A DNA stretch of 64,000 nt, from positions 434,001-498,000 of the forward strand of contig NZ_CANMRL010000002.1 of assembly GCF_947500255.1 (NCBI RefSeq), read 5' to 3'. This document shows, piece by piece, positions 1 to 64,000 of the stretch; position 1 is the stretch's first letter; the number at the start of each line of letters is the position of its first letter. Source of the stretch: an uncultured Psychroserpens sp. GTDB taxonomy: Bacteria; Bacteroidota; Bacteroidia; Flavobacteriales; Flavobacteriaceae. A program made the translations under genes and the position numbers. The notes under the pieces are model-generated. The model saw nothing but the letters and a program-made list of their open reading frames with translations, had not been told where the DNA came from and searched no databases.

Positions 1-2
1 AC

Positions 3-143
3 GGTTAGGCCTAAATCTGCTTTATGGGTTACTGTGACCTCTTTTATACTGAAGTCATCATTATTATATAGATGGTCTTGTGCACAAGACCATGTTGTAC
101 TTAAAATAAATACTGTTGTTATTAATACAATTATTGTTTTCAT
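3..143 (-). CDS. Secreted protein, N-terminal fragment
   Basis: This is the first 47 codons of a minus-strand gene that runs off the left end. It starts at an ATG complementary to 141-143. The N-terminus reads MKTIIVLITTVFILSTTWSC followed by AQDH, a basic start, a hydrophobic core and either a loose lipoprotein cysteine at residue 20 or a signal-peptidase-I site just before Gln22. The part present does not identify a family. A palindromic operator-like sequence lies about 40 bases upstream of the start, matching the one in front of the neighbouring CxxC protein, so the two genes are probably co-regulated. Confidence 0.75.
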   Translation of the reverse strand, partial: MKTIIVLITTVFILSTTWSCAQDHLYNNDDFSIKEVTVTHKADLGLT

Positions 144-160
144 TTTGTTGTTGATTTAGA

Positions 161-198
161 ATAGTTAGGACTTCATTTAAATTAGGAGTCCTAACTAT
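161..198. promoter_or_regulatory. Palindromic operator candidate, copy 1
   Basis: The core at 182-194 reads TTAGGAGTCCTAA, a perfect 6-bp inverted repeat around one central base. It lies inside a larger inverted repeat with 12-bp arms at 161-172 and 187-198. The core matches copy 2 (489-501) except at the central base. It sits 39 bases upstream of the start codon at 143, next to a weak TAATTTAA match to the Bacteroidota -7 element. The bound regulator is unknown. The TTAGG...CCTAA symmetry resembles sites of DtxR-type metal regulators, which is inference only. Confidence 0.6.
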
Positions 199-212
199 AT
201 AAATTAAAAAAA

Positions 213-446
213 TTAGCCTTTAACGTCTGCCATTGACGCTCCAAAATTGATATGTAATGTATTTCCGTTTGGAGTTACTAAAGCAGGAACAGATATTACG
301 CCAGCGTTTTCAGCTTCTGAAATTCTAGATCGATCTTCGCCTATATTAACGATCTCAACGTTGTCTTTACCTACTAGATTAACAATGTCATGTTCTGCGC
401 TTACACAAACTGAACAGCCTGCGTGGTAAAAAATTGATTTACTCAT
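213..446 (-). CDS. Small thioredoxin/glutaredoxin-fold protein
   Basis: This 77-residue cytoplasmic protein has the features of a minimal thioredoxin-fold redox protein. It has a beta-strand start (MSKSIFYHAG), the redox motif C11-S-V-C14 and a probable cis-proline in the segment ISVPALV (Pro54). It has no signal peptide, and the length fits glutaredoxin-like proteins. The target is not evident. A Bacteroidota-type -7 element and a palindrome lie directly upstream (480-506), so transcription is probably controlled by a repressor occupying the promoter. The same palindrome precedes the next gene downstream on this strand. Confidence 0.85.
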   Translation of the reverse strand: MSKSIFYHAGCSVCVSAEHDIVNLVGKDNVEIVNIGEDRSRISEAENAGVISVPALVTPNGNTLHINFGASMADVKG

Positions 447-479
447 GTGATATATTTTTAGTTATGCATTATTGCGTAA

Positions 480-487
480 CAAATATA
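480..487 (-). promoter_or_regulatory. -7 promoter element (TATATTTG)
   Basis: On the minus strand this reads TATATTTG, an exact match to the Bacteroidota primary-sigma -7 consensus TAnnTTTG. It predicts a transcript starting near 473 with a leader of about 27 bases. The palindrome at 484-506 overlaps its upstream edge, as expected for a repressor site. Confidence 0.6.
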
Positions 488-506
488 GTTAGGATTCCTA
501 ACTATA
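484..506. promoter_or_regulatory. Palindromic operator candidate, copy 2
   Basis: This is a 23-base perfect palindrome with 11-bp arms (TATAGTTAGGA and its complement) around one central T. The central 13 bases, TTAGGATTCCTAA, recur as TTAGGAGTCCTAA at 182-194. It overlaps the -7 element of the CxxC gene. The position and symmetry indicate a dimeric transcription-factor site. It is not a convincing terminator because it is AT-rich and lies upstream of the gene. Confidence 0.65.
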
Positions 507-565
507 AAAAATATTTAACATTTATTTTTAAAATATACTCTAGTATTTAATAACTGATTTAAATT

Positions 566-2767
566 CTAGTTAGCGACTTCACTAATAAATTTGATGCGAT
601 AAAGTCGTAGTTCTTCATCATCATAATCACCATCAAATTCTTCAATGGCCTCTGAAATTTTATCCGTTTCAGATTCCATGAAATAGTCGTGAATTTCTTC
701 TTGCTGATCCTCATCTAAAATATCATCTAACCAGTAGTCGATATTAAGTTTTGTACCAGAGAATACAATAGCTTCCATTTCTTTTATAAAATCAGGCATA
801 GACATTCCTTTTGAAGATGCGATGTCTGTTAACGGTAATTTTCGATCTACATTTTGAATAATATATAGTTTGATAGCAGAGTTAGAACCTGTACTTTTTA
901 CAACAAAATCATCTGGTCTATCAATATCATTATCCTCTACATATTGAGCAATGAGAGCAACAAAATCTTTTCCATACTTTTTTGTCTTTCCATCACCAAC
1001 ACCATGCACATTACTCAATTCTTCTAATGTAATCGGATATTTTAGTGCCATATCTTCTAAAGAAGGGTCTTGAAAAATCACAAAAGGCGGAACTCCAAGA
1101 CGTTTAGCATTTCGCTTCCGCAAATCTTTAAGCATTTTCATAAGAGCTTCATCTGCTACAGCTCCACCACCTTTAGCTGCCGTAACAATACCATCGTCAC
1201 TACCTTCATCAAAGACATGGTCTTCGGACATCATAAATGATTCTGGTGATTTTAAGAATACTTTACCTGCATCTGGTAATCGTAAAACACCATAAGTTTC
1301 AATATCTTTTTTAAGGAATCCTACAACTAAAACCTGACGAATTAATGCCATCCAATAGCGTTTATCTTTATCTTTTCCTATTCCGAAGAACGGTTGCATA
1401 TCTGTTTTATGAGAAGTAATCAAGGCATTGGTTTGGCCAATTAAAACTTGTACTAAATCTTTAGATTTGTATTTTTCATTTGTTTTGTCAACAGTTTGCA
1501 ATAAAGTCACAACATGATCCATGGCCTCATGTTGTTTTTTAGGGTTGCGCACATTATCGTCCATATCACCACCTTCACCTGTAGCGTTGTCAAATTCTTC
1601 TCCAAAATAATGCAAAATGAATTTTCGTCTCGACACAGAACTTTCAGCAAAAGCGACAACTTCCTGTAATAAAGCATGACCAATTTCTTGCTCAGCAACA
1701 GGTTTACCAGACATAAACTTCTCTAATTTCTCAATATCTTTGTAGGCATAGTATGCCAAACAATGACCTTCTCCTCCATCTCGCCCAGCACGTCCTGTTT
1801 CTTGATAATAGCTTTCAATACTTTTAGGAATATCATGATGAATAACGAAACGCACATCTGGTTTATCAATTCCCATCCCAAAAGCTATGGTAGCAACCAC
1901 AACATCACAATCTTCCATAAGGAACATATCTTGATGTTTAACACGTGTTTTTGGATCTAATCCTGCATGATATGGCACTGCTTTTATACCGTTAACTTGC
2001 AAGACTTGTGCTAATTCTTCAACACGTTTACGACTTAAACAATAAACAATACCTGATTTACCTTCATTTTTCTTTACGAAACGAATAATATCAGCATCTA
2101 CGTTTTTGGTTTTTGGACGTATCTCGTAGTATAAATTAGGTCTATTAAAAGAGGCTTTGAAGGTTTTGGCATTTTGAATATCTAAACTCTTCAATATATC
2201 CTCTTGTACTTTAGGTGTTGCCGTAGCAGTTAGACCTATAATTGGGATGTTGTCTCCAATACGTTTAATGATGTGTCGCAGATTTCTATACTCTGGTCTA
2301 AAATCGTGTCCCCATTCACTAATACAATGAGCCTCATCTACAGCCATAAATGAAATGGTTACCGATCTCAAAAATTCTACATGTTCTTCTTTAGTTAAAG
2401 ATTCTGGTGCGACATACAGTAGTTTTGTTACTCCATTAGTAATGTCTTCTTTTACGCGTTTAACTTCTGTTTTATTTAGTGAAGAATTTAAAACATGAGC
2501 AACGCCCTCTTCATTTGAAACACCTCTAATCGCATCTACTTGATTTTTCATTAGGGCAATTAATGGTGATACAATAATTGCTGTTCCCTCTTTTATCAAT
2601 GCAGGAAGTTGATAACACAATGATTTACCACCTCCTGTAGGCATTATAACGAATACATCCTCACCAGCAACAACACTTTTAATAACACTTTCCTGAAGGC
2701 CTTTAAATTTTGTAAATCCGAAGTATTGTTTGAGTGCAGAATGTATATCAATTTCTTTTATACTCAT
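566..2767 (-). CDS. recQ: ATP-dependent DNA helicase RecQ
   Basis: 3'-5' superfamily-2 DNA helicase for recombinational repair and stalled forks, 733 residues. Visible motifs are motif 0/I (FGFTKFKGLQ, then TGGGKS at 44-49), the DEAH box at 144-147, the aromatic-rich loop ISEWGHDFRP, and motif VI (QETGRAGRDG). The RecQ C-terminal winged-helix region and an HRDC domain (around residues 530-605, with the helix-hairpin-helix-like LSNVHGVGDGKTKKYG) follow, then a roughly 120-residue acidic tail. The zinc-binding subdomain is recognisable by RRKFILHYFGEEFD, but the four cysteines of the E. coli type are absent, so this protein probably does not bind zinc there. It is transcribed divergently from kdsD. 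Confidence 0.95.
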   Translation of the reverse strand: MSIKEIDIHSALKQYFGFTKFKGLQESVIKSVVAGEDVFVIMPTGGGKSLCYQLPALIKEGTAIIVSPLIALMKNQVDAIRGVSNEEGVAHVLNSSLNKTEVKRVKEDITNGVTKLLYVAPESLTKEEHVEFLRSVTISFMAVDEAHCISEWGHDFRPEYRNLRHIIKRIGDNIPIIGLTATATPKVQEDILKSLDIQNAKTFKASFNRPNLYYEIRPKTKNVDADIIRFVKKNEGKSGIVYCLSRKRVEELAQVLQVNGIKAVPYHAGLDPKTRVKHQDMFLMEDCDVVVATIAFGMGIDKPDVRFVIHHDIPKSIESYYQETGRAGRDGGEGHCLAYYAYKDIEKLEKFMSGKPVAEQEIGHALLQEVVAFAESSVSRRKFILHYFGEEFDNATGEGGDMDDNVRNPKKQHEAMDHVVTLLQTVDKTNEKYKSKDLVQVLIGQTNALITSHKTDMQPFFGIGKDKDKRYWMALIRQVLVVGFLKKDIETYGVLRLPDAGKVFLKSPESFMMSEDHVFDEGSDDGIVTAAKGGGAVADEALMKMLKDLRKRNAKRLGVPPFVIFQDPSLEDMALKYPITLEELSNVHGVGDGKTKKYGKDFVALIAQYVEDNDIDRPDDFVVKSTGSNSAIKLYIIQNVDRKLPLTDIASSKGMSMPDFIKEMEAIVFSGTKLNIDYWLDDILDEDQQEEIHDYFMESETDKISEAIEEFDGDYDDEELRLYRIKFISEVAN

Positions 2768-2780
2768 TAATCCCTATTAG

Positions 2781-2797
2781 TATTTTTGATACATTTG
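2781..2797 (+). promoter_or_regulatory. kdsD promoter -7 elements
   Basis: Two adjacent exact TAnnTTTG matches lie upstream of kdsD: TATTTTTG (2781-2788) and TACATTTG (2790-2797). No clear -33 TTTG sits at standard spacing. The second would give a leader of about 50 bases, and either would drive the kdsD-tatC-lptB run. Confidence 0.45.
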
Positions 2798-2805
2798 CAT
2801 AAACC

Positions 2806-2836
2806 TAAAGATAACAATTTCTTTAAACCCATCAAA
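2806..2836 (-). promoter_or_regulatory. recQ promoter candidate
   Basis: On the minus strand, TTTG (2833-2836), 19 bases, then TATCTTTA (2806-2813). This is a close match to the Bacteroidota -33/-7 consensus at canonical spacing, 38 bases upstream of the recQ ATG. Confidence 0.5.
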
Positions 2837-2853
2837 CTCAAAAAAAATTAATT

Positions 2854-3819
2854 TTGAACAGTATACAATCTATCCTAGAAACCGCTAGAAAGACCATAGA
2901 TTTAGAGCGTGATGCCATTGCCAATTTAAGTCATTTATTAACCGACGATTTTGCTAATGCAGTTAGCTTAATATACAATTCTAAAGGTCGTGTTATCATT
3001 ACAGGAATTGGTAAAAGTGCAATCATCGCTAATAAAATTGTGGCCACACTTAATTCTACTGGAACACCATCAGTTTTTATGCACGCAGCCGATGCCATTC
3101 ATGGTGATCTTGGATTGATCTTAGAGGATGATGTTGTGATTTGTATTTCTAAAAGTGGAAATACACCTGAGATAAAAGTGTTAGTACCATTAATTAAAAA
3201 TGCTAAAAATAAAATGATTGCTATTACTGGTAATGATTCATCGTTTTTAGCTCAGCAAGCCGATTTTATTCTCAATGCTTATGTTGAGCAAGAGGCTTGT
3301 CCGAACAATTTAGCACCTACCACGAGTACAACTGCGCAATTGGTCATTGGAGATGCTTTAGCCGTTTGCTTATTAGAATTACGTGGTTTTTCAAGCAAAG
3401 ATTTTGCCAAATATCATCCTGGTGGTGCTCTTGGAAAACGCTTGTATCTTAGAGTAAGTGATTTATCATCAGTTAATCAAAAACCAAAAGTGGAACTCCA
3501 TACTATTGCTAGAGATGTTATCGTTGAAATTTCAGAAAAAATGCTTGGCGTTACTGCTGTAGTTGACAATAATAAGATTGCAGGAATTATAACCGATGGT
3601 GATTTGAGACGAATGCTTACTAAAAGTGATGAATTCCTTCACTTAACGGCTAAGGATATCATGAGCAGTAGCCCAAAAAGAATTGATGAAGATGCCATGG
3701 CTGTTGATGCTATGGAACTTATGGAAACTCATGGTATCTCTCAACTACTAGTTGAAAAAAACGGTGAATATGCTGGTGTCATTCACTTACATGATCTAAT
3801 AAAAGAAGGTATTATATAA
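2854..3819 (+). CDS. kdsD: Arabinose-5-phosphate isomerase (KdsD/KpsF/GutQ family)
   Basis: Converts ribulose 5-phosphate to arabinose 5-phosphate, the first step of Kdo synthesis for LPS inner core. The 321-residue length is standard. Residues 1-200 form the SIS sugar-isomerase domain (ITGIGKSAIIANKI, HGDLGLI, ISKSGNTPEIK), and two CBS domains follow (TDGDLRRML around residue 250; GISQLLVEK and GVIHLHDLIKEG near the end). The start is TTG within an A-rich leader, and no in-frame ATG lies near the N-terminus of the SIS domain. The stop codon overlaps the tatC start by one base (TAATG), so the two are translationally coupled. Confidence 0.93.
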   Translation: MNSIQSILETARKTIDLERDAIANLSHLLTDDFANAVSLIYNSKGRVIITGIGKSAIIANKIVATLNSTGTPSVFMHAADAIHGDLGLILEDDVVICISKSGNTPEIKVLVPLIKNAKNKMIAITGNDSSFLAQQADFILNAYVEQEACPNNLAPTTSTTAQLVIGDALAVCLLELRGFSSKDFAKYHPGGALGKRLYLRVSDLSSVNQKPKVELHTIARDVIVEISEKMLGVTAVVDNNKIAGIITDGDLRRMLTKSDEFLHLTAKDIMSSSPKRIDEDAMAVDAMELMETHGISQLLVEKNGEYAGVIHLHDLIKEGII

Positions 3820-4652
3820 TGGCAAAAAAGAATTCCGAAGAAAAGGAAATGTCTTTTCTAGATCATCTTGAAGATTTAAGGTGGCATTTAATACGTATTA
3901 CAGTGGCTATACTAATTTGTGCCACAGTAGCATTCATATTTAGTGATTTTATTTTTGAAGACATTATATTTGCTCCTAAACGCATGAGCTTTCCAACCTA
4001 TCAATGGTTGTGTGACATATCGACAATGGTTGGGATAGAAGACACTACGTTCTGCGCGGCTGAATTTCCTTTTAAAATTCAAAACCCTAGTGTATCTGGG
4101 CAGTTTTCGGCGGCCATATGGACCTCAATTTTTGCAGGTTTTATTTTAGCTTTTCCTTACATTATCTATCAATTTTGGAAGTTTATCAGTCCTGGTTTAC
4201 ATGCAAGTGAACGTAAACATTCGAGAGGGTTTATTTTAGCGTCGTCATTTTTATTCTTTTTAGGTGTATTATTTGGATATTATGTTGTGACGCCACTTAC
4301 TATAAATTTCTTAGGAAACTTTATAGTAAGCACAGAAGTATCTAATGAATTTGACTTGAGCTCTTTTATTTCGACTGTTAGATCATCATCAATAGCTGCG
4401 GGCTTCATCTTTGAACTTCCAATTGTAGTTTTCTTTTTGACTAAAATTGGGCTAGTTACTCCAAAGATTATGAGAAAGTATAGAAAATTTGCACTCGTAC
4501 TTGTTTTAATCTTAGCTGCAATCATAACACCCCCCGATGTAACAAGCCAAGTTATTGTGGCTATTCCAATATTAATTTTATATCAAGTAAGTATTTACAT
4601 TTCTAAAGTTGTTGTAAAAAATCAAAATAAAAAACAAAAAGCTAATGTCTGA
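3819..4652 (+). CDS. tatC: Twin-arginine translocase subunit TatC
   Basis: Polytopic inner-membrane receptor of the Tat pathway, which exports folded proteins with twin-arginine signals. The 277 residues begin with the conserved SFLDHLEDLRWHLIR. About six membrane segments are visible, with the conserved FWKFISPGLHASERK loop and the late motif ITPPDVTSQ...PILILYQ. The loop near residues 55-85 (between membrane segments 1 and 2) is longer than in E. coli TatC, as is usual in Bacteroidota. No tatA/tatB gene is in the window. The gene overlaps kdsD by 1 base and the next gene by 8. Confidence 0.95.
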   Translation: MAKKNSEEKEMSFLDHLEDLRWHLIRITVAILICATVAFIFSDFIFEDIIFAPKRMSFPTYQWLCDISTMVGIEDTTFCAAEFPFKIQNPSVSGQFSAAIWTSIFAGFILAFPYIIYQFWKFISPGLHASERKHSRGFILASSFLFFLGVLFGYYVVTPLTINFLGNFIVSTEVSNEFDLSSFISTVRSSSIAAGFIFELPIVVFFLTKIGLVTPKIMRKYRKFALVLVLILAAIITPPDVTSQVIVAIPILILYQVSIYISKVVVKNQNKKQKANV

Positions 4653-4992
4653 TCCAGTTTCTGAATTTAACGCGTATCGTTCTAAGATGAACGACGCCAT
4701 TCTCGCCGATAATAACAAAATTATCAAGCGTATATTTAACCTAGACACTAATGCCTTTGCCGAAGGTGTACTTGATAAAAAAACTAAAGAACTTTTGGGG
4801 CTGGTAGCGTCTACAGTATTGCGTTGTGATGATTGCATCAAATATCATTTGGAATCTAGCTACAAAACTGGTCTAAATAAAGAGGAGGTTGTCGAAGCCT
4901 TAAGTATTGCCACTTTGGTAGGAGGAACAATTGTTATCCCACATTTACGCAAAGCCTATGAATATTGGGATGCCTTAGAGTCTCAGAGTTAA
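4645..4992 (+). CDS. Carboxymuconolactone decarboxylase/AhpD-family protein
   Basis: Small all-helical protein of 115 residues with the AhpD-like core C61-D-D-C64-I-K-Y-H68, followed by the helix LNKEEVVEALSIATLVGG. In this family the CxxC...H set supports a thiol-peroxidase or disulfide-reductase role, but many members are uncharacterised. A serine replaces the usual acidic residue four positions before the first cysteine. It overlaps tatC by 8 bases and precedes lptB by 52. A role in redox homeostasis is inference. Confidence 0.88.
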   Translation: MSDPVSEFNAYRSKMNDAILADNNKIIKRIFNLDTNAFAEGVLDKKTKELLGLVASTVLRCDDCIKYHLESSYKTGLNKEEVVEALSIATLVGGTIVIPHLRKAYEYWDALESQS

Positions 4993-5044
4993 ACTTTTAA
5001 TAAATTAAAAAGCGAGTCATTTTGAATTTGCTATTTTAGCGTTT

Positions 5045-5788
5045 ATGAAGACATTAAAAGCCAAAAATCTAATGAAGTCCTATAGTGGACGAAAAGTTGT
5101 AAAAGACGTTTCTCTTGAAGTAAAGCAAGGTGAAATTGTTGGATTGCTAGGTCCGAATGGAGCCGGTAAAACCACTTCTTTCTATATGATCGTTGGTTTA
5201 ATAAAACCTAATGGCGGAACTATTTTTTTAGAAGGTACAGACATTACCAATTACCCAATGTACAAGCGTGCTCAAAACGGTATTGGGTATCTTGCACAAG
5301 AAGCTTCAGTATTTAGAAAATTGAGTATTGAGGATAATATCTTGAGTGTACTTCAAATGACCAAATTGAGTAAGAAAGAGCAAGAAAGGAAAATGGAATC
5401 CTTGATTGATGAATTCAGTTTAGGTCATATTAGAAAAAACAGAGGCGACCTTTTATCTGGTGGTGAGCGTCGTCGTACCGAAATCGCACGTGCACTTGCC
5501 ACAGATCCAGATTTTATTCTTTTGGATGAACCTTTTGCTGGGGTTGATCCAGTTGCAGTTGAAGACATTCAACGTATTGTTGCACAGCTTAAAAAGAAAA
5601 ATATTGGAATTTTAATTACAGATCATAATGTACAAGAAACGTTGGCCATTACCGATAGAACTTATTTGATGTTTGAAGGAAGTATTCTCAAAGCTGGAGT
5701 TCCAGAAGAGTTGGCTAGTGATGAAATGGTACGTAAAGTGTATTTAGGTCAAAACTTCGAACTGCGCAAAAAGAAGCTAGAATTCTAA
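5045..5788 (+). CDS. lptB: LPS export ABC transporter ATPase LptB
   Basis: Cytoplasmic ATPase of the LptB2FG complex, which extracts LPS from the inner membrane. At 247 residues it is a single nucleotide-binding domain with Walker A GPNGAGKT (36-43), signature LLSGGERRR (136-144), Walker [11 protein letters not shown] (157-166) and the switch histidine in ITDHNVQET. The [14 protein letters not shown]-loop segment is typical of LptB rather than of amino-acid transporters. Association with kdsD fits LPS biogenesis. Confidence 0.95.
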
Positions 5789-5858
5789 ACATTATTTAAT
5801 TATCACATGTCATTAAAACTCGTTTCTGTTTTAACGAACTCACACGCTTTTTTATAAT

Positions 5859-6278
5859 TCAATTCTGTTGGTTAAAATTGAAAAAGAAGAATGTGATAGC
5901 AACCCATTCTTTTTTGATTCCTTTAGCATAACCAATAGTTGAATAACTATTGTCTTGCACAGTTCCATTATCTTTTATGTAACCGATGGTTGAATAACTA
6001 CTATTTTGAACCGTTCCATCTTTTTTTATGTAGCCTAGTGTAGAGTAGCTATTATCTTGGACGGTTCCATTATCTTTTATATAACCAATAGTTGAATAAC
6101 TACTGTTTTGGATGGTCCCGTTATCTTTTATATAACCAATGGTTGAATAACTACTATTTTGGATAGTACCATCTTTTTTTATATAGCCAATAGTACTATA
6201 GCTACTTGATTGAAGCGTTTGAGCTTTAACAAAGCTCACAACAAACAATAACACCAAAACAATTAATAATCTTTTCAT
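5859..6278 (-). CDS. Secreted 17-residue tandem-repeat protein (beta-flower-like)
   Basis: An in-frame ATG six codons upstream (6296) is possible, but the start at 6278 gives a compact signal peptide (MKRLLIVLVLLFVVSFVKA, cut before Gln). The mature protein is about five and a half copies of a 17-residue unit of the form NSSYSTIGYIKDNGTIQ, with alternating K-K-D/K-D-N variants, ending EWVAITFFFF. The repeats have the pattern expected of one beta-hairpin each, as in the small five-fold beta-flower proteins known from Bacteroidota. I infer that fold from the repeat and cannot assign a function. It is the last gene of the pssA run. Confidence 0.85.
   Translation of the reverse strand: MKRLLIVLVLLFVVSFVKAQTLQSSSYSTIGYIKKDGTIQNSSYSTIGYIKDNGTIQNSSYSTIGYIKDNGTVQDNSYSTLGYIKKDGTVQNSSYSTIGYIKDNGTVQDNSYSTIGYAKGIKKEWVAITFFFFNFNQQN
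5880..6220 (-). repeat. 51-bp tandem repeats within the repeat protein
   Basis: Five to six degenerate 51-bp units encode the 17-residue repeats. The forward strand shows the recurring block TAACCAATAGTTGAATAACT at this period. Copies differ mainly at synonymous or K/N/I/V positions. Confidence 0.8.
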
Positions 6279-6337
6279 AATCCATTTAGTTTTCAACCAC
6301 TATAGACATCAATAAAACAGATGCATTTCTTATAATG

Positions 6338-6934
6338 TTATCCTCTACGTCTTTCTAATAAGACCATCATCATAAAGCCTAGGATGATACGTTCATCATC
6401 GTCATTGTCTATAGGCTTAAGCTTTGATAGTTTGAATTTTCTTCCGAAGAAAGACGCTTGTTTTTTTAATTGACACACGGCTTGCCCCTTTAAATCGCTT
6501 ACTGTATAACTAGGATTGAACAAGTAGCCTGTAAATCCACCAATTAGCGGTATCTGACCTAAAACGCCATCTAACACCTTCACCCAAGCGTTATCTTCTC
6601 TAATATGATATTGTAACTTCTGGTGCTGATCTATAAGCTCATAATGTGCTTTCCAAATGGAAGCCCAACCTTTTCTAGCGATTTTACCTATTTCCTTTCC
6701 TTGAGCATCTTTCATACTATATGCTGCGGAAAAATCGATCCATTTATCGGCTTTGATATTATGTGTAAGATTACTCTTGTTCTCATTATTATAGATATTG
6801 ATGTCTTCTTTAAGTTTGAACATTTTTTGTCTTACATAGGCAATAGTTCTACCTGAAGCATCTGTTGCTGTAAAATCATTAGAAATTGTGGTCACATTAA
6901 ATGTGAAATTAATGGGGAATTGTAAGTCTTTCAT
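6338..6934 (-). CDS. LURP-one-related (tubby-like fold) protein
   Basis: A 198-residue soluble protein rich in beta strands with recurrent D-x-x-G turns (TATDASGRTIAYVRQK, MKDAQGKEIGKIARKG, VSDLKGQAVCQL) and the segment FKLKEDINIYNNE. This layout fits the LURP-one-related/scramblase-like beta-barrel family, whose eukaryotic relatives bind or move membrane lipids. It ends with a hydrophobic segment (ERIILGFMMMVLLERRR), consistent with a central helix of the barrel. It lies 9 bases after terC and two genes after pssA, which makes a membrane-associated role plausible but unproven. Confidence 0.75.
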   Translation of the reverse strand: MKDLQFPINFTFNVTTISNDFTATDASGRTIAYVRQKMFKLKEDINIYNNENKSNLTHNIKADKWIDFSAAYSMKDAQGKEIGKIARKGWASIWKAHYELIDQHQKLQYHIREDNAWVKVLDGVLGQIPLIGGFTGYLFNPSYTVSDLKGQAVCQLKKQASFFGRKFKLSKLKPIDNDDDERIILGFMMMVLLERRRG

Positions 6935-6943
6935 ATGTATGAT

Positions 6944-7777
6944 TTATGCGTCTTCTTTATTGGTTTTAGAATGCGATTCAATATGTTGTTGTTCTGCTAT
7001 TAATCTTTTTTGGTAGCGACCTTGTACAATGTCTGTAACCACCAAAATAGCAATAACAAAATAGAATGTTGTTTTGCTCATTGGAACAATCTCATTTCCG
7101 AAGATCTTTAAATGTGCTAAGTGACCTCCTTCGGTAACTAACATAATACCAACAATAAATAAGATAAATAAACCTAGTACTTCATACATTCTATTTTTTG
7201 CTAAAAATGCCGAAATCTTGTCTGCTAATAACAGCATTAAAAGGCCACTCACAACAATAGCTATAGCCATTACAATAAAAGCTGTTGTTGAATTTTCTAT
7301 TTCGTTAGTTAAGCCAATGGCTGCTAAAATAGAATCAAAAGAGAATACTAAATTCATAATAACTATACTCGTGATTGCAGCGTTTGCCGATTTTCTACTT
7401 TTCGAATCTTCTCCTACGCCATCGTGCAAATCTGCTTTACCTATCATATGCCAAATTTCTTTTATAGCTGTATAAATAATAAAACCACCTCCTGCTAAAA
7501 CGATCAAACTATGACCATTAAATGCAAAATCGAGTACGTTTTCTATTTTTCCTGTCATAAATGAAAATGGCTCTTGAAAAAATTCTATTATAGATACCAA
7601 AACAAATAACAAAACAATTCTAAGAACGATAGCAATTAGTATCCCTACTTTTCTAACTCGTTTTTGATCAGATATTGGTGCTTTTTTAGATTCTAATGAA
7701 ATGTAAAGTAGATTATCAAATCCTAAAACAGCTTGCAGCATAACAAGCATTAATAGCGTGAAAATAATTTCTAACAT
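6944..7777 (-). CDS. TerC-family integral membrane protein
   Basis: A 277-residue polytopic inner-membrane protein with the two family hallmarks: an acidic residue within the first membrane segment (LGFDNLLYI, Asp21) and its repeat in the second half (FSFDSILAAIGL, Asp148). The family is linked to tellurite resistance and, in several bacteria, to manganese efflux or metalation of secreted enzymes. The substrate here is unknown. A central loop (KADLHDGVGEDSKSRKSA) separates the halves. It lies 10 bases after pssA. Confidence 0.88.
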   Translation of the reverse strand: MLEIIFTLLMLVMLQAVLGFDNLLYISLESKKAPISDQKRVRKVGILIAIVLRIVLLFVLVSIIEFFQEPFSFMTGKIENVLDFAFNGHSLIVLAGGGFIIYTAIKEIWHMIGKADLHDGVGEDSKSRKSANAAITSIVIMNLVFSFDSILAAIGLTNEIENSTTAFIVMAIAIVVSGLLMLLLADKISAFLAKNRMYEVLGLFILFIVGIMLVTEGGHLAHLKIFGNEIVPMSKTTFYFVIAILVVTDIVQGRYQKRLIAEQQHIESHSKTNKEDA

Positions 7778-7787
7778 GAGTAATTGG

Positions 7788-8531
7788 TTATTTTTTAATT
7801 AGAGATAAAATGATGTACAAGATGATAATTATTGGAATTGCTAAAAAATGCAAAACAGCCAATAGGATTATTGTTGAGACAATAAGCAGATATCTGAACT
7901 TATTATTAGCAAGACTAAAATCTTTAAATTTTAAAGCAAACAATTTAATATTTGAATTTAGTAGAAAACAACTTAACACAGTAAAAGCAATTAAAAACCA
8001 TTGATTCAAAATAAGAGTTGTAGCAAAACTGCTATTTTGAAACTCAATAATTAACGGCAAAGATAAAACGAGCAATGTATTTGCTGGAGTTGGTAAGCCT
8101 TTAAAATAGCTCTGTTGATCTTCATCAATATTAAATTTGGCTAGACGATATGCCGAAGCCAACGTAATACATAAACCTATGAGCGCAATAGGTGCTATAT
8201 GTAAATCGTTAAAGTTAAAGTTTGTATTCCACTCTTTTTGCGTGACCACCTCAGGAGCGTCAACACTCATTGCTATAAGCTTATACATAACAATACCAGG
8301 TACCAGTCCGCTAGTGACCATATCTGCCAACGAATCTAACTGTACGCCCAAAGCACTTTGCACATTGAGTTTTCTCGCTGCCAATCCATCAAAAAAATCA
8401 AAGAAAATACCAAGAAAAACAAAAGCTGATGCCGCAATAAAGTTATTGTGTACAGCAAAAATAACGGCAATACTTCCACAGAGTAAATTAAGTAAGGTGA
8501 TAAAATTAGGAATGTATTTTTTCACAGACAT
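7788..8531 (-). CDS. pssA: CDP-diacylglycerol-serine O-phosphatidyltransferase
   Basis: Makes phosphatidylserine, the precursor of phosphatidylethanolamine, in the inner membrane. The CDP-alcohol phosphotransferase signature is complete: D48-G49-x2-A-R53, then G62-x3-D66-x3-D70. The 247 residues contain about six to eight membrane segments, with an insertion around residues 90-110 (VTQKEWNTNFNFND). It heads a minus-strand run with terC, the LURP-like gene and the repeat protein, and diverges from the PorV-like gene. Confidence 0.92.
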   Translation of the reverse strand: MSVKKYIPNFITLLNLLCGSIAVIFAVHNNFIAASAFVFLGIFFDFFDGLAARKLNVQSALGVQLDSLADMVTSGLVPGIVMYKLIAMSVDAPEVVTQKEWNTNFNFNDLHIAPIALIGLCITLASAYRLAKFNIDEDQQSYFKGLPTPANTLLVLSLPLIIEFQNSSFATTLILNQWFLIAFTVLSCFLLNSNIKLFALKFKDFSLANNKFRYLLIVSTIILLAVLHFLAIPIIIILYIILSLIKK

Positions 8532-8630
8532 AAATAAGATTTGTGTAAAAATAGCAAACTATTTACGACAAACACAAAACAAGCACAATATCTAGTGTTA
8601 TTTACAGTTTAATAGGTGAAAAATAATGTG

Positions 8631-8638
8631 CATCTTTG
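8631..8638 (+). promoter_or_regulatory. -7 promoter element of the PorV-like gene
   Basis: CATCTTTG is one base off TAnnTTTG and is preceded at 19 bases by TTTA. It lies downstream of an upstream in-frame GTG (8616), which supports placing the real start codon at 8655. Confidence 0.4.
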
Positions 8639-8654
8639 TAAAAAATTTTTGCTG

Positions 8655-9719
8655 TTGAAAAAATACTTATTCATTGTCTCGACTTTGATTACTTTTTTTT
8701 GCACTGCTCAGACCAAATATTCAAATGAATTTTTAAATATTGGTGTGGATGCAGCTGCTCTAGGTATGAGTAATAGTGTGGTTTCCCATACTGCTGATGT
8801 GAATTCAGGGTATTGGAATCCTGCTGGATTAGTTCATCTTGAAGACAACCAATTAGCACTCTTACACTCGAGCTATTTTGCGAATATCGCCAACTATAAC
8901 TATATCGCTTTTGCTAAGCCTTTAGATGATAGAAGTGCTATTGCTTTGTCGCTTATAAGATTTGGAGTGGATGATATTTTAGATACCACGCAACTAATTG
9001 ATGATCAAGGAAACATTAATTATGATCGTGTGAGTTTATTCTCTACAGCAGATTATGCCTTAACTTTTTCTTATGCTAGAAAATTACCGCTCGATGGTTT
9101 AAGTTATGGTGTAAATGCGAAGTTAGTACGTCGTATTATTGGTGATTTTGCAAATTCTTGGGGATTTGGATTAGATGCAGGTATTCAGTTTGAAACTCGA
9201 AATGATTGGAAGTTTGGAATCATGGCAAGAGACATTACTACCACTTTTAATGCTTGGTCCTTTGATGACGATAAACTGGCAGATATTCAAAATGCTATAG
9301 AAGGACAAAACCAAACAGTTCCTGAAAAAACAGAACTTACTATTCCAAAATTGCAAATTGGAATTTCAAAGAAATTTATATTTCATTACGATTACTCTTT
9401 ATTAACATCATTTGATCTTAATGTAAGATTTGAAGAAAACAACGATATTGTATCTACATCTTTTGCCAGTGTAAATCCAGCGATAGGATTAGAATTTGGG
9501 TACACAGACCTCGTGTTCCTTAGAGCTGGAGTTGGTAATTTTCAAAATGAATTGCAAATTGATAATTCTGAAAACCTAACTTTTCAACCTAGTTTAGGGC
9601 TAGGTTTTAAATATAGAGGTATTCAATTGGATTATGCCTTTACGGATATTGGAGATCAAAGCGCTGCTTTATATTCAAATGTATTTTCATTAAAACTCGA
9701 TTTTAGTATCTTTAGATAG
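8655..9719 (+). CDS. PorV-like outer-membrane beta-barrel protein
   Basis: An outer-membrane protein of the PorV/PorQ (FadL-like) type associated with the type IX secretion system. I take the TTG at 8655 as start because it yields a clean signal peptide (MKKYLFIVSTLITFFCTAQ) and lies downstream of the likely promoter; the frame is open from a GTG at 8616. The mature N-terminus shows the family hallmark EFLNIGVDAAALGMSNS...NSGYWNPAGL. Repeated amphipathic strands and a C-terminal phenylalanine region (FSLKLDFSIF) follow. Which partner it serves (shuttling cargo, or a PorV2-like role) cannot be told. Its stop overlaps the lnt start. Confidence 0.85.
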   Translation: MKKYLFIVSTLITFFCTAQTKYSNEFLNIGVDAAALGMSNSVVSHTADVNSGYWNPAGLVHLEDNQLALLHSSYFANIANYNYIAFAKPLDDRSAIALSLIRFGVDDILDTTQLIDDQGNINYDRVSLFSTADYALTFSYARKLPLDGLSYGVNAKLVRRIIGDFANSWGFGLDAGIQFETRNDWKFGIMARDITTTFNAWSFDDDKLADIQNAIEGQNQTVPEKTELTIPKLQIGISKKFIFHYDYSLLTSFDLNVRFEENNDIVSTSFASVNPAIGLEFGYTDLVFLRAGVGNFQNELQIDNSENLTFQPSLGLGFKYRGIQLDYAFTDIGDQSAALYSNVFSLKLDFSIFR

Positions 9720-11311
9720 TGAACCGAATTTTACTCGTCATAATTTCAGGAATACTCTTAGCTTTAGGCTGGCCAACCTATGGGTTTCCATTACTACTTT
9801 TTATAGGATTTGTGCCACTCCTACTTGCCGAACGACGATTAAGGTTTTCTGATACTAAACGTAAAGGATTGGCCATATTTGGACTCGCCTATCTCGCTTT
9901 TTTTATTTGGAACATTACTACTACTAGCTGGTTAAGACATGCCAGTTTATTTGGCGCTTGTTTTGCTGTTTTTGTAAACACAGCACTTATGGCAACCTTG
10001 TTATTACTGTATCATAAGTATGCAAAAAGACAATCGCAAAACCGAGCACTATTGTTTTTAGTTGCACTCTGGATTAGCTTTGAAAAACTACATCTAGGAT
10101 GGGAATTTTCTTGGCCTTGGTTGAATTTGGGTAATGGTTTTTCAGAATTTATTACATGGATACAATGGTATGAGTATACAGGAACTTTTGGAGGCACTCT
10201 TTGGGTTTGGATATTGAACGTTATTGTTTTTAAAGGTGTACTCTCATATCAAAAAGAAAAATCTAAAGCAGTAGTAAAATCAACTTTACTGAAATGTGCT
10301 GCTCTTATTATTATTCCAATTGGGATTTCATTAGTCATCTATAACACCTATTCTCATAAAGGTGAGACTGTAAATATCATAGCGCTACAACCTAATATTG
10401 ATCCTTATTCTGAAAAGTATGACATGACCAATATGAAGTTTTTAGACCTGTTAAAAGAGCTTGCAGACTCGAAGATGACAGATTCTACAGATTTCGTCAT
10501 CGCTCCTGAAACATTTTTAGCAGAAAGCACACGTCTAAAGCAATTTGAAAACTCTTTATTGAGAAACAGGCTTGAAGGCTACGCTGCAAAACACCCAAAC
10601 ACGAACTTGCTTGTAGGCATATCATTTATTGACATATTTAAAGACAAGACTAAAGTGCGTTCGCAAACTAATCAATACAATACAACTACATGGTATGATG
10701 ATTATAACTCGGCTATTTTGATAAACACGTCGGATTCGATCCAACAATACAATAAATCAAAATTAGTTGTTGGTATTGAAAATTTCCCCTATCAAAGCGT
10801 ATTAAAACCAATTCTAGGTGATGTTATGATTGATCTTGGCGGTACAGTTGCTATGAAAACTACTCAAGATAATAGAGGTGTTTTTACATCATCAAATTCT
10901 AATTTTAAAGTAGGACCGATAATTTGTTATGAGTCTGTTTATGGTGAGTTTGTAACGGGTTATGTAAGAAATGATGCTAACTTCTTATCCATTATCACAA
11001 ATGATGCCTGGTGGAATGAAACACAAGGTCATAAGCAACATTTGAGTTATGCACGATTAAGGGCTATAGAAACGCGCAGAGATATTGCTAGAAGTGCAAA
11101 TACTGGTATTTCTGCAATTATAAATGCTAAAGGTGAGATTACTAGCAGTCTAGCCTACAATGAAAAGGGTGCTTTATCTGGTCAAATTACCACTAATGAC
11201 CACATTACATTTTATGTTAAGGCAGGAGATTATATTGCCAGAATTAGCATTTTCATTTTAATCTTTGTCTTCTTGATTGGTTTTTTCCGAAGGAAAAAGG
11301 AAAAGTACTAA
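9719..11311 (+). CDS. lnt: Apolipoprotein N-acyltransferase
   Basis: Inner-membrane enzyme adding the third acyl chain to the N-terminal cysteine of lipoproteins. At 530 residues it has about six N-terminal membrane segments, a nitrilase-like periplasmic domain and a last membrane helix before RRKKEKY. The catalytic triad is visible as Glu264 (IAPETFL), Lys346 (YNKSKLVVG) and Cys403 (PIICYESVYGE). The start is GTG, overlapping the preceding stop codon by one base, so translation is probably coupled to the PorV-like gene. Confidence 0.93.
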   Translation: MNRILLVIISGILLALGWPTYGFPLLLFIGFVPLLLAERRLRFSDTKRKGLAIFGLAYLAFFIWNITTTSWLRHASLFGACFAVFVNTALMATLLLLYHKYAKRQSQNRALLFLVALWISFEKLHLGWEFSWPWLNLGNGFSEFITWIQWYEYTGTFGGTLWVWILNVIVFKGVLSYQKEKSKAVVKSTLLKCAALIIIPIGISLVIYNTYSHKGETVNIIALQPNIDPYSEKYDMTNMKFLDLLKELADSKMTDSTDFVIAPETFLAESTRLKQFENSLLRNRLEGYAAKHPNTNLLVGISFIDIFKDKTKVRSQTNQYNTTTWYDDYNSAILINTSDSIQQYNKSKLVVGIENFPYQSVLKPILGDVMIDLGGTVAMKTTQDNRGVFTSSNSNFKVGPIICYESVYGEFVTGYVRNDANFLSIITNDAWWNETQGHKQHLSYARLRAIETRRDIARSANTGISAIINAKGEITSSLAYNEKGALSGQITTNDHITFYVKAGDYIARISIFILIFVFLIGFFRRKKEKY

Positions 11312-11321
11312 TGACTACTAT

Positions 11322-12716
11322 TTATTGTCCTCTATAATATAAAATAGTACTTAGTGTTTTTACGATAATATTTATATCTAAGAAAACACTTCTGTGCTTA
11401 ATATAAAATAAATCGTATTGCAATTTTGTGAGGCTATCGTCTACAGATGAGCCGTAGCGAGTGTTGACTTGAGCCCAACCAGTAAGTCCTGGTTTTACAA
11501 TATGTCGTGTTTCATAGAAAGGAATGATTCGAGAGAGTTCATTTACAAAAAATGGACGTTCGGGTCGAGGTCCAATTATACTCATATCTCCTCTCAACAC
11601 GTTAATAAATTGAGGAATCTCGTCAATGCGTGAGCGTCTTAAAAACATACCAAATTTTGTGATTCTAGAGTCATTTTTCTGAGCCCATTTTGCACCACTT
11701 GTTTCGGCATTGACAATCATACTGCGAAGTTTGACGATTTGAAATAGCTTTCCATTTTGGCCAACACGCTCTTGAAAATAAAAGAGAGGTCCTTTATTGG
11801 CAATCAAATTTCCAATGAAAATAATTGGTAAAATACACAAGCCAAAAACCAAACCTAATATAGAAAAGAAAATATCAAAAGTTCTGTGAAAGAAGAGATA
11901 CAACGTATTTTGGTTACTTCTACTAAAAGGGAAATATTTATAAAAGTCTTTTCCCACAAATTGAATTGGGACACGATATGTGATTTCTTCAAATACTTGT
12001 GTATATTCTCGTATCGTAAATCCTTGATCTAAAAGCGTTATGAGATCGTGATATATTTCTGGAGTTATGGTTTCAGAATTATAACTAGCAATCAATATTT
12101 CAGAAATTTTTTCTTTCTTGATCACGTTCATTAACTCATTAGATTCAAACTCTTTTAAACCTTTGAATTTAATTGGTGATTCAGATTCTGTTTCAGAATT
12201 AATAAAACCTACAATCTTATAATTTGGATCTGATTGATTAAGCGGCTTAATAATGTTTTCAATATTAGAAATTTCTCCTACTAGCAGTACTTTTTTATAA
12301 AACCTAGGTGACGATATAAATACAATGTAAGCCCATCTCCAAAGAAAAATCGTTGTGATAATGATCAAATAAAAATAAACGATTTGTAATCTTTGTTCTG
12401 GAAGAAAAGGCGTCAATACTGGTGTCAACAAATAAAATAGTACAGTTGTAGATGCGGTTAATACTATGTTTCTGAATGTGACATCTAACTTACTGGACTT
12501 TTGAAGGTCATAAATTTCAAAGATAGTTCCAAAAACGGTAATATATATTGCTAAAACAATGAGCGGAACAATATTTTCTTGAGAAATAGTTAGGTAATCA
12601 TAATCGACACATTGTTCAAGAACATACAAACCTAAAAGAACAAGACAAACATCTAAAATTCGCAACAATATCTTACGTTCTGAAATCTCGAAATGTATAT
12701 CTTTTTTACGACTCAT
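11322..12716 (-). CDS. Polyprenyl glycosylphosphotransferase (WcaJ-type, long form)
   Basis: Starts a repeat unit by moving a sugar 1-phosphate from a nucleotide sugar to undecaprenyl phosphate. The 464 residues contain N-terminal membrane segments, a Rossmann-like CoA-binding-3 domain (KVLLVGEISNIENIIKPL, around residues 140-240), a membrane hairpin and the catalytic Bac_transf domain: FQERVGQNGKLFQIVKLRSM, RRSRIDEIPQFINVLRGDMS, IGPRPERP. Sugar specificity (usually glucose or galactose for the long form) is not readable. It is the last gene of the locus, convergent with lnt, and a second short initiating transferase lies at the other end. Confidence 0.93.
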   Translation of the reverse strand: MSRKKDIHFEISERKILLRILDVCLVLLGLYVLEQCVDYDYLTISQENIVPLIVLAIYITVFGTIFEIYDLQKSSKLDVTFRNIVLTASTTVLFYLLTPVLTPFLPEQRLQIVYFYLIIITTIFLWRWAYIVFISSPRFYKKVLLVGEISNIENIIKPLNQSDPNYKIVGFINSETESESPIKFKGLKEFESNELMNVIKKEKISEILIASYNSETITPEIYHDLITLLDQGFTIREYTQVFEEITYRVPIQFVGKDFYKYFPFSRSNQNTLYLFFHRTFDIFFSILGLVFGLCILPIIFIGNLIANKGPLFYFQERVGQNGKLFQIVKLRSMIVNAETSGAKWAQKNDSRITKFGMFLRRSRIDEIPQFINVLRGDMSIIGPRPERPFFVNELSRIIPFYETRHIVKPGLTGWAQVNTRYGSSVDDSLTKLQYDLFYIKHRSVFLDINIIVKTLSTILYYRGQ

Positions 12717-12773
12717 TAGTTTGTTAGGGTGTTGTGTAAATATAATAATTAATGTGTGTTTTTAACACTTACC

Positions 12774-13784
12774 TTATTTTAAGATATCAAACCATTTTTT
12801 TTTGACATGGTTCCAATCTAGTTGTTCTACTTTATCTCTCGCATTTTTGATCATTACTTTTCGGGTTTCTTCAGCATTCATCACGGTTATTATAGCATTT
12901 ACCATTTGAGTAACATCATTAGGTTTTACCAAGTAACCCTCATGATTATTTTCAATCAAATAGGGCATTCCACCAACATTAGTAGATACAACTGCCAGCC
13001 CTAAAGCCATAGCTTCAATAACGCTAAGAGGCATATTATCAAAATTGGTTGTATTTAAAAATATATTATAGTCTTTTGAGAGTTCTATCCATTCTTTCTT
13101 TTTTAACTTCCCTGTAAATCTCACCTCTAAGTTCTCTTCTTTAACCATATCTTTAACTGTCCCAAAAGTACCATCGCTATCAGGCCCTACCATACATAAT
13201 TTGGCATTTGGGTACTTATCTTTTAAAGACTTAAAAACTTTGATGGCTAGTTGAGGATTATATAACTTTGAAAAAGAGCGTACCCATAGTAGTCGAGGCA
13301 TATCAAATTCTTTAATAGAGAAGTTATACTCTTTAATCTCTAGCGTATTAGGAATATGAATAACACGCTTAAAACCATGTTGTTCAAATGCATTTTTAAG
13401 ATAAGTTGATGGCGCTATATTATATACTGCATTTTTAAAGATTTTTTGACTCATCTTAGGATGAGATGTTAATCGAGACGGAAGGTTTCCTCCATGCAAG
13501 ATAGGTATATAATCTAATTTTAAAAGTCGGCATATTTGGCTCACAATAAATGCATAATAGTAGTTTTGTGTACTGTACGTATCGATTAGTACTTTCTCCA
13601 CTTTCCTACTATAGAAAACAACTTTATAAATCATGTGCAGCAACCTCATTATTTTATTATTATAACTAGACGCATAAAACACCGTGATCCCTTCTTTTGC
13701 AAGTAAGTCCCCTAGAATACTTATGTAAGACACATTACTATTGGTCTTGTTTAATTTGTTTCCTATGTATAGGATTTTTTTCAT
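12774..13784 (-). CDS. Glycosyltransferase family 4
   Basis: A GT-B fold retaining glycosyltransferase of 336 residues. The donor-site signature near the C-terminus is NTTNFDNMPLSVIEAMALGL followed by VVSTNVGGMPYLIENN, and the mid-domain strand RLLWVRSFSKLYNPQLAIKVF opens the C-terminal Rossmann half. A cytoplasmic, membrane-associated role adding one sugar to the lipid-linked unit is inferred. Its first 47 bases overlap the 3' end of the upstream O-antigen ligase-like gene in another frame, so the two are co-translated. Confidence 0.9.
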   Translation of the reverse strand: MKKILYIGNKLNKTNSNVSYISILGDLLAKEGITVFYASSYNNKIMRLLHMIYKVVFYSRKVEKVLIDTYSTQNYYYAFIVSQICRLLKLDYIPILHGGNLPSRLTSHPKMSQKIFKNAVYNIAPSTYLKNAFEQHGFKRVIHIPNTLEIKEYNFSIKEFDMPRLLWVRSFSKLYNPQLAIKVFKSLKDKYPNAKLCMVGPDSDGTFGTVKDMVKEENLEVRFTGKLKKKEWIELSKDYNIFLNTTNFDNMPLSVIEAMALGLAVVSTNVGGMPYLIENNHEGYLVKPNDVTQMVNAIITVMNAEETRKVMIKNARDKVEQLDWNHVKKKWFDILK

Positions 13785-15099
13785 TTGTGATGTTTAAAAG
13801 TGCGAGTGCATACATAAATGATGGTGCTGCAATTCGCATTCCTGAGTGATTGATAGTTGCAAACCAAAAACTTAAAAAAGCATAGAACAGAAGGTTTTTT
13901 CTGTTTTTCCCGCGATAAGCTAATGGCGTAAAGATCAAAATTAGTAAAATGAGTATTCCTAAAATACCATGCTCAGACATTAATCGACCAACCTCGTTAT
14001 GTGATGGTAATCCTGTACCATCTCTTTCGGCTCGTAAATCTTTCGTTTTATTAACACCAACACCTAAAAACGGACTGTCTTGAAACCCTTCTAATTCTTC
14101 TATAAAAAGGGTAATTCTACCTGATGTAATATCTTGTTTTTCTCTACCAAGAGCATCTTGATTTGCATAGCGTTTATCAATAAGACCAAAGGTTAGGTTA
14201 CTACTTATAACCCATGTGACAATAACGGCAACAACAAACAGTGCAAATGATGTAATAATTTGGTTTTTTTGTTTTAAAGTAGATTTAAAGAACAAACTCC
14301 ATAAAAAAGCGAGAATAACAATAATTGCCGCAACTACACCTCCTCGGCTAAATGTAATAATGGCTCTAAATGTCATCGCTGCAAGAATAGTAACATTAAG
14401 GATTTTAAGAATTAGCGAAGGAGATTTTAGAAAGAATCTAACCACCATCACAAACATACCCATACCTAAAACGGTAGCTACTTGATTGGGACCAAATCCA
14501 CCAGAGGTAGCAGCATTAGATGCTGTTCCAGACAATGTTTCTTTAATACTAGGGTTGTATAAAAACAGATAAGTTGTTGTCGAAATTAAAGGGAGGGAAA
14601 TATACTTGACTATTCGTATCAGATCTTTACTAGACACTTTTCTATCGTAGCAAAACAATGCCGCCACACCCAAACAAACCGGACCACTCAATACAAAAGC
14701 TACACTGGTTCTAAAATTAGCATTATAACTCAAAGTTACAGAAGCAACGAGAATAGCTGGCACGAGTAAAATGAGATACAAAAAGTAAGGGTATCCCTTT
14801 CCTGAAATGCCTTTATAAACCATCCCAATAATCATAAATAGAATGATTAAATATTTAGCAGATTCATATGCCAAGCTACTTTTAGTCATTCTAAAAAACA
14901 CCTCAATACCAACAAAGTAAGCACATGCTAATAAGACATTAATGACTTTATCTTTACTTGGACCAAAAACTATCTTAATTAAAAAATAGAAGATAAGACC
15001 AACAAAGAAGAATTTTGCTGTAGCATTAAAAGTAAAAATTACAAAAGCGAGTGCTATATGGAGTAGAACCAACCCTATGTACGTATCATTTTTACTCAC
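13738..15099 (-). CDS. O-antigen ligase/polymerase-like membrane protein
   Basis: A 453-residue polytopic protein with roughly twelve membrane segments and the large periplasmic loop of the Wzy/WaaL superfamily. The loop carries FLGVGVNKTKDLRAERD and the H-N...E-x-G pattern SHNEVGRLMSEHGILG. Such proteins either polymerise undecaprenyl-linked repeat units (Wzy) or ligate chains to an acceptor (WaaL), and sequence alone does not separate the two. With an ABC exporter in the same locus, a ligase role deserves consideration. It overlaps the following glycosyltransferase by 47 bases. Confidence 0.85.
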   Translation of the reverse strand: MSKNDTYIGLVLLHIALAFVIFTFNATAKFFFVGLIFYFLIKIVFGPSKDKVINVLLACAYFVGIEVFFRMTKSSLAYESAKYLIILFMIIGMVYKGISGKGYPYFLYLILLVPAILVASVTLSYNANFRTSVAFVLSGPVCLGVAALFCYDRKVSSKDLIRIVKYISLPLISTTTYLFLYNPSIKETLSGTASNAATSGGFGPNQVATVLGMGMFVMVVRFFLKSPSLILKILNVTILAAMTFRAIITFSRGGVVAAIIVILAFLWSLFFKSTLKQKNQIITSFALFVVAVIVTWVISSNLTFGLIDKRYANQDALGREKQDITSGRITLFIEELEGFQDSPFLGVGVNKTKDLRAERDGTGLPSHNEVGRLMSEHGILGILILLILIFTPLAYRGKNRKNLLFYAFLSFWFATINHSGMRIAAPSFMYALALLNITNEKNPIHRKQIKQDQ

Positions 15100-15144
15100 T
15101 TTCCATTCTATTATTACAATTTATATACTCCAATGACCAACTAC

Positions 15145-15960
15145 TTAAGACGTAAACATTTCTTTGTAATTGTTAAGAGGGAATTTGTATTTATAACTTT
15201 TATTCAACACAAATAGTAAAAAATGGATTAGGAAAACTGGAGTAAACGGACGGAGTCTATTTAAAAATAGATCATACGTTTTATTCGAGTAATTAGTTAC
15301 CAGAAAAGGAACAGAAGAACGATTGAGGTAATAATTATCTACTTTACTCATATTAACCTTTACAGTATCTATAAAAGAGTTATAAATGATTTTCTTTTCC
15401 GTTTTATTAATCTGATAAAGTTCTACAACAGAAAGCGGAATATCATTTCCTTCTTCATGTATCGTAATTCCTTTTGACACATCTATAAGCACCCATTTAT
15501 TATAATCTTTGGAGAAAATTTCATTAACTGAATGCCCACCATATTTTCTATTGAAAGGAATAGTGGTTACTCCCCATTCTTTTACCTTGATATCATTTAT
15601 GACACAAAAATTATTAAACACCTGTGCCATATCACTGCACACACCACCATCTCCAGCCAACATTGATTTAAGCACCTCATCAGATGACAAGCTCAACCCT
15701 CGTCCTCCTTTAATGTTCTCTAACAACCATACTGAAATTTGAATAGCAACATCTAAATCAGCATTTGGTTTTCCGTTTTTAAATATTTCTTCATTCACCT
15801 TGTGATAAATTTCAGGAATATCTTGTTTTTTGTTGATACGATTATAATTGTCTATTTCGGTTTGAGATTCTGATGAATTCTTAGACAATAATTTAAATCT
15901 AGTATAGTATAACAAAGGGTGTCTTTTAATAAACCATTTTATTTTTTTCTTTAATCCCAA
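15145..15960 (-). CDS. Transglutaminase-like cysteine peptidase-fold protein
   Basis: A 271-residue protein without a signal peptide, with a complete transglutaminase-superfamily triad: Cys108 in GVCSDMAQVF, His143 in GGHSVNEIF, Asp160 in KWVLIDVSKG. The superfamily includes peptidases, amidases and true transglutaminases, and the substrate is not evident. Residues 220-271 form a hydrophobic/basic tail. Its place between the O-antigen ligase-like gene and a run of glycosyltransferases suggests a role in glycan maturation or in modifying an amino-acid substituent, as inference only. Confidence 0.82.
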   Translation of the reverse strand: MGLKKKIKWFIKRHPLLYYTRFKLLSKNSSESQTEIDNYNRINKKQDIPEIYHKVNEEIFKNGKPNADLDVAIQISVWLLENIKGGRGLSLSSDEVLKSMLAGDGGVCSDMAQVFNNFCVINDIKVKEWGVTTIPFNRKYGGHSVNEIFSKDYNKWVLIDVSKGITIHEEGNDIPLSVVELYQINKTEKKIIYNSFIDTVKVNMSKVDNYYLNRSSVPFLVTNYSNKTYDLFLNRLRPFTPVFLIHFLLFVLNKSYKYKFPLNNYKEMFTS

Positions 15961-16068
15961 TTCAATAAGTAATTAATTAACATGCTAAATGTAAGTAAAA
16001 TTTAATTTCTATTAAGAATAATCAACATAATGTTATTCAATTAGTTGAATCCAATGAGGTGTTCAAAA

Positions 16069-17196
16069 TCAAACTTTATCTTCAACCAAACTTTTTATTC
16101 GATTGTTGTAATGCAAAAACGTAAAACGCTCTGCTATTTCTATATTATTTTTATTTATTCTTTCATAATCAGCATCATCAAAAGAAAACAGTTCTCTTAT
16201 AGCTTGGGCAACTGTTTTAGATGTTATTTCTGATAATACTATTCCGTTGTCACCAGTCTTAATATAATGACCAATTGACGATATATTGGATACGACAGGA
16301 AGACATTTAAAGTTTATAGCTTCAGCAATAACTTTAGGAAATCCTTCAGATGCTGTAGTAGGCATCAAAAACACATGAGATGATTTGTAAATATCGTGTA
16401 CTTGCTTTCGAGGTAAAAATCCGTGAAATTGAAAACTAATATCAGAGCTTTGAGCCAATGACTTGAAATAATCAACCTCAACACCGTTTCCTACAAGGTG
16501 AACTTGATCTACACGCGATCGTTCTTGAGGCGACAATAATAGAAAGGCTTTAATAATACGTTCTACGCCTTTTTCTCTTTCCAATCGTCCCACATAACAA
16601 AACGATATTTTTCCATTCAAAGATTTCAAAACTGTTTTCCCTACTTCTACATCTTCTACTGTTAAACATGGGTTTTCAAAAGACAAACAATGCTTAGGCT
16701 GTTGTTCCCACATACCATTTATCGTAACAGGTCTTGATTGGCGCTTAAGCATCCAACGTTGTATAGCATAACCTATTGGTGCGTTTTTCTGATTCCAATT
16801 TCCTGCATATTTAAACCAACCTTTCTTTTTGGATAATAATGTTAAATACGGAATTAAAAATACACCTATCCCTGTAGGAGTTCTTAACTGAAAGCAATCT
16901 ACTTTTTTTAGAACAGAATTTACAGTTTTTAAAACTCTAGGTGCCTTAAAGATCACATTAAATTTAGCCTTAATTGTCTGTCCTCCAACTGATGGCATCG
17001 CCACAAATTTCACCTTATCAGAATTGTAAGGTAAAGCACTTGGAGGTGGCATCTCGTCATAAAGCATTGCGACATGATAAATTTCATCAAATATCTTCAG
17101 TAGATGATTAATTTCAGTAATTGTTGGTCCCCAACCCACTATGGTGCCATCGGCCATTAAATAATGTTCTGTATGCGATATAATTGCTAGTTTCAT
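16069..17196 (-). CDS. Glycosyltransferase family 4
   Basis: A GT-B transferase of 375 residues. Its N-terminal half is less conserved (MKLAIISHTEHYLMADGTIVG). The C-terminal GT1 domain starts with ISFCYVGRLEREKGVERIIK, contains HGFLPRKQVHDIYKSSHVFL and the donor-binding motif PTTASEGFPKVIAEAINF. No membrane segment is visible. It abuts the upstream glycosyltransferase gene by one base (stop/start overlap), implying coupled expression. The 108 bases after its stop hold nothing I recognise. Confidence 0.92.
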   Translation of the reverse strand: MKLAIISHTEHYLMADGTIVGWGPTITEINHLLKIFDEIYHVAMLYDEMPPPSALPYNSDKVKFVAMPSVGGQTIKAKFNVIFKAPRVLKTVNSVLKKVDCFQLRTPTGIGVFLIPYLTLLSKKKGWFKYAGNWNQKNAPIGYAIQRWMLKRQSRPVTINGMWEQQPKHCLSFENPCLTVEDVEVGKTVLKSLNGKISFCYVGRLEREKGVERIIKAFLLLSPQERSRVDQVHLVGNGVEVDYFKSLAQSSDISFQFHGFLPRKQVHDIYKSSHVFLMPTTASEGFPKVIAEAINFKCLPVVSNISSIGHYIKTGDNGIVLSEITSKTVAQAIRELFSFDDADYERINKNNIEIAERFTFLHYNNRIKSLVEDKV

Positions 17197-18296
17197 TATT
17201 TAATCACTTTAATGTATTGTTCAATAATGGTACTCCAGTCATGTTGATTTGCCCATTGCTTGGCTCTCTCATGATATAATTTATGGTCGTTCATTATGAC
17301 TTGAATCGAAGCAATAAAAGCATCGCTATCATCATGATTTATTAATCGGCCTGATTTGTTATCATCTATGGCGTCTTCTATTCCGCAATTTAAAGCTCCT
17401 ATAGCAGGTAAACCAAAATAATTAGCTTCAATAATAGCAATCCCAAAGCCTTCTACATCTCCTTCTTTTGTTTCGCTACTCAACATCACGAAAATATCAG
17501 ATGAACTCAAGAACTGGACTAACTCTTCATTTGATACTCTACCATGAAACGTTATATAGTTCTCAACATTGAGTTGTTTTGCTATCTCTAGAAAAGCATT
17601 GGCTTGTGTTGGCAACCCAACGATATGATAGTGAATGTCTGGAAATCTTTTAATAAGCTTAGGTATGTGTTTAATCACATTTAACTGGCCTTTTCGATCG
17701 GTTACATTTCCGACTGTAATCAATTTTGGAGAACCAGATAAACCAATCTTGCTTACCTGTTTTTTTAATTGCGTACTATCAATCCCATTAGGAATAACAG
17801 TAACAGTACTTAACTCTAAGTCATCGATTAATTGTTTTGTATAGTTAGATACAGCAATAATTTTATTAAAACGTCTCAAAGCAAAATCAACTGTTCGCTT
17901 TAACAGTTTATTGTCGAAATTCACTTCACTACCATGTACAATGGCAATAAAATTACGGTTTAAGAATAAACTGTAAAATGCTACAATCCATAATGAAAAC
18001 TTACCTGAAGCAATGATCGTATTATTTTTCTTTGCACGTCGAAATCCCAGAAATAATCTTTTAAAGTACATTAACCAGCGTATTGCTTGTAATTTGATTC
18101 GATATACTTTAAACTTTAATTGGCGATCAAAATCTAGTTCTTCTTTATTTTCTTTTGAGCGTTGATCAGATATTAATTCTACATTAAAGTCATGTTTTTG
18201 CAAAGCATTAGCCAGATTAAAAGCGTGGTTTCCTATTCCACCGGGCTGCGGAGGAAATTCGGAAGTCACTATTAATACCTTATCCTGTTTACTCAT
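17196..18296 (-). CDS. Glycosyltransferase family 4
   Basis: A 366-residue GT-B enzyme with both domains well conserved: N-terminal VTSEFPPQPGGIGNHAFNLA (glycine-rich acceptor-side loop) and C-terminal PKLITVGNVTDRKGQLNVI, ITFHGRVSNEELVQFLSSSD, and the donor motif SSETKEGDVEGFGIAIIEA. This is one of the more canonical members in the locus, resembling mannosyl- or glucosyl-transferring GT4 enzymes, though donor identity is not inferable. It overlaps the upstream GT2 gene by 8 bases. Confidence 0.93.
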   Translation of the reverse strand: MSKQDKVLIVTSEFPPQPGGIGNHAFNLANALQKHDFNVELISDQRSKENKEELDFDRQLKFKVYRIKLQAIRWLMYFKRLFLGFRRAKKNNTIIASGKFSLWIVAFYSLFLNRNFIAIVHGSEVNFDNKLLKRTVDFALRRFNKIIAVSNYTKQLIDDLELSTVTVIPNGIDSTQLKKQVSKIGLSGSPKLITVGNVTDRKGQLNVIKHIPKLIKRFPDIHYHIVGLPTQANAFLEIAKQLNVENYITFHGRVSNEELVQFLSSSDIFVMLSSETKEGDVEGFGIAIIEANYFGLPAIGALNCGIEDAIDDNKSGRLINHDDSDAFIASIQVIMNDHKLYHERAKQWANQHDWSTIIEQYIKVIK

Positions 18297-19626
18297 TACT
18301 TAGTGTTTCAACTTTAGGTCCTTCATCTAATTTTTTGAGTGATAATTTCCAAGATTTTCGTACTTGAAAAAGGACTAAAGGCAACACGACTAGAGACACT
18401 AAACTTCCTAGTACTAGCATTGCTTTATTTTTCTTGAATTTATATGGCATTATAGATATTGGTACAGTTCGCAGTAAAGCTAGTTTAGATCTGGTGCTTC
18501 CAAAATATGATCTATAAAAATATAGAACACTTGGTATGGGTCTTGGGTCAAATAAATTTTTAGTTCTAAATGCATCCCAGCTACCCATTTGTCTTAATCC
18601 ACCTGTACCTACTTTTAAGTGCAAGCGTTTTGCATAAGGATTAGAAATATTAAGGTAATTATTCAAGTACATTCGCATACCATATTCACCATCTCCCATA
18701 CGTTGCTTTTCAAATTGCCTATCAAATAATCCCAAGTCTTTGAATACTTCTTTTTTTATGAGCACATTACCTGTATCTAATTGATCACTAACTTTAAAAA
18801 ACGAATAGTTAAGTGGTACTTTAGCACCAACTTTAGAGATAGAAACTCCTGAAGAGGCTTGGGCTTTAAAAAAATCTAAACATTTTAGATGCTCAGATAT
18901 CCAATTGACATCTACTCTACTATCGTCATCAAACAGCAACAAATAACTGCCTTTAGAGCATTTAATAGCGGTATTTCTCGCTAACCATAGGGCTTTCTCT
19001 TTTTGGTGAATAAGATGTAAGTCCAAATTGAAATTTGAATAAAAATCTGCATCAAATGGTTCCGATTGATCCACAACTATGACTTCAAAAGTCTTATAAT
19101 CTTGTTTTTCTAAATCTTCTAAAACGTCCTTTAGATATTCATATCTGTTTAACGTAGGAATTACAACCGTAACCATAGGTTGTTCCTCTATTAAATTCGA
19201 TTTAAAATCGTTCCAGTTGTTAACGTCAAGAGGTTGATTTAAATACGAACTTCTTTTTACTGCTTTAGTCACATACCAAGCCTTAAGTTCTTTAAAAGGG
19301 TTTTTGAAACTAAATAAACGAAGCAATAAAACATAGCTCACCCACGCCTTATTAAAGTAACGCCTTATAAACGTATAATTGTCTATTAAGCTTGTAGGTT
19401 CTACCTCACCAATAGTTTCGGCATTACCTATATAGCCTTTCTGAATGGCTTGCCAAGACAAATCGTATTGTTTGGCATGTTCCGTTTGATACGCTGATTC
19501 GACTTCCAGTTGCTCCAATATGTGACTGTCCAACTGACTAGCAACAGGAAATATTGATCTGTCATTTTTCCTTAATACTGAAAAGTAATTTGTTGGTTGC
19601 AAGTATTTCAAAAAAGGAAACAACAT
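18289..19626 (-). CDS. Glycosyltransferase family 2, with N-terminal extension
   Basis: A 445-residue protein whose GT-A domain begins only at about residue 155 (VTVVIPTLNRYEYLKDVLED). It has the nucleotide-binding VIVVDQSEPF and the metal-binding LLLFDDDSRVD. The acceptor segment LGLFDRQFEKQRMGDGEYGM has the E/D-D-x-E-like pattern of this fold. The first 150 residues are unrelated to GT2 and have no family I recognise. The C-terminus has a hydrophobic stretch (MLVLGSLVSLVVLPLVLFQV) that could anchor the enzyme in the membrane. Confidence 0.9.
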   Translation of the reverse strand: MLFPFLKYLQPTNYFSVLRKNDRSIFPVASQLDSHILEQLEVESAYQTEHAKQYDLSWQAIQKGYIGNAETIGEVEPTSLIDNYTFIRRYFNKAWVSYVLLLRLFSFKNPFKELKAWYVTKAVKRSSYLNQPLDVNNWNDFKSNLIEEQPMVTVVIPTLNRYEYLKDVLEDLEKQDYKTFEVIVVDQSEPFDADFYSNFNLDLHLIHQKEKALWLARNTAIKCSKGSYLLLFDDDSRVDVNWISEHLKCLDFFKAQASSGVSISKVGAKVPLNYSFFKVSDQLDTGNVLIKKEVFKDLGLFDRQFEKQRMGDGEYGMRMYLNNYLNISNPYAKRLHLKVGTGGLRQMGSWDAFRTKNLFDPRPIPSVLYFYRSYFGSTRSKLALLRTVPISIMPYKFKKNKAMLVLGSLVSLVVLPLVLFQVRKSWKLSLKKLDEGPKVETLSNE

Positions 19627-19644
19627 ATTGTTTTCAGGATACTA

Positions 19645-21504
19645 TTATTTTATTAATGATTTGATGATATCGATTTCGATATTTAATGAACTTAACGACA
19701 ATATATTTGAATTAGTAAGTGGCCAACGCTTTAGATCTCTTCTATCAATAATCCCTTTCTTTTGTTGCACTATATATTGATCTCCCAAATGACCTGGACT
19801 AAAATAAGCATCTAAACGTGCTTCCAAATTTTCGTGTTGATATGCTTTAACCCAATTGATACTTTTTAAAAGTCGGTACCTTCCTTTTGGATTTTTAGTT
19901 TTAAGTAATCGTCTAATGAAATATTGATCAAGTCTTGAACGAATTCCCCAAACCAAGAAAATTAAGATATTTGGTGCATTATGTGGAATAAAAGGTGTTT
20001 GGCTCGTCGGCACCCTATTTAAGGGACGTAATTCTTTTATATGCTTAAATAAGCCATTCATGAATCTATAATTCAATCTATTATTAGGATGTATAGCACT
20101 CGATTTCCTCAATATGTTTAGTGATAGTGATGGATTTATTCCGTTGAATTTTTGATTACAGATCAGTGTTTGCTTACCAATTGGAAAACGGCCATGAGTA
20201 TACCATGCAAAAAGCTCATCGTATAGTTCAAAATAAGGCAATTGATGGCTCTCAATTCTTTTAAAAATCAATTCATAATCAGAGACGACTTCTTTAATAA
20301 GATGATCATAATCCATATCGATATCGAGCTTATCTATAGTTGCCTTTGTGTAACGCCTTAAGTACATTTTCAATCGGCTTTTCTTCCATGATTCGAACGA
20401 TTCATCTGTAGCAGGCTGTAACTGAAAATCTTTATTTAAGACAATCGTATTGATAAACTTAGAAATTCTAGATTTTCTAGTCGATAAAGTCGAAATATTT
20501 CTAGCAGGCAAAATTTCACAGGGTTCACCTAGCATGATCGAAGCCGTTTTATCTTCTTCAATATGTTCTAGTATTTCCAACCAACTTGCGATATTAACAG
20601 ATTCAGAATTTACAACGTAATCTTTTAAGAGTGTTCTATCTGGAAAGTACAAATCAATATCATAAAAGCTTTCAAAATCATAGCCCTTGAGCTTTGCTAA
20701 TCGTTTTGCCAGTTTTACTTCGTAATTATCTTCATGACCAAAAGTCAAACATTTTATAGGCAAATCATTAGGTAGTGCACCTAATAAAATCCTGCTATCC
20801 ATCCCACCGCTCAAAGCCAAATAATTCTTGTTGAATTGCGCCAGAGCATACTCAACCTCCTTTTTAAAATCTTTCCAGTAATTTACATAGTCTTTCTTCT
20901 TAGGTCGCCTAGTGTCGGTGATATTAAAAAGTGTATTATCATAGACCTTATCTAGCGTTTTGTTTTGAGGATTAAGCTTTATATATTCTCCAGGCAGTAG
21001 TCGTTTCACTTCTTTAAGAATGGTTCGATCTCCTAGGTTTAAAAACTCTTTACCAACCGCTTTTTGCACTATTCCAACTTCATCTAAATCAGATTTAGAA
21101 GCTATAGCTGCCAACATAAAATTGGAGGTTACAAAAAAGTTATTCTTGTTGGATGAATAAAACATCGGATAGACACCAATAGGGTCTGTACAAAATATAA
21201 GTTCACGATTTAATTTATTAAACGCCGCCAATGAAAAGCTTCCAGAAACAGAATCATCAGAAATTGGCCAATGTTCTAATATATGATCTATAGACTTTGC
21301 ATACTGAAGATTTGTATTGCTCTTTTCAATACCTGTGTGACATAAATAACCACTAACAAATGCAAGAAAGTTATCTGTTTCATGCACTGCTCTTTCAGAA
21401 TTATAATAGCAATAAAAATCACCGATACGCTTTTCTGAAAATGAATTAGAAAAAATATCAAATTCTGTATTTTGAATGGGCTTAATGGTTATGATAAAAC
21501 TCAT
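19645..21504 (-). CDS. Asparagine-synthetase-related protein with inactive glutaminase half
   Basis: A 619-residue member of the asparagine synthetase superfamily. The C-terminal ATP-pyrophosphatase half carries the PP-loop LALSGGMDSRIL (SGGMDS at 232-237) and the later FESFYDID region. The N-terminal half has the class-II amidotransferase layout (SGSFSLAAFNKLNRELIFCTDPIGVYPM is split over residues 87-113) but starts MSFIITIK, so the nucleophilic Cys2 is missing. It probably adenylates a carboxylate and uses another nucleophile, or free ammonia. A role in forming an amide on the glycan or an amino-acid substituent is inference. Confidence 0.85.
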   Translation of the reverse strand: MSFIITIKPIQNTEFDIFSNSFSEKRIGDFYCYYNSERAVHETDNFLAFVSGYLCHTGIEKSNTNLQYAKSIDHILEHWPISDDSVSGSFSLAAFNKLNRELIFCTDPIGVYPMFYSSNKNNFFVTSNFMLAAIASKSDLDEVGIVQKAVGKEFLNLGDRTILKEVKRLLPGEYIKLNPQNKTLDKVYDNTLFNITDTRRPKKKDYVNYWKDFKKEVEYALAQFNKNYLALSGGMDSRILLGALPNDLPIKCLTFGHEDNYEVKLAKRLAKLKGYDFESFYDIDLYFPDRTLLKDYVVNSESVNIASWLEILEHIEEDKTASIMLGEPCEILPARNISTLSTRKSRISKFINTIVLNKDFQLQPATDESFESWKKSRLKMYLRRYTKATIDKLDIDMDYDHLIKEVVSDYELIFKRIESHQLPYFELYDELFAWYTHGRFPIGKQTLICNQKFNGINPSLSLNILRKSSAIHPNNRLNYRFMNGLFKHIKELRPLNRVPTSQTPFIPHNAPNILIFLVWGIRSRLDQYFIRRLLKTKNPKGRYRLLKSINWVKAYQHENLEARLDAYFSPGHLGDQYIVQQKKGIIDRRDLKRWPLTNSNILSLSSLNIEIDIIKSLIK

Positions 21505-21549
21505 TATCCTAGGCTAACTTATATGTTAAGGGTCATTTAAATTTCTAAA

Positions 21550-22413
21550 CTACCATTTAGAATTTTTTTCAAAGCCTAAATTAATCAATTCTTTGCCTGC
21601 AATAGCTTTAAAAGTCATCTTTTTTATAAGATTCCACTTTTTCCATTTATTAGAAAATTTAAATTTTGATTTATCCGAATCTGGTTTCCAATTAGGCTTT
21701 ACCATTTTTTTAGATGACACTCCAAATGAACTCCCAACCACAGGCGCTTTTAAGCAGTTGTCTAAAATATCTTCATTCACATCTAGATCATAATGTGAGA
21801 GCAGATTAGATATTTCTGTTTTTGAATCATTAAGCATTTCATATTTAAATACTTTAACCTGATTATCTTGAGTAATAGAGGCAATTTGCCTAGCTGTTTT
21901 AACCCATTGTTTGGTATGATTTATAAACGACCTTCCTGAGAAAAAATTAACTCGCTTTTTCAGTTTTATACTTATGTTATGCCAGTCTCGTTTATCATTT
22001 GAAGCTCGTACTGAAGAAATCACATTGTCTCTCCCATCTCTACAAATTACAGCTATTTTTGAATCAGGAAACGCTAATTTCCATAAGTCGATATGTGCTA
22101 CACTAGGTGATTTTATAAAAATAGTCTTATCACTTTCAATTCTGTACTTATCAATAAGTAGTGATAACCAGGCCTGGCCATAATTTTTTATAAATGTGGA
22201 CTTATCTTCGCTAGTAAATTTCATTCCAAAACTATCTTTAACAATCTTATCATAGACGTCTGTTGTAACCGTATCGGTATAAAATAGATTAAATTCTCCC
22301 AGTGATATATCTTTTGGAAGTGTTGACACATGAGGATGCTGTGCAATAGTTGAACCAACAAAATTTGTCCCACTCCTAACCCGTTGTCCAAGAAGAATAA
22401 TAATTTTATTCAT
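21550..22413 (-). CDS. Sulfotransferase-family protein (1 of 3)
   Basis: A 287-residue cytoplasmic protein with a PAPS-binding P-loop-like start, LLGQRVRSGTNFVGSTIAQHP (5'-phosphosulfate loop, residues 11-20). The 3'-phosphate-binding segment is AVICRDGRDNVISSVRAS (Arg and Ser conserved). It would transfer sulfate from PAPS to a hydroxyl of the glycan or its precursor. Genes for PAPS synthesis are not in the window. It overlaps the upstream GT4 gene by 8 bases. Confidence 0.85.
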   Translation of the reverse strand: MNKIIILLGQRVRSGTNFVGSTIAQHPHVSTLPKDISLGEFNLFYTDTVTTDVYDKIVKDSFGMKFTSEDKSTFIKNYGQAWLSLLIDKYRIESDKTIFIKSPSVAHIDLWKLAFPDSKIAVICRDGRDNVISSVRASNDKRDWHNISIKLKKRVNFFSGRSFINHTKQWVKTARQIASITQDNQVKVFKYEMLNDSKTEISNLLSHYDLDVNEDILDNCLKAPVVGSSFGVSSKKMVKPNWKPDSDKSKFKFSNKWKKWNLIKKMTFKAIAGKELINLGFEKNSKW

Positions 22414-23566
22414 AGAATTCCAAAAATTCTTTCTGTTGCTTTTCTAGATTGAATTGTTCTGCAACACGACTTTGAGCATTAGTTCGCATGTGTTGCTTCT
22501 TTTCATTAGGTAAAAGTAAGAGATTTTTAATTGCTTTAGCTAACAATCGTGGTTGACGTTTTGGAACAACGATACCAGTTTTTTCATCTATGACATTTTC
22601 TTTCAAACCGTCAGCATCTGAAACAACACATAATAGTCCCATTGCTTGCGCTTCTAGCACAGCATTACAAAATCCTTCTGAATCACTATATTGTATATAT
22701 ACACTTGCCTCAGACAAATACGTAACAACATCTTCTGGTGCTTTCTGTCCAACAAACCGAACTCGGTCTTCAAGTTGAAGTTGATAAACCGCAAACTTTA
22801 GTTGTTCTAATTCCTGTCCTTCACCAATAATAGTATATTGAAAATCAACACCTTCCTTTTTTAATAACGATAACGCCTCTAACGTATAGTCTAAACCTTT
22901 TATCCAATGCAATCTAGCAATCGTTACAAACTTAAAATCATCTCTTAGAATATCACTTGTTACCTCGAACTTTGTGTGATCTATTGCTGGTGTAATAATT
23001 TGAAAAGGCACAGCTTTTGAGAGTCCCGATTCTATAGCCTTTCTATAAGTATAGTTTGATATGGCATGTAATTTATCAATAGACTCCCATAATGCCTTAT
23101 AACAATTGGGATGTTTTATAGGAAATACATCAACATCAAAACCTCTCACACTAACAGCAGATTTTGCCTTAATTGTCTTAGCGACACTTTCACTTTGTAC
23201 AGCCATCGTAGCAAAACCAAAATGCAGCCAATCCAAATGTGATGTAATGATGTGCGCATTGGTATACAAATTCTTTAGCCATTGTATAGTTGATCGATTT
23301 CGCTTTTTTTCTAAGGAAATAAATGTAGATACACGATTAAAAAAAGGCAAAAGTTTTAATAGTACATACCCATATAAAACTACTTGTAAGACTCGATTTT
23401 TTGAAACTTTAGGAGCACAAATCACTTTACATAAATTGTAAGCATCAGGGTTTTCTTGAACAAATAAAACAACCTTGTATCCCGACTGTTGCAACCCTTT
23501 AATTTTAGAATTAAAAAAGGTTTCAGAATACTTAGGCGGCTTAGACAAGACAATTCCAATGGTCAT
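22406..23566 (-). CDS. Glycosyltransferase family 4
   Basis: A 386-residue GT-B transferase. The N-terminal domain has the amphipathic LQQSGYKVVLFVQ region and VSVRGFDVDVFPIKH. The C-terminal domain has FKFVTIARLHWIKGLDYTLE, YTIIGEGQELEQLK, VRFVGQKAPEDVVTYLSEAS and the donor motif YSDSEGFCNAVLEAQAMGL. The organisation resembles colanic-acid WcaL-like and AmsK-like enzymes, commonly galactosyltransferases, but that assignment is weak. A possible internal promoter lies 58-65 bases upstream. Confidence 0.92.
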   Translation of the reverse strand: MTIGIVLSKPPKYSETFFNSKIKGLQQSGYKVVLFVQENPDAYNLCKVICAPKVSKNRVLQVVLYGYVLLKLLPFFNRVSTFISLEKKRNRSTIQWLKNLYTNAHIITSHLDWLHFGFATMAVQSESVAKTIKAKSAVSVRGFDVDVFPIKHPNCYKALWESIDKLHAISNYTYRKAIESGLSKAVPFQIITPAIDHTKFEVTSDILRDDFKFVTIARLHWIKGLDYTLEALSLLKKEGVDFQYTIIGEGQELEQLKFAVYQLQLEDRVRFVGQKAPEDVVTYLSEASVYIQYSDSEGFCNAVLEAQAMGLLCVVSDADGLKENVIDEKTGIVVPKRQPRLLAKAIKNLLLLPNEKKQHMRTNAQSRVAEQFNLEKQQKEFLEFYE

Positions 23567-23623
23567 TTATCAAATACTAAATGAATTATAAGTTAATGGT
23601 ATTAATAACACACCACAATACAT

Positions 23624-23631
23624 CAAATATA
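23624..23631 (-). promoter_or_regulatory. Possible internal promoter -7 element
   Basis: On the minus strand this reads TATATTTG, an exact TAnnTTTG match in the 114-base gap between the MBOAT gene and the following GT4 gene. No clear TTTG is present at -33, so the support is moderate to weak. It could re-start transcription for the left half of the locus. Confidence 0.3.
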
Positions 23632-23680
23632 CACACCCATAAGCTTATAAAAAATTGTTTTAATTAGAAATATAGATTCA

Positions 23681-25117
23681 TTAAAACTGAAAATAGATAA
23701 ACTCTTGTTCTTTACCACCATATAAGAAAATGAGAACTACCATTATCAAATATATGATCCATCTCAATACTCGAGGGTAACTCAACCATAATCGCTCTAT
23801 TGCATAGAGTTGTCGTCGTCCTGACCATTCAATAACCAAGAAAAAACTAATAAAAATCATTAGATATAAAGGTCTAATTTCAGGAAGAGTAAAGAGTGAT
23901 TTATTAGCCATCAAATTCAAATAATCAAATGCTTCCGTTATATTTTTGGCTCTAAAAAACACCCAAGCCAGAACAGTTAGAATAAAAGTCACAAGCATTA
24001 AAACAAACTCTTTAAAGCTTGGTAATAATCGGTTTTGTGCTACAATATCTGTATGTATTCTATTTTTTTTGAGTAAAAAAACAGGAAGAAAATATAAGGC
24101 ATTTAAAAGTCCCCATACTATAAAAGTCCAATTCGCACCATGCCAAAAACCACTAATAACAAAAATCACAAATACATTACGTATTTGCAATACTTTTGAA
24201 CCTCTTGATCCTCCTAAAGGAATATAGAGATAATCTCTAAACCATGTCGATAGTGAAATGTGCCAACGTCTCCAGAACTCTGCAATATCCCTTGAAAAAT
24301 AAGGGAATGCGAAGTTTTGTTTCAAATTGAACCCAAATAACCTTGAGGTACCAATAGCAATATCTGAATATCCAGAAAAATCGCCATAGATTTGAAAGGC
24401 GAAAAATACGGCTCCAACAAATAGTGTACTTCCAGAGTAGCTAGCATGATTATCAAAGATCATATTAGCGTAGGTTGCACAATTATCTGCAATGACCACT
24501 TTTTTCGTTAATCCCCAAAGGATTTGTCGCAATCCATCAACAGCTGTGTTATACTCAAACTGTCGTTGTTTAAAGAACTGTGGTAATAAATTTGTAGCAC
24601 GTTCGATAGGACCTGCAACCAACTGTGGAAAAAAGCTCACAAAAGCTGCAAAAGCGACAATATCATTGGTTGGTTCTAATTTCTTCTTATAAACATCGAT
24701 TGTATAACTCAATGTTTGAAATGTATAGAAACTAATACCAACAGGCAAAATAATATCAAGTGTATTAGACTTAATTTCTTGTCCGAAAAAAGTAAAAACA
24801 CTTGTAAAATTATCTATAAAGAAGTTGTAATATTTAAAGAATCCCAAAAACCCAATATTGACAGCAATACTGATCCAGAGGAGCCACTTTCTTTTGGAAG
24901 GTTGGGTTTCGGTTTTTAATAGTTTTCCTATGGAAAAATCAACTAAAGTGCTAAAAACAATTAAGGCTAAAAATCGATAATCCCACCATCCATAAAACAC
25001 ATAACTGGCAACAACAATCAATATATTTTGATACTTTAGATTTTTTTGAGTAACAAACCAATAGAGTACAAATACTATCGGTAGAAATACAGCAAAATCT
25101 ATAGAATTAAATAACAT
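23681..25117 (-). CDS. MBOAT-family O-acyltransferase (AlgI-like)
   Basis: A 478-residue polytopic membrane protein of the membrane-bound O-acyltransferase family, which passes acyl (often acetyl) groups across the inner membrane for O-acetylation of surface glycans. Hallmarks are AFQIYGDFSGYSDIAIGTSR, FWRRWHISLSTWFRDYLYIP and the active-site histidine in SGFWHGANW (His326). In AlgI-type systems a periplasmic SGNH-like partner completes the transfer; a candidate partner lies in this locus at 34068-34949. The preceding GT4 gene's stop abuts its start by one base. Confidence 0.93.
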   Translation of the reverse strand: MLFNSIDFAVFLPIVFVLYWFVTQKNLKYQNILIVVASYVFYGWWDYRFLALIVFSTLVDFSIGKLLKTETQPSKRKWLLWISIAVNIGFLGFFKYYNFFIDNFTSVFTFFGQEIKSNTLDIILPVGISFYTFQTLSYTIDVYKKKLEPTNDIVAFAAFVSFFPQLVAGPIERATNLLPQFFKQRQFEYNTAVDGLRQILWGLTKKVVIADNCATYANMIFDNHASYSGSTLFVGAVFFAFQIYGDFSGYSDIAIGTSRLFGFNLKQNFAFPYFSRDIAEFWRRWHISLSTWFRDYLYIPLGGSRGSKVLQIRNVFVIFVISGFWHGANWTFIVWGLLNALYFLPVFLLKKNRIHTDIVAQNRLLPSFKEFVLMLVTFILTVLAWVFFRAKNITEAFDYLNLMANKSLFTLPEIRPLYLMIFISFFLVIEWSGRRQLYAIERLWLSYPRVLRWIIYLIMVVLIFLYGGKEQEFIYFQF

Positions 25118-26227
25118 TTAATCAATTTTTAAAATAGCTTTAAATAAGTCTTCATGCATATCCATAAAAATCTTTACCGATAAGTTTTGCTCTACATAAC
25201 TGCGCATATCTTTGGCCAGTTGATCTCTGTCATTTTGAGACATGTCCCTAAAGGTTTTAATTTTATGTGATAGATCATCGACATTACTTGGTTCAAACTG
25301 ACAATTTGGGAATGCTTTTAGTACTTCTCTTACACCAGTAATATCAGACCCCAAAACAATCCTACCACTCGCCATGGCTTCCATAGGCGCAATTGGCAAG
25401 CCCTCACGTCGTCCTTCATCTTTTGTTGGAATCACAAATAAATTGGCCACAGCCAAAAAGGGTCTAACATCGAGGTGTTTTCCAACGAAAAATATATGAT
25501 CATAATCCTTATAATCTGAAATTAATTGGGCTCCATAATCGTTATTGGCATCACCAACTATTAAAACTTTAATCGACGAATCATTGAGTTGGTTAACTGC
25601 ATCCAACAAAATTTCAATCCCTTTAACAGGAACTAAGTTAGCAACAGAAACAATGATAAAATCGTCTTCTTTAAACTGTTGTCCTGTAGGCACAGTGTAT
25701 GTCTTTTTTAAAGGTGTAAAACGATTAATATCTACTGCTAGAGGAATTTGAACAACTTTGTCTTCCATACCAGTAAAAAAAGCAGATTTCATCTCTTCGT
25801 TGACGACTACAACTTTGGTGCTTAATTTAGAACGCCAAGTCCATGCTTTATTTCCCCAACCCATTGCTTTTTTAGAATAGATATAAGGTATTTTAGCAAG
25901 TTTTGCTGCTAGAGGCTCAGAAAAATCTGAACTCCAATGCCATGAATAGATCAAATCAAATTTATGGGTCTTAAAAAACTTCACAATTTTAAAAACTCGA
26001 AACGGAAATGTGAAGAATGGTCTATAATTTTCAGTAAAATTAAACAGATGAATTTTGACATCTAATGCTTTCAGTGCTTCAAATAGTTCCCCTCTGTCAT
26101 GAAAACAACATACATGAGGTTCAAATATTGAACGGTCTATTCGGTTTACAATATCATATACCGATTTACCGCTTCCCGCTGTATCAAAATTTGGTATTGT
26201 AAGTAATAATTTGACTTTTTTATTCAT
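25118..26227 (-). CDS. Glycosyltransferase family 4
   Basis: A 369-residue GT-B enzyme. Recognisable segments are LLTIPNFDTAGSGKSVYDIV (acceptor-side glycine loop), DLIYSWHWSSDFSEPLAAK, FIIVSVANLVPVKGIEILLD, HIFFVGKHLDVRPFLAVANL and the donor motif PTKDEGRREGLPIAPMEAMA. The last has four extra residues between the acidic pairs compared with the usual E-G-F-P form. There is no membrane segment. It is tightly packed between the MBOAT gene and an asparagine-synthetase-like gene. Confidence 0.92.
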   Translation of the reverse strand: MNKKVKLLLTIPNFDTAGSGKSVYDIVNRIDRSIFEPHVCCFHDRGELFEALKALDVKIHLFNFTENYRPFFTFPFRVFKIVKFFKTHKFDLIYSWHWSSDFSEPLAAKLAKIPYIYSKKAMGWGNKAWTWRSKLSTKVVVVNEEMKSAFFTGMEDKVVQIPLAVDINRFTPLKKTYTVPTGQQFKEDDFIIVSVANLVPVKGIEILLDAVNQLNDSSIKVLIVGDANNDYGAQLISDYKDYDHIFFVGKHLDVRPFLAVANLFVIPTKDEGRREGLPIAPMEAMASGRIVLGSDITGVREVLKAFPNCQFEPSNVDDLSHKIKTFRDMSQNDRDQLAKDMRSYVEQNLSVKIFMDMHEDLFKAILKID

Positions 26228-26228
26228 T

Positions 26229-27605
26229 TTAATAGGTCTGTTTAAACTTTGAAAGCACTAATAATATATTTAATGGATGTGCATTTTCTAACGAGTTTCC
26301 GTTGTAAAAATCATTTAAATATGCTTCACTAACCGATTTAGACACCCATTGATTGAACGTATTATTTAACAAATAACTCGATAGCATCTCTTTATTAGCA
26401 TCTCCTAAAAATTGTAATTCCCAATTACGTTGAACATAATCATTTCCAAAGATACTTTGCAGCACTCGTTTAGATTTATTGAGCAATTTATAGGGTAAAT
26501 TATAAGGTATTTTATTCTTATGGTAATTGTACAGGTTAAATGGTCTTTGGTCTTGCCATTCAATCTTAGCTAATTCTGGCGATTTATTCTTAATATAGGC
26601 AATTTGCAACTGTCTATCTTTTAAAAATGCTTCAGGCACTGTACAAATAAATTGACACATCCTATCATCAAAATAAGGTAATGTAATAGGATGATGTGCC
26701 TCAAAAACACTTAAATTGATAGATGTCCATCTTGGTGCCCAATACAAAGATTTAAATGCCCGCAACTTAGCATTAGTATCATCAATATTAATCGCATTTA
26801 AAAGCGCTTCTATTCTTGTTTTAAAATACGTTTTGAAATCGCCTTCTAATGCCCACAAGTTCCATAGTGTTTCTGCAAATTCTAATCCGCCACGTTTAAT
26901 TAATTTCTTAGATATCACATCAATTTCTTCATCATTAGACAACTGTGGTAAATTCATGGCATCAAATAACACATCGCCCCAATGCCCTAAAGAAAATACA
27001 GTTCCCATATCGGCATATGCATTAAAAACACCCATCTGACGCGGTGTTGTAAAATCTGAATACCCTTGATTGAGTTCAAAAAGTTGATCTATTGAATTCC
27101 ACAAATAACCTCTTGATATGTCAAAGTCGCGATACTTGAATTGAGATGCCTTAGCTATCTTTTTAGCTATTGCTGTTTCGTTGTAGCCATTCTGAAATTT
27201 ATAACTGTAAGACATCACATCTGCTCCAACTTGCTTGAGAGCTACAGCCTGTGTTCTACTATCTAAACCTCCTGAAAGTGGTAAAATAACGTGTTCACCT
27301 TTCGTTTGCTCTAGAATAATCGACTCTAGTAATGCAGCAAACTCTTGCTCTGCTTGTTCAAAAGGTATATCGCGAGGTGAATAATGCCATTCAAACCATG
27401 GTTTAGAATTAATACGGTTCCCTTTGTCATTTATAGAATGTACAGAGGCTGGACCTAATACAACTTCATTTTTCCAATATGTATCCTCATCTAAAAAAAA
27501 ACCTATAGCCGCAAAAACACAAATAGCCTCAAGATTTAATTCACGAGGTTGATCAACCTTAGCAAAGGTTTGTGATTTTGGTATGATGGTTGTTTTTAAC
27601 TCCAT
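26229..27605 (-). CDS. Asparagine-synthetase-like ATP-pyrophosphatase, no glutaminase domain
   Basis: A 458-residue protein with the PP-loop LPLSGGLDSRTQAVAL (SGGLDS at 111-116). It contains SYSYKFQNGYNETAIAKKIAK and a C-terminal region typical of the asparagine-synthase synthetase domain. The first 100 residues are too short for, and do not resemble, an Ntn glutaminase domain; there is no Cys2. It therefore resembles stand-alone adenylating members that use an amine other than glutamine-derived ammonia. It is the second of three superfamily members in the locus, and the substrate is unknown. Confidence 0.85.
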   Translation of the reverse strand: MELKTTIIPKSQTFAKVDQPRELNLEAICVFAAIGFFLDEDTYWKNEVVLGPASVHSINDKGNRINSKPWFEWHYSPRDIPFEQAEQEFAALLESIILEQTKGEHVILPLSGGLDSRTQAVALKQVGADVMSYSYKFQNGYNETAIAKKIAKASQFKYRDFDISRGYLWNSIDQLFELNQGYSDFTTPRQMGVFNAYADMGTVFSLGHWGDVLFDAMNLPQLSNDEEIDVISKKLIKRGGLEFAETLWNLWALEGDFKTYFKTRIEALLNAINIDDTNAKLRAFKSLYWAPRWTSINLSVFEAHHPITLPYFDDRMCQFICTVPEAFLKDRQLQIAYIKNKSPELAKIEWQDQRPFNLYNYHKNKIPYNLPYKLLNKSKRVLQSIFGNDYVQRNWELQFLGDANKEMLSSYLLNNTFNQWVSKSVSEAYLNDFYNGNSLENAHPLNILLVLSKFKQTY

Positions 27606-27628
27606 TAGTTAGGTTGCAACAATATAAA

Positions 27629-28807
27629 TTATTTTAAAACAGATTGATACAATTCTTCAAATTTTCGGATACTATCTAACGCTTGAAAATGATGCTTTAC
27701 AAAATCGTGCGCATTTTGAGTAATTTCTTTTAGTAGGTCCTCAGAAGATTGTGAGACTTTAATAATTGAATTTGCAATAGCATCAGCATCTCGAACTGGG
27801 ATAAGCCAACCATTGGTATTTGTTTTTACTACCTCAGCCATTCCGCCACAATTTGTTGCAATCACAGGTAACCCAATAGCCATAGCCTCTAAAACAACAT
27901 TAGCAATACCTTCTTCTAAACTAGATAACAATTGAACATTAAAGGTCTTCATAAGCCTAAATAAATCGGCCTGTGGTAATCCTTTTAAAATGGTCACGTG
28001 GTTTGTTAATTCTAACTGATGGATTTGAAAAAGAACAGCCTCAGATACTGGGTTTGAAGCGATAAATGTCAAATGAAAATCAAAACCTTTGTCTTTTAAA
28101 ATTTTACAGGCATCTAACGCATATTTATAACCTTTTTTCCAATGAAATCGCCCTACAACACATATGTTAAAAACAGCTGACTCTGGCATTTTATATGCTG
28201 AAAAATGCTCAAATGTAGATGCAGGAATAGGCGAATGCACGACTTTAATTTTAGTCGCTTCGGCTTTATAGCGTTGTGCCTCTAGTGAAATTGCCTCAGA
28301 AACAGCGTGAAATGCATCCACTTTGGGAAAATTAATCTGATAGCTCTTTGCTAGTGCCTCATTTGCAATTGGTGAATAATTGATATGAGCGCCACGTAAA
28401 CTAAGTACTAGTTTAACATTTAATGTTTCTTTTAGAAATACCCAATGCTCTAAATCTTTAGCCCATTGTATATGAAAAATATCAGGTTTGTGAAGTATAA
28501 CTGGTAAAACTCTCACCAAAGTTCTACGTTTGTTATAAGTCCCTTTTTGTTTTTTTACTTCAGAAAATAGAACACTAAGACGTTTTGGATAACGAAACAT
28601 TAGTATCAAAAACCGATAACATGATATCACAAGACTTTTAAATTTACTCTTGGGATTAGAATAGGTTTTTATACGATTGGAATGGTATTTTTTAGATTTT
28701 TGAAGTGTTCCAAATAATAACACGTCATGAGAATTGGCAATACCTTCAATTAAATGCTCAATAAAAGTTGTACTGGGAATGACTCCCGAAAAAACAGCTA
28801 TTCTCAT
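27629..28807 (-). CDS. Glycosyltransferase family 4
   Basis: A 392-residue GT-B transferase resembling the colanic-acid type. Segments are AVFSGVIPSTTFIEHLIEGI, FHIQWAKDLEHWVFLKE, LSLRGAHINYSPI, FNICVVGRFHWKKGYKYALD, VTILKGLPQADLFRLMKTFN and the donor motif SSLEEGIANVVLEAMAIGLP. It overlaps the upstream asparagine synthase gene by 4 bases. Similarity in layout to the protein at 22406-23566 suggests the two are distant paralogues. Confidence 0.92.
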   Translation of the reverse strand: MRIAVFSGVIPSTTFIEHLIEGIANSHDVLLFGTLQKSKKYHSNRIKTYSNPKSKFKSLVISCYRFLILMFRYPKRLSVLFSEVKKQKGTYNKRRTLVRVLPVILHKPDIFHIQWAKDLEHWVFLKETLNVKLVLSLRGAHINYSPIANEALAKSYQINFPKVDAFHAVSEAISLEAQRYKAEATKIKVVHSPIPASTFEHFSAYKMPESAVFNICVVGRFHWKKGYKYALDACKILKDKGFDFHLTFIASNPVSEAVLFQIHQLELTNHVTILKGLPQADLFRLMKTFNVQLLSSLEEGIANVVLEAMAIGLPVIATNCGGMAEVVKTNTNGWLIPVRDADAIANSIIKVSQSSEDLLKEITQNAHDFVKHHFQALDSIRKFEELYQSVLK

Positions 28808-30639
28808 ACTAATTGTTGACTAATTGCCCATTTCTGCCAAGCATAGATATGCCAAACTCCCCAAGCAGACTCATGTTTATTATTGTAGAAATCTTCAATA
28901 TATTTTTTTACTGCCTGTAAATTAATAATTTCTGCTCCATAAAAAGGCGTTTCTAAGATCACTTTTTCAACATCTTTCTTTAACTCATGTCGTAGCCATG
29001 AATTAATTGGCACAGAGAACCCCTTCTTTTGTTTATTTATAAGTGATTTTGGATAATGAGTTTCCATTACCAATTTTAATGGCCGTTTTAAATCCTCTTC
29101 ATTCTCAAAATTTTCAGGAAGATAATGTAAGGCTGTATCTATAACCTCTTTATCTAAAAAAGGAACTCTAACCTCTAAACTATTTGCCATACTCATTCTA
29201 TCTACTTTTATCAATACGCGCTGCATATGTGCATAAAACTCGTTATATCGTAACCAACTCAATGTGTTTGAATGATTAGAAACAGTGTACAGTTTATGCA
29301 TCTCTTTAGACAATTTTTGGTCTTTAAAAAACCCATTCAGTTTATCTTTAAAAATGTAAGTATGCTTTTCTTTAACCCATTCGTCTATAGTTTTGAAATG
29401 ATATGGTGCCCAAGAATTAGTAATCTTCAATCGATTGGTTAAACGTATTAGAGGCCTACGTAGTGCAAATGGTATTTTAAACCAATGTGCTTTATGCATG
29501 ACATCTAACATTCTTGGGTAACCAAAAAACAATTCATCTCCTCCATCACCAGATAACATAACTGTATTTGTTTCTCTGGCTTTTTTTGAAATTAAATACG
29601 TTGGAATACTGGAATAATCACCAAAAGGCTCAGGAAATTTGCTAAAGTGTTCATCAATTAAGTTGACTAACTCTTCGGTTTTAACATGCTCAACCTTATG
29701 ATTAACGTTTATATGTTCAGCATAGGCCATTGCATCGTCACTTTCATCAAGTTGCTTATCTTCTACTGAAACTGTAAAGGCTTCAATATTTGGATGCTCT
29801 TGTTTGGCGATAGCTGTAATTAACGGACTATCAATACCTCCACTTAAAAAAGTGGCCAAAGGCACATCACTCATTAATTGTCGTTTTACCGCTTTATTAA
29901 TTTTAGTCTTTAAATCGTTGACAATAGTATCAGACTGTCTTGAAGTTGGCTTTACATCATTAAACACACTGTATTGCTTTTCTTCTATTGATTGATCTGA
30001 ATTGATCTGAATAAAAGTTCCTGGATTAACTTGAAAAATAGTATCATAGATCGTATTAGGTGATTGCATATAACCAAATCCAAAATACTCCTTAACCAAT
30101 TCTGAACGCAATTGTAAGTGGTCTTTAAACCACATATGCTTAAATACTTGATCAAATTGGGATGCAGCAACAATACCTTTACTAGACACACCGTAGAATA
30201 GAGGTTTAATTCCAGCAAAATCTCTTATTAAATAAATATTTCCTGTTTGCAGATCTTTTACAGTAATAGCAAACATACCATTAAGTTCTGTTATGGTTTG
30301 TTCTACACCTATTTTATCTAATAGATGTACTAATACTTCAGAATCTGATGTAGATCTTAAGTTGGAAAGTTCATATCTAATTTCTAAATCTTTGTAGTTG
30401 TATAGTTCTCCATTAAAGACAACATGATAGCGCTTTGACGGACTCTGCTTAGGCTGATTTCCGTTAGGAGACAAATCCAATATAGAGAGTCTGTTAAACC
30501 CTAATTGATAATTAGAGCCTTTTTCGGTTTGAGTTGCATCAGGACCTCTATGTTTAGATAGACTTAACAGGTTTTGAAAATGTGCAGCTTCAGATACCGA
30601 TGTTGTTCCAAAAGTAAATTCTGCTAGAAAGCCACACAT
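28804..30639 (-). CDS. asnB: Glutamine-hydrolysing asparagine synthase-type amidotransferase
   Basis: A full-length (611-residue) AsnB-type enzyme. The Ntn glutaminase domain has the nucleophile Cys2 (MCGFLAEF), KHRGPD (30-34) and FNGELYN (75-81), and the synthetase domain has FLSGGIDSP (PP-loop 266-271). It hydrolyses glutamine and amidates an adenylated carboxylate. In polysaccharide loci, homologues such as WbpS amidate uronic acids. Because WbpO/WbpP-like genes in this locus supply an N-acetylhexosaminuronic acid, glycan amidation is a reasonable inference, though housekeeping asparagine synthesis is not excluded. Confidence 0.92.
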   Translation of the reverse strand: MCGFLAEFTFGTTSVSEAAHFQNLLSLSKHRGPDATQTEKGSNYQLGFNRLSILDLSPNGNQPKQSPSKRYHVVFNGELYNYKDLEIRYELSNLRSTSDSEVLVHLLDKIGVEQTITELNGMFAITVKDLQTGNIYLIRDFAGIKPLFYGVSSKGIVAASQFDQVFKHMWFKDHLQLRSELVKEYFGFGYMQSPNTIYDTIFQVNPGTFIQINSDQSIEEKQYSVFNDVKPTSRQSDTIVNDLKTKINKAVKRQLMSDVPLATFLSGGIDSPLITAIAKQEHPNIEAFTVSVEDKQLDESDDAMAYAEHINVNHKVEHVKTEELVNLIDEHFSKFPEPFGDYSSIPTYLISKKARETNTVMLSGDGGDELFFGYPRMLDVMHKAHWFKIPFALRRPLIRLTNRLKITNSWAPYHFKTIDEWVKEKHTYIFKDKLNGFFKDQKLSKEMHKLYTVSNHSNTLSWLRYNEFYAHMQRVLIKVDRMSMANSLEVRVPFLDKEVIDTALHYLPENFENEEDLKRPLKLVMETHYPKSLINKQKKGFSVPINSWLRHELKKDVEKVILETPFYGAEIINLQAVKKYIEDFYNNKHESAWGVWHIYAWQKWAISQQLV

Positions 30640-30645
30640 AGAGTT

Positions 30646-31395
30646 TTATTTTTTTTCAAAAATAGCCAATATAGTCGAAGAGAACTGTTTTGATGGGTAT
30701 TTATTCACCCATTTATTTGCTATTTTTTTAAAGAACAAGCGATGTAATTTATAGATGACCTTTTGTACGATATTTAATTCTTGATGTACTGCATGTGGAA
30801 ATCCCCCAAAATAAGTGAGCTCTTTAATTTTTAGATTGTGTCTAGCAGCAAAATCTCTAAAAACATCTAAGGACATACATTTTAAATTATGAATCGCTAA
30901 ATTCTTAGGATCTACAAGTCGTTTATAGAGCTTAATGTATCCTTTCATATTAGGAATCATGATAAGCATCTTCCCATGTTCATTTAGATAGCTTACATGA
31001 TTATCAAGTATGCTGTTGAAATCTTCAAAATGCTCAATAAAACCATTGGAAATTACATAGTCATAAGTTTTTGGTGTCTCATATGTTGTAAAATCTTTTT
31101 GAAGAATATCATAATCATTAACATCCAACACATTAAAACTAGCCTCTATTTGTTTTGCATCAGAATTATAGTCTAAGCACGTAGGTTTCACATTGTATTT
31201 TGATGCTAAATAGGCTAGATAGCGCCCAGGAAAGCCTCCAATCTCTATTAAGTCTTTACCTTCAGGTCTATCGCCAAAAAGCAAATCCCAATAAGTGTCG
31301 TACTGAGAGCAAACATTTATAATTTGTTGCTTCGATACATTATTACGCTTGTAATATGCTTCCCAATATTCTTGTGTTGTGAGTTTATCATCCAT
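30646..31395 (-). CDS. Class I SAM-dependent methyltransferase
   Basis: A 249-residue protein with SAM motif I LIEIGGFPGRYLAYLA, an acidic ribose-binding end to strand 2 (PTCLDYNS), motif II region YDYVISNGFIEHFED and LNEHGKMLIMIPN. It probably methylates a sugar hydroxyl in the glycan or caps the chain. In ABC-exported O-antigens a terminal methyl group can serve as the export signal, which is relevant because a Wzt-type exporter is present. Its substrate cannot be read from the sequence. Confidence 0.87.
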   Translation of the reverse strand: MDDKLTTQEYWEAYYKRNNVSKQQIINVCSQYDTYWDLLFGDRPEGKDLIEIGGFPGRYLAYLASKYNVKPTCLDYNSDAKQIEASFNVLDVNDYDILQKDFTTYETPKTYDYVISNGFIEHFEDFNSILDNHVSYLNEHGKMLIMIPNMKGYIKLYKRLVDPKNLAIHNLKCMSLDVFRDFAARHNLKIKELTYFGGFPHAVHQELNIVQKVIYKLHRLFFKKIANKWVNKYPSKQFSSTILAIFEKK

Positions 31396-31429
31396 AGTTT
31401 AAATGAGATTCATCATAACCTTTAATGGT

Positions 31430-32449
31430 TTAAAATAAGAAATCTTCAGTCATTTTAGATACTTTTTCCCAAGTGTAGGATTGTGCCAATTTGATATGTT
31501 TTTTTGAAACGTCATTTAAAAAATCATCATCAGTAAATAATCGCGAGATATAATCTACTGAAGCTTCTATGTCATTCGTCTCAAAAAGCTGTATCCCACT
31601 CTCTTCAGTTATATATTCTTTCACTGCTCCAACATTGTTCATTACTAAAGGGCAACCTGTAGCTAAAGCTTCTAAGATTACATTAGAGGCTGTGCACTCT
31701 TTAAACGACATTAACACCGCCTTAGATGTTTGATAAAAATCGAGCAGCTCTACATCGTTAATATTACGCGTAATGATTTCAGCGTTTTCGATATGTTCGT
31801 ATAATTTGGCATGCTCTTCAAACATCACAATAATAAACCTTACATCTAAAACCTCATTGACCCGATTGATTATTTTTAAATTTCTATCATGATCACGATG
31901 CGATATACCAAAGATAAAAATCTGGTTTTTTCGCTCACCTTCTATAGCCGGCGGTCTAAAATAACTAGTATCAATACCATGTGGAATGAACTTTATTTCG
32001 GCATTGGTATATTGTTTCAAAAACGGAATTTGATTAGATCCCATGACAATAATTTTATCCAAGGCTCCAAGCACTTCTTTTCGATTGTATTGCAACCTGT
32101 TTTCAAGCTCATATGGTGGATGATGAAATGTTGCTGAGAGTATGTTTTTTTTAGAACCAAACGGAAATTTCTTCAACAATTTAAGGTAATAATAATCCAT
32201 TTCGCCATAGATAATATGGACTCTTCTTGTCGTAAATGCCTTCAAGAGTATTTTAAACTCTTTCGTTATATTTTCTCCTTTATAATTAACCAAATTGGTC
32301 TTCTTTACAAAGTATCGTCTAATTCTATAAGGCAAGTTATTATGTAGTACTAAACTAAAATCAACACTCAAAAAGTTAATGATTTTTTGATACCCAGAGT
32401 ACTTTCCAGATCTGGCCCAATCTTTAGAGATGATATAAATTTTAGACAT
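31430..32449 (-). CDS. Glycosyltransferase family 4-like
   Basis: A 339-residue GT-B protein. The C-terminal domain is recognisable from IFIFGISHRDHDRNLKIINR, NDVELLDFYQTSKAVLMSFK and the donor motif ECTASNVILEALATGCPLVM; the usual E-G-F is replaced by C-T-A-S, as in some GT4 subgroups. The N-terminal acceptor domain is divergent (IYISKDWARSGKYSGYQKI). No signal peptide is present. It is placed 11 bases after the GT2 gene. Confidence 0.85.
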   Translation of the reverse strand: MSKIYIISKDWARSGKYSGYQKIINFLSVDFSLVLHNNLPYRIRRYFVKKTNLVNYKGENITKEFKILLKAFTTRRVHIIYGEMDYYYLKLLKKFPFGSKKNILSATFHHPPYELENRLQYNRKEVLGALDKIIVMGSNQIPFLKQYTNAEIKFIPHGIDTSYFRPPAIEGERKNQIFIFGISHRDHDRNLKIINRVNEVLDVRFIIVMFEEHAKLYEHIENAEIITRNINDVELLDFYQTSKAVLMSFKECTASNVILEALATGCPLVMNNVGAVKEYITEESGIQLFETNDIEASVDYISRLFTDDDFLNDVSKKHIKLAQSYTWEKVSKMTEDFLF

Positions 32450-32460
32450 TTACAATGATA

Positions 32461-33321
32461 CTAATTAATGAGCATTTCATATTTGTATTTCAGAAAAATA
32501 ATAAAAAAGCGAGGTGATAATTTTTCATTAAACGTTTTACGATGCATAATTTTATAAAACCGCCTTTTGATATAAGGTTTTACTAAGTGTTTAATCGTTC
32601 CTTTTTCAATTGTATTCACGTATTTTATAAATCGAATATGCTCAACCAAGTACTTATGAAAATACCTCATACTCTTAGTTGTTAGATTTGACAAACCAAA
32701 CTGCCTGAAATAACTTGTAGTATCGATATTTTCGGTGATATTAAGCGTATTAAAGAATTCAAAATAGAACACTAAATCACCAATCAAGTTATACTCTGAA
32801 AATGTAGATGCTTCGAGTTTTGCCTTATCTATAGTTTTAAACATAGCTGTACTTACATTCGAAATTGGACAATTTACAAAGTGCTTTGCTGTAATTGTAA
32901 GCTGTGATTCATTAACTACAATTGGATGCTCTAAAGCTTTATTCGTTTTACCTTCTTCTGATATGATTAATGTTTTTGCAACTGAAACATCAAACTTTTG
33001 AAGATGCTTCACATGTGTTTCTATAAAATCTAACTCACAAGAATCATCACTTTCAGCAATCCATATATAATCACCTGTAGCTAGATTTAGCCCTTTTTTC
33101 CATTGTAGAAATGGAGATCCTGAATTGTTTTCATTGATAATAAAATGAGATACTTTTTCATGTGATGCATAGCGATTTAACACCTCCAGACTGTTATCTG
33201 TTGAGGCATCGTCTAGAATAATAAGCTCAAAGTTCTGATACGTTTGATTGACAATACTATCTAGCCTCTCTTCTAAATAATCTGCATGGTTGTAGTTGGG
33301 TAAGATTACAGAGACTTTCAT
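32461..33321 (-). CDS. Glycosyltransferase family 2
   Basis: A 286-residue GT-A inverting transferase. It begins directly with the catalytic domain: VSVILPNYNHADYLEERLDS, FELIILDDASTDNS (nucleotide binding) and YIWIAESDDSCELDF (metal-binding acidic pair). The basic, hydrophobic C-terminus (KPYIKRRFYKIMHRK) probably associates with the membrane. It abuts the sulfotransferase gene upstream without spacing. Confidence 0.92.
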   Translation of the reverse strand: MKVSVILPNYNHADYLEERLDSIVNQTYQNFELIILDDASTDNSLEVLNRYASHEKVSHFIINENNSGSPFLQWKKGLNLATGDYIWIAESDDSCELDFIETHVKHLQKFDVSVAKTLIISEEGKTNKALEHPIVVNESQLTITAKHFVNCPISNVSTAMFKTIDKAKLEASTFSEYNLIGDLVFYFEFFNTLNITENIDTTSYFRQFGLSNLTTKSMRYFHKYLVEHIRFIKYVNTIEKGTIKHLVKPYIKRRFYKIMHRKTFNEKLSPRFFIIFLKYKYEMLIN

Positions 33322-34044
33322 CTATTTCTTTAGAAGTTTATTAGTATTGATGATATCGTAATAAGTAAACGGCACCCATGCTTTTCCATCCTCTTTCTTT
33401 TTATTCTGAAATATGTAGTCAAGTTTAAGAATATCTTGCTGATATAAATGTTCAAATAATTGCTTTCGTTTTGCGCTAAAAAAGTAGGAATAATGCAACT
33501 TATCTTTTGTTTTTATATTCTCATGAAAATCAAATACCTCATCTGCTTTTATAAGCTTAAGTATTTTTTCCATGTCTGCAGAAAACGTTTCAAAATTACC
33601 AATGAAATCCATTTTATACTGGTCATCATCAAAAAAATCTGTTTGTGGTCTTAAATGATCACCTCTGTAATCAAAGTTGGTATCATCATTTAAAATACTT
33701 GAAAAATTCCCAGATTTATTAAGGTAGTTTATAAATGTATCATTGATCTTCGCTGTTTTTCTTATCCATAAATAATCTGAATACACGCGATCCCACGGAT
33801 TTCTAATAAAGGTAAACTTAAAATACGTGTTCCATTGCTCTGGAGAGATCAAATCTAATTCAACCAGCTGTTTCGACGTAGCGTGCTGCATATGAATTTT
33901 TCTATCAGGACACCAACCATAATGGATATCATAATTTGGTGTTCTGAAATCAAATTTTACATCTGGATTAAAAAATTTATAGACGCTAGTTCCTGCGCAT
34001 TTTGGAATATGAATAAAAATGATTTTATGCTTATGGTCTATCAT
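33322..34044 (-). CDS. Sulfotransferase family 2-type protein (2 of 3)
   Basis: A 240-residue protein with the 5'-phosphosulfate loop FIHIPKCAGTSVYKFF (residues 10-25) and the 3'-phosphate-binding segment TFIRNPWDRVYSDYLW. These are the hallmarks of the carbohydrate sulfotransferase group that includes heparan 2-O- and chondroitin/HNK-1 type enzymes. No membrane anchor is present, so it acts on the cytoplasmic side with PAPS. It differs clearly from the other two sulfotransferases in the locus, suggesting a different acceptor position. Confidence 0.9.
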   Translation of the reverse strand: MIDHKHKIIFIHIPKCAGTSVYKFFNPDVKFDFRTPNYDIHYGWCPDRKIHMQHATSKQLVELDLISPEQWNTYFKFTFIRNPWDRVYSDYLWIRKTAKINDTFINYLNKSGNFSSILNDDTNFDYRGDHLRPQTDFFDDDQYKMDFIGNFETFSADMEKILKLIKADEVFDFHENIKTKDKLHYSYFFSAKRKQLFEHLYQQDILKLDYIFQNKKKEDGKAWVPFTYYDIINTNKLLKK

Positions 34045-34067
34045 CTACTGTCTTCAAAAATTTTAAA

Positions 34068-34949
34068 TTATGGATTGAACTGATTATCAACATATGTTGA
34101 GAATTTTATAGCACCTTGACTATTTAAATGCTCTAAATCTGCAAAATCTGCATCTTCTAAAGGAAAGTCAATAAAATCTAAAAATTCTATATCATTAAAA
34201 TACTCTAATCGTATGCGTTGAAAGGTGTCTTCATTTTTGCGATCATTGTTCTTGCGATGAAGCGGACTCCTAATCAAAGTGATCTTTTTTCCTTTTTCTT
34301 TACAATAATCGATTAGCTTCTTTAAATATAAAACATTATGAACTGAAATAGAATCCTTTGAAATTATGTTTGCTGATTCTACTTCGCTCTCAGTAATTTT
34401 GTCTAAATCTAATTGGTGATTAAGAGCTTTATATCCTCCAATGATCTTGGTATGATCATTTTTGTCATTGATTAATTTGAGTAGATTTTTATTGGTTGCT
34501 ACAGCAACCACATTTATATATCCACGAAAATTATGAGTTAATAATAAACGTTGTTCTTTCATCGTCATAAAAGGTGTGTATTTAGGGTATTTATCAGACA
34601 AATAGTTATCACCCCAAATCCAATCGTTCTTATTTAACTTTATTTGATCGTTTGTAAACTCAACATAAATATGTTCTATAGCTGGATTATCTTCAATTAA
34701 TTGTCTTGCTTTTATAAATGTATAGAGATAAGACTCTCCAGATTGCGCATAATTTGATGTGTTTTTTATGTAATTATCATTATACGCACACTCTGCATGT
34801 GAATGGCCTAATACAATTGAACTACTGACTGTATCAATTTTAAAATTCGCATTTTTATTAACTAAATTATTAATAAGCACTACAGTACCAACGATAGTTA
34901 CCACCGCAATCAGTAAGAATAATATAAGTTTATTTACAAATGTCTTCAT
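34068..34949 (-). CDS. Membrane-anchored SGNH-hydrolase-like protein
   Basis: A 293-residue protein with one N-terminal membrane segment (residues 7-30) and a periplasmic domain. I see a possible SGNH-type catalytic set: Ser50 in VLGHSHAEC (GHS in place of GDS) and the C-terminal D-x-x-H in ADLEHLNSQG (Asp271, His274). An oxyanion residue may be in TSNYAQSGES. Proteins of this build (AlgJ/AlgX/DltD-like) finish O-acylation started by an MBOAT protein, and one MBOAT gene lies 9 kb away in the same locus. The family assignment is inference from motifs, and the gene could be annotated as hypothetical. Confidence 0.72.
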   Translation of the reverse strand: MKTFVNKLILFLLIAVVTIVGTVVLINNLVNKNANFKIDTVSSSIVLGHSHAECAYNDNYIKNTSNYAQSGESYLYTFIKARQLIEDNPAIEHIYVEFTNDQIKLNKNDWIWGDNYLSDKYPKYTPFMTMKEQRLLLTHNFRGYINVVAVATNKNLLKLINDKNDHTKIIGGYKALNHQLDLDKITESEVESANIISKDSISVHNVLYLKKLIDYCKEKGKKITLIRSPLHRKNNDRKNEDTFQRIRLEYFNDIEFLDFIDFPLEDADFADLEHLNSQGAIKFSTYVDNQFNP

Positions 34950-34955
34950 TACTAT

Positions 34956-35870
34956 TTAAAACTTCATAAAGCGTTTAATTCTCATGAAAATATACTTTAT
35001 AAAGTAAAAATCTTGATATAAGATAAAATAATATATTCCATAGAAAAAGATATTAAGTTTAGTATGGTGACCAAGTTCAACTTTACGATGTACTTTTAAA
35101 GCCCTTTTATAATCGCTATCCTTAACAATATTTGGAAATTCGTCTCTAAAATCCATCAACAGTCGCCTAGTAGTTTCATGCTGAAGGCTTTTATTTCTTG
35201 TTACAGAATCATTATTAGCATCTCTACTCATCACAACTAAAACCTCATGAATACCATAAATATTAGAAACCAGTGAAAACCTCATGATAAAATCCCAATC
35301 AATGTTCATATTAGGATACTTATCGGTAAATTTTAAATTGTGTTTCTCATGAGTAGATTTACGCCACATCATACAAGTATTGACGACTTTGAGTTGATAC
35401 TTATATAACAGTAAAAATAGCTCTTCCCCTTTAGGAAATTGCTTTTTATCGATGAGTATTCCAGGAAAGAAAAAGCTCCCATCCTTACTTTTGTACTCAA
35501 CAATACCAGAAACTAATCCAACGTCTTCTTTTTCGTCCAATACATCAATTTGCCACTGCAAACGTTCTGGCACATAATAGTCGTCCTGCTCAGCCATCGC
35601 AAAATATTTTGAACTTGGATGAGCATACTTGATAATAGCATTTAGATTTGGTCCTAGTCCAAGATTCTTGGGATTTTCAAAAATTTTAATTCGTTTGTCA
35701 CCAAAGCTTTCTGCAATAGTTTTGGAACCGTCCTTTGTACCATCAATACCGATTAGTACTTCAAAATTAGTAAAGGTTTGATTGAGCAAGCTATCAAGTG
35801 TTGCCTTTAATGTGTTTTCACCATTATAGACAGGTAAAATAATGCTTATGTATGGTTCTTTGTCTTTCAA
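34956..35870 (-). CDS. Glycosyltransferase family 2
   Basis: A 304-residue GT-A enzyme: ISIILPVYNGENTLKATLDS, FEVLIGIDGTKDGS, a conserved KYFAMAEQDDYYVPERL metal/acceptor segment and the later WDFIMRFSLVSN. The D-D-Y form of the metal site is typical of GT2 enzymes in polysaccharide loci. A hydrophobic C-terminus (IFFYGIYYFILYQDFYFI) suggests peripheral membrane attachment. Donor and acceptor are unknown. Confidence 0.91.
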   Translation of the reverse strand: MKDKEPYISIILPVYNGENTLKATLDSLLNQTFTNFEVLIGIDGTKDGSKTIAESFGDKRIKIFENPKNLGLGPNLNAIIKYAHPSSKYFAMAEQDDYYVPERLQWQIDVLDEKEDVGLVSGIVEYKSKDGSFFFPGILIDKKQFPKGEELFLLLYKYQLKVVNTCMMWRKSTHEKHNLKFTDKYPNMNIDWDFIMRFSLVSNIYGIHEVLVVMSRDANNDSVTRNKSLQHETTRRLLMDFRDEFPNIVKDSDYKRALKVHRKVELGHHTKLNIFFYGIYYFILYQDFYFIKYIFMRIKRFMKF

Positions 35871-35871
35871 T

Positions 35872-36705
35872 TTAAAATTTAAAAAAGCGCGTAACTGGTT
35901 TCAGTAAAACGCGTAATGCATTTTTTTTACTATTTACAAGTACTTTAAGTTCATCATTTTCTTTCAAACCTTGAGACATAAATTCTTTAAATGATCCAAG
36001 CTGGTTCACGAAAAAATCGGCATGTTTAACACTCACATATCTATAGAGTTCCATTTTATCATCGACAGCAATATCTTTGATCATTGAGTTTTCTTTAATT
36101 CTATAGAAAAAACATACCTTATCGATCTTAAAGACTTCGCCTCCAAACTTTAAAATATGTATCCAAAACTCCCAGTCTTCCAGACCTCCTCTCATATGTT
36201 CGTCATAACCACCTACACGTTCCCAATCCTCCTTTTTAAACACTGCAGAACAAAATATCACATTGCTTTTTGCTAAATTAAAAAGAGAAAAAGGTCTTAA
36301 ATTCCATGTTTTATTTTCTAGGCCAAACTTCTCTGCATTACTGTAAACAACCTTTAATGCTGCATCTTCTTTAAAGGCCTTAATCGCCAAATCTATGTAG
36401 TCAACACCAATTCTATCATCAGCATCCAGAGGCAGAATATATTCACCTTTCGCGTAACTTATTCCAAAATTTCTAGCGCCTGAAAGTCCTTTATTATCTT
36501 GTTTTAAATATGAAAATCGTTGATCTTTTTCAACCCAAGCCTTAGCGATAGCTTCGGTATGATCTGGAGAGTCATCATTAACAATAATACATTCCCAATT
36601 CGTATAGATTTGATCTAAAACAGACTGCAAGGCTTCATCTAAATATTGTGCCTGATTATAACATGGCACAACTACAGAAACTAATATGTTTTGATTACTA
36701 CTCAT
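35872..36705 (-). CDS. Glycosyltransferase family 2
   Basis: A 277-residue GT-A enzyme with VSVVVPCYNQAQYLDEALQS, WECIIVNDDSPDHT, LPLDADDRIGVDYIDLA and GGLEDWEFWIHIL (E-D acceptor base motif). The WECI-VNDDS context is shared with the GT2 protein at 37867-38826, which suggests a common origin of the two genes. It overlaps the following GT4 gene by 8 bases. Confidence 0.92.
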   Translation of the reverse strand: MSSNQNILVSVVVPCYNQAQYLDEALQSVLDQIYTNWECIIVNDDSPDHTEAIAKAWVEKDQRFSYLKQDNKGLSGARNFGISYAKGEYILPLDADDRIGVDYIDLAIKAFKEDAALKVVYSNAEKFGLENKTWNLRPFSLFNLAKSNVIFCSAVFKKEDWERVGGYDEHMRGGLEDWEFWIHILKFGGEVFKIDKVCFFYRIKENSMIKDIAVDDKMELYRYVSVKHADFFVNQLGSFKEFMSQGLKENDELKVLVNSKKNALRVLLKPVTRFFKF

Positions 36706-37861
36706 TGGTTAACAACGTTCTGTAAACTTTATTAAATTGCCGAATTCCAAAGTTTGATTTTGCATAATCTAAGGCATTAGAATGTAATTCTTTTTTAAGT
36801 TCAGAATCGTTTGATAAAACTACTATTTTTTCTGCTATTGTCCTTACTATTTGGTCTGGATCTGTTTCAGTTATTAACATCCCATTCTCATTGGTTTTTA
36901 TATGTTCGCTAATACTTCCAACATTGGTTGCCATAACAATAACACCATAACTCATAGCTTCCATAATTACCAATGGAAAACCTTCTCTATAAGACGTAAT
37001 TACTAAAATGTCAATACTTTTATAAAAATCTGAAATCGCGCTTTTTTCAGAAAGTTCTCCCAAATACTCCACATTAGAATTTTCTATATGAGCTTTATGA
37101 GGTTCGAGAGCCGTTCCTGCCATTTTAAAATTAACAGTTCTATTTTGGTCACCAAGGTGCTTGGCAACTTCTAAAAATAATTGTGGTCTTTTTTCTTTTG
37201 ACCACCTTCCAAAGAAACCAACAGTTAAGTCTGAAGTCTCATTCCTATGTATACTATTGGTTTCAATGTCAATTCCATTAGGAATACATATGATATGATC
37301 TAATCGCTCTTTAGAAATAGTATGCTCTAAATATTGCTGTTCAAAATCCTTCTTTGTTTTAGTATTAATAACGACTCTGTAATCTAAGTGACCAACAAAA
37401 GGTATACTGAATTGCTCTAGCCCGTAATCTGGTGCCGAAAACGCATGCGTAAGATCTATTCTTTTTATGTTTGTATTTACATGAGGTAAGAATTGATAAT
37501 AAAACTCCGTATTACAACCAAAAACCGATATTAATTGCGAACTCTCATTAAGCAATCTTTTTAGTTTTTTAATAAATAAAGTCTTGATATATCCATCATG
37601 GCGAACAAATTGAAAAACATCTGAACAACGAGATACTTGATTAAATTTATTTAAGAGCGTGGACCTTTTTGATTGCTTTGTAAATAGCGTGTAGCTTTTA
37701 GTCTCTCTTATGGACTTAACAATTTGTAAGTGTACATTTTCGGCACCTCCAATATGATAATACGGAAAAAAGAATACGACTTTAGCCTGTTTTATCTTTT
37801 TGGATTCAAACAGAAAAAAGTTTAATAATCGTATGAGTAGTATAACTTTTTTGATTGGTAT
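36698..37861 (-). CDS. Glycosyltransferase family 4 lacking a canonical start codon
   Basis: The frame from the first TTG (37555) gives only 285 residues and lacks the GT4 acceptor domain. The same frame is open upstream to a stop at 37871-37873. It encodes a normal GT4 N-terminus there (KVVFFFPYYHIGGAENVHLQ, around 37680-37770), with no ATG, GTG or TTG in it. I extend the gene to the ATA at 37861 (about 387 residues); ATC at 37855 or the CTG at 37804 are alternatives. The C-terminal half is intact: LTVGFFGRWSKEKRPQLFLE, and donor motif TSYREGFPLVIMEAMSYG. Either a rare start codon is used, the start was mutated, or a truncated protein is made. Confidence 0.75.
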   Translation of the reverse strand: MPIKKVILLIRLLNFFLFESKKIKQAKVVFFFPYYHIGGAENVHLQIVKSIRETKSYTLFTKQSKRSTLLNKFNQVSRCSDVFQFVRHDGYIKTLFIKKLKRLLNESSQLISVFGCNTEFYYQFLPHVNTNIKRIDLTHAFSAPDYGLEQFSIPFVGHLDYRVVINTKTKKDFEQQYLEHTISKERLDHIICIPNGIDIETNSIHRNETSDLTVGFFGRWSKEKRPQLFLEVAKHLGDQNRTVNFKMAGTALEPHKAHIENSNVEYLGELSEKSAISDFYKSIDILVITSYREGFPLVIMEAMSYGVIVMATNVGSISEHIKTNENGMLITETDPDQIVRTIAEKIVVLSNDSELKKELHSNALDYAKSNFGIRQFNKVYRTLLTNE

Positions 37862-37866
37862 AAAAT

Positions 37867-38826
37867 TTAGTTATAAAACGTTTTTCGCCTTAACCTATTC
37901 CTAAATCGTTGAAAAAAATAATTATAAAATGAATAACCGAGTAAATTATATTTGAGTTTCAAAGACTTTGAAAACGATAAAACTCCTTGCTTTCTAAACA
38001 ATTTTATAAGATCCAAAGATTCTTTTAACCGACTCGTTTTTAACGGCAAATAAAAACTTTTAAACCAAAGCAAAAGGTAATTTAACAAGTGTTTTTTATG
38101 GTCAGATTTTTTGTGATCATCCAGAGTTTTACAAATATCTGGAATAAATAACTTTAAGCTTTTATAGACTTTGTCCTTGTATATCTTCTTATCCATTTCT
38201 GCAGGCACATAAACCGTATCATAATCTAGGTCATGACACACTTTAAATTTAACCTCATCTTGTATTAGAGCTCTAATCATTAACTCTGGATCGTTAAATC
38301 TTGGGTAACCTTCGGTATAACCATTAAGCATTTTAAGAAATGATCGTTTCCAAATAGGACACATAATTGACCACGCCAATTTAAAGGATAAAAAATCGAT
38401 TAGATATGAGTCGCTAGGTTCTATACCTTTTTTGGTCACTTTACCATAACCTTTCATACCCATAGGGAAGACTAAAAAATCGTGATCTTGATGATTTTGT
38501 ATTTGATCTACACGCTGTTGTAAACAAAACGGCATTAAATAATCATCAGAATCTAAAAAGATCACATAATCACCATGTGCATGTTCAAGACCAATATTTC
38601 GGCACGTGGGAGCACCCTTTGGTGCTCTTTCTCTTTTGTAATAACTAATACGTTGATCTTTTTTGTGAAATTGCTCTAACAAGTTTAGAGAGTCATCTGT
38701 AGAACCATCATCTACCACTATACATTCCCAATTGCTATACGTTTGATCTATAATAGAATTCAAAGCCTTATCAATAATATGAACTCTGTTATATGTGGGA
38801 ATTATAATGGAGACGGTTGGCGTCAT
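37867..38826 (-). CDS. Glycosyltransferase family 2
   Basis: A 319-residue GT-A enzyme: VSIIIPTYNRVHIIDKALNS, WECIVVDDGSTDDS, GDYVIFLDSDDYLMPF (D-S-D metal site) and a basic C-terminus (FFQRFRNRLRRKTFYN) likely to touch the membrane. Its stop lies 5 bases upstream of the ATA where the next glycosyltransferase frame appears to begin, so re-initiation or coupling by the terminating ribosome is conceivable. Confidence 0.92.
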   Translation of the reverse strand: MTPTVSIIIPTYNRVHIIDKALNSIIDQTYSNWECIVVDDGSTDDSLNLLEQFHKKDQRISYYKRERAPKGAPTCRNIGLEHAHGDYVIFLDSDDYLMPFCLQQRVDQIQNHQDHDFLVFPMGMKGYGKVTKKGIEPSDSYLIDFLSFKLAWSIMCPIWKRSFLKMLNGYTEGYPRFNDPELMIRALIQDEVKFKVCHDLDYDTVYVPAEMDKKIYKDKVYKSLKLFIPDICKTLDDHKKSDHKKHLLNYLLLWFKSFYLPLKTSRLKESLDLIKLFRKQGVLSFSKSLKLKYNLLGYSFYNYFFQRFRNRLRRKTFYN

Positions 38827-38859
38827 ATACTAATGTATTAAATATGTATGCAATATAAT

Positions 38860-38894
38860 AAATTGAGACAGGTTTAAACCGCATTCCTCAATTT
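38860..38894 (-). terminator. Intergenic hairpin, possible attenuator
   Basis: Arms AAATTGAG (38860-38867) and CTCAATTT (38887-38894) pair perfectly over 8 bp. The loop contains the 10-base palindrome GGTTTAAACC (38871-38880). It lies between the stop of the sulfotransferase gene and the next GT2 gene. On the minus strand it is followed by ATTATATT rather than a clean T tract, so it is at best a weak terminator or an mRNA-processing structure. Confidence 0.35.
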
Positions 38895-38910
38895 CAAATT
38901 ACAGCTTATA

Positions 38911-39858
38911 TCAACATTTAGGATAAGCATCAAAAGCTGTATAATTTTTAACACCAAAATGGTCCAAAATATCTTGAATCCGTTGTAACTCATCTTGATC
39001 GAATTTTTCTAAAAATGATTCAATATGCAAATTGGCATCAGATTTTAAATCATTTTTATCATACACCGTTCGGCTAGGTTTTTTAAAATCTATGTTTTCT
39101 AATTTGGTAGTATCATAATTCAAATTCCAAGTTTCAAAAATATGGCTTAGAGATGTTTTAGGATCTAAAATGAAGTTCTCATAATAAACAGAAAGCCATT
39201 GGTTATTATCATTGTGATTAATAATTTCAATGTTATCAATACACCAAATGGCGACGTGTTGTTCTAAACGTGTCTGTAAACCGTTTATATAATCTACATG
39301 TAGATCATACCTGTCGTTATTGAGTGTTTTCGGCATTGTGAAATTCATTAATTCCGAAGCATTATTAGAAAAAGATTTAATAACAGACAAAGCCGTTGGT
39401 ATTGGATGTCGTAACAAGTAAATAGGCTTATATTCAAAATCGAACGTATTAACAAACCAAGGCAATAGATTATTAGCTCTTACAAATTTCGTGATGACAT
39501 ATTTTGCTGTAATAGCTTGTTTGAAGCCACAGTACCAAGTAGTCCATTGGTTAATAGTTTTAAATCGAAAAACACGATCAAAAAATCTTTTGTAAGAAAA
39601 ACTTTTAGAGTTTACAGGTATTAAAGGTTTTTCACCCAAAAAAAATGACACTGGCACAACGCCTTTTTTAACATGGAGCGGTTCCCAATTTACAATGGTA
39701 TTAGGATAGGTATTTATTTGTTCCATGATCCAAGTACTTCCACTCCTAGGATAACTACATATGAACATTGCCTTTTTAGTTCGGAAAGATTTCAACTTTA
39801 AAATAGTAGAAATCATTACAAAACGAAACGATTTAAACAACCTGTTTTTCTTAATCAT
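38911..39858 (-). CDS. Sulfotransferase-family protein (3 of 3)
   Basis: A 315-residue protein of the classical sulfotransferase domain type. It has the 5'-phosphosulfate loop FICSYPRSGSTWIMEQI (around residues 32-48) and the 3'-phosphate segment KPIYLLRHPIPTALSVIKSF. It requires PAPS. It overlaps the upstream GT4 gene by one base. The three sulfotransferases of this locus are not close copies, so a polymer sulfated at more than one position is a reasonable inference. Confidence 0.9.
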   Translation of the reverse strand: MIKKNRLFKSFRFVMISTILKLKSFRTKKAMFICSYPRSGSTWIMEQINTYPNTIVNWEPLHVKKGVVPVSFFLGEKPLIPVNSKSFSYKRFFDRVFRFKTINQWTTWYCGFKQAITAKYVITKFVRANNLLPWFVNTFDFEYKPIYLLRHPIPTALSVIKSFSNNASELMNFTMPKTLNNDRYDLHVDYINGLQTRLEQHVAIWCIDNIEIINHNDNNQWLSVYYENFILDPKTSLSHIFETWNLNYDTTKLENIDFKKPSRTVYDKNDLKSDANLHIESFLEKFDQDELQRIQDILDHFGVKNYTAFDAYPKC

Positions 39859-40961
39859 TAGGATCTAATGGCTTTATCAATGCTGTTATTTAACACTGAA
39901 ATATGTTTTTCCATACTAAAATTTTGATGGATTCTTTGCTTTCCTGAACGCCCAAGTTCTCTAGCAAAAGACTTATTTACAATCAATTCTATCATATGAG
40001 TAGTCATAGTTTGAATATCGTGTTCTTCACATAACAAACCTGTTTCATTGTGGATAATAACATCTTTTATACCAGCATGTCTTGTAGACACTACAGGTAA
40101 GCCTGCAATACTTGCCTCTAACACTGATACTGGAGTTCCTTCTTGATCTCCATTTTCAGCTGTTATAGAATGCTGGACAAAAGCTAATGACTCTGCTAGT
40201 AAAGTCTTAAATTCTTCTGGTGAAATCACACCTAAAAACCTAACATTATTTTCTAAGCTAAAAGCTTTTACCAAATTTTTACAAGTTTCTAATAATGGTC
40301 CGCTACCTGCTAAAAGCAAGGTCGCTTTTGGATATTGAGTTACAACCGATTTAAATGCCAAAATAGAATAATAAGGCGCTTTTTTATCTGTAAATCGTCC
40401 AACTGCTAAAAACTGTTGTTTGGTAAACAATGGATCTATATTGTAAAAACTCTTATCTGGAGCACAAGGGTTATAAATAACTTTGTGTTCTGGGCATCCC
40501 ATTTCAATGAGGTTTTGCTTCATATCATTTGACACAGCAATAACATAATGCGATACTTGAAAAACGGTCTTATAAAAATCATTTGAGGCAATAACGCTTT
40601 TCATACTAGCATCATAACCGTGAAAATGTGTAATCAAAGGAATTTTCAAATACTCACATAACCTAGCAACTTTAGTTGCCGTAGGCCCATACTGTGCGAG
40701 TACTAGTTCCACTTGATTTTGTTTTAGTGAACTTATAATCTTTTTTTCTTGTAAACTGAAATTGGAAGCACTTATTTTATTAGAAATACGGTCAAAAACG
40801 GTAGAATTAATAGAAGTAACTTCTCCTTTATATTCAAAGTGTTTTGGTAATTTACCTCCAAAATAAAAAAATACATCGCCATCCAATTTATCTTTTTGAG
40901 CTTTAATAAATGTCTCCGAATATAAATCCTTGGCTGGCGCAATGATGGCTATTTTACTCAT
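39858..40961 (-). CDS. Glycosyltransferase family 4
   Basis: A 367-residue GT-B transferase: N-terminal AIIAPAKDLYSETFIKAQKD, ITHFHGYDASMKSVI, then FLAVGRFTDKKAPYYSILAF, ATLLLAGSGPLLETCKNLV, VRFLGVISPEEFKTLLAESL and the donor motif AENGDQEGTPVSVLEASIAG. The N-terminal SETFI-HFHG-D combination is typical of WcaL/AmsK-like enzymes. There is no membrane segment. Confidence 0.93.
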   Translation of the reverse strand: MSKIAIIAPAKDLYSETFIKAQKDKLDGDVFFYFGGKLPKHFEYKGEVTSINSTVFDRISNKISASNFSLQEKKIISSLKQNQVELVLAQYGPTATKVARLCEYLKIPLITHFHGYDASMKSVIASNDFYKTVFQVSHYVIAVSNDMKQNLIEMGCPEHKVIYNPCAPDKSFYNIDPLFTKQQFLAVGRFTDKKAPYYSILAFKSVVTQYPKATLLLAGSGPLLETCKNLVKAFSLENNVRFLGVISPEEFKTLLAESLAFVQHSITAENGDQEGTPVSVLEASIAGLPVVSTRHAGIKDVIIHNETGLLCEEHDIQTMTTHMIELIVNKSFARELGRSGKQRIHQNFSMEKHISVLNNSIDKAIRS

Positions 40962-40982
40962 TTTTTGAATTCGTTACTCAAA

Positions 40983-42215
40983 TTAAACTATAGTTTTTAA
41001 CTCAAGAAGGTGCTGTTTAACAATCTTTTCCTGAGCCTTCTTAATGTCTGAAATATTATTCAAATACGATGCATGATTCAAAAAAAAGTTGTCAACTTTT
41101 TCCGTCCAAACCGGAAATTCTTCTTTAAAAGAAAAGCAAAAATCAGCAAGATTCATCGTATCGTAAATGCCTAAAGTTTTATCTTCATATGCTATATTTA
41201 AAGCTGGAGTATTTGACAAAAGAGAAAGAATAGCACCATGTAATCGCATACCAATATATGCATCATAAGAACTAAATTGGTGCACAAGCTCATTTAACTC
41301 GAATTTCTGATCATTTAAAACACATTTCTTTTGTTCTTCAGTATCTAATAAAGCGATAATCTGTTTTGCAAAAATAGAATCGTCTTTATAATCTTTAACC
41401 CCTTGACAGGTGGATATGAAATGTAAATCATAGCCCTCTTTAATAAGATATTTACATAATAATAGAGCTTTGTCTTTAATGTGTTCACCTTCTTCTTCAT
41501 AGGGCCACTCCCTAAAATTCAAAGCAATTTTATGTATTCCAGAACCTACTTTCATTGTCTCAGAAAACTCAGAATTTAAATAGAACGCTAGATCTGTACT
41601 CACAACAACATTGTCACCATCATAACCGATAGATTTTAAGTGAGACAATGAATATTGTTCTCTTAGAATCACTTTGTGGGCATTCTTAAAGAAATGTATC
41701 AGTTTAGGATAATTTTGGGTATTCCAGAATGGTCCAACAGATTGAAAAAAAACGGCATAGGGTTTATTTAATTTTTCATTAATAAGCCTTACAGTTTCTA
41801 ATCGCTTATCAAAACCATAATGATCGTGAATATAACCTCCTGCGCTTAAAATTACAGCGTCAGATTCTTTTAAAATAGCATACACTCTTTTTTCTCGCTT
41901 TGATGCCAACAATCTAGACCAAAAGCTAGTGTAAGGCACAGCGAAAGTAGTATTAAAAAATTGTCTTACTTTCTTTTTAACTTTATGAAAGAATTGGTTT
42001 TCATCGGCATCTGCTTTAAGTAATGCATACTCCCAATCATAATCAAATTTAGTATAACCTATATAGTGTCTAGCTAACTCTGGATTATCACTTAAGACTT
42101 TTACTTGTGGAGTATCGAAAACAGCATTTAATCCTTGTAATGTTGCATATAATAAAGCTTCATCACCTCCATTAACAGGAACAGAATTTATAACGACTAT
42201 TTTCTTTTTTTGCAT
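40983..42215 (-). CDS. Polysaccharide pyruvyl transferase family protein
   Basis: A 410-residue protein with the GT-B-like fold of the CsaB/WcaK family. Visible segments are VINSVPVNGGDEALLYATLQ, ILSAGGYIHDHYGFDKRLE, AVFFQSVGPFWNTQNY and the conserved C-terminal YDAYIGMRLHGAILSLLSNT. The family transfers pyruvate from phosphoenolpyruvate to form ketals on surface sugars, adding negative charge. Some members have other roles, so the activity is probable, not proven. It lies between the Wzt gene and a GT4 gene. Confidence 0.88.
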   Translation of the reverse strand: MQKKKIVVINSVPVNGGDEALLYATLQGLNAVFDTPQVKVLSDNPELARHYIGYTKFDYDWEYALLKADADENQFFHKVKKKVRQFFNTTFAVPYTSFWSRLLASKREKRVYAILKESDAVILSAGGYIHDHYGFDKRLETVRLINEKLNKPYAVFFQSVGPFWNTQNYPKLIHFFKNAHKVILREQYSLSHLKSIGYDGDNVVVSTDLAFYLNSEFSETMKVGSGIHKIALNFREWPYEEEGEHIKDKALLLCKYLIKEGYDLHFISTCQGVKDYKDDSIFAKQIIALLDTEEQKKCVLNDQKFELNELVHQFSSYDAYIGMRLHGAILSLLSNTPALNIAYEDKTLGIYDTMNLADFCFSFKEEFPVWTEKVDNFFLNHASYLNNISDIKKAQEKIVKQHLLELKTIV

Positions 42216-42224
42216 TTTACACTA

Positions 42225-43466
42225 TTAGTTAGACGACCAAGAATGGTCCACAAATACATTTATCTTTTCTAGTCTAGGTAGCTTATTCGTATTGAAGAAA
42301 TCGCCATTAACCACTGAAAACCTCAAACATTCATTATGTTTTTCATGTTCATCTTTATTGTATTGTAATACTATGTTTGTGTAATAACTTCCTTGTATTA
42401 GTGGATTCTTATCCAAGTGGCAAACAATTTCACCTTTAGCATTCATTTCTAGGCTATTCATAAAGTCTTTACTCGATAAATGCATAACCTTTTCATCTTT
42501 TTTATTGTAAATCCCAATGAGTATATTAAAATCTCCTTTAGGTTTAGAGTTCATATTTATCTTGAAACTTAGTGTACTTCCAGTTAAAAAAGTTTTGTTC
42601 TCACTTAAAACTTCAATGTCTTTTACATGAGTATTTTCATCTTTGCTTACATAATGCATAACATCATGATCTTCTTCACCTATAGAAAGATATTTATTAA
42701 TAGCTTCATCTGTGTCACCATTATAAACAATTTCTCCATGTTCTAATACAATTGTTCGTGAGCATAGACGTTTTACTGCAGCCATATTGTGACTTACAAA
42801 AAGAACCGTTCGACCGTCTCCTTGAGAAATATCTTGCATCTTACCTACAGCCTTCTTTTGAAACTCAGCATCTCCAACCGCTAAAACCTCATCGATTACC
42901 AAAATATCTGGCTCTAAAAATGCAGCTACAGCAAAGGCTAGTCGCACTCTCATACCAGAACTATATCGTTTTACTGGTGTATCTACATAACGTTGGCATC
43001 CTGAAAATTCAACGATTTCATCTAATTTGTTAGAAATTTCAGATTTATTCATTCCTAGAATAGCGCCATTTAAAAAGATGTTTTCTCTTCCTGTTAATTC
43101 GGGATGAAAACCCGTTCCTACCTCAAGCAATGAAGCAATTCGGCCTCTAGTTTTGATCTCACCAATAGTTGGTGTTGTTACTCGAGATAATATTTTTAAC
43201 AGTGTTGATTTACCAGCTCCATTTTTTCCGATAATTCCAAGTACTTCTCCTTTCTCCACTTCAAAATCAACATCGCGTAAGGCCCAAACATAATCACTTT
43301 CGGCTTTTGTACTTCTATCGTTACTATCACCTACTCTTAGGTATGGATCTTCTTTGCCTCTTAGTTTATGCCACCAACGATTAAGATCATGGCTCAAAGT
43401 CCCAGTACCTATAAGACCAAGTCGGTATTGTTTTGAAATATTTGATGCCTTTAAAATAACACTCAT
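42225..43466 (-). CDS. wzt: Polysaccharide ABC exporter ATPase, Wzt type with glycan-recognition domain
   Basis: A 413-residue ATPase of an O-antigen/teichoic-type exporter. The nucleotide-binding domain has Walker A GKNGAGKST (80-88), signature YSSGMRVRL (168-176) and Walker B ILVIDEVLAVGD (188-199). A beta-rich C-terminal domain (about residues 275-405, including LTGSTLSFKINM and PLIQGSYYTNIVLQY) corresponds to the Wzt carbohydrate-binding domain, which in studied systems reads a cap on the finished chain. The permease gene follows upstream in the transcript with a 33-base gap. Confidence 0.93.
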   Translation of the reverse strand: MSVILKASNISKQYRLGLIGTGTLSHDLNRWWHKLRGKEDPYLRVGDSNDRSTKAESDYVWALRDVDFEVEKGEVLGIIGKNGAGKSTLLKILSRVTTPTIGEIKTRGRIASLLEVGTGFHPELTGRENIFLNGAILGMNKSEISNKLDEIVEFSGCQRYVDTPVKRYSSGMRVRLAFAVAAFLEPDILVIDEVLAVGDAEFQKKAVGKMQDISQGDGRTVLFVSHNMAAVKRLCSRTIVLEHGEIVYNGDTDEAINKYLSIGEEDHDVMHYVSKDENTHVKDIEVLSENKTFLTGSTLSFKINMNSKPKGDFNILIGIYNKKDEKVMHLSSKDFMNSLEMNAKGEIVCHLDKNPLIQGSYYTNIVLQYNKDEHEKHNECLRFSVVNGDFFNTNKLPRLEKINVFVDHSWSSN

Positions 43467-43499
43467 AGTTTAGCTTATTCTAAGATTTTTGAACACTTA

Positions 43500-44354
43500 T
43501 TATACTGTATCTACAAAAGTTCGCTCTGTTTTATTAAAAATAATGAGTCCGAAAAACAAAATCACTAATGTCACAACTAATGTATATATGAGTCCGTTAA
43601 TGGACAATGTACCATCTGAAAGCAACATATATCTAGCTGCTTCAATAACATAGGCCAACGGATTATATTCCACCAACCAAGCAAATCTAGGTAGCTTATC
43701 ACGCATTAAAGCCAATGGATACATAACAGCAGATACATACATCAATAATTGAACTCCAAACTGTACTAAGAATTTAAGATCTCGATATTTGGTAACTAAA
43801 GATGAAATGATCATTCCCATTCCTAATCCTAATAACCCCATAACCATAACTAGCACTGGAAATAAAATTAACCATCGGTTTATAGATATACTGGCTCCAG
43901 TCGTATAATAATAGACATAAAACCCAAAAAAGATAAGAAGAGAAATGCCAAACTTTACCAAATTAGATATCACAATAGACATTGGCAATATGACTCTGGG
44001 GAAATAGACTTTGCTAAAAATATTGGCGTTAACCTTAAATGTATCTGAGGTAGCCGTAAGACAGTTCTTGAAATAATTCCAAATAGAAATACCAGCAAGA
44101 TTAAATAAAAACGGAGGAACACTTCCTGTTTCAATATTTGCAACCTTGTTAAAAATTAATGTAAATGTAAGTGCCGTAAATAAGGGTTGGATCAAATACC
44201 ATAAGGGTCCTAAAATAGTTTGTTTATATACTGTAACTACATCTCTTTTAACAAATAAAACTAATAAATCTCTGTACTGCCAAATCTCTTTTAAATTGAG
44301 ATGTAGCAATTTTTGTTTAGAAGAAATAGTATATAACCACGGATTTTCTTTCAT
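43500..44354 (-). CDS. wzm: Polysaccharide ABC exporter permease, Wzm type
   Basis: A 284-residue inner-membrane protein with about six membrane segments and the ABC-2 permease arrangement. It has an amphipathic N-terminal interface (LNLKEIWQYRDLLVLFVKRD), KQTILGPLWYLIQPLF, SKVYFPRVILPMS and LPRFAWLVEYNPLAYVIEAA. It pairs with the ATPase at 42225-43466 to move an undecaprenyl-linked glycan to the periplasm. It abuts the upstream membrane-protein gene. Confidence 0.94.
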   Translation of the reverse strand: MKENPWLYTISSKQKLLHLNLKEIWQYRDLLVLFVKRDVVTVYKQTILGPLWYLIQPLFTALTFTLIFNKVANIETGSVPPFLFNLAGISIWNYFKNCLTATSDTFKVNANIFSKVYFPRVILPMSIVISNLVKFGISLLIFFGFYVYYYTTGASISINRWLILFPVLVMVMGLLGLGMGMIISSLVTKYRDLKFLVQFGVQLLMYVSAVMYPLALMRDKLPRFAWLVEYNPLAYVIEAARYMLLSDGTLSINGLIYTLVVTLVILFFGLIIFNKTERTFVDTV

Positions 44355-45980
44355 TTAATTATTCAATATTAAAATACCCCAAAACGCTCCTTGTTGCTTA
44401 AATTGATCTCCATATTTAGATTTCAACTTAGTGATGATATTAGTATATGAAGAATAGACAACAACCTTCTGGTTTTTTGATAAATATGAGTTCATTAATT
44501 CATTATTAAACAGTGCTTTTTTGTTTTCTAGCACGTCAATACTAATCCTAGTATCTACATTGCTAAATGTTCTGTGCACTCCCAATTCGTTTGATGCATT
44601 TAATCTGTCTTTAGTAGTAAAACCTAACTCACATAGTTTGGATGCAATAAACGAATGATTAACGTCCTGCAAAATATTACAATTATTTTCAATAGCATAA
44701 TTAACAGCGGATTCTCTTTCGTTATTATTGTCTTTCACAAATTGGTTCCAGCCAGATAACATCACACCTCCAAATCCAAAAAGTGGTCGAGGTCCTTCCG
44801 AAGTTGGCATAGCCATACCTGAACCGAAAACAACCCTTACATCTGATATTGAGGTCGACTTATCCGGATTAAAATTATTAGCATCTATGGCATTATTTTC
44901 AATAGCTCGCACTTCAAAACCTGGTCCCCAAGCTGTATTATTCTTTACTTGAAGGCCAAATATCCATGGCAAAAAAACGATAGCTATTACAGCTATTTTC
45001 AAATTTTTATTCGTAATAATCTTATAACCGTAAATTAAAATCACTACCAATGGAACAACAAGTGTAATCAAGTATTTATACATAGGCACCATTCCTAAAA
45101 AAACATATGGCAAACTAGAAAACATCAATAATAACAGTGGTATGTATATCTTTTTTTTCAAACAATGATATATACCAAAAACCAATAAAACTAAAAAAGC
45201 TGGTGTTGAAAATGAGATCATTGAGGCTAGCGAAGAGAGTAAAGAGAACTCTTTATCTTCTATATAACTAGATCCATAAAGATATACATCGATAATATCT
45301 TTTACTGAATACCCCGAGATTTGAATCCAAATCATAACCGAAAGTATATAAAAAGGAAATATGACAAAACCTGTTTTTAAGCTTTTCAACTTAAACATAT
45401 CTTTAATGTACTCTACGTTATACAATACATAATAACCATACAAAACGAATAAGTAAAATCCATTACTCCATCTAAAACTAACACCTAATCCAAAAAGTAA
45501 AACAGAAAAAATTAATGTAATTATACTTTGATTTTCTTCATATTTTATAAGCAGTACATGTGACGCCAAGATAAGTGCGAACGAGATATTTGTTGGGTTA
45601 ATAAACAAACCACTTAAAAGTGTTTCGGGAATTATAAAAGGCAGTACTATTAAAAACAAAACCAAGCCTTTTATATCAGTTTTAAAGACGCGTTCAAAAA
45701 TCTTGGTCATAAAAACAAGCACAAAAAAACTGGATATAAATGTTAGTGAGATACTGAAAATTCGGAGTGTGGTTTCATTGGTAGTTTGAATAACAGCCAA
45801 CAAAGTATCTATCATAGAGTGATATGGAGAGTATGGTGGCTGAAAGCTAGCATCTCTTCCAAAGACATGGTATAGTATTGTTCTAGCATCATCTCCTTCA
45901 ACATAATTAAAATTAAGCGTCAAAAGACCAACTATTACAAATAGAAATAGGTAGTACAAATAAACCCTTTTAATTTTCAT
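44355..45980 (-). CDS. Polytopic membrane protein, possible GT-C glycosyltransferase
   Basis: A 541-residue protein with roughly ten membrane segments in its first 340 residues and a soluble C-terminal domain (about 345-541). The first periplasmic loop holds an acidic cluster, VEGDDARTILYHVFG, followed by SPYHSMIDTLL; such an acidic pair in loop 1 is a hallmark of GT-C enzymes using polyprenyl-phosphate sugars. I see no closer family. The C-terminal domain has a cysteine pair (NCNILQD, KLCELGF). It overlaps the transaminase gene by 11 bases. A side-chain-adding or chain-modifying role on the periplasmic face is inference. Confidence 0.75.
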   Translation of the reverse strand: MKIKRVYLYYLFLFVIVGLLTLNFNYVEGDDARTILYHVFGRDASFQPPYSPYHSMIDTLLAVIQTTNETTLRIFSISLTFISSFFVLVFMTKIFERVFKTDIKGLVLFLIVLPFIIPETLLSGLFINPTNISFALILASHVLLIKYEENQSIITLIFSVLLFGLGVSFRWSNGFYLFVLYGYYVLYNVEYIKDMFKLKSLKTGFVIFPFYILSVMIWIQISGYSVKDIIDVYLYGSSYIEDKEFSLLSSLASMISFSTPAFLVLLVFGIYHCLKKKIYIPLLLLMFSSLPYVFLGMVPMYKYLITLVVPLVVILIYGYKIITNKNLKIAVIAIVFLPWIFGLQVKNNTAWGPGFEVRAIENNAIDANNFNPDKSTSISDVRVVFGSGMAMPTSEGPRPLFGFGGVMLSGWNQFVKDNNNERESAVNYAIENNCNILQDVNHSFIASKLCELGFTTKDRLNASNELGVHRTFSNVDTRISIDVLENKKALFNNELMNSYLSKNQKVVVYSSYTNIITKLKSKYGDQFKQQGAFWGILILNN

Positions 45981-47097
45981 AAAACGATTGGATTTGAGAT
46001 ACGATATAATCTATATCATTTAATTCTAGTTCATAAAATAAAGGAAGCCTTAACAAGTGATCGGCATAATAATCTGTCATTTCTAATGCTCTACCATCAT
46101 GTTTATCTGTATAGTAACTGCTTTTATGCAAGCTTAAATAATGAAATACGGCTTTAATATCTTTAGACTTCAAAAACTCAATAAGTGCCTGACGTTCTTG
46201 ATTAGTCTTGCAAACAATATAAAACAAATGCGCATTGTTAGAAGCATATTCTTCAATCTGTGGAAGCTTAAAATAACCTGCTCGAGCTAACATTTTTAAA
46301 GCTTTGTTGTAAGCATTCCAAAGTTGCTTTCTTTTGTTTTGAATGCTCTCCAAATTTTCTAATTGTGCCCATAAAAAAGCTGCAATAACTTCAGATGGTA
46401 AAAATGAAGACCCTAAGTCTACCCAACCATACTTATCAATTTCTCCTCTAAAAAAAGCAGACCTATTAGTTCCTTTTTCCCAAATAATTTCAGAACGCTC
46501 AATAAACCGTTCATCATTTATGGCTAATAATCCACCTTCACCTGAAATGATATTCTTCGTTTCATGAAAAGAAAAGGTTGCCAAATGGCCAATACTTCCT
46601 AATGGTCTTTCTTTATAGTAACTATCAATGGCCTGAGCGGCATCCTCAACAACATAAATATCATGTTTTTTTGCAATGCTCATGATGGCATCCATATCAC
46701 AAGATACACCTGCATAATGTACCACGACTATTGCTTTAGTTTGTTTTGTAATTAAGGCTTCAATTTTTGAAGCGTCAATATTTGGATGATGTTTTGAAGC
46801 GTCTGCAAAAACAATTTTAGCACCTCTAAGTGCAAAAGCATTGGCTGTAGATACAAATGTATACGACGGAATAATAATCTCATCTTCTGAAGTAACATCT
46901 AAAAGTAATGCACACATCTCGAGGGCATCAGTACAAGACGTGGTGAGTAAAGCCTTTTTAATTCCAAATTTAGATTCGAAAAAATGCTGACACTTTTTTG
47001 TGAACATCCCATTTCCAGAAATTTTCCCAGAAGCTACTGCTTGCTCAATGTATTTTGTTTCGTTTCCTGTTAAAAAAGGTTTATTAAATGGGATCAA
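45970..47097 (-). CDS. wecE: dTDP-4-amino-4,6-dideoxygalactose transaminase-like (WecE/RffA)
   Basis: A PLP-dependent sugar aminotransferase of the DegT/DnrJ/EryC1/StrS family, 375 residues. The start IPFNKPFLTGNE, TTSCTDALEMCALLL, and the internal aldimine lysine Lys181 in FSFHETKNIISGEGG with Glu151/Asp152 (VVEDAAQAID) fit the WecE subgroup closely. It would make dTDP-Fuc4N or a related 4-amino sugar from a 4-keto-6-deoxy precursor. RmlA/RmlB-type genes are not in the window and must lie elsewhere. Together with the WecD-like gene it defines an N-acylated 4-amino-4,6-dideoxyhexose branch. Confidence 0.93.
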   Translation of the reverse strand: MIPFNKPFLTGNETKYIEQAVASGKISGNGMFTKKCQHFFESKFGIKKALLTTSCTDALEMCALLLDVTSEDEIIIPSYTFVSTANAFALRGAKIVFADASKHHPNIDASKIEALITKQTKAIVVVHYAGVSCDMDAIMSIAKKHDIYVVEDAAQAIDSYYKERPLGSIGHLATFSFHETKNIISGEGGLLAINDERFIERSEIIWEKGTNRSAFFRGEIDKYGWVDLGSSFLPSEVIAAFLWAQLENLESIQNKRKQLWNAYNKALKMLARAGYFKLPQIEEYASNNAHLFYIVCKTNQERQALIEFLKSKDIKAVFHYLSLHKSSYYTDKHDGRALEMTDYYADHLLRLPLFYELELNDIDYIVSQIQSFYEN

Positions 47098-48230
47098 ATT
47101 GTTTTGAATTTAGTATCCTTTATCATTATGAATTTAGACTCAATAAATCTGTAGGACAATATACTAACTATAATTGTAAGTATGTAGGTAAATATATAGA
47201 GCATTAGGTTATAAAACACACCACCTTCAACATGATTTTCAACATATTTATTTACAACTGGCATAACTAGAAAAATCATAAAAGGATGATACATATAAAT
47301 TCCATAGGAAATCTTACCTAAATAAGCTAATGGTTTACTTCTAAGCGCTAATCTATTAGTGCTATTAATGGTCATCAAAATAAGTATCATATATCCTATT
47401 GCTAATATAAATTCTTGAATTTTCAAACCAACAACTGGCACAGCCATTAAATAACCTATACTCACAACTAAAATTGCGTAGATGTATTTAGAGTTTGTCC
47501 ATTTTTTAATCATTTCCGAATGAAAAAAGTAAAGATAACCGCCAATAGCACCAATAGTAAGGTATTGAATTTTAAAGAATTTAAAAATCTTATAAACGAT
47601 GGTTTTATAGCTTAGATAGTCATGTACAAAAAACGTCGCTACCGAATAACAAATTAGTGTCACTATTAAAAGTCTTAAGAACCACTTTTTAGTAAGTAAG
47701 TGCAATGCCAATGGTATAAACAAATAGAATTGCTCTTCTATTCCAATAGACCAAGACTGAGCCACACCAAGCACTGGTTTAGCAAATTGTGGCAAAAAAC
47801 CTAAGTACAATGCGATATTGGTTGCTGAATAATTATCAGCATTTTCGATAACTTGACATAGGTTAGCAACGTTTTCAAAAATGTCAAAATTAGAAATATA
47901 TGGTATAACAATAAACCCGATAAACATGATAAGGTAATACAACGGCCATATGCGATAGATACGCCTTAAATAAAACTTTTTGATATGAATTTTACCATTA
48001 TTTTGTTTTTCCTGGAATAGTAAATAGGTGATTAGGAATCCACTTAGCACAAAAAATAAATGCACGCTAGATTTACCAAGACTATGCACTAAATAATGAA
48101 AAGGTGTATCAAAGATTTTGATTCCATCTAACTTTTTAAACTGCTCTAAATGATGTACAATCACACCAAATGCCGCAATCGCTCTTAATTCGTTAAGTCC
48201 GTTAAAAAATATCTTCTTCTTTCCTATCAT
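47094..48230 (-). CDS. Acyltransferase-3 family membrane protein
   Basis: A 378-residue integral-membrane O-acyltransferase with about ten membrane segments. Family markers are FNGLNELRAIAAFGVIVHH (catalytic-region His26), FFVLSGFLITYLLF, KKFYLRRIYRIWPLYYLIM and SWSIGIEEQFYLFIPL. Such proteins acetylate exopolysaccharide, O-antigen or peptidoglycan sugars. No C-terminal SGNH domain is fused, so it resembles OafB/WecH-like short forms. It overlaps the transaminase by 4 bases. Confidence 0.92.
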   Translation of the reverse strand: MIGKKKIFFNGLNELRAIAAFGVIVHHLEQFKKLDGIKIFDTPFHYLVHSLGKSSVHLFFVLSGFLITYLLFQEKQNNGKIHIKKFYLRRIYRIWPLYYLIMFIGFIVIPYISNFDIFENVANLCQVIENADNYSATNIALYLGFLPQFAKPVLGVAQSWSIGIEEQFYLFIPLALHLLTKKWFLRLLIVTLICYSVATFFVHDYLSYKTIVYKIFKFFKIQYLTIGAIGGYLYFFHSEMIKKWTNSKYIYAILVVSIGYLMAVPVVGLKIQEFILAIGYMILILMTINSTNRLALRSKPLAYLGKISYGIYMYHPFMIFLVMPVVNKYVENHVEGGVFYNLMLYIFTYILTIIVSILSYRFIESKFIMIKDTKFKTI

Positions 48231-48252
48231 TTAGATTCGTTAAAATAGCTTT

Positions 48253-48954
48253 TTAATTCACTTTCCAAAAATGGGAAATATGCAGTACGTCGTGGACATT
48301 AAAACCGTTCTTTTCATAAAATATGCACGCTTGAGAATTAGACTTTTGAGTCGCTACATAGAGTTGTTCTACGTTATGATTTGCACAATAACTAATCACA
48401 GCATTCATGAGTCTAGTACCAATTTTTTGACCTTGAAATTCGTTTCTTACACCAATTAATCCTATTTGAGCAGCGAGTTCATTTTTTTTGAGTGTCACAA
48501 AACCTGTAATTTTATCATTGTTCCTCGTGTAAAAGGTTTTTGTTGCCATCTTTTTATTTAAACTATTGATAATCCACGCCTTATAAAGTCTTTCAAATTG
48601 ATCTTTTGAAAAATTTGAATCTAGTTTAAATCTACTATACTTACCACTCTCAAAAGCCAAATCAAATAGTTCATTTTCAGAAATTGGATTTATATCATGG
48701 TCAAACACAGTCAAATCTACATCTTTTATATTTGTGATATCAATAGGTTTAGAATATGTAATTTTGGATTCTGAAAAGTTAGGATAAAAACCTTCAATAG
48801 CTATAGATTGCTCTTCTTCAGTCTTAAGAACTATTAAATCGAATGCATTGTTTTGATCATTAGATAATGTATCCAAACCATTATGAAGATATTCGGCTAT
48901 CTCAAGTGCAAAGAAATCTGAATCCCAAGAAAGTCTATTCAACTGGCTCATCAT
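48253..48954 (-). CDS. GNAT acetyltransferase, WecD/RffC-like
   Basis: A 233-residue acyl-CoA-dependent N-acyltransferase. The N-terminal RLSWDSDFFALEIAEY is the signature of the TDP-fucosamine acetyltransferase group, and the GNAT core is at residues 125-230 (AAQIGLIGVRNEFQGQKIGT with the Q/R-x-x-G-x-G/A loop, then NSQACIFYEKNGF). It probably acylates the 4-amino group made by the WecE-like transaminase two genes downstream. An internal start one codon later (second Met) is equally possible. Confidence 0.88.
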   Translation of the reverse strand: MMSQLNRLSWDSDFFALEIAEYLHNGLDTLSNDQNNAFDLIVLKTEEEQSIAIEGFYPNFSESKITYSKPIDITNIKDVDLTVFDHDINPISENELFDLAFESGKYSRFKLDSNFSKDQFERLYKAWIINSLNKKMATKTFYTRNNDKITGFVTLKKNELAAQIGLIGVRNEFQGQKIGTRLMNAVISYCANHNVEQLYVATQKSNSQACIFYEKNGFNVHDVLHISHFWKVN

Positions 48955-49867
48955 CTATAATATATAAAGGCCTACTTTTAGATTGATTAAAGGTTTTACC
49001 TAAGTAAATTCCTATGACACCTAATACGCTAATAATAATTCCGGAGAAAAAACATATACTTATAAAAATAGAACTATAGCCTAATATTTCAATTTCGCCA
49101 TTTAGTGCTTTAATGAGTATCCTAATAGCACCAATAAATGACAGAAAAGACGTGATTAATCCTATATTAAGAAATAGACGCAATGGTTTATCAGAAAAGG
49201 ATATAATTGTATTAAAAGCTAGTTTCAGCAACATAAAAAAACTGTAACTAGATTTGCCTTCACTTCGCTTAGAATGTTCAACTTCTATTGAAGTTTGTTT
49301 AAAACCTACCCATTTCACAAACAACGGAAAAAACACTAAAGCATCTCCTATGGATAGAATACTTTTAATCACTTTTTGATTGTAAATACCAAAATTTGCA
49401 ACTTCTTTATCAACCTCAATATTGGTGAAAAAAGCGAAGCATTTATAAAACCATTTCGACATTATTTTTTTGAAAAACCCATCTTTTCGCTGCGACCGTT
49501 TTGCTAAAACAGAATCAAATCCTTCTTGAGCTTTTTTATAGAGCTTAGGAATTTCACTTGGTTTATCCTGCAAATCACAATCCATAACCACAGTCCAGCG
49601 ACCTTCTGCCTTAGATAAACCAGCCATGATCGTTGGATGTTGTCCAAAATTACGACTTAGCTTAAATACCTTTAGGTTATCTCGACGTAAAGCAAGTGCT
49701 TTCATGACTGTCCACGAATTATCTGGACTACTATCATCTACTAATACAATTTCATATGGAATATTAAGCGGACTAAGTGCTTGGTCAATTTCCTGAACGA
49801 GTTCTGTAATGATACCCTCAGCTTTATAAACTGGGCTTACTACCGAAATTTCAGGTTGTTCAATCAT
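48935..49867 (-). CDS. Glycosyltransferase family 2, polyprenyl-phosphate type (GtrB/DPM1-like)
   Basis: A 310-residue GT2 enzyme with EISVVSPVYKAEGIITELVQ, IVLVDDSSPDNSWTV, WTVVMDCDLQDKPSEI and two C-terminal membrane segments (IGLITSFLSFIGAIRIL; IFISICFFSGIIISVLGVIG). This build is that of enzymes making undecaprenyl-phosphate sugars used by periplasmic GT-C transferases. It could feed the GT-C-like protein at 44355-45980. It overlaps the GNAT gene by 20 bases. Confidence 0.92.
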   Translation of the reverse strand: MIEQPEISVVSPVYKAEGIITELVQEIDQALSPLNIPYEIVLVDDSSPDNSWTVMKALALRRDNLKVFKLSRNFGQHPTIMAGLSKAEGRWTVVMDCDLQDKPSEIPKLYKKAQEGFDSVLAKRSQRKDGFFKKIMSKWFYKCFAFFTNIEVDKEVANFGIYNQKVIKSILSIGDALVFFPLFVKWVGFKQTSIEVEHSKRSEGKSSYSFFMLLKLAFNTIISFSDKPLRLFLNIGLITSFLSFIGAIRILIKALNGEIEILGYSSIFISICFFSGIIISVLGVIGIYLGKTFNQSKSRPLYIIDDEPVE

Positions 49868-49921
49868 ATAATTAAAGATTTAATTCTTCAATTTATATAA
49901 ATAAAATAAATTACTAAAGCG

Positions 49922-50902
49922 TTATGAACTAAAACTGTCCCAAGTTAATTTTAAGCCTTCTCTAACTGTGTAATTAGGATCGTAACCCAACAAGCTTTTG
50001 GCTTTAGAAATATCTGCTAATGAGTCTCTTACATCACCTTGTCTTGGAGGTCCGTAAATCACTTCTACTTGAGAGTTAGCGGCAACTTTAAGTGAATCCC
50101 AGAGGTAATTGACACTAATACGCTCGCCACAAGCAACATTAAACACTTGATTTTTGGCTTTTTCCGTAGCAAAAAAACCGCGAACATTAGCTTGTACTGC
50201 ATTATCAACAAACGTAAAATCTCTAGTTTGTTCGCCATCGCCATTAATTTTAGGAGATTTCTCTTCCTTTAATGCTTGCATGAACAACGGAATTACTGCT
50301 GCATAAGCACCATCCGGACTCTGTTTTGGTCCAAAAACATTAAAATACCTCAAACCAATAACATCGGTATCATACGTTTTTCCGAAGACATCAGCATACA
50401 ATTCATTGACGTATTTAGTCACAGCATATGGTGACAGCGGATTTCCAATATGATCTTCTATTTTAGGTAATGACTGACTATCACCGTAAGTTGAACTCGA
50501 AGCTGCATAAACCATTCGTCTTACAGTAGACGACTCTTTTAGAGCAATCATCATATTTAAAAAACCTGAAATATTTACAGCATTTGTTGTTGCTGGATCA
50601 TTGATAGAACGAGGTACCGAACCCAAAGCTGCCTGATGTGACACATAATCGATATCTACCATAGCATCTTTACATGTTTGTAAATCTCTAATATCACCTT
50701 CTACAAGTTCAAATGCTGGATGATTATGAAACTCAGTTAGGTTCTTTCGATGTCCGTTTGAAAAATCATCTAAAACCCGAACACGCTTTGCATTATATTT
50801 TAAAAGATACTCAACGAGGTTAGAACCTATAAAGCCTCCACCTCCAGTAACTAGAAACGACAACTGACTTAAGTCTTGGTTATGATATTTATGTTCGTAC
50901 AT
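49922..50902 (-). CDS. UDP-N-acetylglucosamine 4-epimerase-like (WbpP/TviC type)
   Basis: A 326-residue SDR-type nucleotide-sugar epimerase with NAD-binding LVTGGGGFIGSN (18-28), the AALGSVPRSINDP substrate loop (91-103), the Ser-Ser-Ser/Tyr159-x3-Lys163 active site (SPYAVTKYVNE) and LRYFNVFGPKQSP. The N-terminal extension and the SVPRS loop match the WbpP group, which interconverts UDP-GlcNAc/GalNAc or their uronates. It abuts the dehydrogenase gene by one base, forming the classic WbpO-WbpP pair. Confidence 0.92.
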   Translation of the reverse strand: MYEHKYHNQDLSQLSFLVTGGGGFIGSNLVEYLLKYNAKRVRVLDDFSNGHRKNLTEFHNHPAFELVEGDIRDLQTCKDAMVDIDYVSHQAALGSVPRSINDPATTNAVNISGFLNMMIALKESSTVRRMVYAASSSTYGDSQSLPKIEDHIGNPLSPYAVTKYVNELYADVFGKTYDTDVIGLRYFNVFGPKQSPDGAYAAVIPLFMQALKEEKSPKINGDGEQTRDFTFVDNAVQANVRGFFATEKAKNQVFNVACGERISVNYLWDSLKVAANSQVEVIYGPPRQGDVRDSLADISKAKSLLGYDPNYTVREGLKLTWDSFSS

Positions 50903-52194
50903 TATAATCTAGCGTCTACAGAATGCTTAGGAAGTAAAGATTTCACATCAAAAATAACTCCTATATCCGATTTTAATTTTTGTAAGTCCAATTCTAAAAA
51001 TTCGTTATGAGATACTGCAAGAACAATAGCATCATAGTCACTTTTTAATTGCGACTCATTATCTAATAATTCGAAACCATATTCATGAGTCACCTCATCT
51101 TTAGATGCCCAAGGGTCATAGACATCAACATTAATATTGTAAGTTTCAAACTCTTCTATAATATCTATAACTCTAGAGTTTCTTATATCTGGACAGTTTT
51201 CTTTGAAGGTAATTCCCAAAACGAGCACATTAGAATCTTTTATTCTTGCCCCTTTTTTAATCATCATCTTCACAGTTTCTTGAGCAACGTAACCACCCAT
51301 GCTGTCATTCATTTTACGACCAGCGAGAATAATCTCAGGATTATAACCAGACTCAATAGCTTTTTGAGCGAGATAATAAGGATCAACACCTATACAGTGG
51401 CCTCCAACCAAACCTGGTGTAAACTTTATAAAATTCCATTTGGTTCCGGCAGCTTCAAGAACTGCTTTAGTATCTATATCTAGTAACCTAAATATTTTTG
51501 ATAACTCATTCACAAATGCAATATTGATATCACGCTGAGAATTTTCAATAACCTTGGCTGCTTCTGCTACCTTAATTGATGGTGCCGAATGTGTTCCAGC
51601 TACAATTATAGATTTATATAAGTCATCAACTTCTTTAGCTATTTCTGGTGTAGAACCAGAGGTCACTTTGAGAATCTTTGTAACCGTGTGTTTCTTATCA
51701 CCTGGATTGATACGCTCTGGAGAATATCCTGCAAAAAAATCTTCGTTGAATTTTAAACCAGATTGTTTCTCTAATATAGGGACACAAATATCTTCTGTTA
51801 CACCTGGATAAACCGTAGATTCATAAATAACAATATCATCTTTTTTCAATACGGCTCCTACACTTTCACTAGCTTTAACTAATGGTGTAAATACAGGTCT
51901 TTTAAGTTCGTCTGTAGGCGTTGGAACAGTGACAATATAGATATTAGAATCTTTTGTATCGTTAGTATCGCTTGATATAAATAGTCCTGTTTCAGAATTT
52001 GGATTTGAGGTTAAAACTGATTGCAAATGATCATCTTCAACTTCCAGTGTATTGTCAACACCGTCCCTAAGTTCTTTGATTCGTTTTTCATTGATATCAA
52101 ATCCAATGACCATGTATTTTTTGGCAAACTCAACAGCGAGTGGTAAGCCTACATAGCCTAGTCCTAGGATGGTTATTTTCTTATTGGAATTCAT
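50902..52194 (-). CDS. UDP-N-acetyl-hexosamine 6-dehydrogenase (WbpO/TviB type)
   Basis: A 430-residue NAD-dependent nucleotide-sugar dehydrogenase converting UDP-GalNAc or UDP-GlcNAc to the uronic acid. Features are LGLGYVGLPLAVEFAK (Rossmann, 10-25), IVTVPTPTDEL, YESTVYPGVTED, the catalytic Cys267 in GGHCIGVDPYYLAQ, and ITFKENCPDIRNSRVIDII at the start of the UDP-binding domain. The TKWNFIKFTPGLVGGHC context is that of WbpO/TviB rather than UDP-glucose dehydrogenase. It supplies the acidic sugar of the polymer. Confidence 0.93.
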   Translation of the reverse strand: MNSNKKITILGLGYVGLPLAVEFAKKYMVIGFDINEKRIKELRDGVDNTLEVEDDHLQSVLTSNPNSETGLFISSDTNDTKDSNIYIVTVPTPTDELKRPVFTPLVKASESVGAVLKKDDIVIYESTVYPGVTEDICVPILEKQSGLKFNEDFFAGYSPERINPGDKKHTVTKILKVTSGSTPEIAKEVDDLYKSIIVAGTHSAPSIKVAEAAKVIENSQRDINIAFVNELSKIFRLLDIDTKAVLEAAGTKWNFIKFTPGLVGGHCIGVDPYYLAQKAIESGYNPEIILAGRKMNDSMGGYVAQETVKMMIKKGARIKDSNVLVLGITFKENCPDIRNSRVIDIIEEFETYNINVDVYDPWASKDEVTHEYGFELLDNESQLKSDYDAIVLAVSHNEFLELDLQKLKSDIGVIFDVKSLLPKHSVDARL

Positions 52195-52196
52195 TT

Positions 52197-52784
52197 TCAG
52201 TTAAGTATAGATTTTATTATAAAGGTCAAATCTAAATAAAAACTCCAATTTTGCACGTATTTTTTATTGATTTCAACCTTATCTACCCAAATAATCGTTC
52301 TATTGTAAGTTTCAGGGTCAAGTTGTTGAGACAAAATATCTTCTTCATCTTTGTATTTTAAAGTTGCTGGGCCTGTTATGCCTGGCTTAACCTTTAAAAT
52401 AATTCTATCATCACCTGTTAACTCATCTGCAAAGCCTTGAATATCAGGTCGCGGACCAACAAAACTCATATCACCTTTAAGAACATTAAATAACTGTGGT
52501 AGCTCGTCAAGCTTCGTGTGTCGTAAGATTTTACCCAAACGTGTTGCACTCTTATCGAGATGTCCCAATTCATGCTTTTCCTGTTTTAAAGTTCGCAACT
52601 TGTAAATCTTAAAAAGACGACCATGTTGACCAACACGCCATTGTGAAAAAATACCATATTGCCTAGTATCTAAAGTCGACATTAAAACCAAAAGAATAAT
52701 AGGGATAATTAAGATAGGTAACAGAAAAATAGACAATATAAGATCAAAAATACGTTTCGCTAAGAGTTGTTTTCTTCCTATCAC
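52197..52784 (-). CDS. Short-form initiating sugar transferase (Bac_transf/PglC-like)
   Basis: A 195-residue monotopic phosphoglycosyl transferase with a single N-terminal membrane hairpin ([20 protein letters not shown]), then [39 protein letters not shown] and [10 protein letters not shown], which hold the D-E catalytic pair. It loads the first sugar phosphate on undecaprenyl phosphate. It is the third gene of the locus, and a long-form enzyme of the same activity sits at the opposite end. Confidence 0.93.
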
Positions 52785-52794
52785 TTTTTAAGCT

Positions 52795-55281
52795 TTAAAT
52801 ACGCTTTAAAAAACGTTTGATACGTTTCCACGTAGACTCATCTTCTCTTTCATGATACGCATTACCATATACGCCATAACCGTAGCCATAACCATAGCCA
52901 TAACCGTAGCCATAGCCATAATTATGATTTGATTTATGCTTATAGAAGTTTAATATAAAGCTAATGTTCTTTACCTCACCAATTTTATACTTAGCATTAA
53001 TAAGAGACAGCATTCCTTTTTTGGTATAATCTAATCTTACCATAAAAATTGAAGCATCTGCATATTGGGTTAATTCAAGAGCATCAGTAACTAAGCCTAA
53101 AGGTGGAGTATCGAGAATAATCATGTCATATTCTTGACGCAAGGTCGCTATAAGTTCTCTCATTCGATCACCCATCAATAATTCGGAAGGATTTGGAGGC
53201 ACTGGTCCTGATGGTATCACATCCAGATTTTCAATATGTGTGCTATACTTCACATTTTCTAAATCACTCTCGCCAATTAAGAAGTTTACGACGCCTTTAT
53301 CATTGGTGATATTGAAATCTCCAAAAATCTTTGGTTTCCTTAAATCCAATCCCAATAAAATCGTTTTTTTCCCTGAAAGCGCATACACTGTTGAGATATT
53401 AATAGAGCAAAACGTTTTACCTTCACCACTCACCGAAGAGGTAATCATTAATGTTTTTCCAAGCCCACCTTCTTCTTTACCTAATTTCTTAAAAATGAAT
53501 TGTAAACTCGATCGTATAGATCTAAATGATTCGGCAACAGCAGATTTTGGTTTTTCAAAAACAACTAAATTATTTTTGTAATTGTATTTCCCTACAACAC
53601 CTAAAATTGGAATCTTAGACAAGCGTTCTATCTCATCAGAACCATGAATTGTATTATCTAATAGAAAGATGATAAAAATGAGAAACATTGGCGCAAAGAA
53701 ACCTACCATAAGCGCCATCATATAATTTAAGGTCTTATTTGGTCCGATAGGTCTATTTCCAATATCTTTTGCTTCATCAATAACAGCAATATCAGATACA
53801 TTGGCAGCCTTTACAATTGCCGCTTCACCACGCTTTGCCAAATACACATCATATGCTTCTTGACTTAAATTAAGCTTTCTCTGAATTTTTAAATACTCCT
53901 GTTGATCTTCGGGCAAATCTCCCAATTGTGCTTCAAACCTTGCAATATTTGTATTTATAGTACCTAACTGTATATTTATTGTACGTTTTGTTGCATCAAT
54001 AGTCTCCAGCAATACATTCTTTTTAGCATCTATACGTCTATCTATATCCTTAAATACCGTAGATCCTTCCTTTGTGGTGTATTCTAATTTTTGGCGTTCT
54101 GCGGCTAGCCCACTCAATTCACTAACAATACTTAAAATATTACTCTCATTGATCCCTACCGATGTTGGTGCAGCAATTTTCGTGTAATCATTTTTCGATT
54201 GTAGGTACCTTTCAAGCGTATTTAAATAATTGAGTTTTGATTTACCCTCTTCTTTCTTAAAATCTAACTCTTTTAATTTTTCGGTAGTCTCTGTCATTTC
54301 ATCATCAATACTGAAGACTTGATTTTTCTTTCTGAAATCGTTCATCTCAGACGTCACAATCTTCAAATCATCGTCGACGGCTGCAAGACTGCTATCAATA
54401 AATTTTATAGTGTTAGTAGCGTAAAGATTCTTTCGCTCTAATTCTGTAGCACTTAAAATAGCAATGGTCGCATTTAGATAATCGGCTATTTTAGCTTTAT
54501 TATTTCCAGCTAAGGACAATTTAAGTACTGATGACGATTTAGCCGAAGGCGCAATAACCGTATTACCTTTATAGTGGTTAACGACGTTATCAAAATTTAA
54601 AAATTGTAAAAAGTATTCATGAGTTGGTGTTATTAAAGCACCTTTAACTTTTGAAACTGTTCCACTAAAGAAAGAAAGGTTTACGGGTTCTCCAAATTTA
54701 TGAGTGCTCTTATATGGACCTGTAGGTACATTAACTAAATATTTCTTCTTATCTAAGTAACGCTGTACATTCTTTCTATTACCACCAAACTCAGTAAAAA
54801 TCTCAAACTCATCAGTACTGATCATTCGTATACCTATAGGTTGGCCGAGCATTTGCCCTTTAGATTTGTCAATTTTAACAGTAAATGGCGTTTTCTTATA
54901 CACATCAACTTTTCGGTATTTACCTTGTTCAAGGTAAACCATGTAATATTGCAAAGAGTCTACTACTTTTTCATTATGACTTCGTGTATTTATCGCAGTC
55001 ATTACTTTACCTACTTTCCCAGAAACACCTCCCCAATTAAAGGAGATACTTGTATTAGCAGTAAAAAATGGGTTTTGATCATTCTCAACAGAGATAAGAG
55101 AATCTAGCCTATACACACTTTGCTTTCTTACATTCACAAAATAAGCCACAATAAGCGCAATACCTATACATAGAAATACGAGTTTCCATAAATTTAGAGC
55201 CTTAAATAAAAAGCCTCTAAAATCGAAAGACACATTACTCTGGTCTGCATTGTCAATATCTTGAAACTCGCTGTTCGACAT
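52795..55281 (-). CDS. wzc: Wzc-like polysaccharide co-polymerase and tyrosine autokinase
   Basis: An 828-residue inner-membrane protein controlling chain length and export. A cytoplasmic tail and membrane helix are at about 25-47, then a large periplasmic Wzz/GNVR-type domain with coiled coil (around 285-470), a second membrane helix (about 515-540) and the BY-kinase domain: Walker A VSGEGKTFCS (around 613-620), A' LLGLDLRKPKIF and Walker B MIILDTPPLGL (around 720). The C-terminal tail is a Gly-Tyr repeat (about eight GY units) ending VYGNAYHERED, the expected autophosphorylation cluster. It is followed by a basic KRIKRFLKRI end. Confidence 0.95.
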   Translation of the reverse strand: MSNSEFQDIDNADQSNVSFDFRGFLFKALNLWKLVFLCIGIALIVAYFVNVRKQSVYRLDSLISVENDQNPFFTANTSISFNWGGVSGKVGKVMTAINTRSHNEKVVDSLQYYMVYLEQGKYRKVDVYKKTPFTVKIDKSKGQMLGQPIGIRMISTDEFEIFTEFGGNRKNVQRYLDKKKYLVNVPTGPYKSTHKFGEPVNLSFFSGTVSKVKGALITPTHEYFLQFLNFDNVVNHYKGNTVIAPSAKSSSVLKLSLAGNNKAKIADYLNATIAILSATELERKNLYATNTIKFIDSSLAAVDDDLKIVTSEMNDFRKKNQVFSIDDEMTETTEKLKELDFKKEEGKSKLNYLNTLERYLQSKNDYTKIAAPTSVGINESNILSIVSELSGLAAERQKLEYTTKEGSTVFKDIDRRIDAKKNVLLETIDATKRTINIQLGTINTNIARFEAQLGDLPEDQQEYLKIQRKLNLSQEAYDVYLAKRGEAAIVKAANVSDIAVIDEAKDIGNRPIGPNKTLNYMMALMVGFFAPMFLIFIIFLLDNTIHGSDEIERLSKIPILGVVGKYNYKNNLVVFEKPKSAVAESFRSIRSSLQFIFKKLGKEEGGLGKTLMITSSVSGEGKTFCSINISTVYALSGKKTILLGLDLRKPKIFGDFNITNDKGVVNFLIGESDLENVKYSTHIENLDVIPSGPVPPNPSELLMGDRMRELIATLRQEYDMIILDTPPLGLVTDALELTQYADASIFMVRLDYTKKGMLSLINAKYKIGEVKNISFILNFYKHKSNHNYGYGYGYGYGYGYGYGVYGNAYHEREDESTWKRIKRFLKRI
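52871..52919 (-). repeat. Hexanucleotide repeat coding the Gly-Tyr tail of Wzc
   Basis: About eight tandem copies of a TAYGGY hexamer encode alternating tyrosine and glycine. Copies vary only at the third codon positions. Length changes by slippage would keep the frame and alter the number of phosphorylatable tyrosines. Confidence 0.8.
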
Positions 55282-55284
55282 AAA

Positions 55285-56076
55285 TTATCTATTTATTACC
55301 AGGATGATCGTTGTTAAAAAAGACACCACAGAAAATAACGTTGTTAAGGTTTGAACTCCTGTAGTTCCTGTTCCCCAGATTTTTTGTTTTAATGGTTTTA
55401 CATAAATGATATCATTGGGCTGGATATAGTAATAAGGCGATTGCATCACATTGGCATCTGTTAGATCTAAGTGATGTATTTGCTGTCCTTGAGGGTATTG
55501 CCTAATAATTTGCACATCTTTCTTATCACCTGTTAAAGGTATTTCTCCTGCATTAGCAATGGCTTCAAATATATTAACACGCTCTTGATAGACCACTTGA
55601 GTTCCAGGACTACCAACTTCTCCACTTGCCGTATATCGTAATCCTGAAAGTTTTACAGTTATAAAAATGTTTGCAGTTGATTTAAATTGATCTTCTAAAA
55701 GTTTGTCTTTGATAAGCGTCTCAATATCTTCACAGGTATACCCTAGAACATTAAATTTACCTAGATCTGGTATTCTAATATTTCCGTGAATATCAACTGT
55801 AAAGCCATCAAAGTAAGCACGTTCCTCTCCTGACGCATTCAAGCTTCCTTCACCTACTGGATTAAAAATAGTGACATTTTCTTGGTCTAATACTTTGATT
55901 CTGATATTTAAAATATCATTAATTTGAACACGATATAACTTAGGTTGCTCAACCAATGCTTGTGTGGAATCAATAGCAGTATTTTTATTTTGGAGATAAA
56001 CAATATCCTTATGTGGAATACAAGATGTAGATAGGATACACAGTAATAATCCTGTAAGCAATAATAATCTATTCAT
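55285..56076 (-). CDS. wza: Wza-like polysaccharide export lipoprotein
   Basis: An outer-membrane polysaccharide exporter, 263 residues from the ATG at 56074-56076. I prefer this start over one 17 codons upstream because it begins a lipoprotein signal (MNRLLLLTGLLLCILSTSC) and lies downstream of the promoter. It has the poly-export domain (YRVQINDILNIRIKVLDQEN...FTVDIHGNIRIPDLGKFNV) and a SLBB domain (RYTASGEVGSPGTQVVYQE). It ends with a membrane helix (VQTLTTLFSVVSFLTTIIL), common in Bacteroidota members. It is the first gene of the locus, directly before wzc. Confidence 0.92.
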   Translation of the reverse strand: MNRLLLLTGLLLCILSTSCIPHKDIVYLQNKNTAIDSTQALVEQPKLYRVQINDILNIRIKVLDQENVTIFNPVGEGSLNASGEERAYFDGFTVDIHGNIRIPDLGKFNVLGYTCEDIETLIKDKLLEDQFKSTANIFITVKLSGLRYTASGEVGSPGTQVVYQERVNIFEAIANAGEIPLTGDKKDVQIIRQYPQGQQIHHLDLTDANVMQSPYYYIQPNDIIYVKPLKQKIWGTGTTGVQTLTTLFSVVSFLTTIILVINR

Positions 56077-56098
56077 TGTAAAGTTGCTTGTTGCTTCA

Positions 56099-56128
56099 CA
56101 AATATAGTTTATCACTATTAATAACAAA
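56099..56128 (-). promoter_or_regulatory. Promoter of the polysaccharide locus
   Basis: On the minus strand: TTTG (56125-56128), 18 bases, then TATATTTG (56099-56106), a perfect match to both Bacteroidota promoter boxes at normal spacing. The predicted start near 56092 gives a leader of about 16 bases before the wza ATG at 56076. Confidence 0.7.
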
Positions 56129-56179
56129 ACAATTCGTCGTTTTTTTGAGTAATATCGCTTTCTTTGTAAAAAATTTAGT

Positions 56180-58048
56180 TTGAACTATCTAACTGTAGAA
56201 AATATTTCGAAATCTTATGGTGAATTAGAGCTTTTCTCTGATCTCTCTTTCAGCATTCATAAGGATGATAAAATTGCATTCGTTGCCAAAAACGGAAGTG
56301 GCAAGACCTCAATTCTTAATATTCTGTCAGGAGCAGATACACCTGATTCTGGTCAAATTGTGATGCGAAATGGTTTGCGTATTTCTTTTTTATCACAATC
56401 ACCACAATTTGATAACAGCTTGACCATAAATGATACTATTTTTAATTCTGATTCGCCTCAGTTGAAGATTATTGAAAATTATGAGAAAGCGCTCCAAAAT
56501 CCAGAAAATACTGAAGCCTATCAAAAAGCTTTCGAGCAAATGGATATTCATAACGCTTGGGAATTTGAACTGCAGTTCAAACAAATCTTATCACAGCTAA
56601 AACTTGACGATCTCAATCAAAAGATTAGTACAATGTCGGGCGGACAAATAAAACGATTGGCGCTCGCTCAAGCCTTGATTAGTAATCCTGATTTACTCGT
56701 TCTTGATGAACCTACCAACCACTTAGATTTAGAAATGATCGAATGGTTAGAACAGTATTTTGCAAAATCACAGTTTACCTTGTTTATGGTCACGCACGAC
56801 CGTTATTTTTTAGAACGCGTGTGCAACGAAATTATAGAGCTCGATCATGGAAAGCTATACACCTACAAAGGCAACTATTCGTATTACTTAGAAAACAAAG
56901 AAGCCCGAATTACTCAAGAGCAGGTCGAAACTGGAAAGGCCAAGCAACTCTATAAAAAGGAGCTAGAATGGATGCGCCGTCAGCCCAAAGCACGAACTAC
57001 CAAATCAAAATCACGAATTGATGATTTCTCAGATATAAAGAAACGTGCACACCAACGCAGAAAAGATCACAAGATCCAACTTGAGATCAATATGGAACGA
57101 TTGGGCAGTAAGATTGTAGAATTCCATAACGTATCTAAGGCCTTTGATGACAAGATTATTCTTGACGGATTTGAATATGTCTTTAAACGTGGTGAACGTA
57201 TTGGTATTATTGGAAAAAACGGGACTGGAAAATCGACCTTCCTCAACATGCTCACGCACAGCCTTATTCCAGATACTGGAAAGATCATCATTGGAGATAC
57301 CGTAAAATTCGGCTATTACACTCAAGGTGGTATTGAGATCAAACCACAACAAAAAGTGATTGATGTTATCAAAGAATTTGGCGAATTTATCCCACTTACT
57401 AAAGGCCGACAAATTAGCGCCAAACAGTTGTTAGAACGTTTTCTTTTTGATGGAAAAAAGCAGCACGACTATGTAGAAAAATTAAGTGGTGGTGAGCAAA
57501 AACGTTTGTATTTGTGTACTGTTTTAATTCAGAATCCTAATTTCTTGGTCCTTGATGAACCGACTAACGATTTAGATATTGTCACCTTAAATATTCTTGA
57601 AGATTTCCTTCTCGATTTCCCAGGTTGTTTGCTTGTGGTATCCCACGACAGATACTTTATGGATAAAATCGTAGATCATCTTTTTGTGTTTAAAGGCGAC
57701 GGACAAGTACAAGATTTTCCTGGTAATTATTCCGATTATCGCGAGTATGATGCCTTACATCCTTCGGAAGCAAAAACAGAATCTGTCGATAACTCTAGTT
57801 CAGAACAAAAGGAAGATCAGAACAAAAGTCAGAAATTATCATACAACGAACAGAAAGAGTATAAAAATCTCGAAAGCAAAATACGTGCGCTCGAATTAGA
57901 TAAAAAAGCACTCGAAGACCAATTTAACGACGCTTCATTGAGTCAGGAGAAAATTAACGAATTGTCGCAGCAGCTTCAGGGTATTATTGATGATATCGAA
58001 GCTAAAGAATTACGTTGGTTCGAACTATCAGAGAAATTTGAATCTTAA
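56180..58048 (+). CDS. ABC-F family ATPase (Uup-like)
   Basis: A cytoplasmic twin-ABC protein of 622 residues without membrane segments, of the ribosome-associated ABC-F class. First domain: Walker A AKNGSGKTS, signature MSGGQIKRLALAQAL, Walker B LLVLDEPTNHLD. A charged inter-domain linker follows (KKELEWMRRQPKARTTKSKS). Second domain: GKNGTGKSTFL, LSGGEQKRLYLCTVL, FLVLDEPTNDLD. A C-terminal coiled coil (around residues 550-620) matches Uup. The start is TTG in an A-rich leader. It diverges from the polysaccharide locus. Confidence 0.93.
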   Translation: MNYLTVENISKSYGELELFSDLSFSIHKDDKIAFVAKNGSGKTSILNILSGADTPDSGQIVMRNGLRISFLSQSPQFDNSLTINDTIFNSDSPQLKIIENYEKALQNPENTEAYQKAFEQMDIHNAWEFELQFKQILSQLKLDDLNQKISTMSGGQIKRLALAQALISNPDLLVLDEPTNHLDLEMIEWLEQYFAKSQFTLFMVTHDRYFLERVCNEIIELDHGKLYTYKGNYSYYLENKEARITQEQVETGKAKQLYKKELEWMRRQPKARTTKSKSRIDDFSDIKKRAHQRRKDHKIQLEINMERLGSKIVEFHNVSKAFDDKIILDGFEYVFKRGERIGIIGKNGTGKSTFLNMLTHSLIPDTGKIIIGDTVKFGYYTQGGIEIKPQQKVIDVIKEFGEFIPLTKGRQISAKQLLERFLFDGKKQHDYVEKLSGGEQKRLYLCTVLIQNPNFLVLDEPTNDLDIVTLNILEDFLLDFPGCLLVVSHDRYFMDKIVDHLFVFKGDGQVQDFPGNYSDYREYDALHPSEAKTESVDNSSSEQKEDQNKSQKLSYNEQKEYKNLESKIRALELDKKALEDQFNDASLSQEKINELSQQLQGIIDDIEAKELRWFELSEKFES

Positions 58049-58050
58049 TT

Positions 58051-58821
58051 ATGTTTCAAATTATTGAATACATCAAATTTTTATTCAAGTCCACCAACCA
58101 ACATGGTGTCCATTCTCCTTTTGTCTATGATTTGATCACCAAGTGCTTTTATGACAAAACGAAGTACGATGATTATGCAAAGCTTTTATCGTATAGAAAC
58201 GCCTTATTAAAAAACACACAATCTATAGACATCACCGATTTTGGTTCAGGCTCAAGAGTGTTCAAATCAAATTCCAGAGCGATCAAAGCCATGGCCAAAA
58301 CGTCTGGGACTCCCGTAAAAAGATCACAATTACTTTATAGATTAGTTCGTTATTTTAAACCTGAACATACCTTAGAACTTGGGACTTCATTAGGTATTGC
58401 TACTCATGCTATGGCGCTTGCCAATTCGAAAAATAAAATTACCTCGGTAGAAGGTTGCCCAAACACAGCTACATTTACAAAACATCAATTTGACGATTTC
58501 AATATCAACAATGTCACGCTTGAGAATAGTGAATTTGAAACTAGCCTTCCGAAGTTAAAAAACAATACCTACGACCTTGTTTTTTTTGATGGCAATCATA
58601 ACAAAGAGGCGACACTTTACTATTTTAATGAGTTGGTTGATTCGGCACACAACGATTCTGTTTTTATTTTTGATGACATTCATTGGTCGAAAGATATGGT
58701 AGACGCTTGGAAAACGATTAAAGCACACCCTAAAGTCACGGTGACCATTGACACCTTTTTTTGGGGATTTGTACACTTCAGAAAAGAACAGGTGAAAGAA
58801 AATTTCGTCATTAGATTGTAA
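58051..58821 (+). CDS. Class I SAM-dependent methyltransferase
   Basis: A 256-residue protein with an O-methyltransferase-like core. It has motif I TLELGTSLGIATHAMALA (around residue 108), the acidic strand-2 end ITSVEGCPNTA, and YDLVFFDGNHNKEATLYYF followed by FIFDDIHWSKDM. The first 90 residues contain a family-typical start (IKFLFKSTNQHGVHSPFVYD) found in Bacteroidota methyltransferases of unknown substrate. It is two bases after the ABC-F stop and so probably co-transcribed with it. Confidence 0.88.
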   Translation: MFQIIEYIKFLFKSTNQHGVHSPFVYDLITKCFYDKTKYDDYAKLLSYRNALLKNTQSIDITDFGSGSRVFKSNSRAIKAMAKTSGTPVKRSQLLYRLVRYFKPEHTLELGTSLGIATHAMALANSKNKITSVEGCPNTATFTKHQFDDFNINNVTLENSEFETSLPKLKNNTYDLVFFDGNHNKEATLYYFNELVDSAHNDSVFIFDDIHWSKDMVDAWKTIKAHPKVTVTIDTFFWGFVHFRKEQVKENFVIRL

Positions 58822-58896
58822 CAACATTTAATGTGTTGCGTCATATGAAGTGAAATCTGTATCTTGCAGACACATCAATTAAAAGTATATTCCAGT

Positions 58897-59580
58897 ATGG
58901 GAAACGTTATTGAAATTAGAGACATCATTCGTGATTTTCAACTCGGTCAAGAGACCGTTCATGTGTTAAAGGGCATCGATTTAGACATCGAATTAGGAGA
59001 CTATGTTGCCATTATGGGACCTTCAGGTTCGGGAAAATCAACACTTATGAACCTATTGGGTTGCCTAGATACACCAACGGCTGGCTCTTATATTCTCAAC
59101 GGTAAAGATGTGAGTCAGATGAGCGACGATGAATTGGCCGAAATTAGAAATACTGAAATTGGCTTCGTGTTTCAAACGTTCAACTTATTACCACGAACTA
59201 CGGCTTTGGATAATGTCGCTTTACCAATGGTATATGCAGGTGCTTCAAAATCGCAACGTACAAAAAGAGCTGAAGAAGTACTAACTGATGTAGGTCTTGC
59301 CGATCGTATGGATCATAAACCTAACCAACTATCTGGTGGTCAACGTCAGCGTGTGGCTGTTGGTCGTGCACTTGTCAATAAACCATCTATTATTTTAGCC
59401 GATGAGCCTACAGGAAATCTAGATTCCAAAACAGGTCACGAAATCATGACCTTGTTTGACGAAATCCATCAAGCAGGAAATACGGTAATCATGGTAACGC
59501 ATGAAGAAGATATTGCAGCACATGCGAAACGTGTGATTAGACTTCGTGATGGCTTGATAGAGAGTGATACGCGAAATTAA
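58897..59580 (+). CDS. LolD/MacB-type ABC transporter ATPase
   Basis: A 227-residue ATPase from the ATG at 58897. The frame is open from a TTG at 58864, but that region looks like promoter (TATCTTG at 58860). Walker [11 protein letters not shown]-loop [19 protein letters not shown], signature [15 protein letters not shown], Walker [14 protein letters not shown] and switch MVTHEEDIA are all of the LolD/MacB/FtsE class, which serves lipoprotein release or mechanotransmission. No cognate permease is adjacent, so the specific partner is unknown. Confidence 0.9.
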
Positions 59581-59582
59581 AA

Positions 59583-59999
59583 ATGACTCCGTTTTGGCTT
59601 ATTACTATTTTTGTGGTAGTTGGTTTGTATTTAACTTACCGAGATAATAAGAGTAAGCTTAATACAGAATTCTATAAAAACCTTAATATCAGTCAACTCC
59701 AACATGAACTACTTGATGTATTGGATAAGATATTAGAAAAGCACGATTACAACTCGAATTTCATATATGTAGATTTTGAAAATTTTGAGGCTCTCGATAA
59801 AGAAATTGCCAATTACAAAGCAGCAATTATTGATAACGACTGGAGCACTATTTATAAGCTAAGTGGGGAATTTAGACTTAAAGGCAGATTTCAAGTATTA
59901 TCTGAAGATAATAACTGGCAAGAAGACTTCATTGTTTTAAATAAAAAATTCATTAACCATTTTAATGCATTCGAGAGTTACTACGAAAGTAGAAATTAG
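59583..59999 (+). CDS. Small membrane-anchored protein of unknown function
   Basis: I do not recognise this 138-residue protein. It has one N-terminal membrane segment (PFWLITIFVVVGLYLTY), followed by a charged soluble domain with predicted helices (LQHELLDVLDKILEK, LDKEIANYKAAII) and an aromatic-rich middle (NFIYVDFENFEAL). It has no cysteines or metal motif. It starts 2 bases after the LolD-type ATPase gene, so it is probably co-transcribed and may be functionally linked to it. Confidence 0.8.
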   Translation: MTPFWLITIFVVVGLYLTYRDNKSKLNTEFYKNLNISQLQHELLDVLDKILEKHDYNSNFIYVDFENFEALDKEIANYKAAIIDNDWSTIYKLSGEFRLKGRFQVLSEDNNWQEDFIVLNKKFINHFNAFESYYESRN

Positions 60000-60115
60000 A
60001 ATGCACGTCTTTATCATTAGAATTTCTTTTATTAGAAATTCAGGAAGTTTACTAGTCGAGAACAAGCACAAATAATTGTCTTGCCAGTTCTCTCATTACT
60101 TTTTAACTTGCATCT

Positions 60116-60691
60116 ATGAAAATATATACAAAAACTGGAGACAAAGGAACAACGGCATTGTTTGGTGGCACACGTGTTCCAAAACATCATATTCGTATTG
60201 ATAGCTACGGAACTGTAGACGAACTCAATTCACATTTAGGACTCATAAGAGACCAAGACATCAATAATCATTATAAAGATGTGCTCATAGACGTTCAGGA
60301 TAGATTATTTACCGTTGGTGCTATTTTAGCAACCGATCCTGAAAAGGCCACACTCAAAAATGGAAAAGAGCGGTTAAACATCCCTAAAATTTCCGAAGCC
60401 GATATTGAGCAACTCGAACAAGAAATGGATACCATGAACGAATCATTACCACCAATGACGCACTTTGTGTTACCTGGCGGACATCAAACGGTGTCATTCT
60501 GTCACATCGCTCGCTGCGTGTGCCGTAGAGCCGAACGTTTAGCAAGTGCGCTTAATGATCTGGAACCTTTCCAACCGGAAAGTTTAAAGTACCTCAACCG
60601 ACTTTCTGACTACCTATTTGTATTGGCACGAAAGTTGTCACATGATTTGCAAGCCGAAGAAGTAAAATGGATTCCGAAGAAAGAATCCTAG
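60116..60691 (+). CDS. Cob(I)yrinic acid a,c-diamide adenosyltransferase, PduO type
   Basis: Transfers adenosyl from ATP to cob(I)alamin to make adenosylcobalamin, in the cytoplasm. At 191 residues it carries the N-terminal ATP-binding motif KTGDKGTTALFGGTRVPKHH, DSYGTVDELNSHLGLIRD and the C-terminal signature SFCHIARCVCRRAERL with LNRLSDYLFVLAR. No cobalamin-dependent enzyme gene is in the window. It probably has its own promoter in the 116-base gap upstream, but I see only weak -7-like sequence (TAACTTGC). Confidence 0.93.
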   Translation: MKIYTKTGDKGTTALFGGTRVPKHHIRIDSYGTVDELNSHLGLIRDQDINNHYKDVLIDVQDRLFTVGAILATDPEKATLKNGKERLNIPKISEADIEQLEQEMDTMNESLPPMTHFVLPGGHQTVSFCHIARCVCRRAERLASALNDLEPFQPESLKYLNRLSDYLFVLARKLSHDLQAEEVKWIPKKES

Positions 60692-60787
60692 AGTACCACT
60701 TTGCAGAATAAATTACTAGTTCTACTAGGCTTAAAGCATAAAAAATATAAGTTCTTTAAAATTATTATTTAATTAATTCGTTTTTTT

Positions 60788-60818
60788 CTTGACTTTTTGA
60801 ACTATAATTTTATTTTTG
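60788..60818 (+). promoter_or_regulatory. Promoter of the DUF2795 gene
   Basis: CTTG (60788-60791), 19 bases, then TATTTTTG (60811-60818), an exact -7 consensus at canonical spacing, 23 bases before the ATG at 60842. The surrounding 150-base gap after the PduO-type gene otherwise holds nothing recognisable. Confidence 0.6.
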
Positions 60819-60841
60819 CAAAAAAATAAACACATTAAGAA

Positions 60842-61063
60842 ATGTATTGGACATTAGAATTAGCATCGTATTTAAGTGATGCGCCTTGGCCAGCAACAAA
60901 AGACGAATTAATAGACTACGCTATTAGAACAGGAGCTCCATTGGAAGTTGTTGAAAATCTACAAGCGATAGAAGACGAAGGCGACTCTTACGATTCCATC
61001 GAAGAAATCTGGTCAGATTATCCGACAGATGAAGATTATCTCTGGAATGAAGATGAGTATTAA
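60842..61063 (+). CDS. DUF2795 small acidic protein
   Basis: A 73-residue protein matching the DUF2795 pattern: LASYLSDAPWPATKDELIDY, then AIRTGAPLEVVENLQAIE, with a very acidic C-terminus (YPTDEDYLWNEDEY). The family is small, helical and widespread in Bacteroidota; its function is unknown. It has a strong consensus promoter in front and a hairpin terminator behind, so it appears to be a short, well-expressed monocistronic gene. Confidence 0.88.
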   Translation: MYWTLELASYLSDAPWPATKDELIDYAIRTGAPLEVVENLQAIEDEGDSYDSIEEIWSDYPTDEDYLWNEDEY

Positions 61064-61106
61064 AGGTAATTGAAACAAAAATTACCATTAATGATATAAA
61101 AAAGTT

Positions 61107-61133
61107 AAAAAGTCTCTCATTGAGGCTTTTTTT
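61107..61133 (+). terminator. Rho-independent terminator
   Basis: Arms AAAAAGTCTC (61107-61116) and GAGGCTTTTT (61122-61131) pair over 10 bp with one G-U pair around a 5-base loop, followed by more T. It lies 44 bases after the DUF2795 stop and separates that gene from secA. Confidence 0.75.
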
Positions 61134-61168
61134 GTGCCCGAAATTTTCAGTATAACTAACACAAATCA

Positions 61169-61176
61169 TATCTTTG
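61169..61176 (+). promoter_or_regulatory. secA promoter -7 element
   Basis: TATCTTTG is an exact match to TAnnTTTG, just after the terminator and 65 bases upstream of the secA ATG. The -33 box is poor. Confidence 0.5.
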
Positions 61177-61241
61177 AAATTCCAGAATTTTTAAAGATAA
61201 AACGTTGTTCGCAACGTTTCTAATAACATAAATAAACACGA

Positions 61242-64000
61242 ATGAGTTTTTTAAATTCAGTACTTAAAGTATTTGTAGGAGACAAAGCCAAGCAGGATGT
61301 GAAGGCGCTTACTCCTATTGTAGATCAAGTGAAATCTTTTGAAAGTGCACTTGAGCAGTTATCTCACGACCAATTGAGAGCCAAAACTGCGGAGTTCAAA
61401 GACAAAATAGCCGAAGCGCGTAAACCGCTTCAAGACAATATAGATCAATTATTAAAAGATGCTGAAGCCACTGATGATATTGACAAAAGAGAAGACATCT
61501 ACCTTGAAATAGATAAAATCAAAGATGACATCTACGAGGTCTCTGAGGTCGTTCTTAATGATATTATGCCTGAAGCCTTTGCCGTAGTTAAAGAAACAGC
61601 AAAGCGTTTTGTTCACAATACCGAAATCCCAGTACAAGCTAATGAGTTTGACCGTTTAGTGTCTGGTGATAAAGATTATGTAACACTTCAAGGCGATCAA
61701 GCCATTTGGGCCAATTCTTGGGATGCCGCTGGTAAGCCAATTACTTGGGACATGATCCATTACGATGTACAGCTTATTGGTGGAGCAGCAATGCACCAAG
61801 GAAAAATTGCAGAGATGCAAACTGGTGAAGGTAAAACCTTAGTAGCAACCCTTCCTGTATACTTAAATGCCTTAGCTGGAAAAGGTGTGCATTTAGTAAC
61901 GGTTAACGATTACTTAGCCAAACGTGATAGCGCGTGGATGGCTCCTATTTTTGAGTTCCATGGATTGAGTGTCGATTGTATTGATTACCACCAACCAAAC
62001 TCTGAAGCAAGACGTAAAGCCTATAAAGCAGATATTACCTACGGAACAAACAACGAATTTGGTTTCGATTACCTAAGAGATAATATGGCACATTCGCCAG
62101 GAGATTTGGTACAGCGTCCACATCACTATGCGATTGTTGATGAGGTCGATTCTGTATTGGTCGATGATGCACGTACACCATTAATTATTTCTGGACCGAT
62201 TCCACAAGGTGATCGTCACGAGTTTACAGAGCTTAAGCCAAAAGTCGATACGATTGTTAGTGCACAACGAAAAGAGCTTGTTGGCGTATTAGCTGAAGCT
62301 AAAAAATTAATTGCAGAAGGTGATACCAAAGAAGGTGGGTTTTTATTATTGAGAGCCTACAGAGGTATTCCTAAAAATAAAGCTTTAATTAAATTCTTAA
62401 GTGAAGAAGGGATTAAGGCCTTACTCCAAAAAACAGAGAATTTCTATATGCAAGATAACAACAGAGAAATGCCTAAAGTTGATGCAGAGCTCTACTACGT
62501 TATCGAAGAAAAAAATAATCAGGTGGAGTTAACCGATAAAGGTGTTGAATTCTTATCTGGTAAAGAAAATCCAGACTTCTTCGTCATGCCAGAAATTGGT
62601 ATGGAGATCTCAAAGATTGAAAGCAAAGGCTTATCTAAAGAAGAGGAAGCTGCCGAAAAAGAAGAGTTGTTTAGAGACTTCGGAATTAAATCGGAACGTA
62701 TCCATACACTCAACCAATTATTAAAAGCATACGCTTTATTTGAAAAGGACATCCAATATGTGGTGATGGACAATAAGGTGATGATCGTTGATGAGCAAAC
62801 GGGTCGTATTATGGATGGTCGTCGTTATAGTGACGGACTCCACCAAGCGATTGAAGCGAAAGAAAATGTAAAGATCGAAGATGCAACGCAAACCTTTGCT
62901 ACAGTAACTTTACAAAACTACTTTAGAATGTATCGTAAGCTATCTGGTATGACAGGTACTGCGGTAACAGAAGCTGGTGAATTCTGGGAAATCTATAAAT
63001 TGGATGTGGTGGAAATTCCAACCAACCGACCAATTGCACGTGATGACCGTCAGGATTTAGTTTACAAAACAAAACGTGAAAAATACAATGCTGTTATCGA
63101 TGAGGTTACCAACTTATCTCAAGCAGGACGACCAGTATTGATTGGTACAACAAACGTTGAAATTTCCGAGCTTTTAGGAAAGATGTTATCGATTAGAAAA
63201 GTACCGCATAATGTACTTAACGCGAAACTCCATAAAAAAGAAGCCGATATTGTTGCCGAAGCTGGACAACCAGGACAGGTAACTATCGCAACCAACATGG
63301 CAGGTCGTGGTACCGATATTAAATTATCAGACGCCGTAAAAGAAGCAGGTGGTTTGGCCATCGTCGGTACAGAGCGTCATGATTCACGTCGTGTCGATCG
63401 CCAGTTACGTGGTCGTGCAGGACGTCAAGGAGATCCAGGAAGTTCACAGTTTTATGTGTCTTTAGAAGATAACCTCATGCGTTTATTTGGTAGTGAGCGT
63501 ATTGCCAAAATGATGGATAAAATGGGATTAAAGGAAGGTGAAGTGATTCAGCATTCTATGATCTCAAAATCGATTGAGCGTGCACAGAAAAAAGTAGAAG
63601 AAAACCAATTTGGTGTTCGTAAGCGTCTCTTAGAATATGATGATGTGATGAATGCACAGCGTGAAGTGGTGTACAAACGTCGTCGTCATGCCCTACATGG
63701 TGAGCGTCTTCGTGTAGACTTAGCAAATATGATCTACGATACCTCTGAAGGGATTGCAGAAAATAATAAAGCAGCTGAAGACTTCAAGAATTTCGAGTTT
63801 GAATTGATTAGATACTTCTCGATGAGCTCGCCTATTTCCGAAGCAGATTTTAAAAAGTTATCGGTTCAGGATATTGCTGGAAAAGTCTATAAATCTGCCT
63901 TTGAGCATTACAGAGAAAAAATGCAACGTAACGCCGAGTTGGCATTCCCAGTGATTGAGAATGTGTACTTGAATCAACGTGATAAATACAAGCGTATCGT
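61242..64000 (+). CDS. secA: Preprotein translocase ATPase SecA (5' part)
   Basis: Motor of Sec-dependent protein export. The frame is open from ATG 61242 to the right end of the window, giving 919 codons without the C-terminus. Motifs are Walker A MQTGEGKT (192-199), the DEAD-type Walker [32 protein letters not shown] and [20 protein letters not shown] (nucleotide-binding domain 2), then [20 protein letters not shown] and the helical scaffold [19 protein letters not shown]. The preprotein-crosslinking domain carries an extra segment (residues about 330-410, with [17 protein letters not shown]) usual in Bacteroidota SecA. Confidence 0.96.

Follow-up and report, generated by a model that had tools for sequence, protein, structure and literature searches.

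The glycan locus

The window analysed is a stretch of 64,000 nucleotides of contig NZ_CANMRL010000002.1 from assembly GCF_947500255.1 (uncultured Psychroserpens sp.), and it contains a glycan locus with three genes that encode proteins of the asparagine synthetase (AsnB) superfamily, all on the minus strand: a 619-aa protein (19645..21504), a 458-aa protein (26229..27605) and a 611-aa protein (28804..30639). The neighbouring genes, also on the minus strand, encode: an initiating polyprenyl-phosphate sugar transferase (11322..12716; TIGR03025, 340 against a cut-off of 296), a GT4 glycosyltransferase (12774..13784), a Wzy/O-antigen ligase-like polymerase (13738..15099), a GT2 glycosyltransferase (18289..19626), a sulfotransferase (21550..22413; Pfam), three further GT4 glycosyltransferases (22406..23566, 25118..26227 and 27629..28807) and an MBOAT O-acyltransferase (23681..25117). 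The same strand carries genes for a WecE-like 4-amino-sugar transaminase (45970..47097; 578 bits for a cut-off of 375), a WecD-like GNAT acyltransferase (48253..48954; 104 of 219 bits), a TviC-like UDP-HexNAc-uronic acid epimerase (49922..50902; 322 of 760 bits, below the cut-off) and a TviB-like UDP-GlcNAc 6-dehydrogenase (50902..52194; 544 of 592 bits, just below the cut-off). The product of the locus is probably an acidic surface polysaccharide that is sulfated and acylated.

Co-occurrence across genomes was counted for TviB. A TviB-like match (E ≤ 1e-100) was found in all 20 other genomes with a 458-type gene, at most 45 kb from that gene in 12 and absent from its vicinity in eight, and also in 98 of the 128 genomes without a 458-type gene.

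The three AsnB-type proteins

All three proteins have the SGG(M/L/I)DS PP-loop, as the earlier note on this DNA had claimed, and its claim that only the 28804-30639 protein retains Cys2 was confirmed as well. The residue that follows the motif is Pro in the 611-aa protein and Arg in the 458- and 619-aa proteins. This Arg in both Cys-less proteins is a new observation, absent from the earlier note.

The 611-aa protein has, besides Cys2, an intact set of glutamine-site motifs (MCG at 1, in the start MCGFLA, HRGPD at 30, NGELYN at 76 and TSDSE at 97), and also has SGGIDS (SGGIDSP with the next residue), SGDGGDE and KQKKGF. It scored 252 bits for the Pfam Asn_synthase domain and 102 bits for GATase_7, and passed TIGR01536 (363.5, cut-off 267.1); its best E-value was that for the WbpS equivalog TIGR03108, despite which it stayed below the cut-off of that model (373.8 versus 816.9 bits). 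It grouped among the Cys2 proteins in both trees described below (105 and 61 rows). We read it as an AsnB/WbpS-like glutamine-dependent amidotransferase, which would convert a HexNAc-uronic acid, provided by the TviB/TviC-like enzymes, to the primary amide. A 611-type match was found in only 10 of the 20 genomes with a 458-type gene (seven at 53-58% identity and three at 37-39%), so that such a partner is not general for the 458-aa protein and a role as its glutaminase partner was rejected as a general explanation.

The 458-aa protein is a free-standing AsnB-type synthetase domain with SGGLDSR. Its Pfam Asn_synthase score (PF00733, 27.2 bits) exceeds the gathering cut-off of 21, and profile comparison gave an E-value of 2.6e-17. 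The predicted model (pLDDT 93.8) matched TsnB9 (Z 24.1, rmsd 3.2, 389 residues), CarA (Z 19.9, rmsd 3.8, 324 residues), ASNS and beta-lactam synthetase, and its alignment with these solved enzymes begins only at their residue 115-137. The glutaminase half is therefore absent, in line with the earlier note and with the Pfam result. All 21 aligned 458-type proteins retain SGGLDSR, G207, H208, G210, D211 and K285, and the GHWGD of the 458-aa protein aligns with GYGSD in CarA and GEGAD in AsnB; a distant relative (L104) has Leu in place of H208. At the AsnB Glu348 position the acid is replaced by an invariant His in 21 of 21. In AsnB a Lys stabilises the adenylate and PPi; its equivalent in the 458-aa protein is not securely identified, and candidate positions in the alignment are 354 (R/K in 20 of 21 aligned proteins and in 23 of 31 of the wider family) and 365 (K/R in 18 of 21).

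The 619-aa protein has two domains, an N-terminal half that lacks both Cys2 and the NGE motif and a synthetase half with SGGMDSR. At residue 2 the window protein has Ser whereas its five aligned relatives carry Lys or Arg, so the nucleophile is not conserved, and (S/D/E)GY stands at the likely place of NGE. The protein had no match to Pfam Asn_synthase (PF00733), and its GATase_7 score was just sub-threshold (23.8 versus 25 bits). Its predicted model (pLDDT 85.4), on the other hand, matched whole AsnB-type enzymes from residue 1 (TsnB9, CarA, ASNS and beta-lactam synthetase, each across the two domains, with Z 18.5-20.1 and 393-499 residues), and the first ~190 residues matched class-II glutaminase domains such as those of GlmS and EgtC. 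The class-II glutaminase-like half without Cys2 that the earlier note had described is hence borne out, and judged by the model the 619-aa protein is a complete but glutaminase-dead AsnB fold. All six aligned 619-type proteins, including that of the window, keep SGG(M/I)DSR, although the outermost are only ~36-43% identical to the window protein. The Asp of the metal site is replaced in all six (Glu in five and Thr in one), the position of AsnB Glu348 has Glu or Asp, and comparison with the AsnB profile covered residues 71-285 (E 3.2e-15). Catalysis is less sure for this family, since the metal-site acid is not strictly conserved and the profile alignment ends at 285.

Conserved glycosyltransferase partners

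Each of the 20 other genomes with a 458-type gene also had a match to the GT4 gene at 25118-26227 (104-491 bits), whereas the best match among the 128 genomes without one reached 58 bits (none above). The GT4 at 22406-23566 is found in all 21 loci with a 458-type gene (20 of the 20 other genomes) and in three other genomes, the GT4 at 27629-28807 in 17 of 21 loci and the MBOAT gene in 15 of 21. A plasmid search with the 458-aa protein returned no match.

Next after the 619-type gene comes, in six of six loci, a GT2 gene (18289-19626 in the window); the Wzy-like polymerase gene was also found in all six, and the window shares the GT4 gene at 12774-13784 with two 619-type loci. The 458-type gene is absent from all five 619-type loci outside Psychroserpens, and both genes occur together in P. 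luteolus and in the window; the two Cys-less proteins are parts of different modules.

A Cys-less clade marked by SGGxDSR

AsnB-like proteins were collected from loci found via the 458-aa protein, the 619-aa protein, PF00733 and the alignments, and removal of exact and contained copies reduced the collection from 166 to 129, which thus form a non-random set. Absence of Cys2 was taken as absence of an MCG-type start, and the starts of the Cys-less proteins were inspected. All 54 proteins with Arg after SGGxDS (DSR) lack Cys2, and DSR occurs in none of the 69 MCG proteins; the remainder consists of two Cys-less proteins with DSS (L120, L145), one with an MCA start and DSG (L113) and three truncated sequences. 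One protein with SGGFDTR (L125) was missed by the pattern and was put into the trees by hand.

DSR changes once on each of two trees. The branch has support 90, not starred, in the tree of 105 rows, in which most 458-type copies were left out, and support 98, starred, in the unrooted tree of 61 rows, from which most 458-type copies, roughly two thirds of the MCG rows and four long-branch rows, of which three are DSR, were left out. The single change marks one old clade, and by the same token its tie to the loss of Cys2 represents one event and not repeated evidence. The 458- and 619-aa proteins both belong to this clade: Cys2 is absent, Arg follows SGGxDS and they lie on the same side of one branch. 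A recurrent DSR response to the loss of Cys2 was also considered, and was rejected because each tree has one change and because the lasso cyclases, L120 and L145 are Cys-less without DSR.

Members of the clade turn up repeatedly in loci for Wzx/Wzy glycans, for capsules and for haloarchaeal sugars, one of them (L154) between Wzy- and Wzx-like genes. Among the 17 DSR regions read outside the 458- and 619-type orthologue sets (L154-L170), seven contain a gene like the glycan genes of the window (L154, L155, L156, L157, L160, L162 and L170) and 10 contain no recognised glycan gene, a weak test, since the Wzx and Wzy of L154 were missed too. A clade wholly bound to glycan loci was accordingly not borne out. 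In the L132-L153 branch one of eight regions, L162, has a glycan-like gene, which encodes a GT2. Pfam assigned the four neighbours tested in this branch to FG-GAP, DUF1670, peptidase M20 and cation efflux. Our search of the open-licence PMC literature, subscription papers being outside its scope, found no report of a Cys-less DSR glycan enzyme.

Proposed function and alternatives

The Cys-less pair, without a working glutamine half and in an old clade that has received little study and is found in many surface-sugar clusters, may join sugar acids to amines that do not derive from glutamine. In the reading that we prefer, tentatively and with a probability of about 0.4, the 611-aa protein is a WbpS-like enzyme that makes uronamides, and the two DSR proteins act in an acidic glycan locus as ATP-dependent ligases that form amides with an amine not derived from glutamine. 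They would bind ATP at the PP-loop and adenylate a carboxylate, most likely that of a uronic acid, which would then be attacked by the amine, most likely that of an amino acid or a small amine, to give the amide. The substrate of the 458-aa protein would be the sugar that its GT4 partner (25118-26227) puts in place, and the 619-aa protein would work with the adjoining GT2. We infer this adenylation, acceptor, nucleophile and timing, and likewise the substrates and activity of both proteins. The earlier note had suggested ATP-dependent amide formation on uronic acids with amines other than ammonia; this is supported in part, in that the fold and the PP-loop agree with ATP-dependent amide synthesis and the locus has UDP-HexNAc-uronic-acid genes. 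The acceptor is putative, and an amino acid, another amine, an amino sugar and free ammonia are all candidates for the nucleophile.

In another reading, the DSR enzymes would adenylate a small free acid (an amino acid, or a hydroxy acid such as malate) and use it to acylate the amine of an amino sugar, such as a 4-amino-4-deoxy sugar, with an N-acyl amino sugar as the product. AsnB itself adenylates a small acid, and the WecE-like transaminase and the WecD-like GNAT would suit such a product, but this GNAT could already explain N-acylation and, to judge by its GT4 partner, the 458-aa protein would act after the sugar has been transferred. Amide-linked R-malic acid in the O-polysaccharide of Flavobacterium psychrophilum and N-linked amino acids on amino sugars are known, according to the relevant parts of PMC3210612 and PMC10609480, whereas in the Wbp/Vim pathway, as outlined in a section of PMC7468200, the sugar amine receives its amino acids from the GNAT-like VimA and not from an AsnB relative, a point that also weighs against the reading that we prefer. 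We regard this reading as unlikely, although it is the best placed of the alternatives.

The next in order, and doubtful, is that one or both DSR proteins, more likely the 619-aa protein, are no longer amide ligases and have become structural or regulatory partners of a glycosyltransferase, or carry out other ATP/PPi chemistry at the PP-loop. The variable metal-site acid of the 619 family, a catalytic Lys that is not recognisable, the AsnB profile match that stops at 285 and the constant GT2 neighbour all point in this direction, but the PP-loop should have decayed if the site were dead, and SGG(M/I)DSR persists in the six proteins across their divergence.

A use of free ammonium by the DSR enzymes, which would give primary uronamides without glutamine, ranks below these two and appears improbable. 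Loss of the glutaminase by itself leaves the nucleophile unchanged, and in vitro ammonia can serve as a substrate for enzymes of the AsnB type; against this stand the 611-type protein, which would already provide primary amides in half of the genomes with a 458-type gene, the retention of the N-terminal half in the 619-aa protein as a dead domain, and the His that is invariant in the 21 aligned 458-type proteins.

Ordinary divergence, by which three housekeeping-type asparagine synthetases would lie in a glycan locus by chance, is very improbable: the 611-aa protein does score above the TIGR01536 cut-off, but the genome has separate AsnB copies elsewhere, and the 458- and 619-aa proteins score far under the cut-offs of the NCBIfam models that they match, lack the glutaminase and fall with the DSR proteins in both trees. 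For these two a housekeeping AsnB was ruled out by both trees, within the limits set by long branches, together with the NCBIfam scores; the earlier note had named grouping of all three proteins with housekeeping asparagine synthetases as the phylogeny that would speak against its proposal, and the pair is instead found opposite the sampled Cys2 proteins, which include the two other AsnB copies of the genome.

Many bacterial polysaccharides contain amides between uronic acids and amino acids (a portion of PMC10609480), polysaccharides of the marine Colwellia that carry threonine or alanine inhibit ice recrystallisation (in the passages concerned of PMC5852497), and in 2010 the enzyme responsible for the threonine on an archaeal glycan was described as not identified (in the relevant passage of PMC2952790). 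The SGGxDSR clade without Cys2, part of which has fixed glycosyltransferase partners, offers a short list of genes for this question of amide attachment. With the one-residue sign, annotation ('asparagine synthase') could also avoid labelling DSR proteins as glutamine-hydrolysing.

Comparison with known systems

The best structural match of both models was the hydroxyamidotransferase TsnB9 (7ylz), which, as its name implies, is of the AsnB type and yields something other than a plain amide; it differs in having SGGLDSS and, from the 458-aa protein, in its glutaminase half. Beta-lactam synthetase and CarA, which carry out their synthesis without glutamine, share the fold with the 458- and 619-aa proteins, and the GYGSD of CarA aligns with the GHWGD of the 458-aa protein, a kinship judged by motif and fold alone; CarA differs by SGGLDSS, by Tyr where the 458-aa protein has His, and by its antibiotic instead of glycan context. 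The catalytic Tyr of the beta-lactam/carbapenam synthetases, at the AsnB Glu348 position, is absent from the 458-type proteins (His in all 21) and from the 619-type proteins (Glu/Asp), the CarA alignment having covered the 458-aa protein only.

The lasso peptide macrolactam cyclases (NF033535) are likewise amide-making members of the AsnB superfamily without Cys2, but the five members above the cut-off keep DSS or DST. Three of them in the unrooted 61-row tree fell on the non-DSR side of the starred branch (98), with the DSR clade to one side of them and the Cys2 proteins to the other, so that the two Cys-less groups may have lost Cys2 separately or in one event. The 619-aa protein reached 22.5 of the 525 bits of the NF033535 cut-off and the 458-aa protein was not among the matches; by these scores and the tree position, membership of the pair in the lasso cyclases was rejected.

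Uronamide synthases of the WbpS/WbqG type, exemplified by PGN_1234 of the Wbp/Vim pathway (in the part of PMC7468200 on this protein), resemble the 611-aa protein in Cys2, in the PP-loop and in a glycan locus with genes of the UDP-HexNAc-uronic-acid type. The likeness was judged via the TIGR03108 profile, whose cut-off the 611-aa protein does not reach, and the 458- and 619-aa proteins differ by the lack of Cys2 and by DSR.

The earlier note had considered a set of three such enzymes non-standard. The 75-kb EPS region (psc1) of Rubrivivax gelatinosus, in the passage of PMC3684757 that lists its genes, has three 'asparagine synthase (wbpS)' genes together with MBOAT, glycosyltransferase, wzy and polysaccharide deacetylase genes, and a cluster of Thauera MZ1T is related to this locus (in the corresponding passage of PMC4784049); psc1 belongs to another phylum, and its likeness to the window rests on gene names and not on the Cys2/DSR state. 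Three AsnB-like genes were found in two further loci of our own collection as well (L080 and L172), and together with the gene list of psc1 they make the three-enzyme set less odd than had been thought.

The three AsnB-superfamily proteins of the glycan locus

The three open reading frames of the asparagine synthetase (AsnB) superfamily that the earlier note had reported were all recovered, on the minus strand and with the same coordinates: they encode proteins of 611 aa (28804-30639), 619 aa (19645-21504) and 458 aa (26229-27605). As had been claimed, the glutaminase nucleophile Cys2 (MCG start) is kept only in the 611-aa protein, which carries the motifs of a glutamine-dependent enzyme, residue 2 being variable in the 619-aa protein, with (S/D/E)GY at the likely NGE site. 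The claim that the 458-aa protein has no glutaminase half also held: it begins near the linker past that half, and its model aligns structurally to AsnB-type solved enzymes only from their residue 115-137. Elsewhere, the source genome has two further AsnB copies (616 and 554 aa, both MCG) and a sixth and last PF00733 match, an MnmA-like protein.

The surrounding genes include those for GT4 and GT2 proteins, sulfotransferase, MBOAT, pyruvyl-transferase and ABC-exporter proteins, Wzy-like proteins and initiating sugar transferases. TviB-like and TviC-like UDP-HexNAc-uronic acid enzymes matched below their NCBIfam cut-offs (544 of 592 and 322 of 760 bits, respectively) and a WecE-like transaminase over its own; sugar names were assigned by best sequence match. 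The same gene run contains an ABC exporter pair (42225-44354), a Wzy-like polymerase gene (13738-15099) and two genes for initiating sugar transferases (11322-12716 and 52197-52784); perhaps two polysaccharides are made from it. Directly adjoining the locus is a PorV2-like type IX secretion gene (8616-9719; 425 of 325 bits), next to an Lnt-like gene (9719-11311), and the glycan may possibly be tied to cargo anchoring. No Pfam or NCBIfam match was found for 44355-45980 (541 aa) and 34068-34949 (293 aa), and the sole match of 15145-15960 (271 aa) was a sub-threshold transglutaminase.

An arginine after the PP-loop marks a clade without Cys2

Among the 129 AsnB-like reading frames in the fetched loci (exact and contained copies dropped), 54 carry SGGxDSR, that is, an Arg directly after the PP-loop (DSR), all of them lacking Cys2; of the 69 with an MCG start, none has the Arg. 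The other six comprise two Cys-less proteins with DSS, a DSG protein that starts MCA, and three truncated sequences. In a tree of 105 sequences DSR requires one change and Cys2 two, and the branch separating DSR from the rest has a support of 90 (not starred). A smaller tree, which includes four lasso-type sequences, three of them above the family cut-off, needs one change for each; here the separating branch is starred with a support of 98, and the lasso sequences fall outside DSR, placed between that clade and the Cys2 proteins. Both trees are quick, unrooted and with long branches, and the deep DSR order and the number of Cys2 losses read from them are tentative. Since five lasso cyclases above the family cut-off are Cys-less yet have DSS or DST, the Arg is the mark of a clade and not a sign of Cys2 loss as such. 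Two Cys-less AsnB-like proteins with MKGFFG and DSS (L120:967-2787 and L145:511-2340) group with a lasso-type sequence in the smaller tree and among the Cys2 proteins in the 105-sequence tree.

Searched against plasmids, the 619-aa protein matched 13 haloarchaeal records, and the six examined contain five Cys-less DSR proteins (three SGGxDSR and two SAGxDSR, the latter at L188:7743-9434 and L189:7650-9449) and one MCG protein with DST. Four of the five DSR regions have annotated sugar-chain genes (nucleotide-sugar dehydrogenase, glycosyltransferase, polysaccharide deacetylase or flippase, among others), the fifth glmM only. In Bacteroidota, the DSR gene of locus L154 is flanked by Wzy-like and Wzx-like genes and that of L157 adjoins a Wzx-like gene. 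As evidence to the contrary, 10 of the 17 DSR regions read outside the orthologue sets of the 458- and 619-aa proteins gave no match to the glycan genes of the window, in a comparison that also overlooked the Wzx/Wzy genes of L154. One DSR branch (L132, L133, L134, L139, L147, L148, L150 and L153), several of whose members start with MSW and contain a G(G/A)FGEI motif, has for the most part no glycan-like neighbours.

Distribution and gene partners

Of the 148 other genomes of the family that were searched, 20 contain a full-length 458-type gene (48-62% identity), as do nine other genomes of a 295-genome class sample. One of these nine (L104, 593 aa) still has an N-terminal half, likewise lacking Cys2, as would be expected if the short form arose when that half was lost. 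Across the window and 20 further 20-kb regions, one GT4 gene (22406-23566) is present in 21 of 21; the one at 25118-26227 passes the clustering threshold in 20, the exception being genome G073, where it is in place at ~30% identity. A third GT4 gene (27629-28807) is found in 17, MBOAT (23681-25117) in 15, GT2 (18289-19626) in 12 and a gene of the 611-type in 11. Genome-wide, matches to the 25118-26227 GT4 of 104-491 bits were confined to the 20 genomes with a 458-type gene, the top match in the other 128 being 58 bits; the 22406-23566 GT4 exceeded 300 bits in the same 20 plus three additional genomes. The 611-type was matched in 10 of the 20 (seven at 53-58% and three at 37-39% identity) and also in a single genome that lacks a 458-type gene. 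Two 458-type loci have further features: L080 contains a second, different set of three AsnB-like proteins, namely a 536-aa DSR protein (17277-18887) whose branch in the tree is very long, a 458-type and a Cys2 protein, and in L083:7854-9661 a GNAT gene (327 aa) adjoins a polysaccharide deacetylase gene (272 aa), a pair that recalls VimA/VimE of the Wbp/Vim pathway.

The 619-type is rare: it was found in two of the 148 family genomes, and a scan of 84,980 species gave six loci, these two presumably included (Psychroserpens, three Salegentibacter, Gillisia and Salinimicrobium). Psychroserpens luteolus has the protein at 99% identity in the gene order of the window. In all six loci a GT2 gene follows the 619-type gene and a Wzy-like gene is close by. 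No 458-type gene was found within ~10 kb on either side in the five non-Psychroserpens loci, nor genome-wide in the two family genomes with a 619-type gene that were searched (G007 and G031).

Predicted folds and active-site residues

Structural matches with a Z gap <1 were counted as ties. The 458-aa model (mean pLDDT 93.8) had as top solved match the hydroxyamidotransferase TsnB9 (Z 24.1, rmsd 3.2, 389 aligned), followed by the carbapenam synthetase CarA (19.9, 3.8, 324), human ASNS (19.2, 3.5, 309), beta-lactam synthetase (18.3, 3.5, 307) and E. coli AsnB (16.7, 4.2, 310). TsnB9 was also the top match of the 619-aa model (pLDDT 85.4, weak at ~331-350 and 501-550; Z 20.1, rmsd 4.1, 499 aligned), with beta-lactam synthetase (19.2, 3.9, 393), CarA (19.2, 4.0, 421) and AsnB (19.1, 3.9, 418) behind it, and its first 190 residues matched the glutaminase domains of GlmS and EgtC (Z 10.1-10.5).

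All 21 aligned 458-type proteins keep SGGLDSR, E143, Q190, G207, H208, G210, D211, K285 and R331, and an RN(W/F)ELQ motif near the C-terminus. In profile alignments H208 falls on the Tyr of CarA GYGSD and on the Glu of AsnB GEGAD, residues that serve as general base or substrate contact; the distant L104 has Leu there and the 619 family E/D. The metal-site Asp is replaced in the six aligned 619-type proteins by E (five) or T (one). A catalytic Lys was sought in the aligned 458- and 619-type proteins and could be placed confidently in neither.

Proposed function and relation to known systems

In the mechanism that we propose, TviB/TviC-like enzymes would supply a HexNAc-uronic acid, of which the 611-aa protein would make the primary amide, a role like that of WbpS (PGN_1234), which yields glucuronamide in P. 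gingivalis according to PMC7468200. The other two, the 458-aa protein together with its GT4 and the 619-aa protein together with its GT2, would each adenylate a carboxylate, most likely on a uronic acid that is already part of the chain, and join to it an amine of non-glutamine origin. All 20 genomes with a 458-type gene gave a TviB-like match, compared with 98 of the other 128 (Fisher p 0.014), and in 12 of the 20 it lies ≤45 kb from that gene. This agrees with a uronic-acid acceptor, but weakly, given that these genes are widespread and that genes for glycans tend to be clustered in any case. According to PMC7468200 again, it is a GNAT-like protein that transfers amino acids onto a sugar amine, and amino-acid decoration of a glycan by itself thus need not imply an AsnB relative.

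The AsnB superfamily and WbpS-type amidation are already known, as are Cys-less amide-forming relatives (beta-lactam synthetase and lasso cyclases). Nor is a three-gene set in a glycan locus, which the earlier note did not know as a standard system, without precedent: the psc1 EPS locus of R. gelatinosus has three AsnB-like genes (PMC3684757). As far as we searched the open-licence PMC literature, three elements are new: the recognition of the Cys-less DSR proteins as a clade of their own, the repeated presence of its members in glycan loci, both in Bacteroidota and in haloarchaea, and the constant association of the 458-aa protein with a single GT4.
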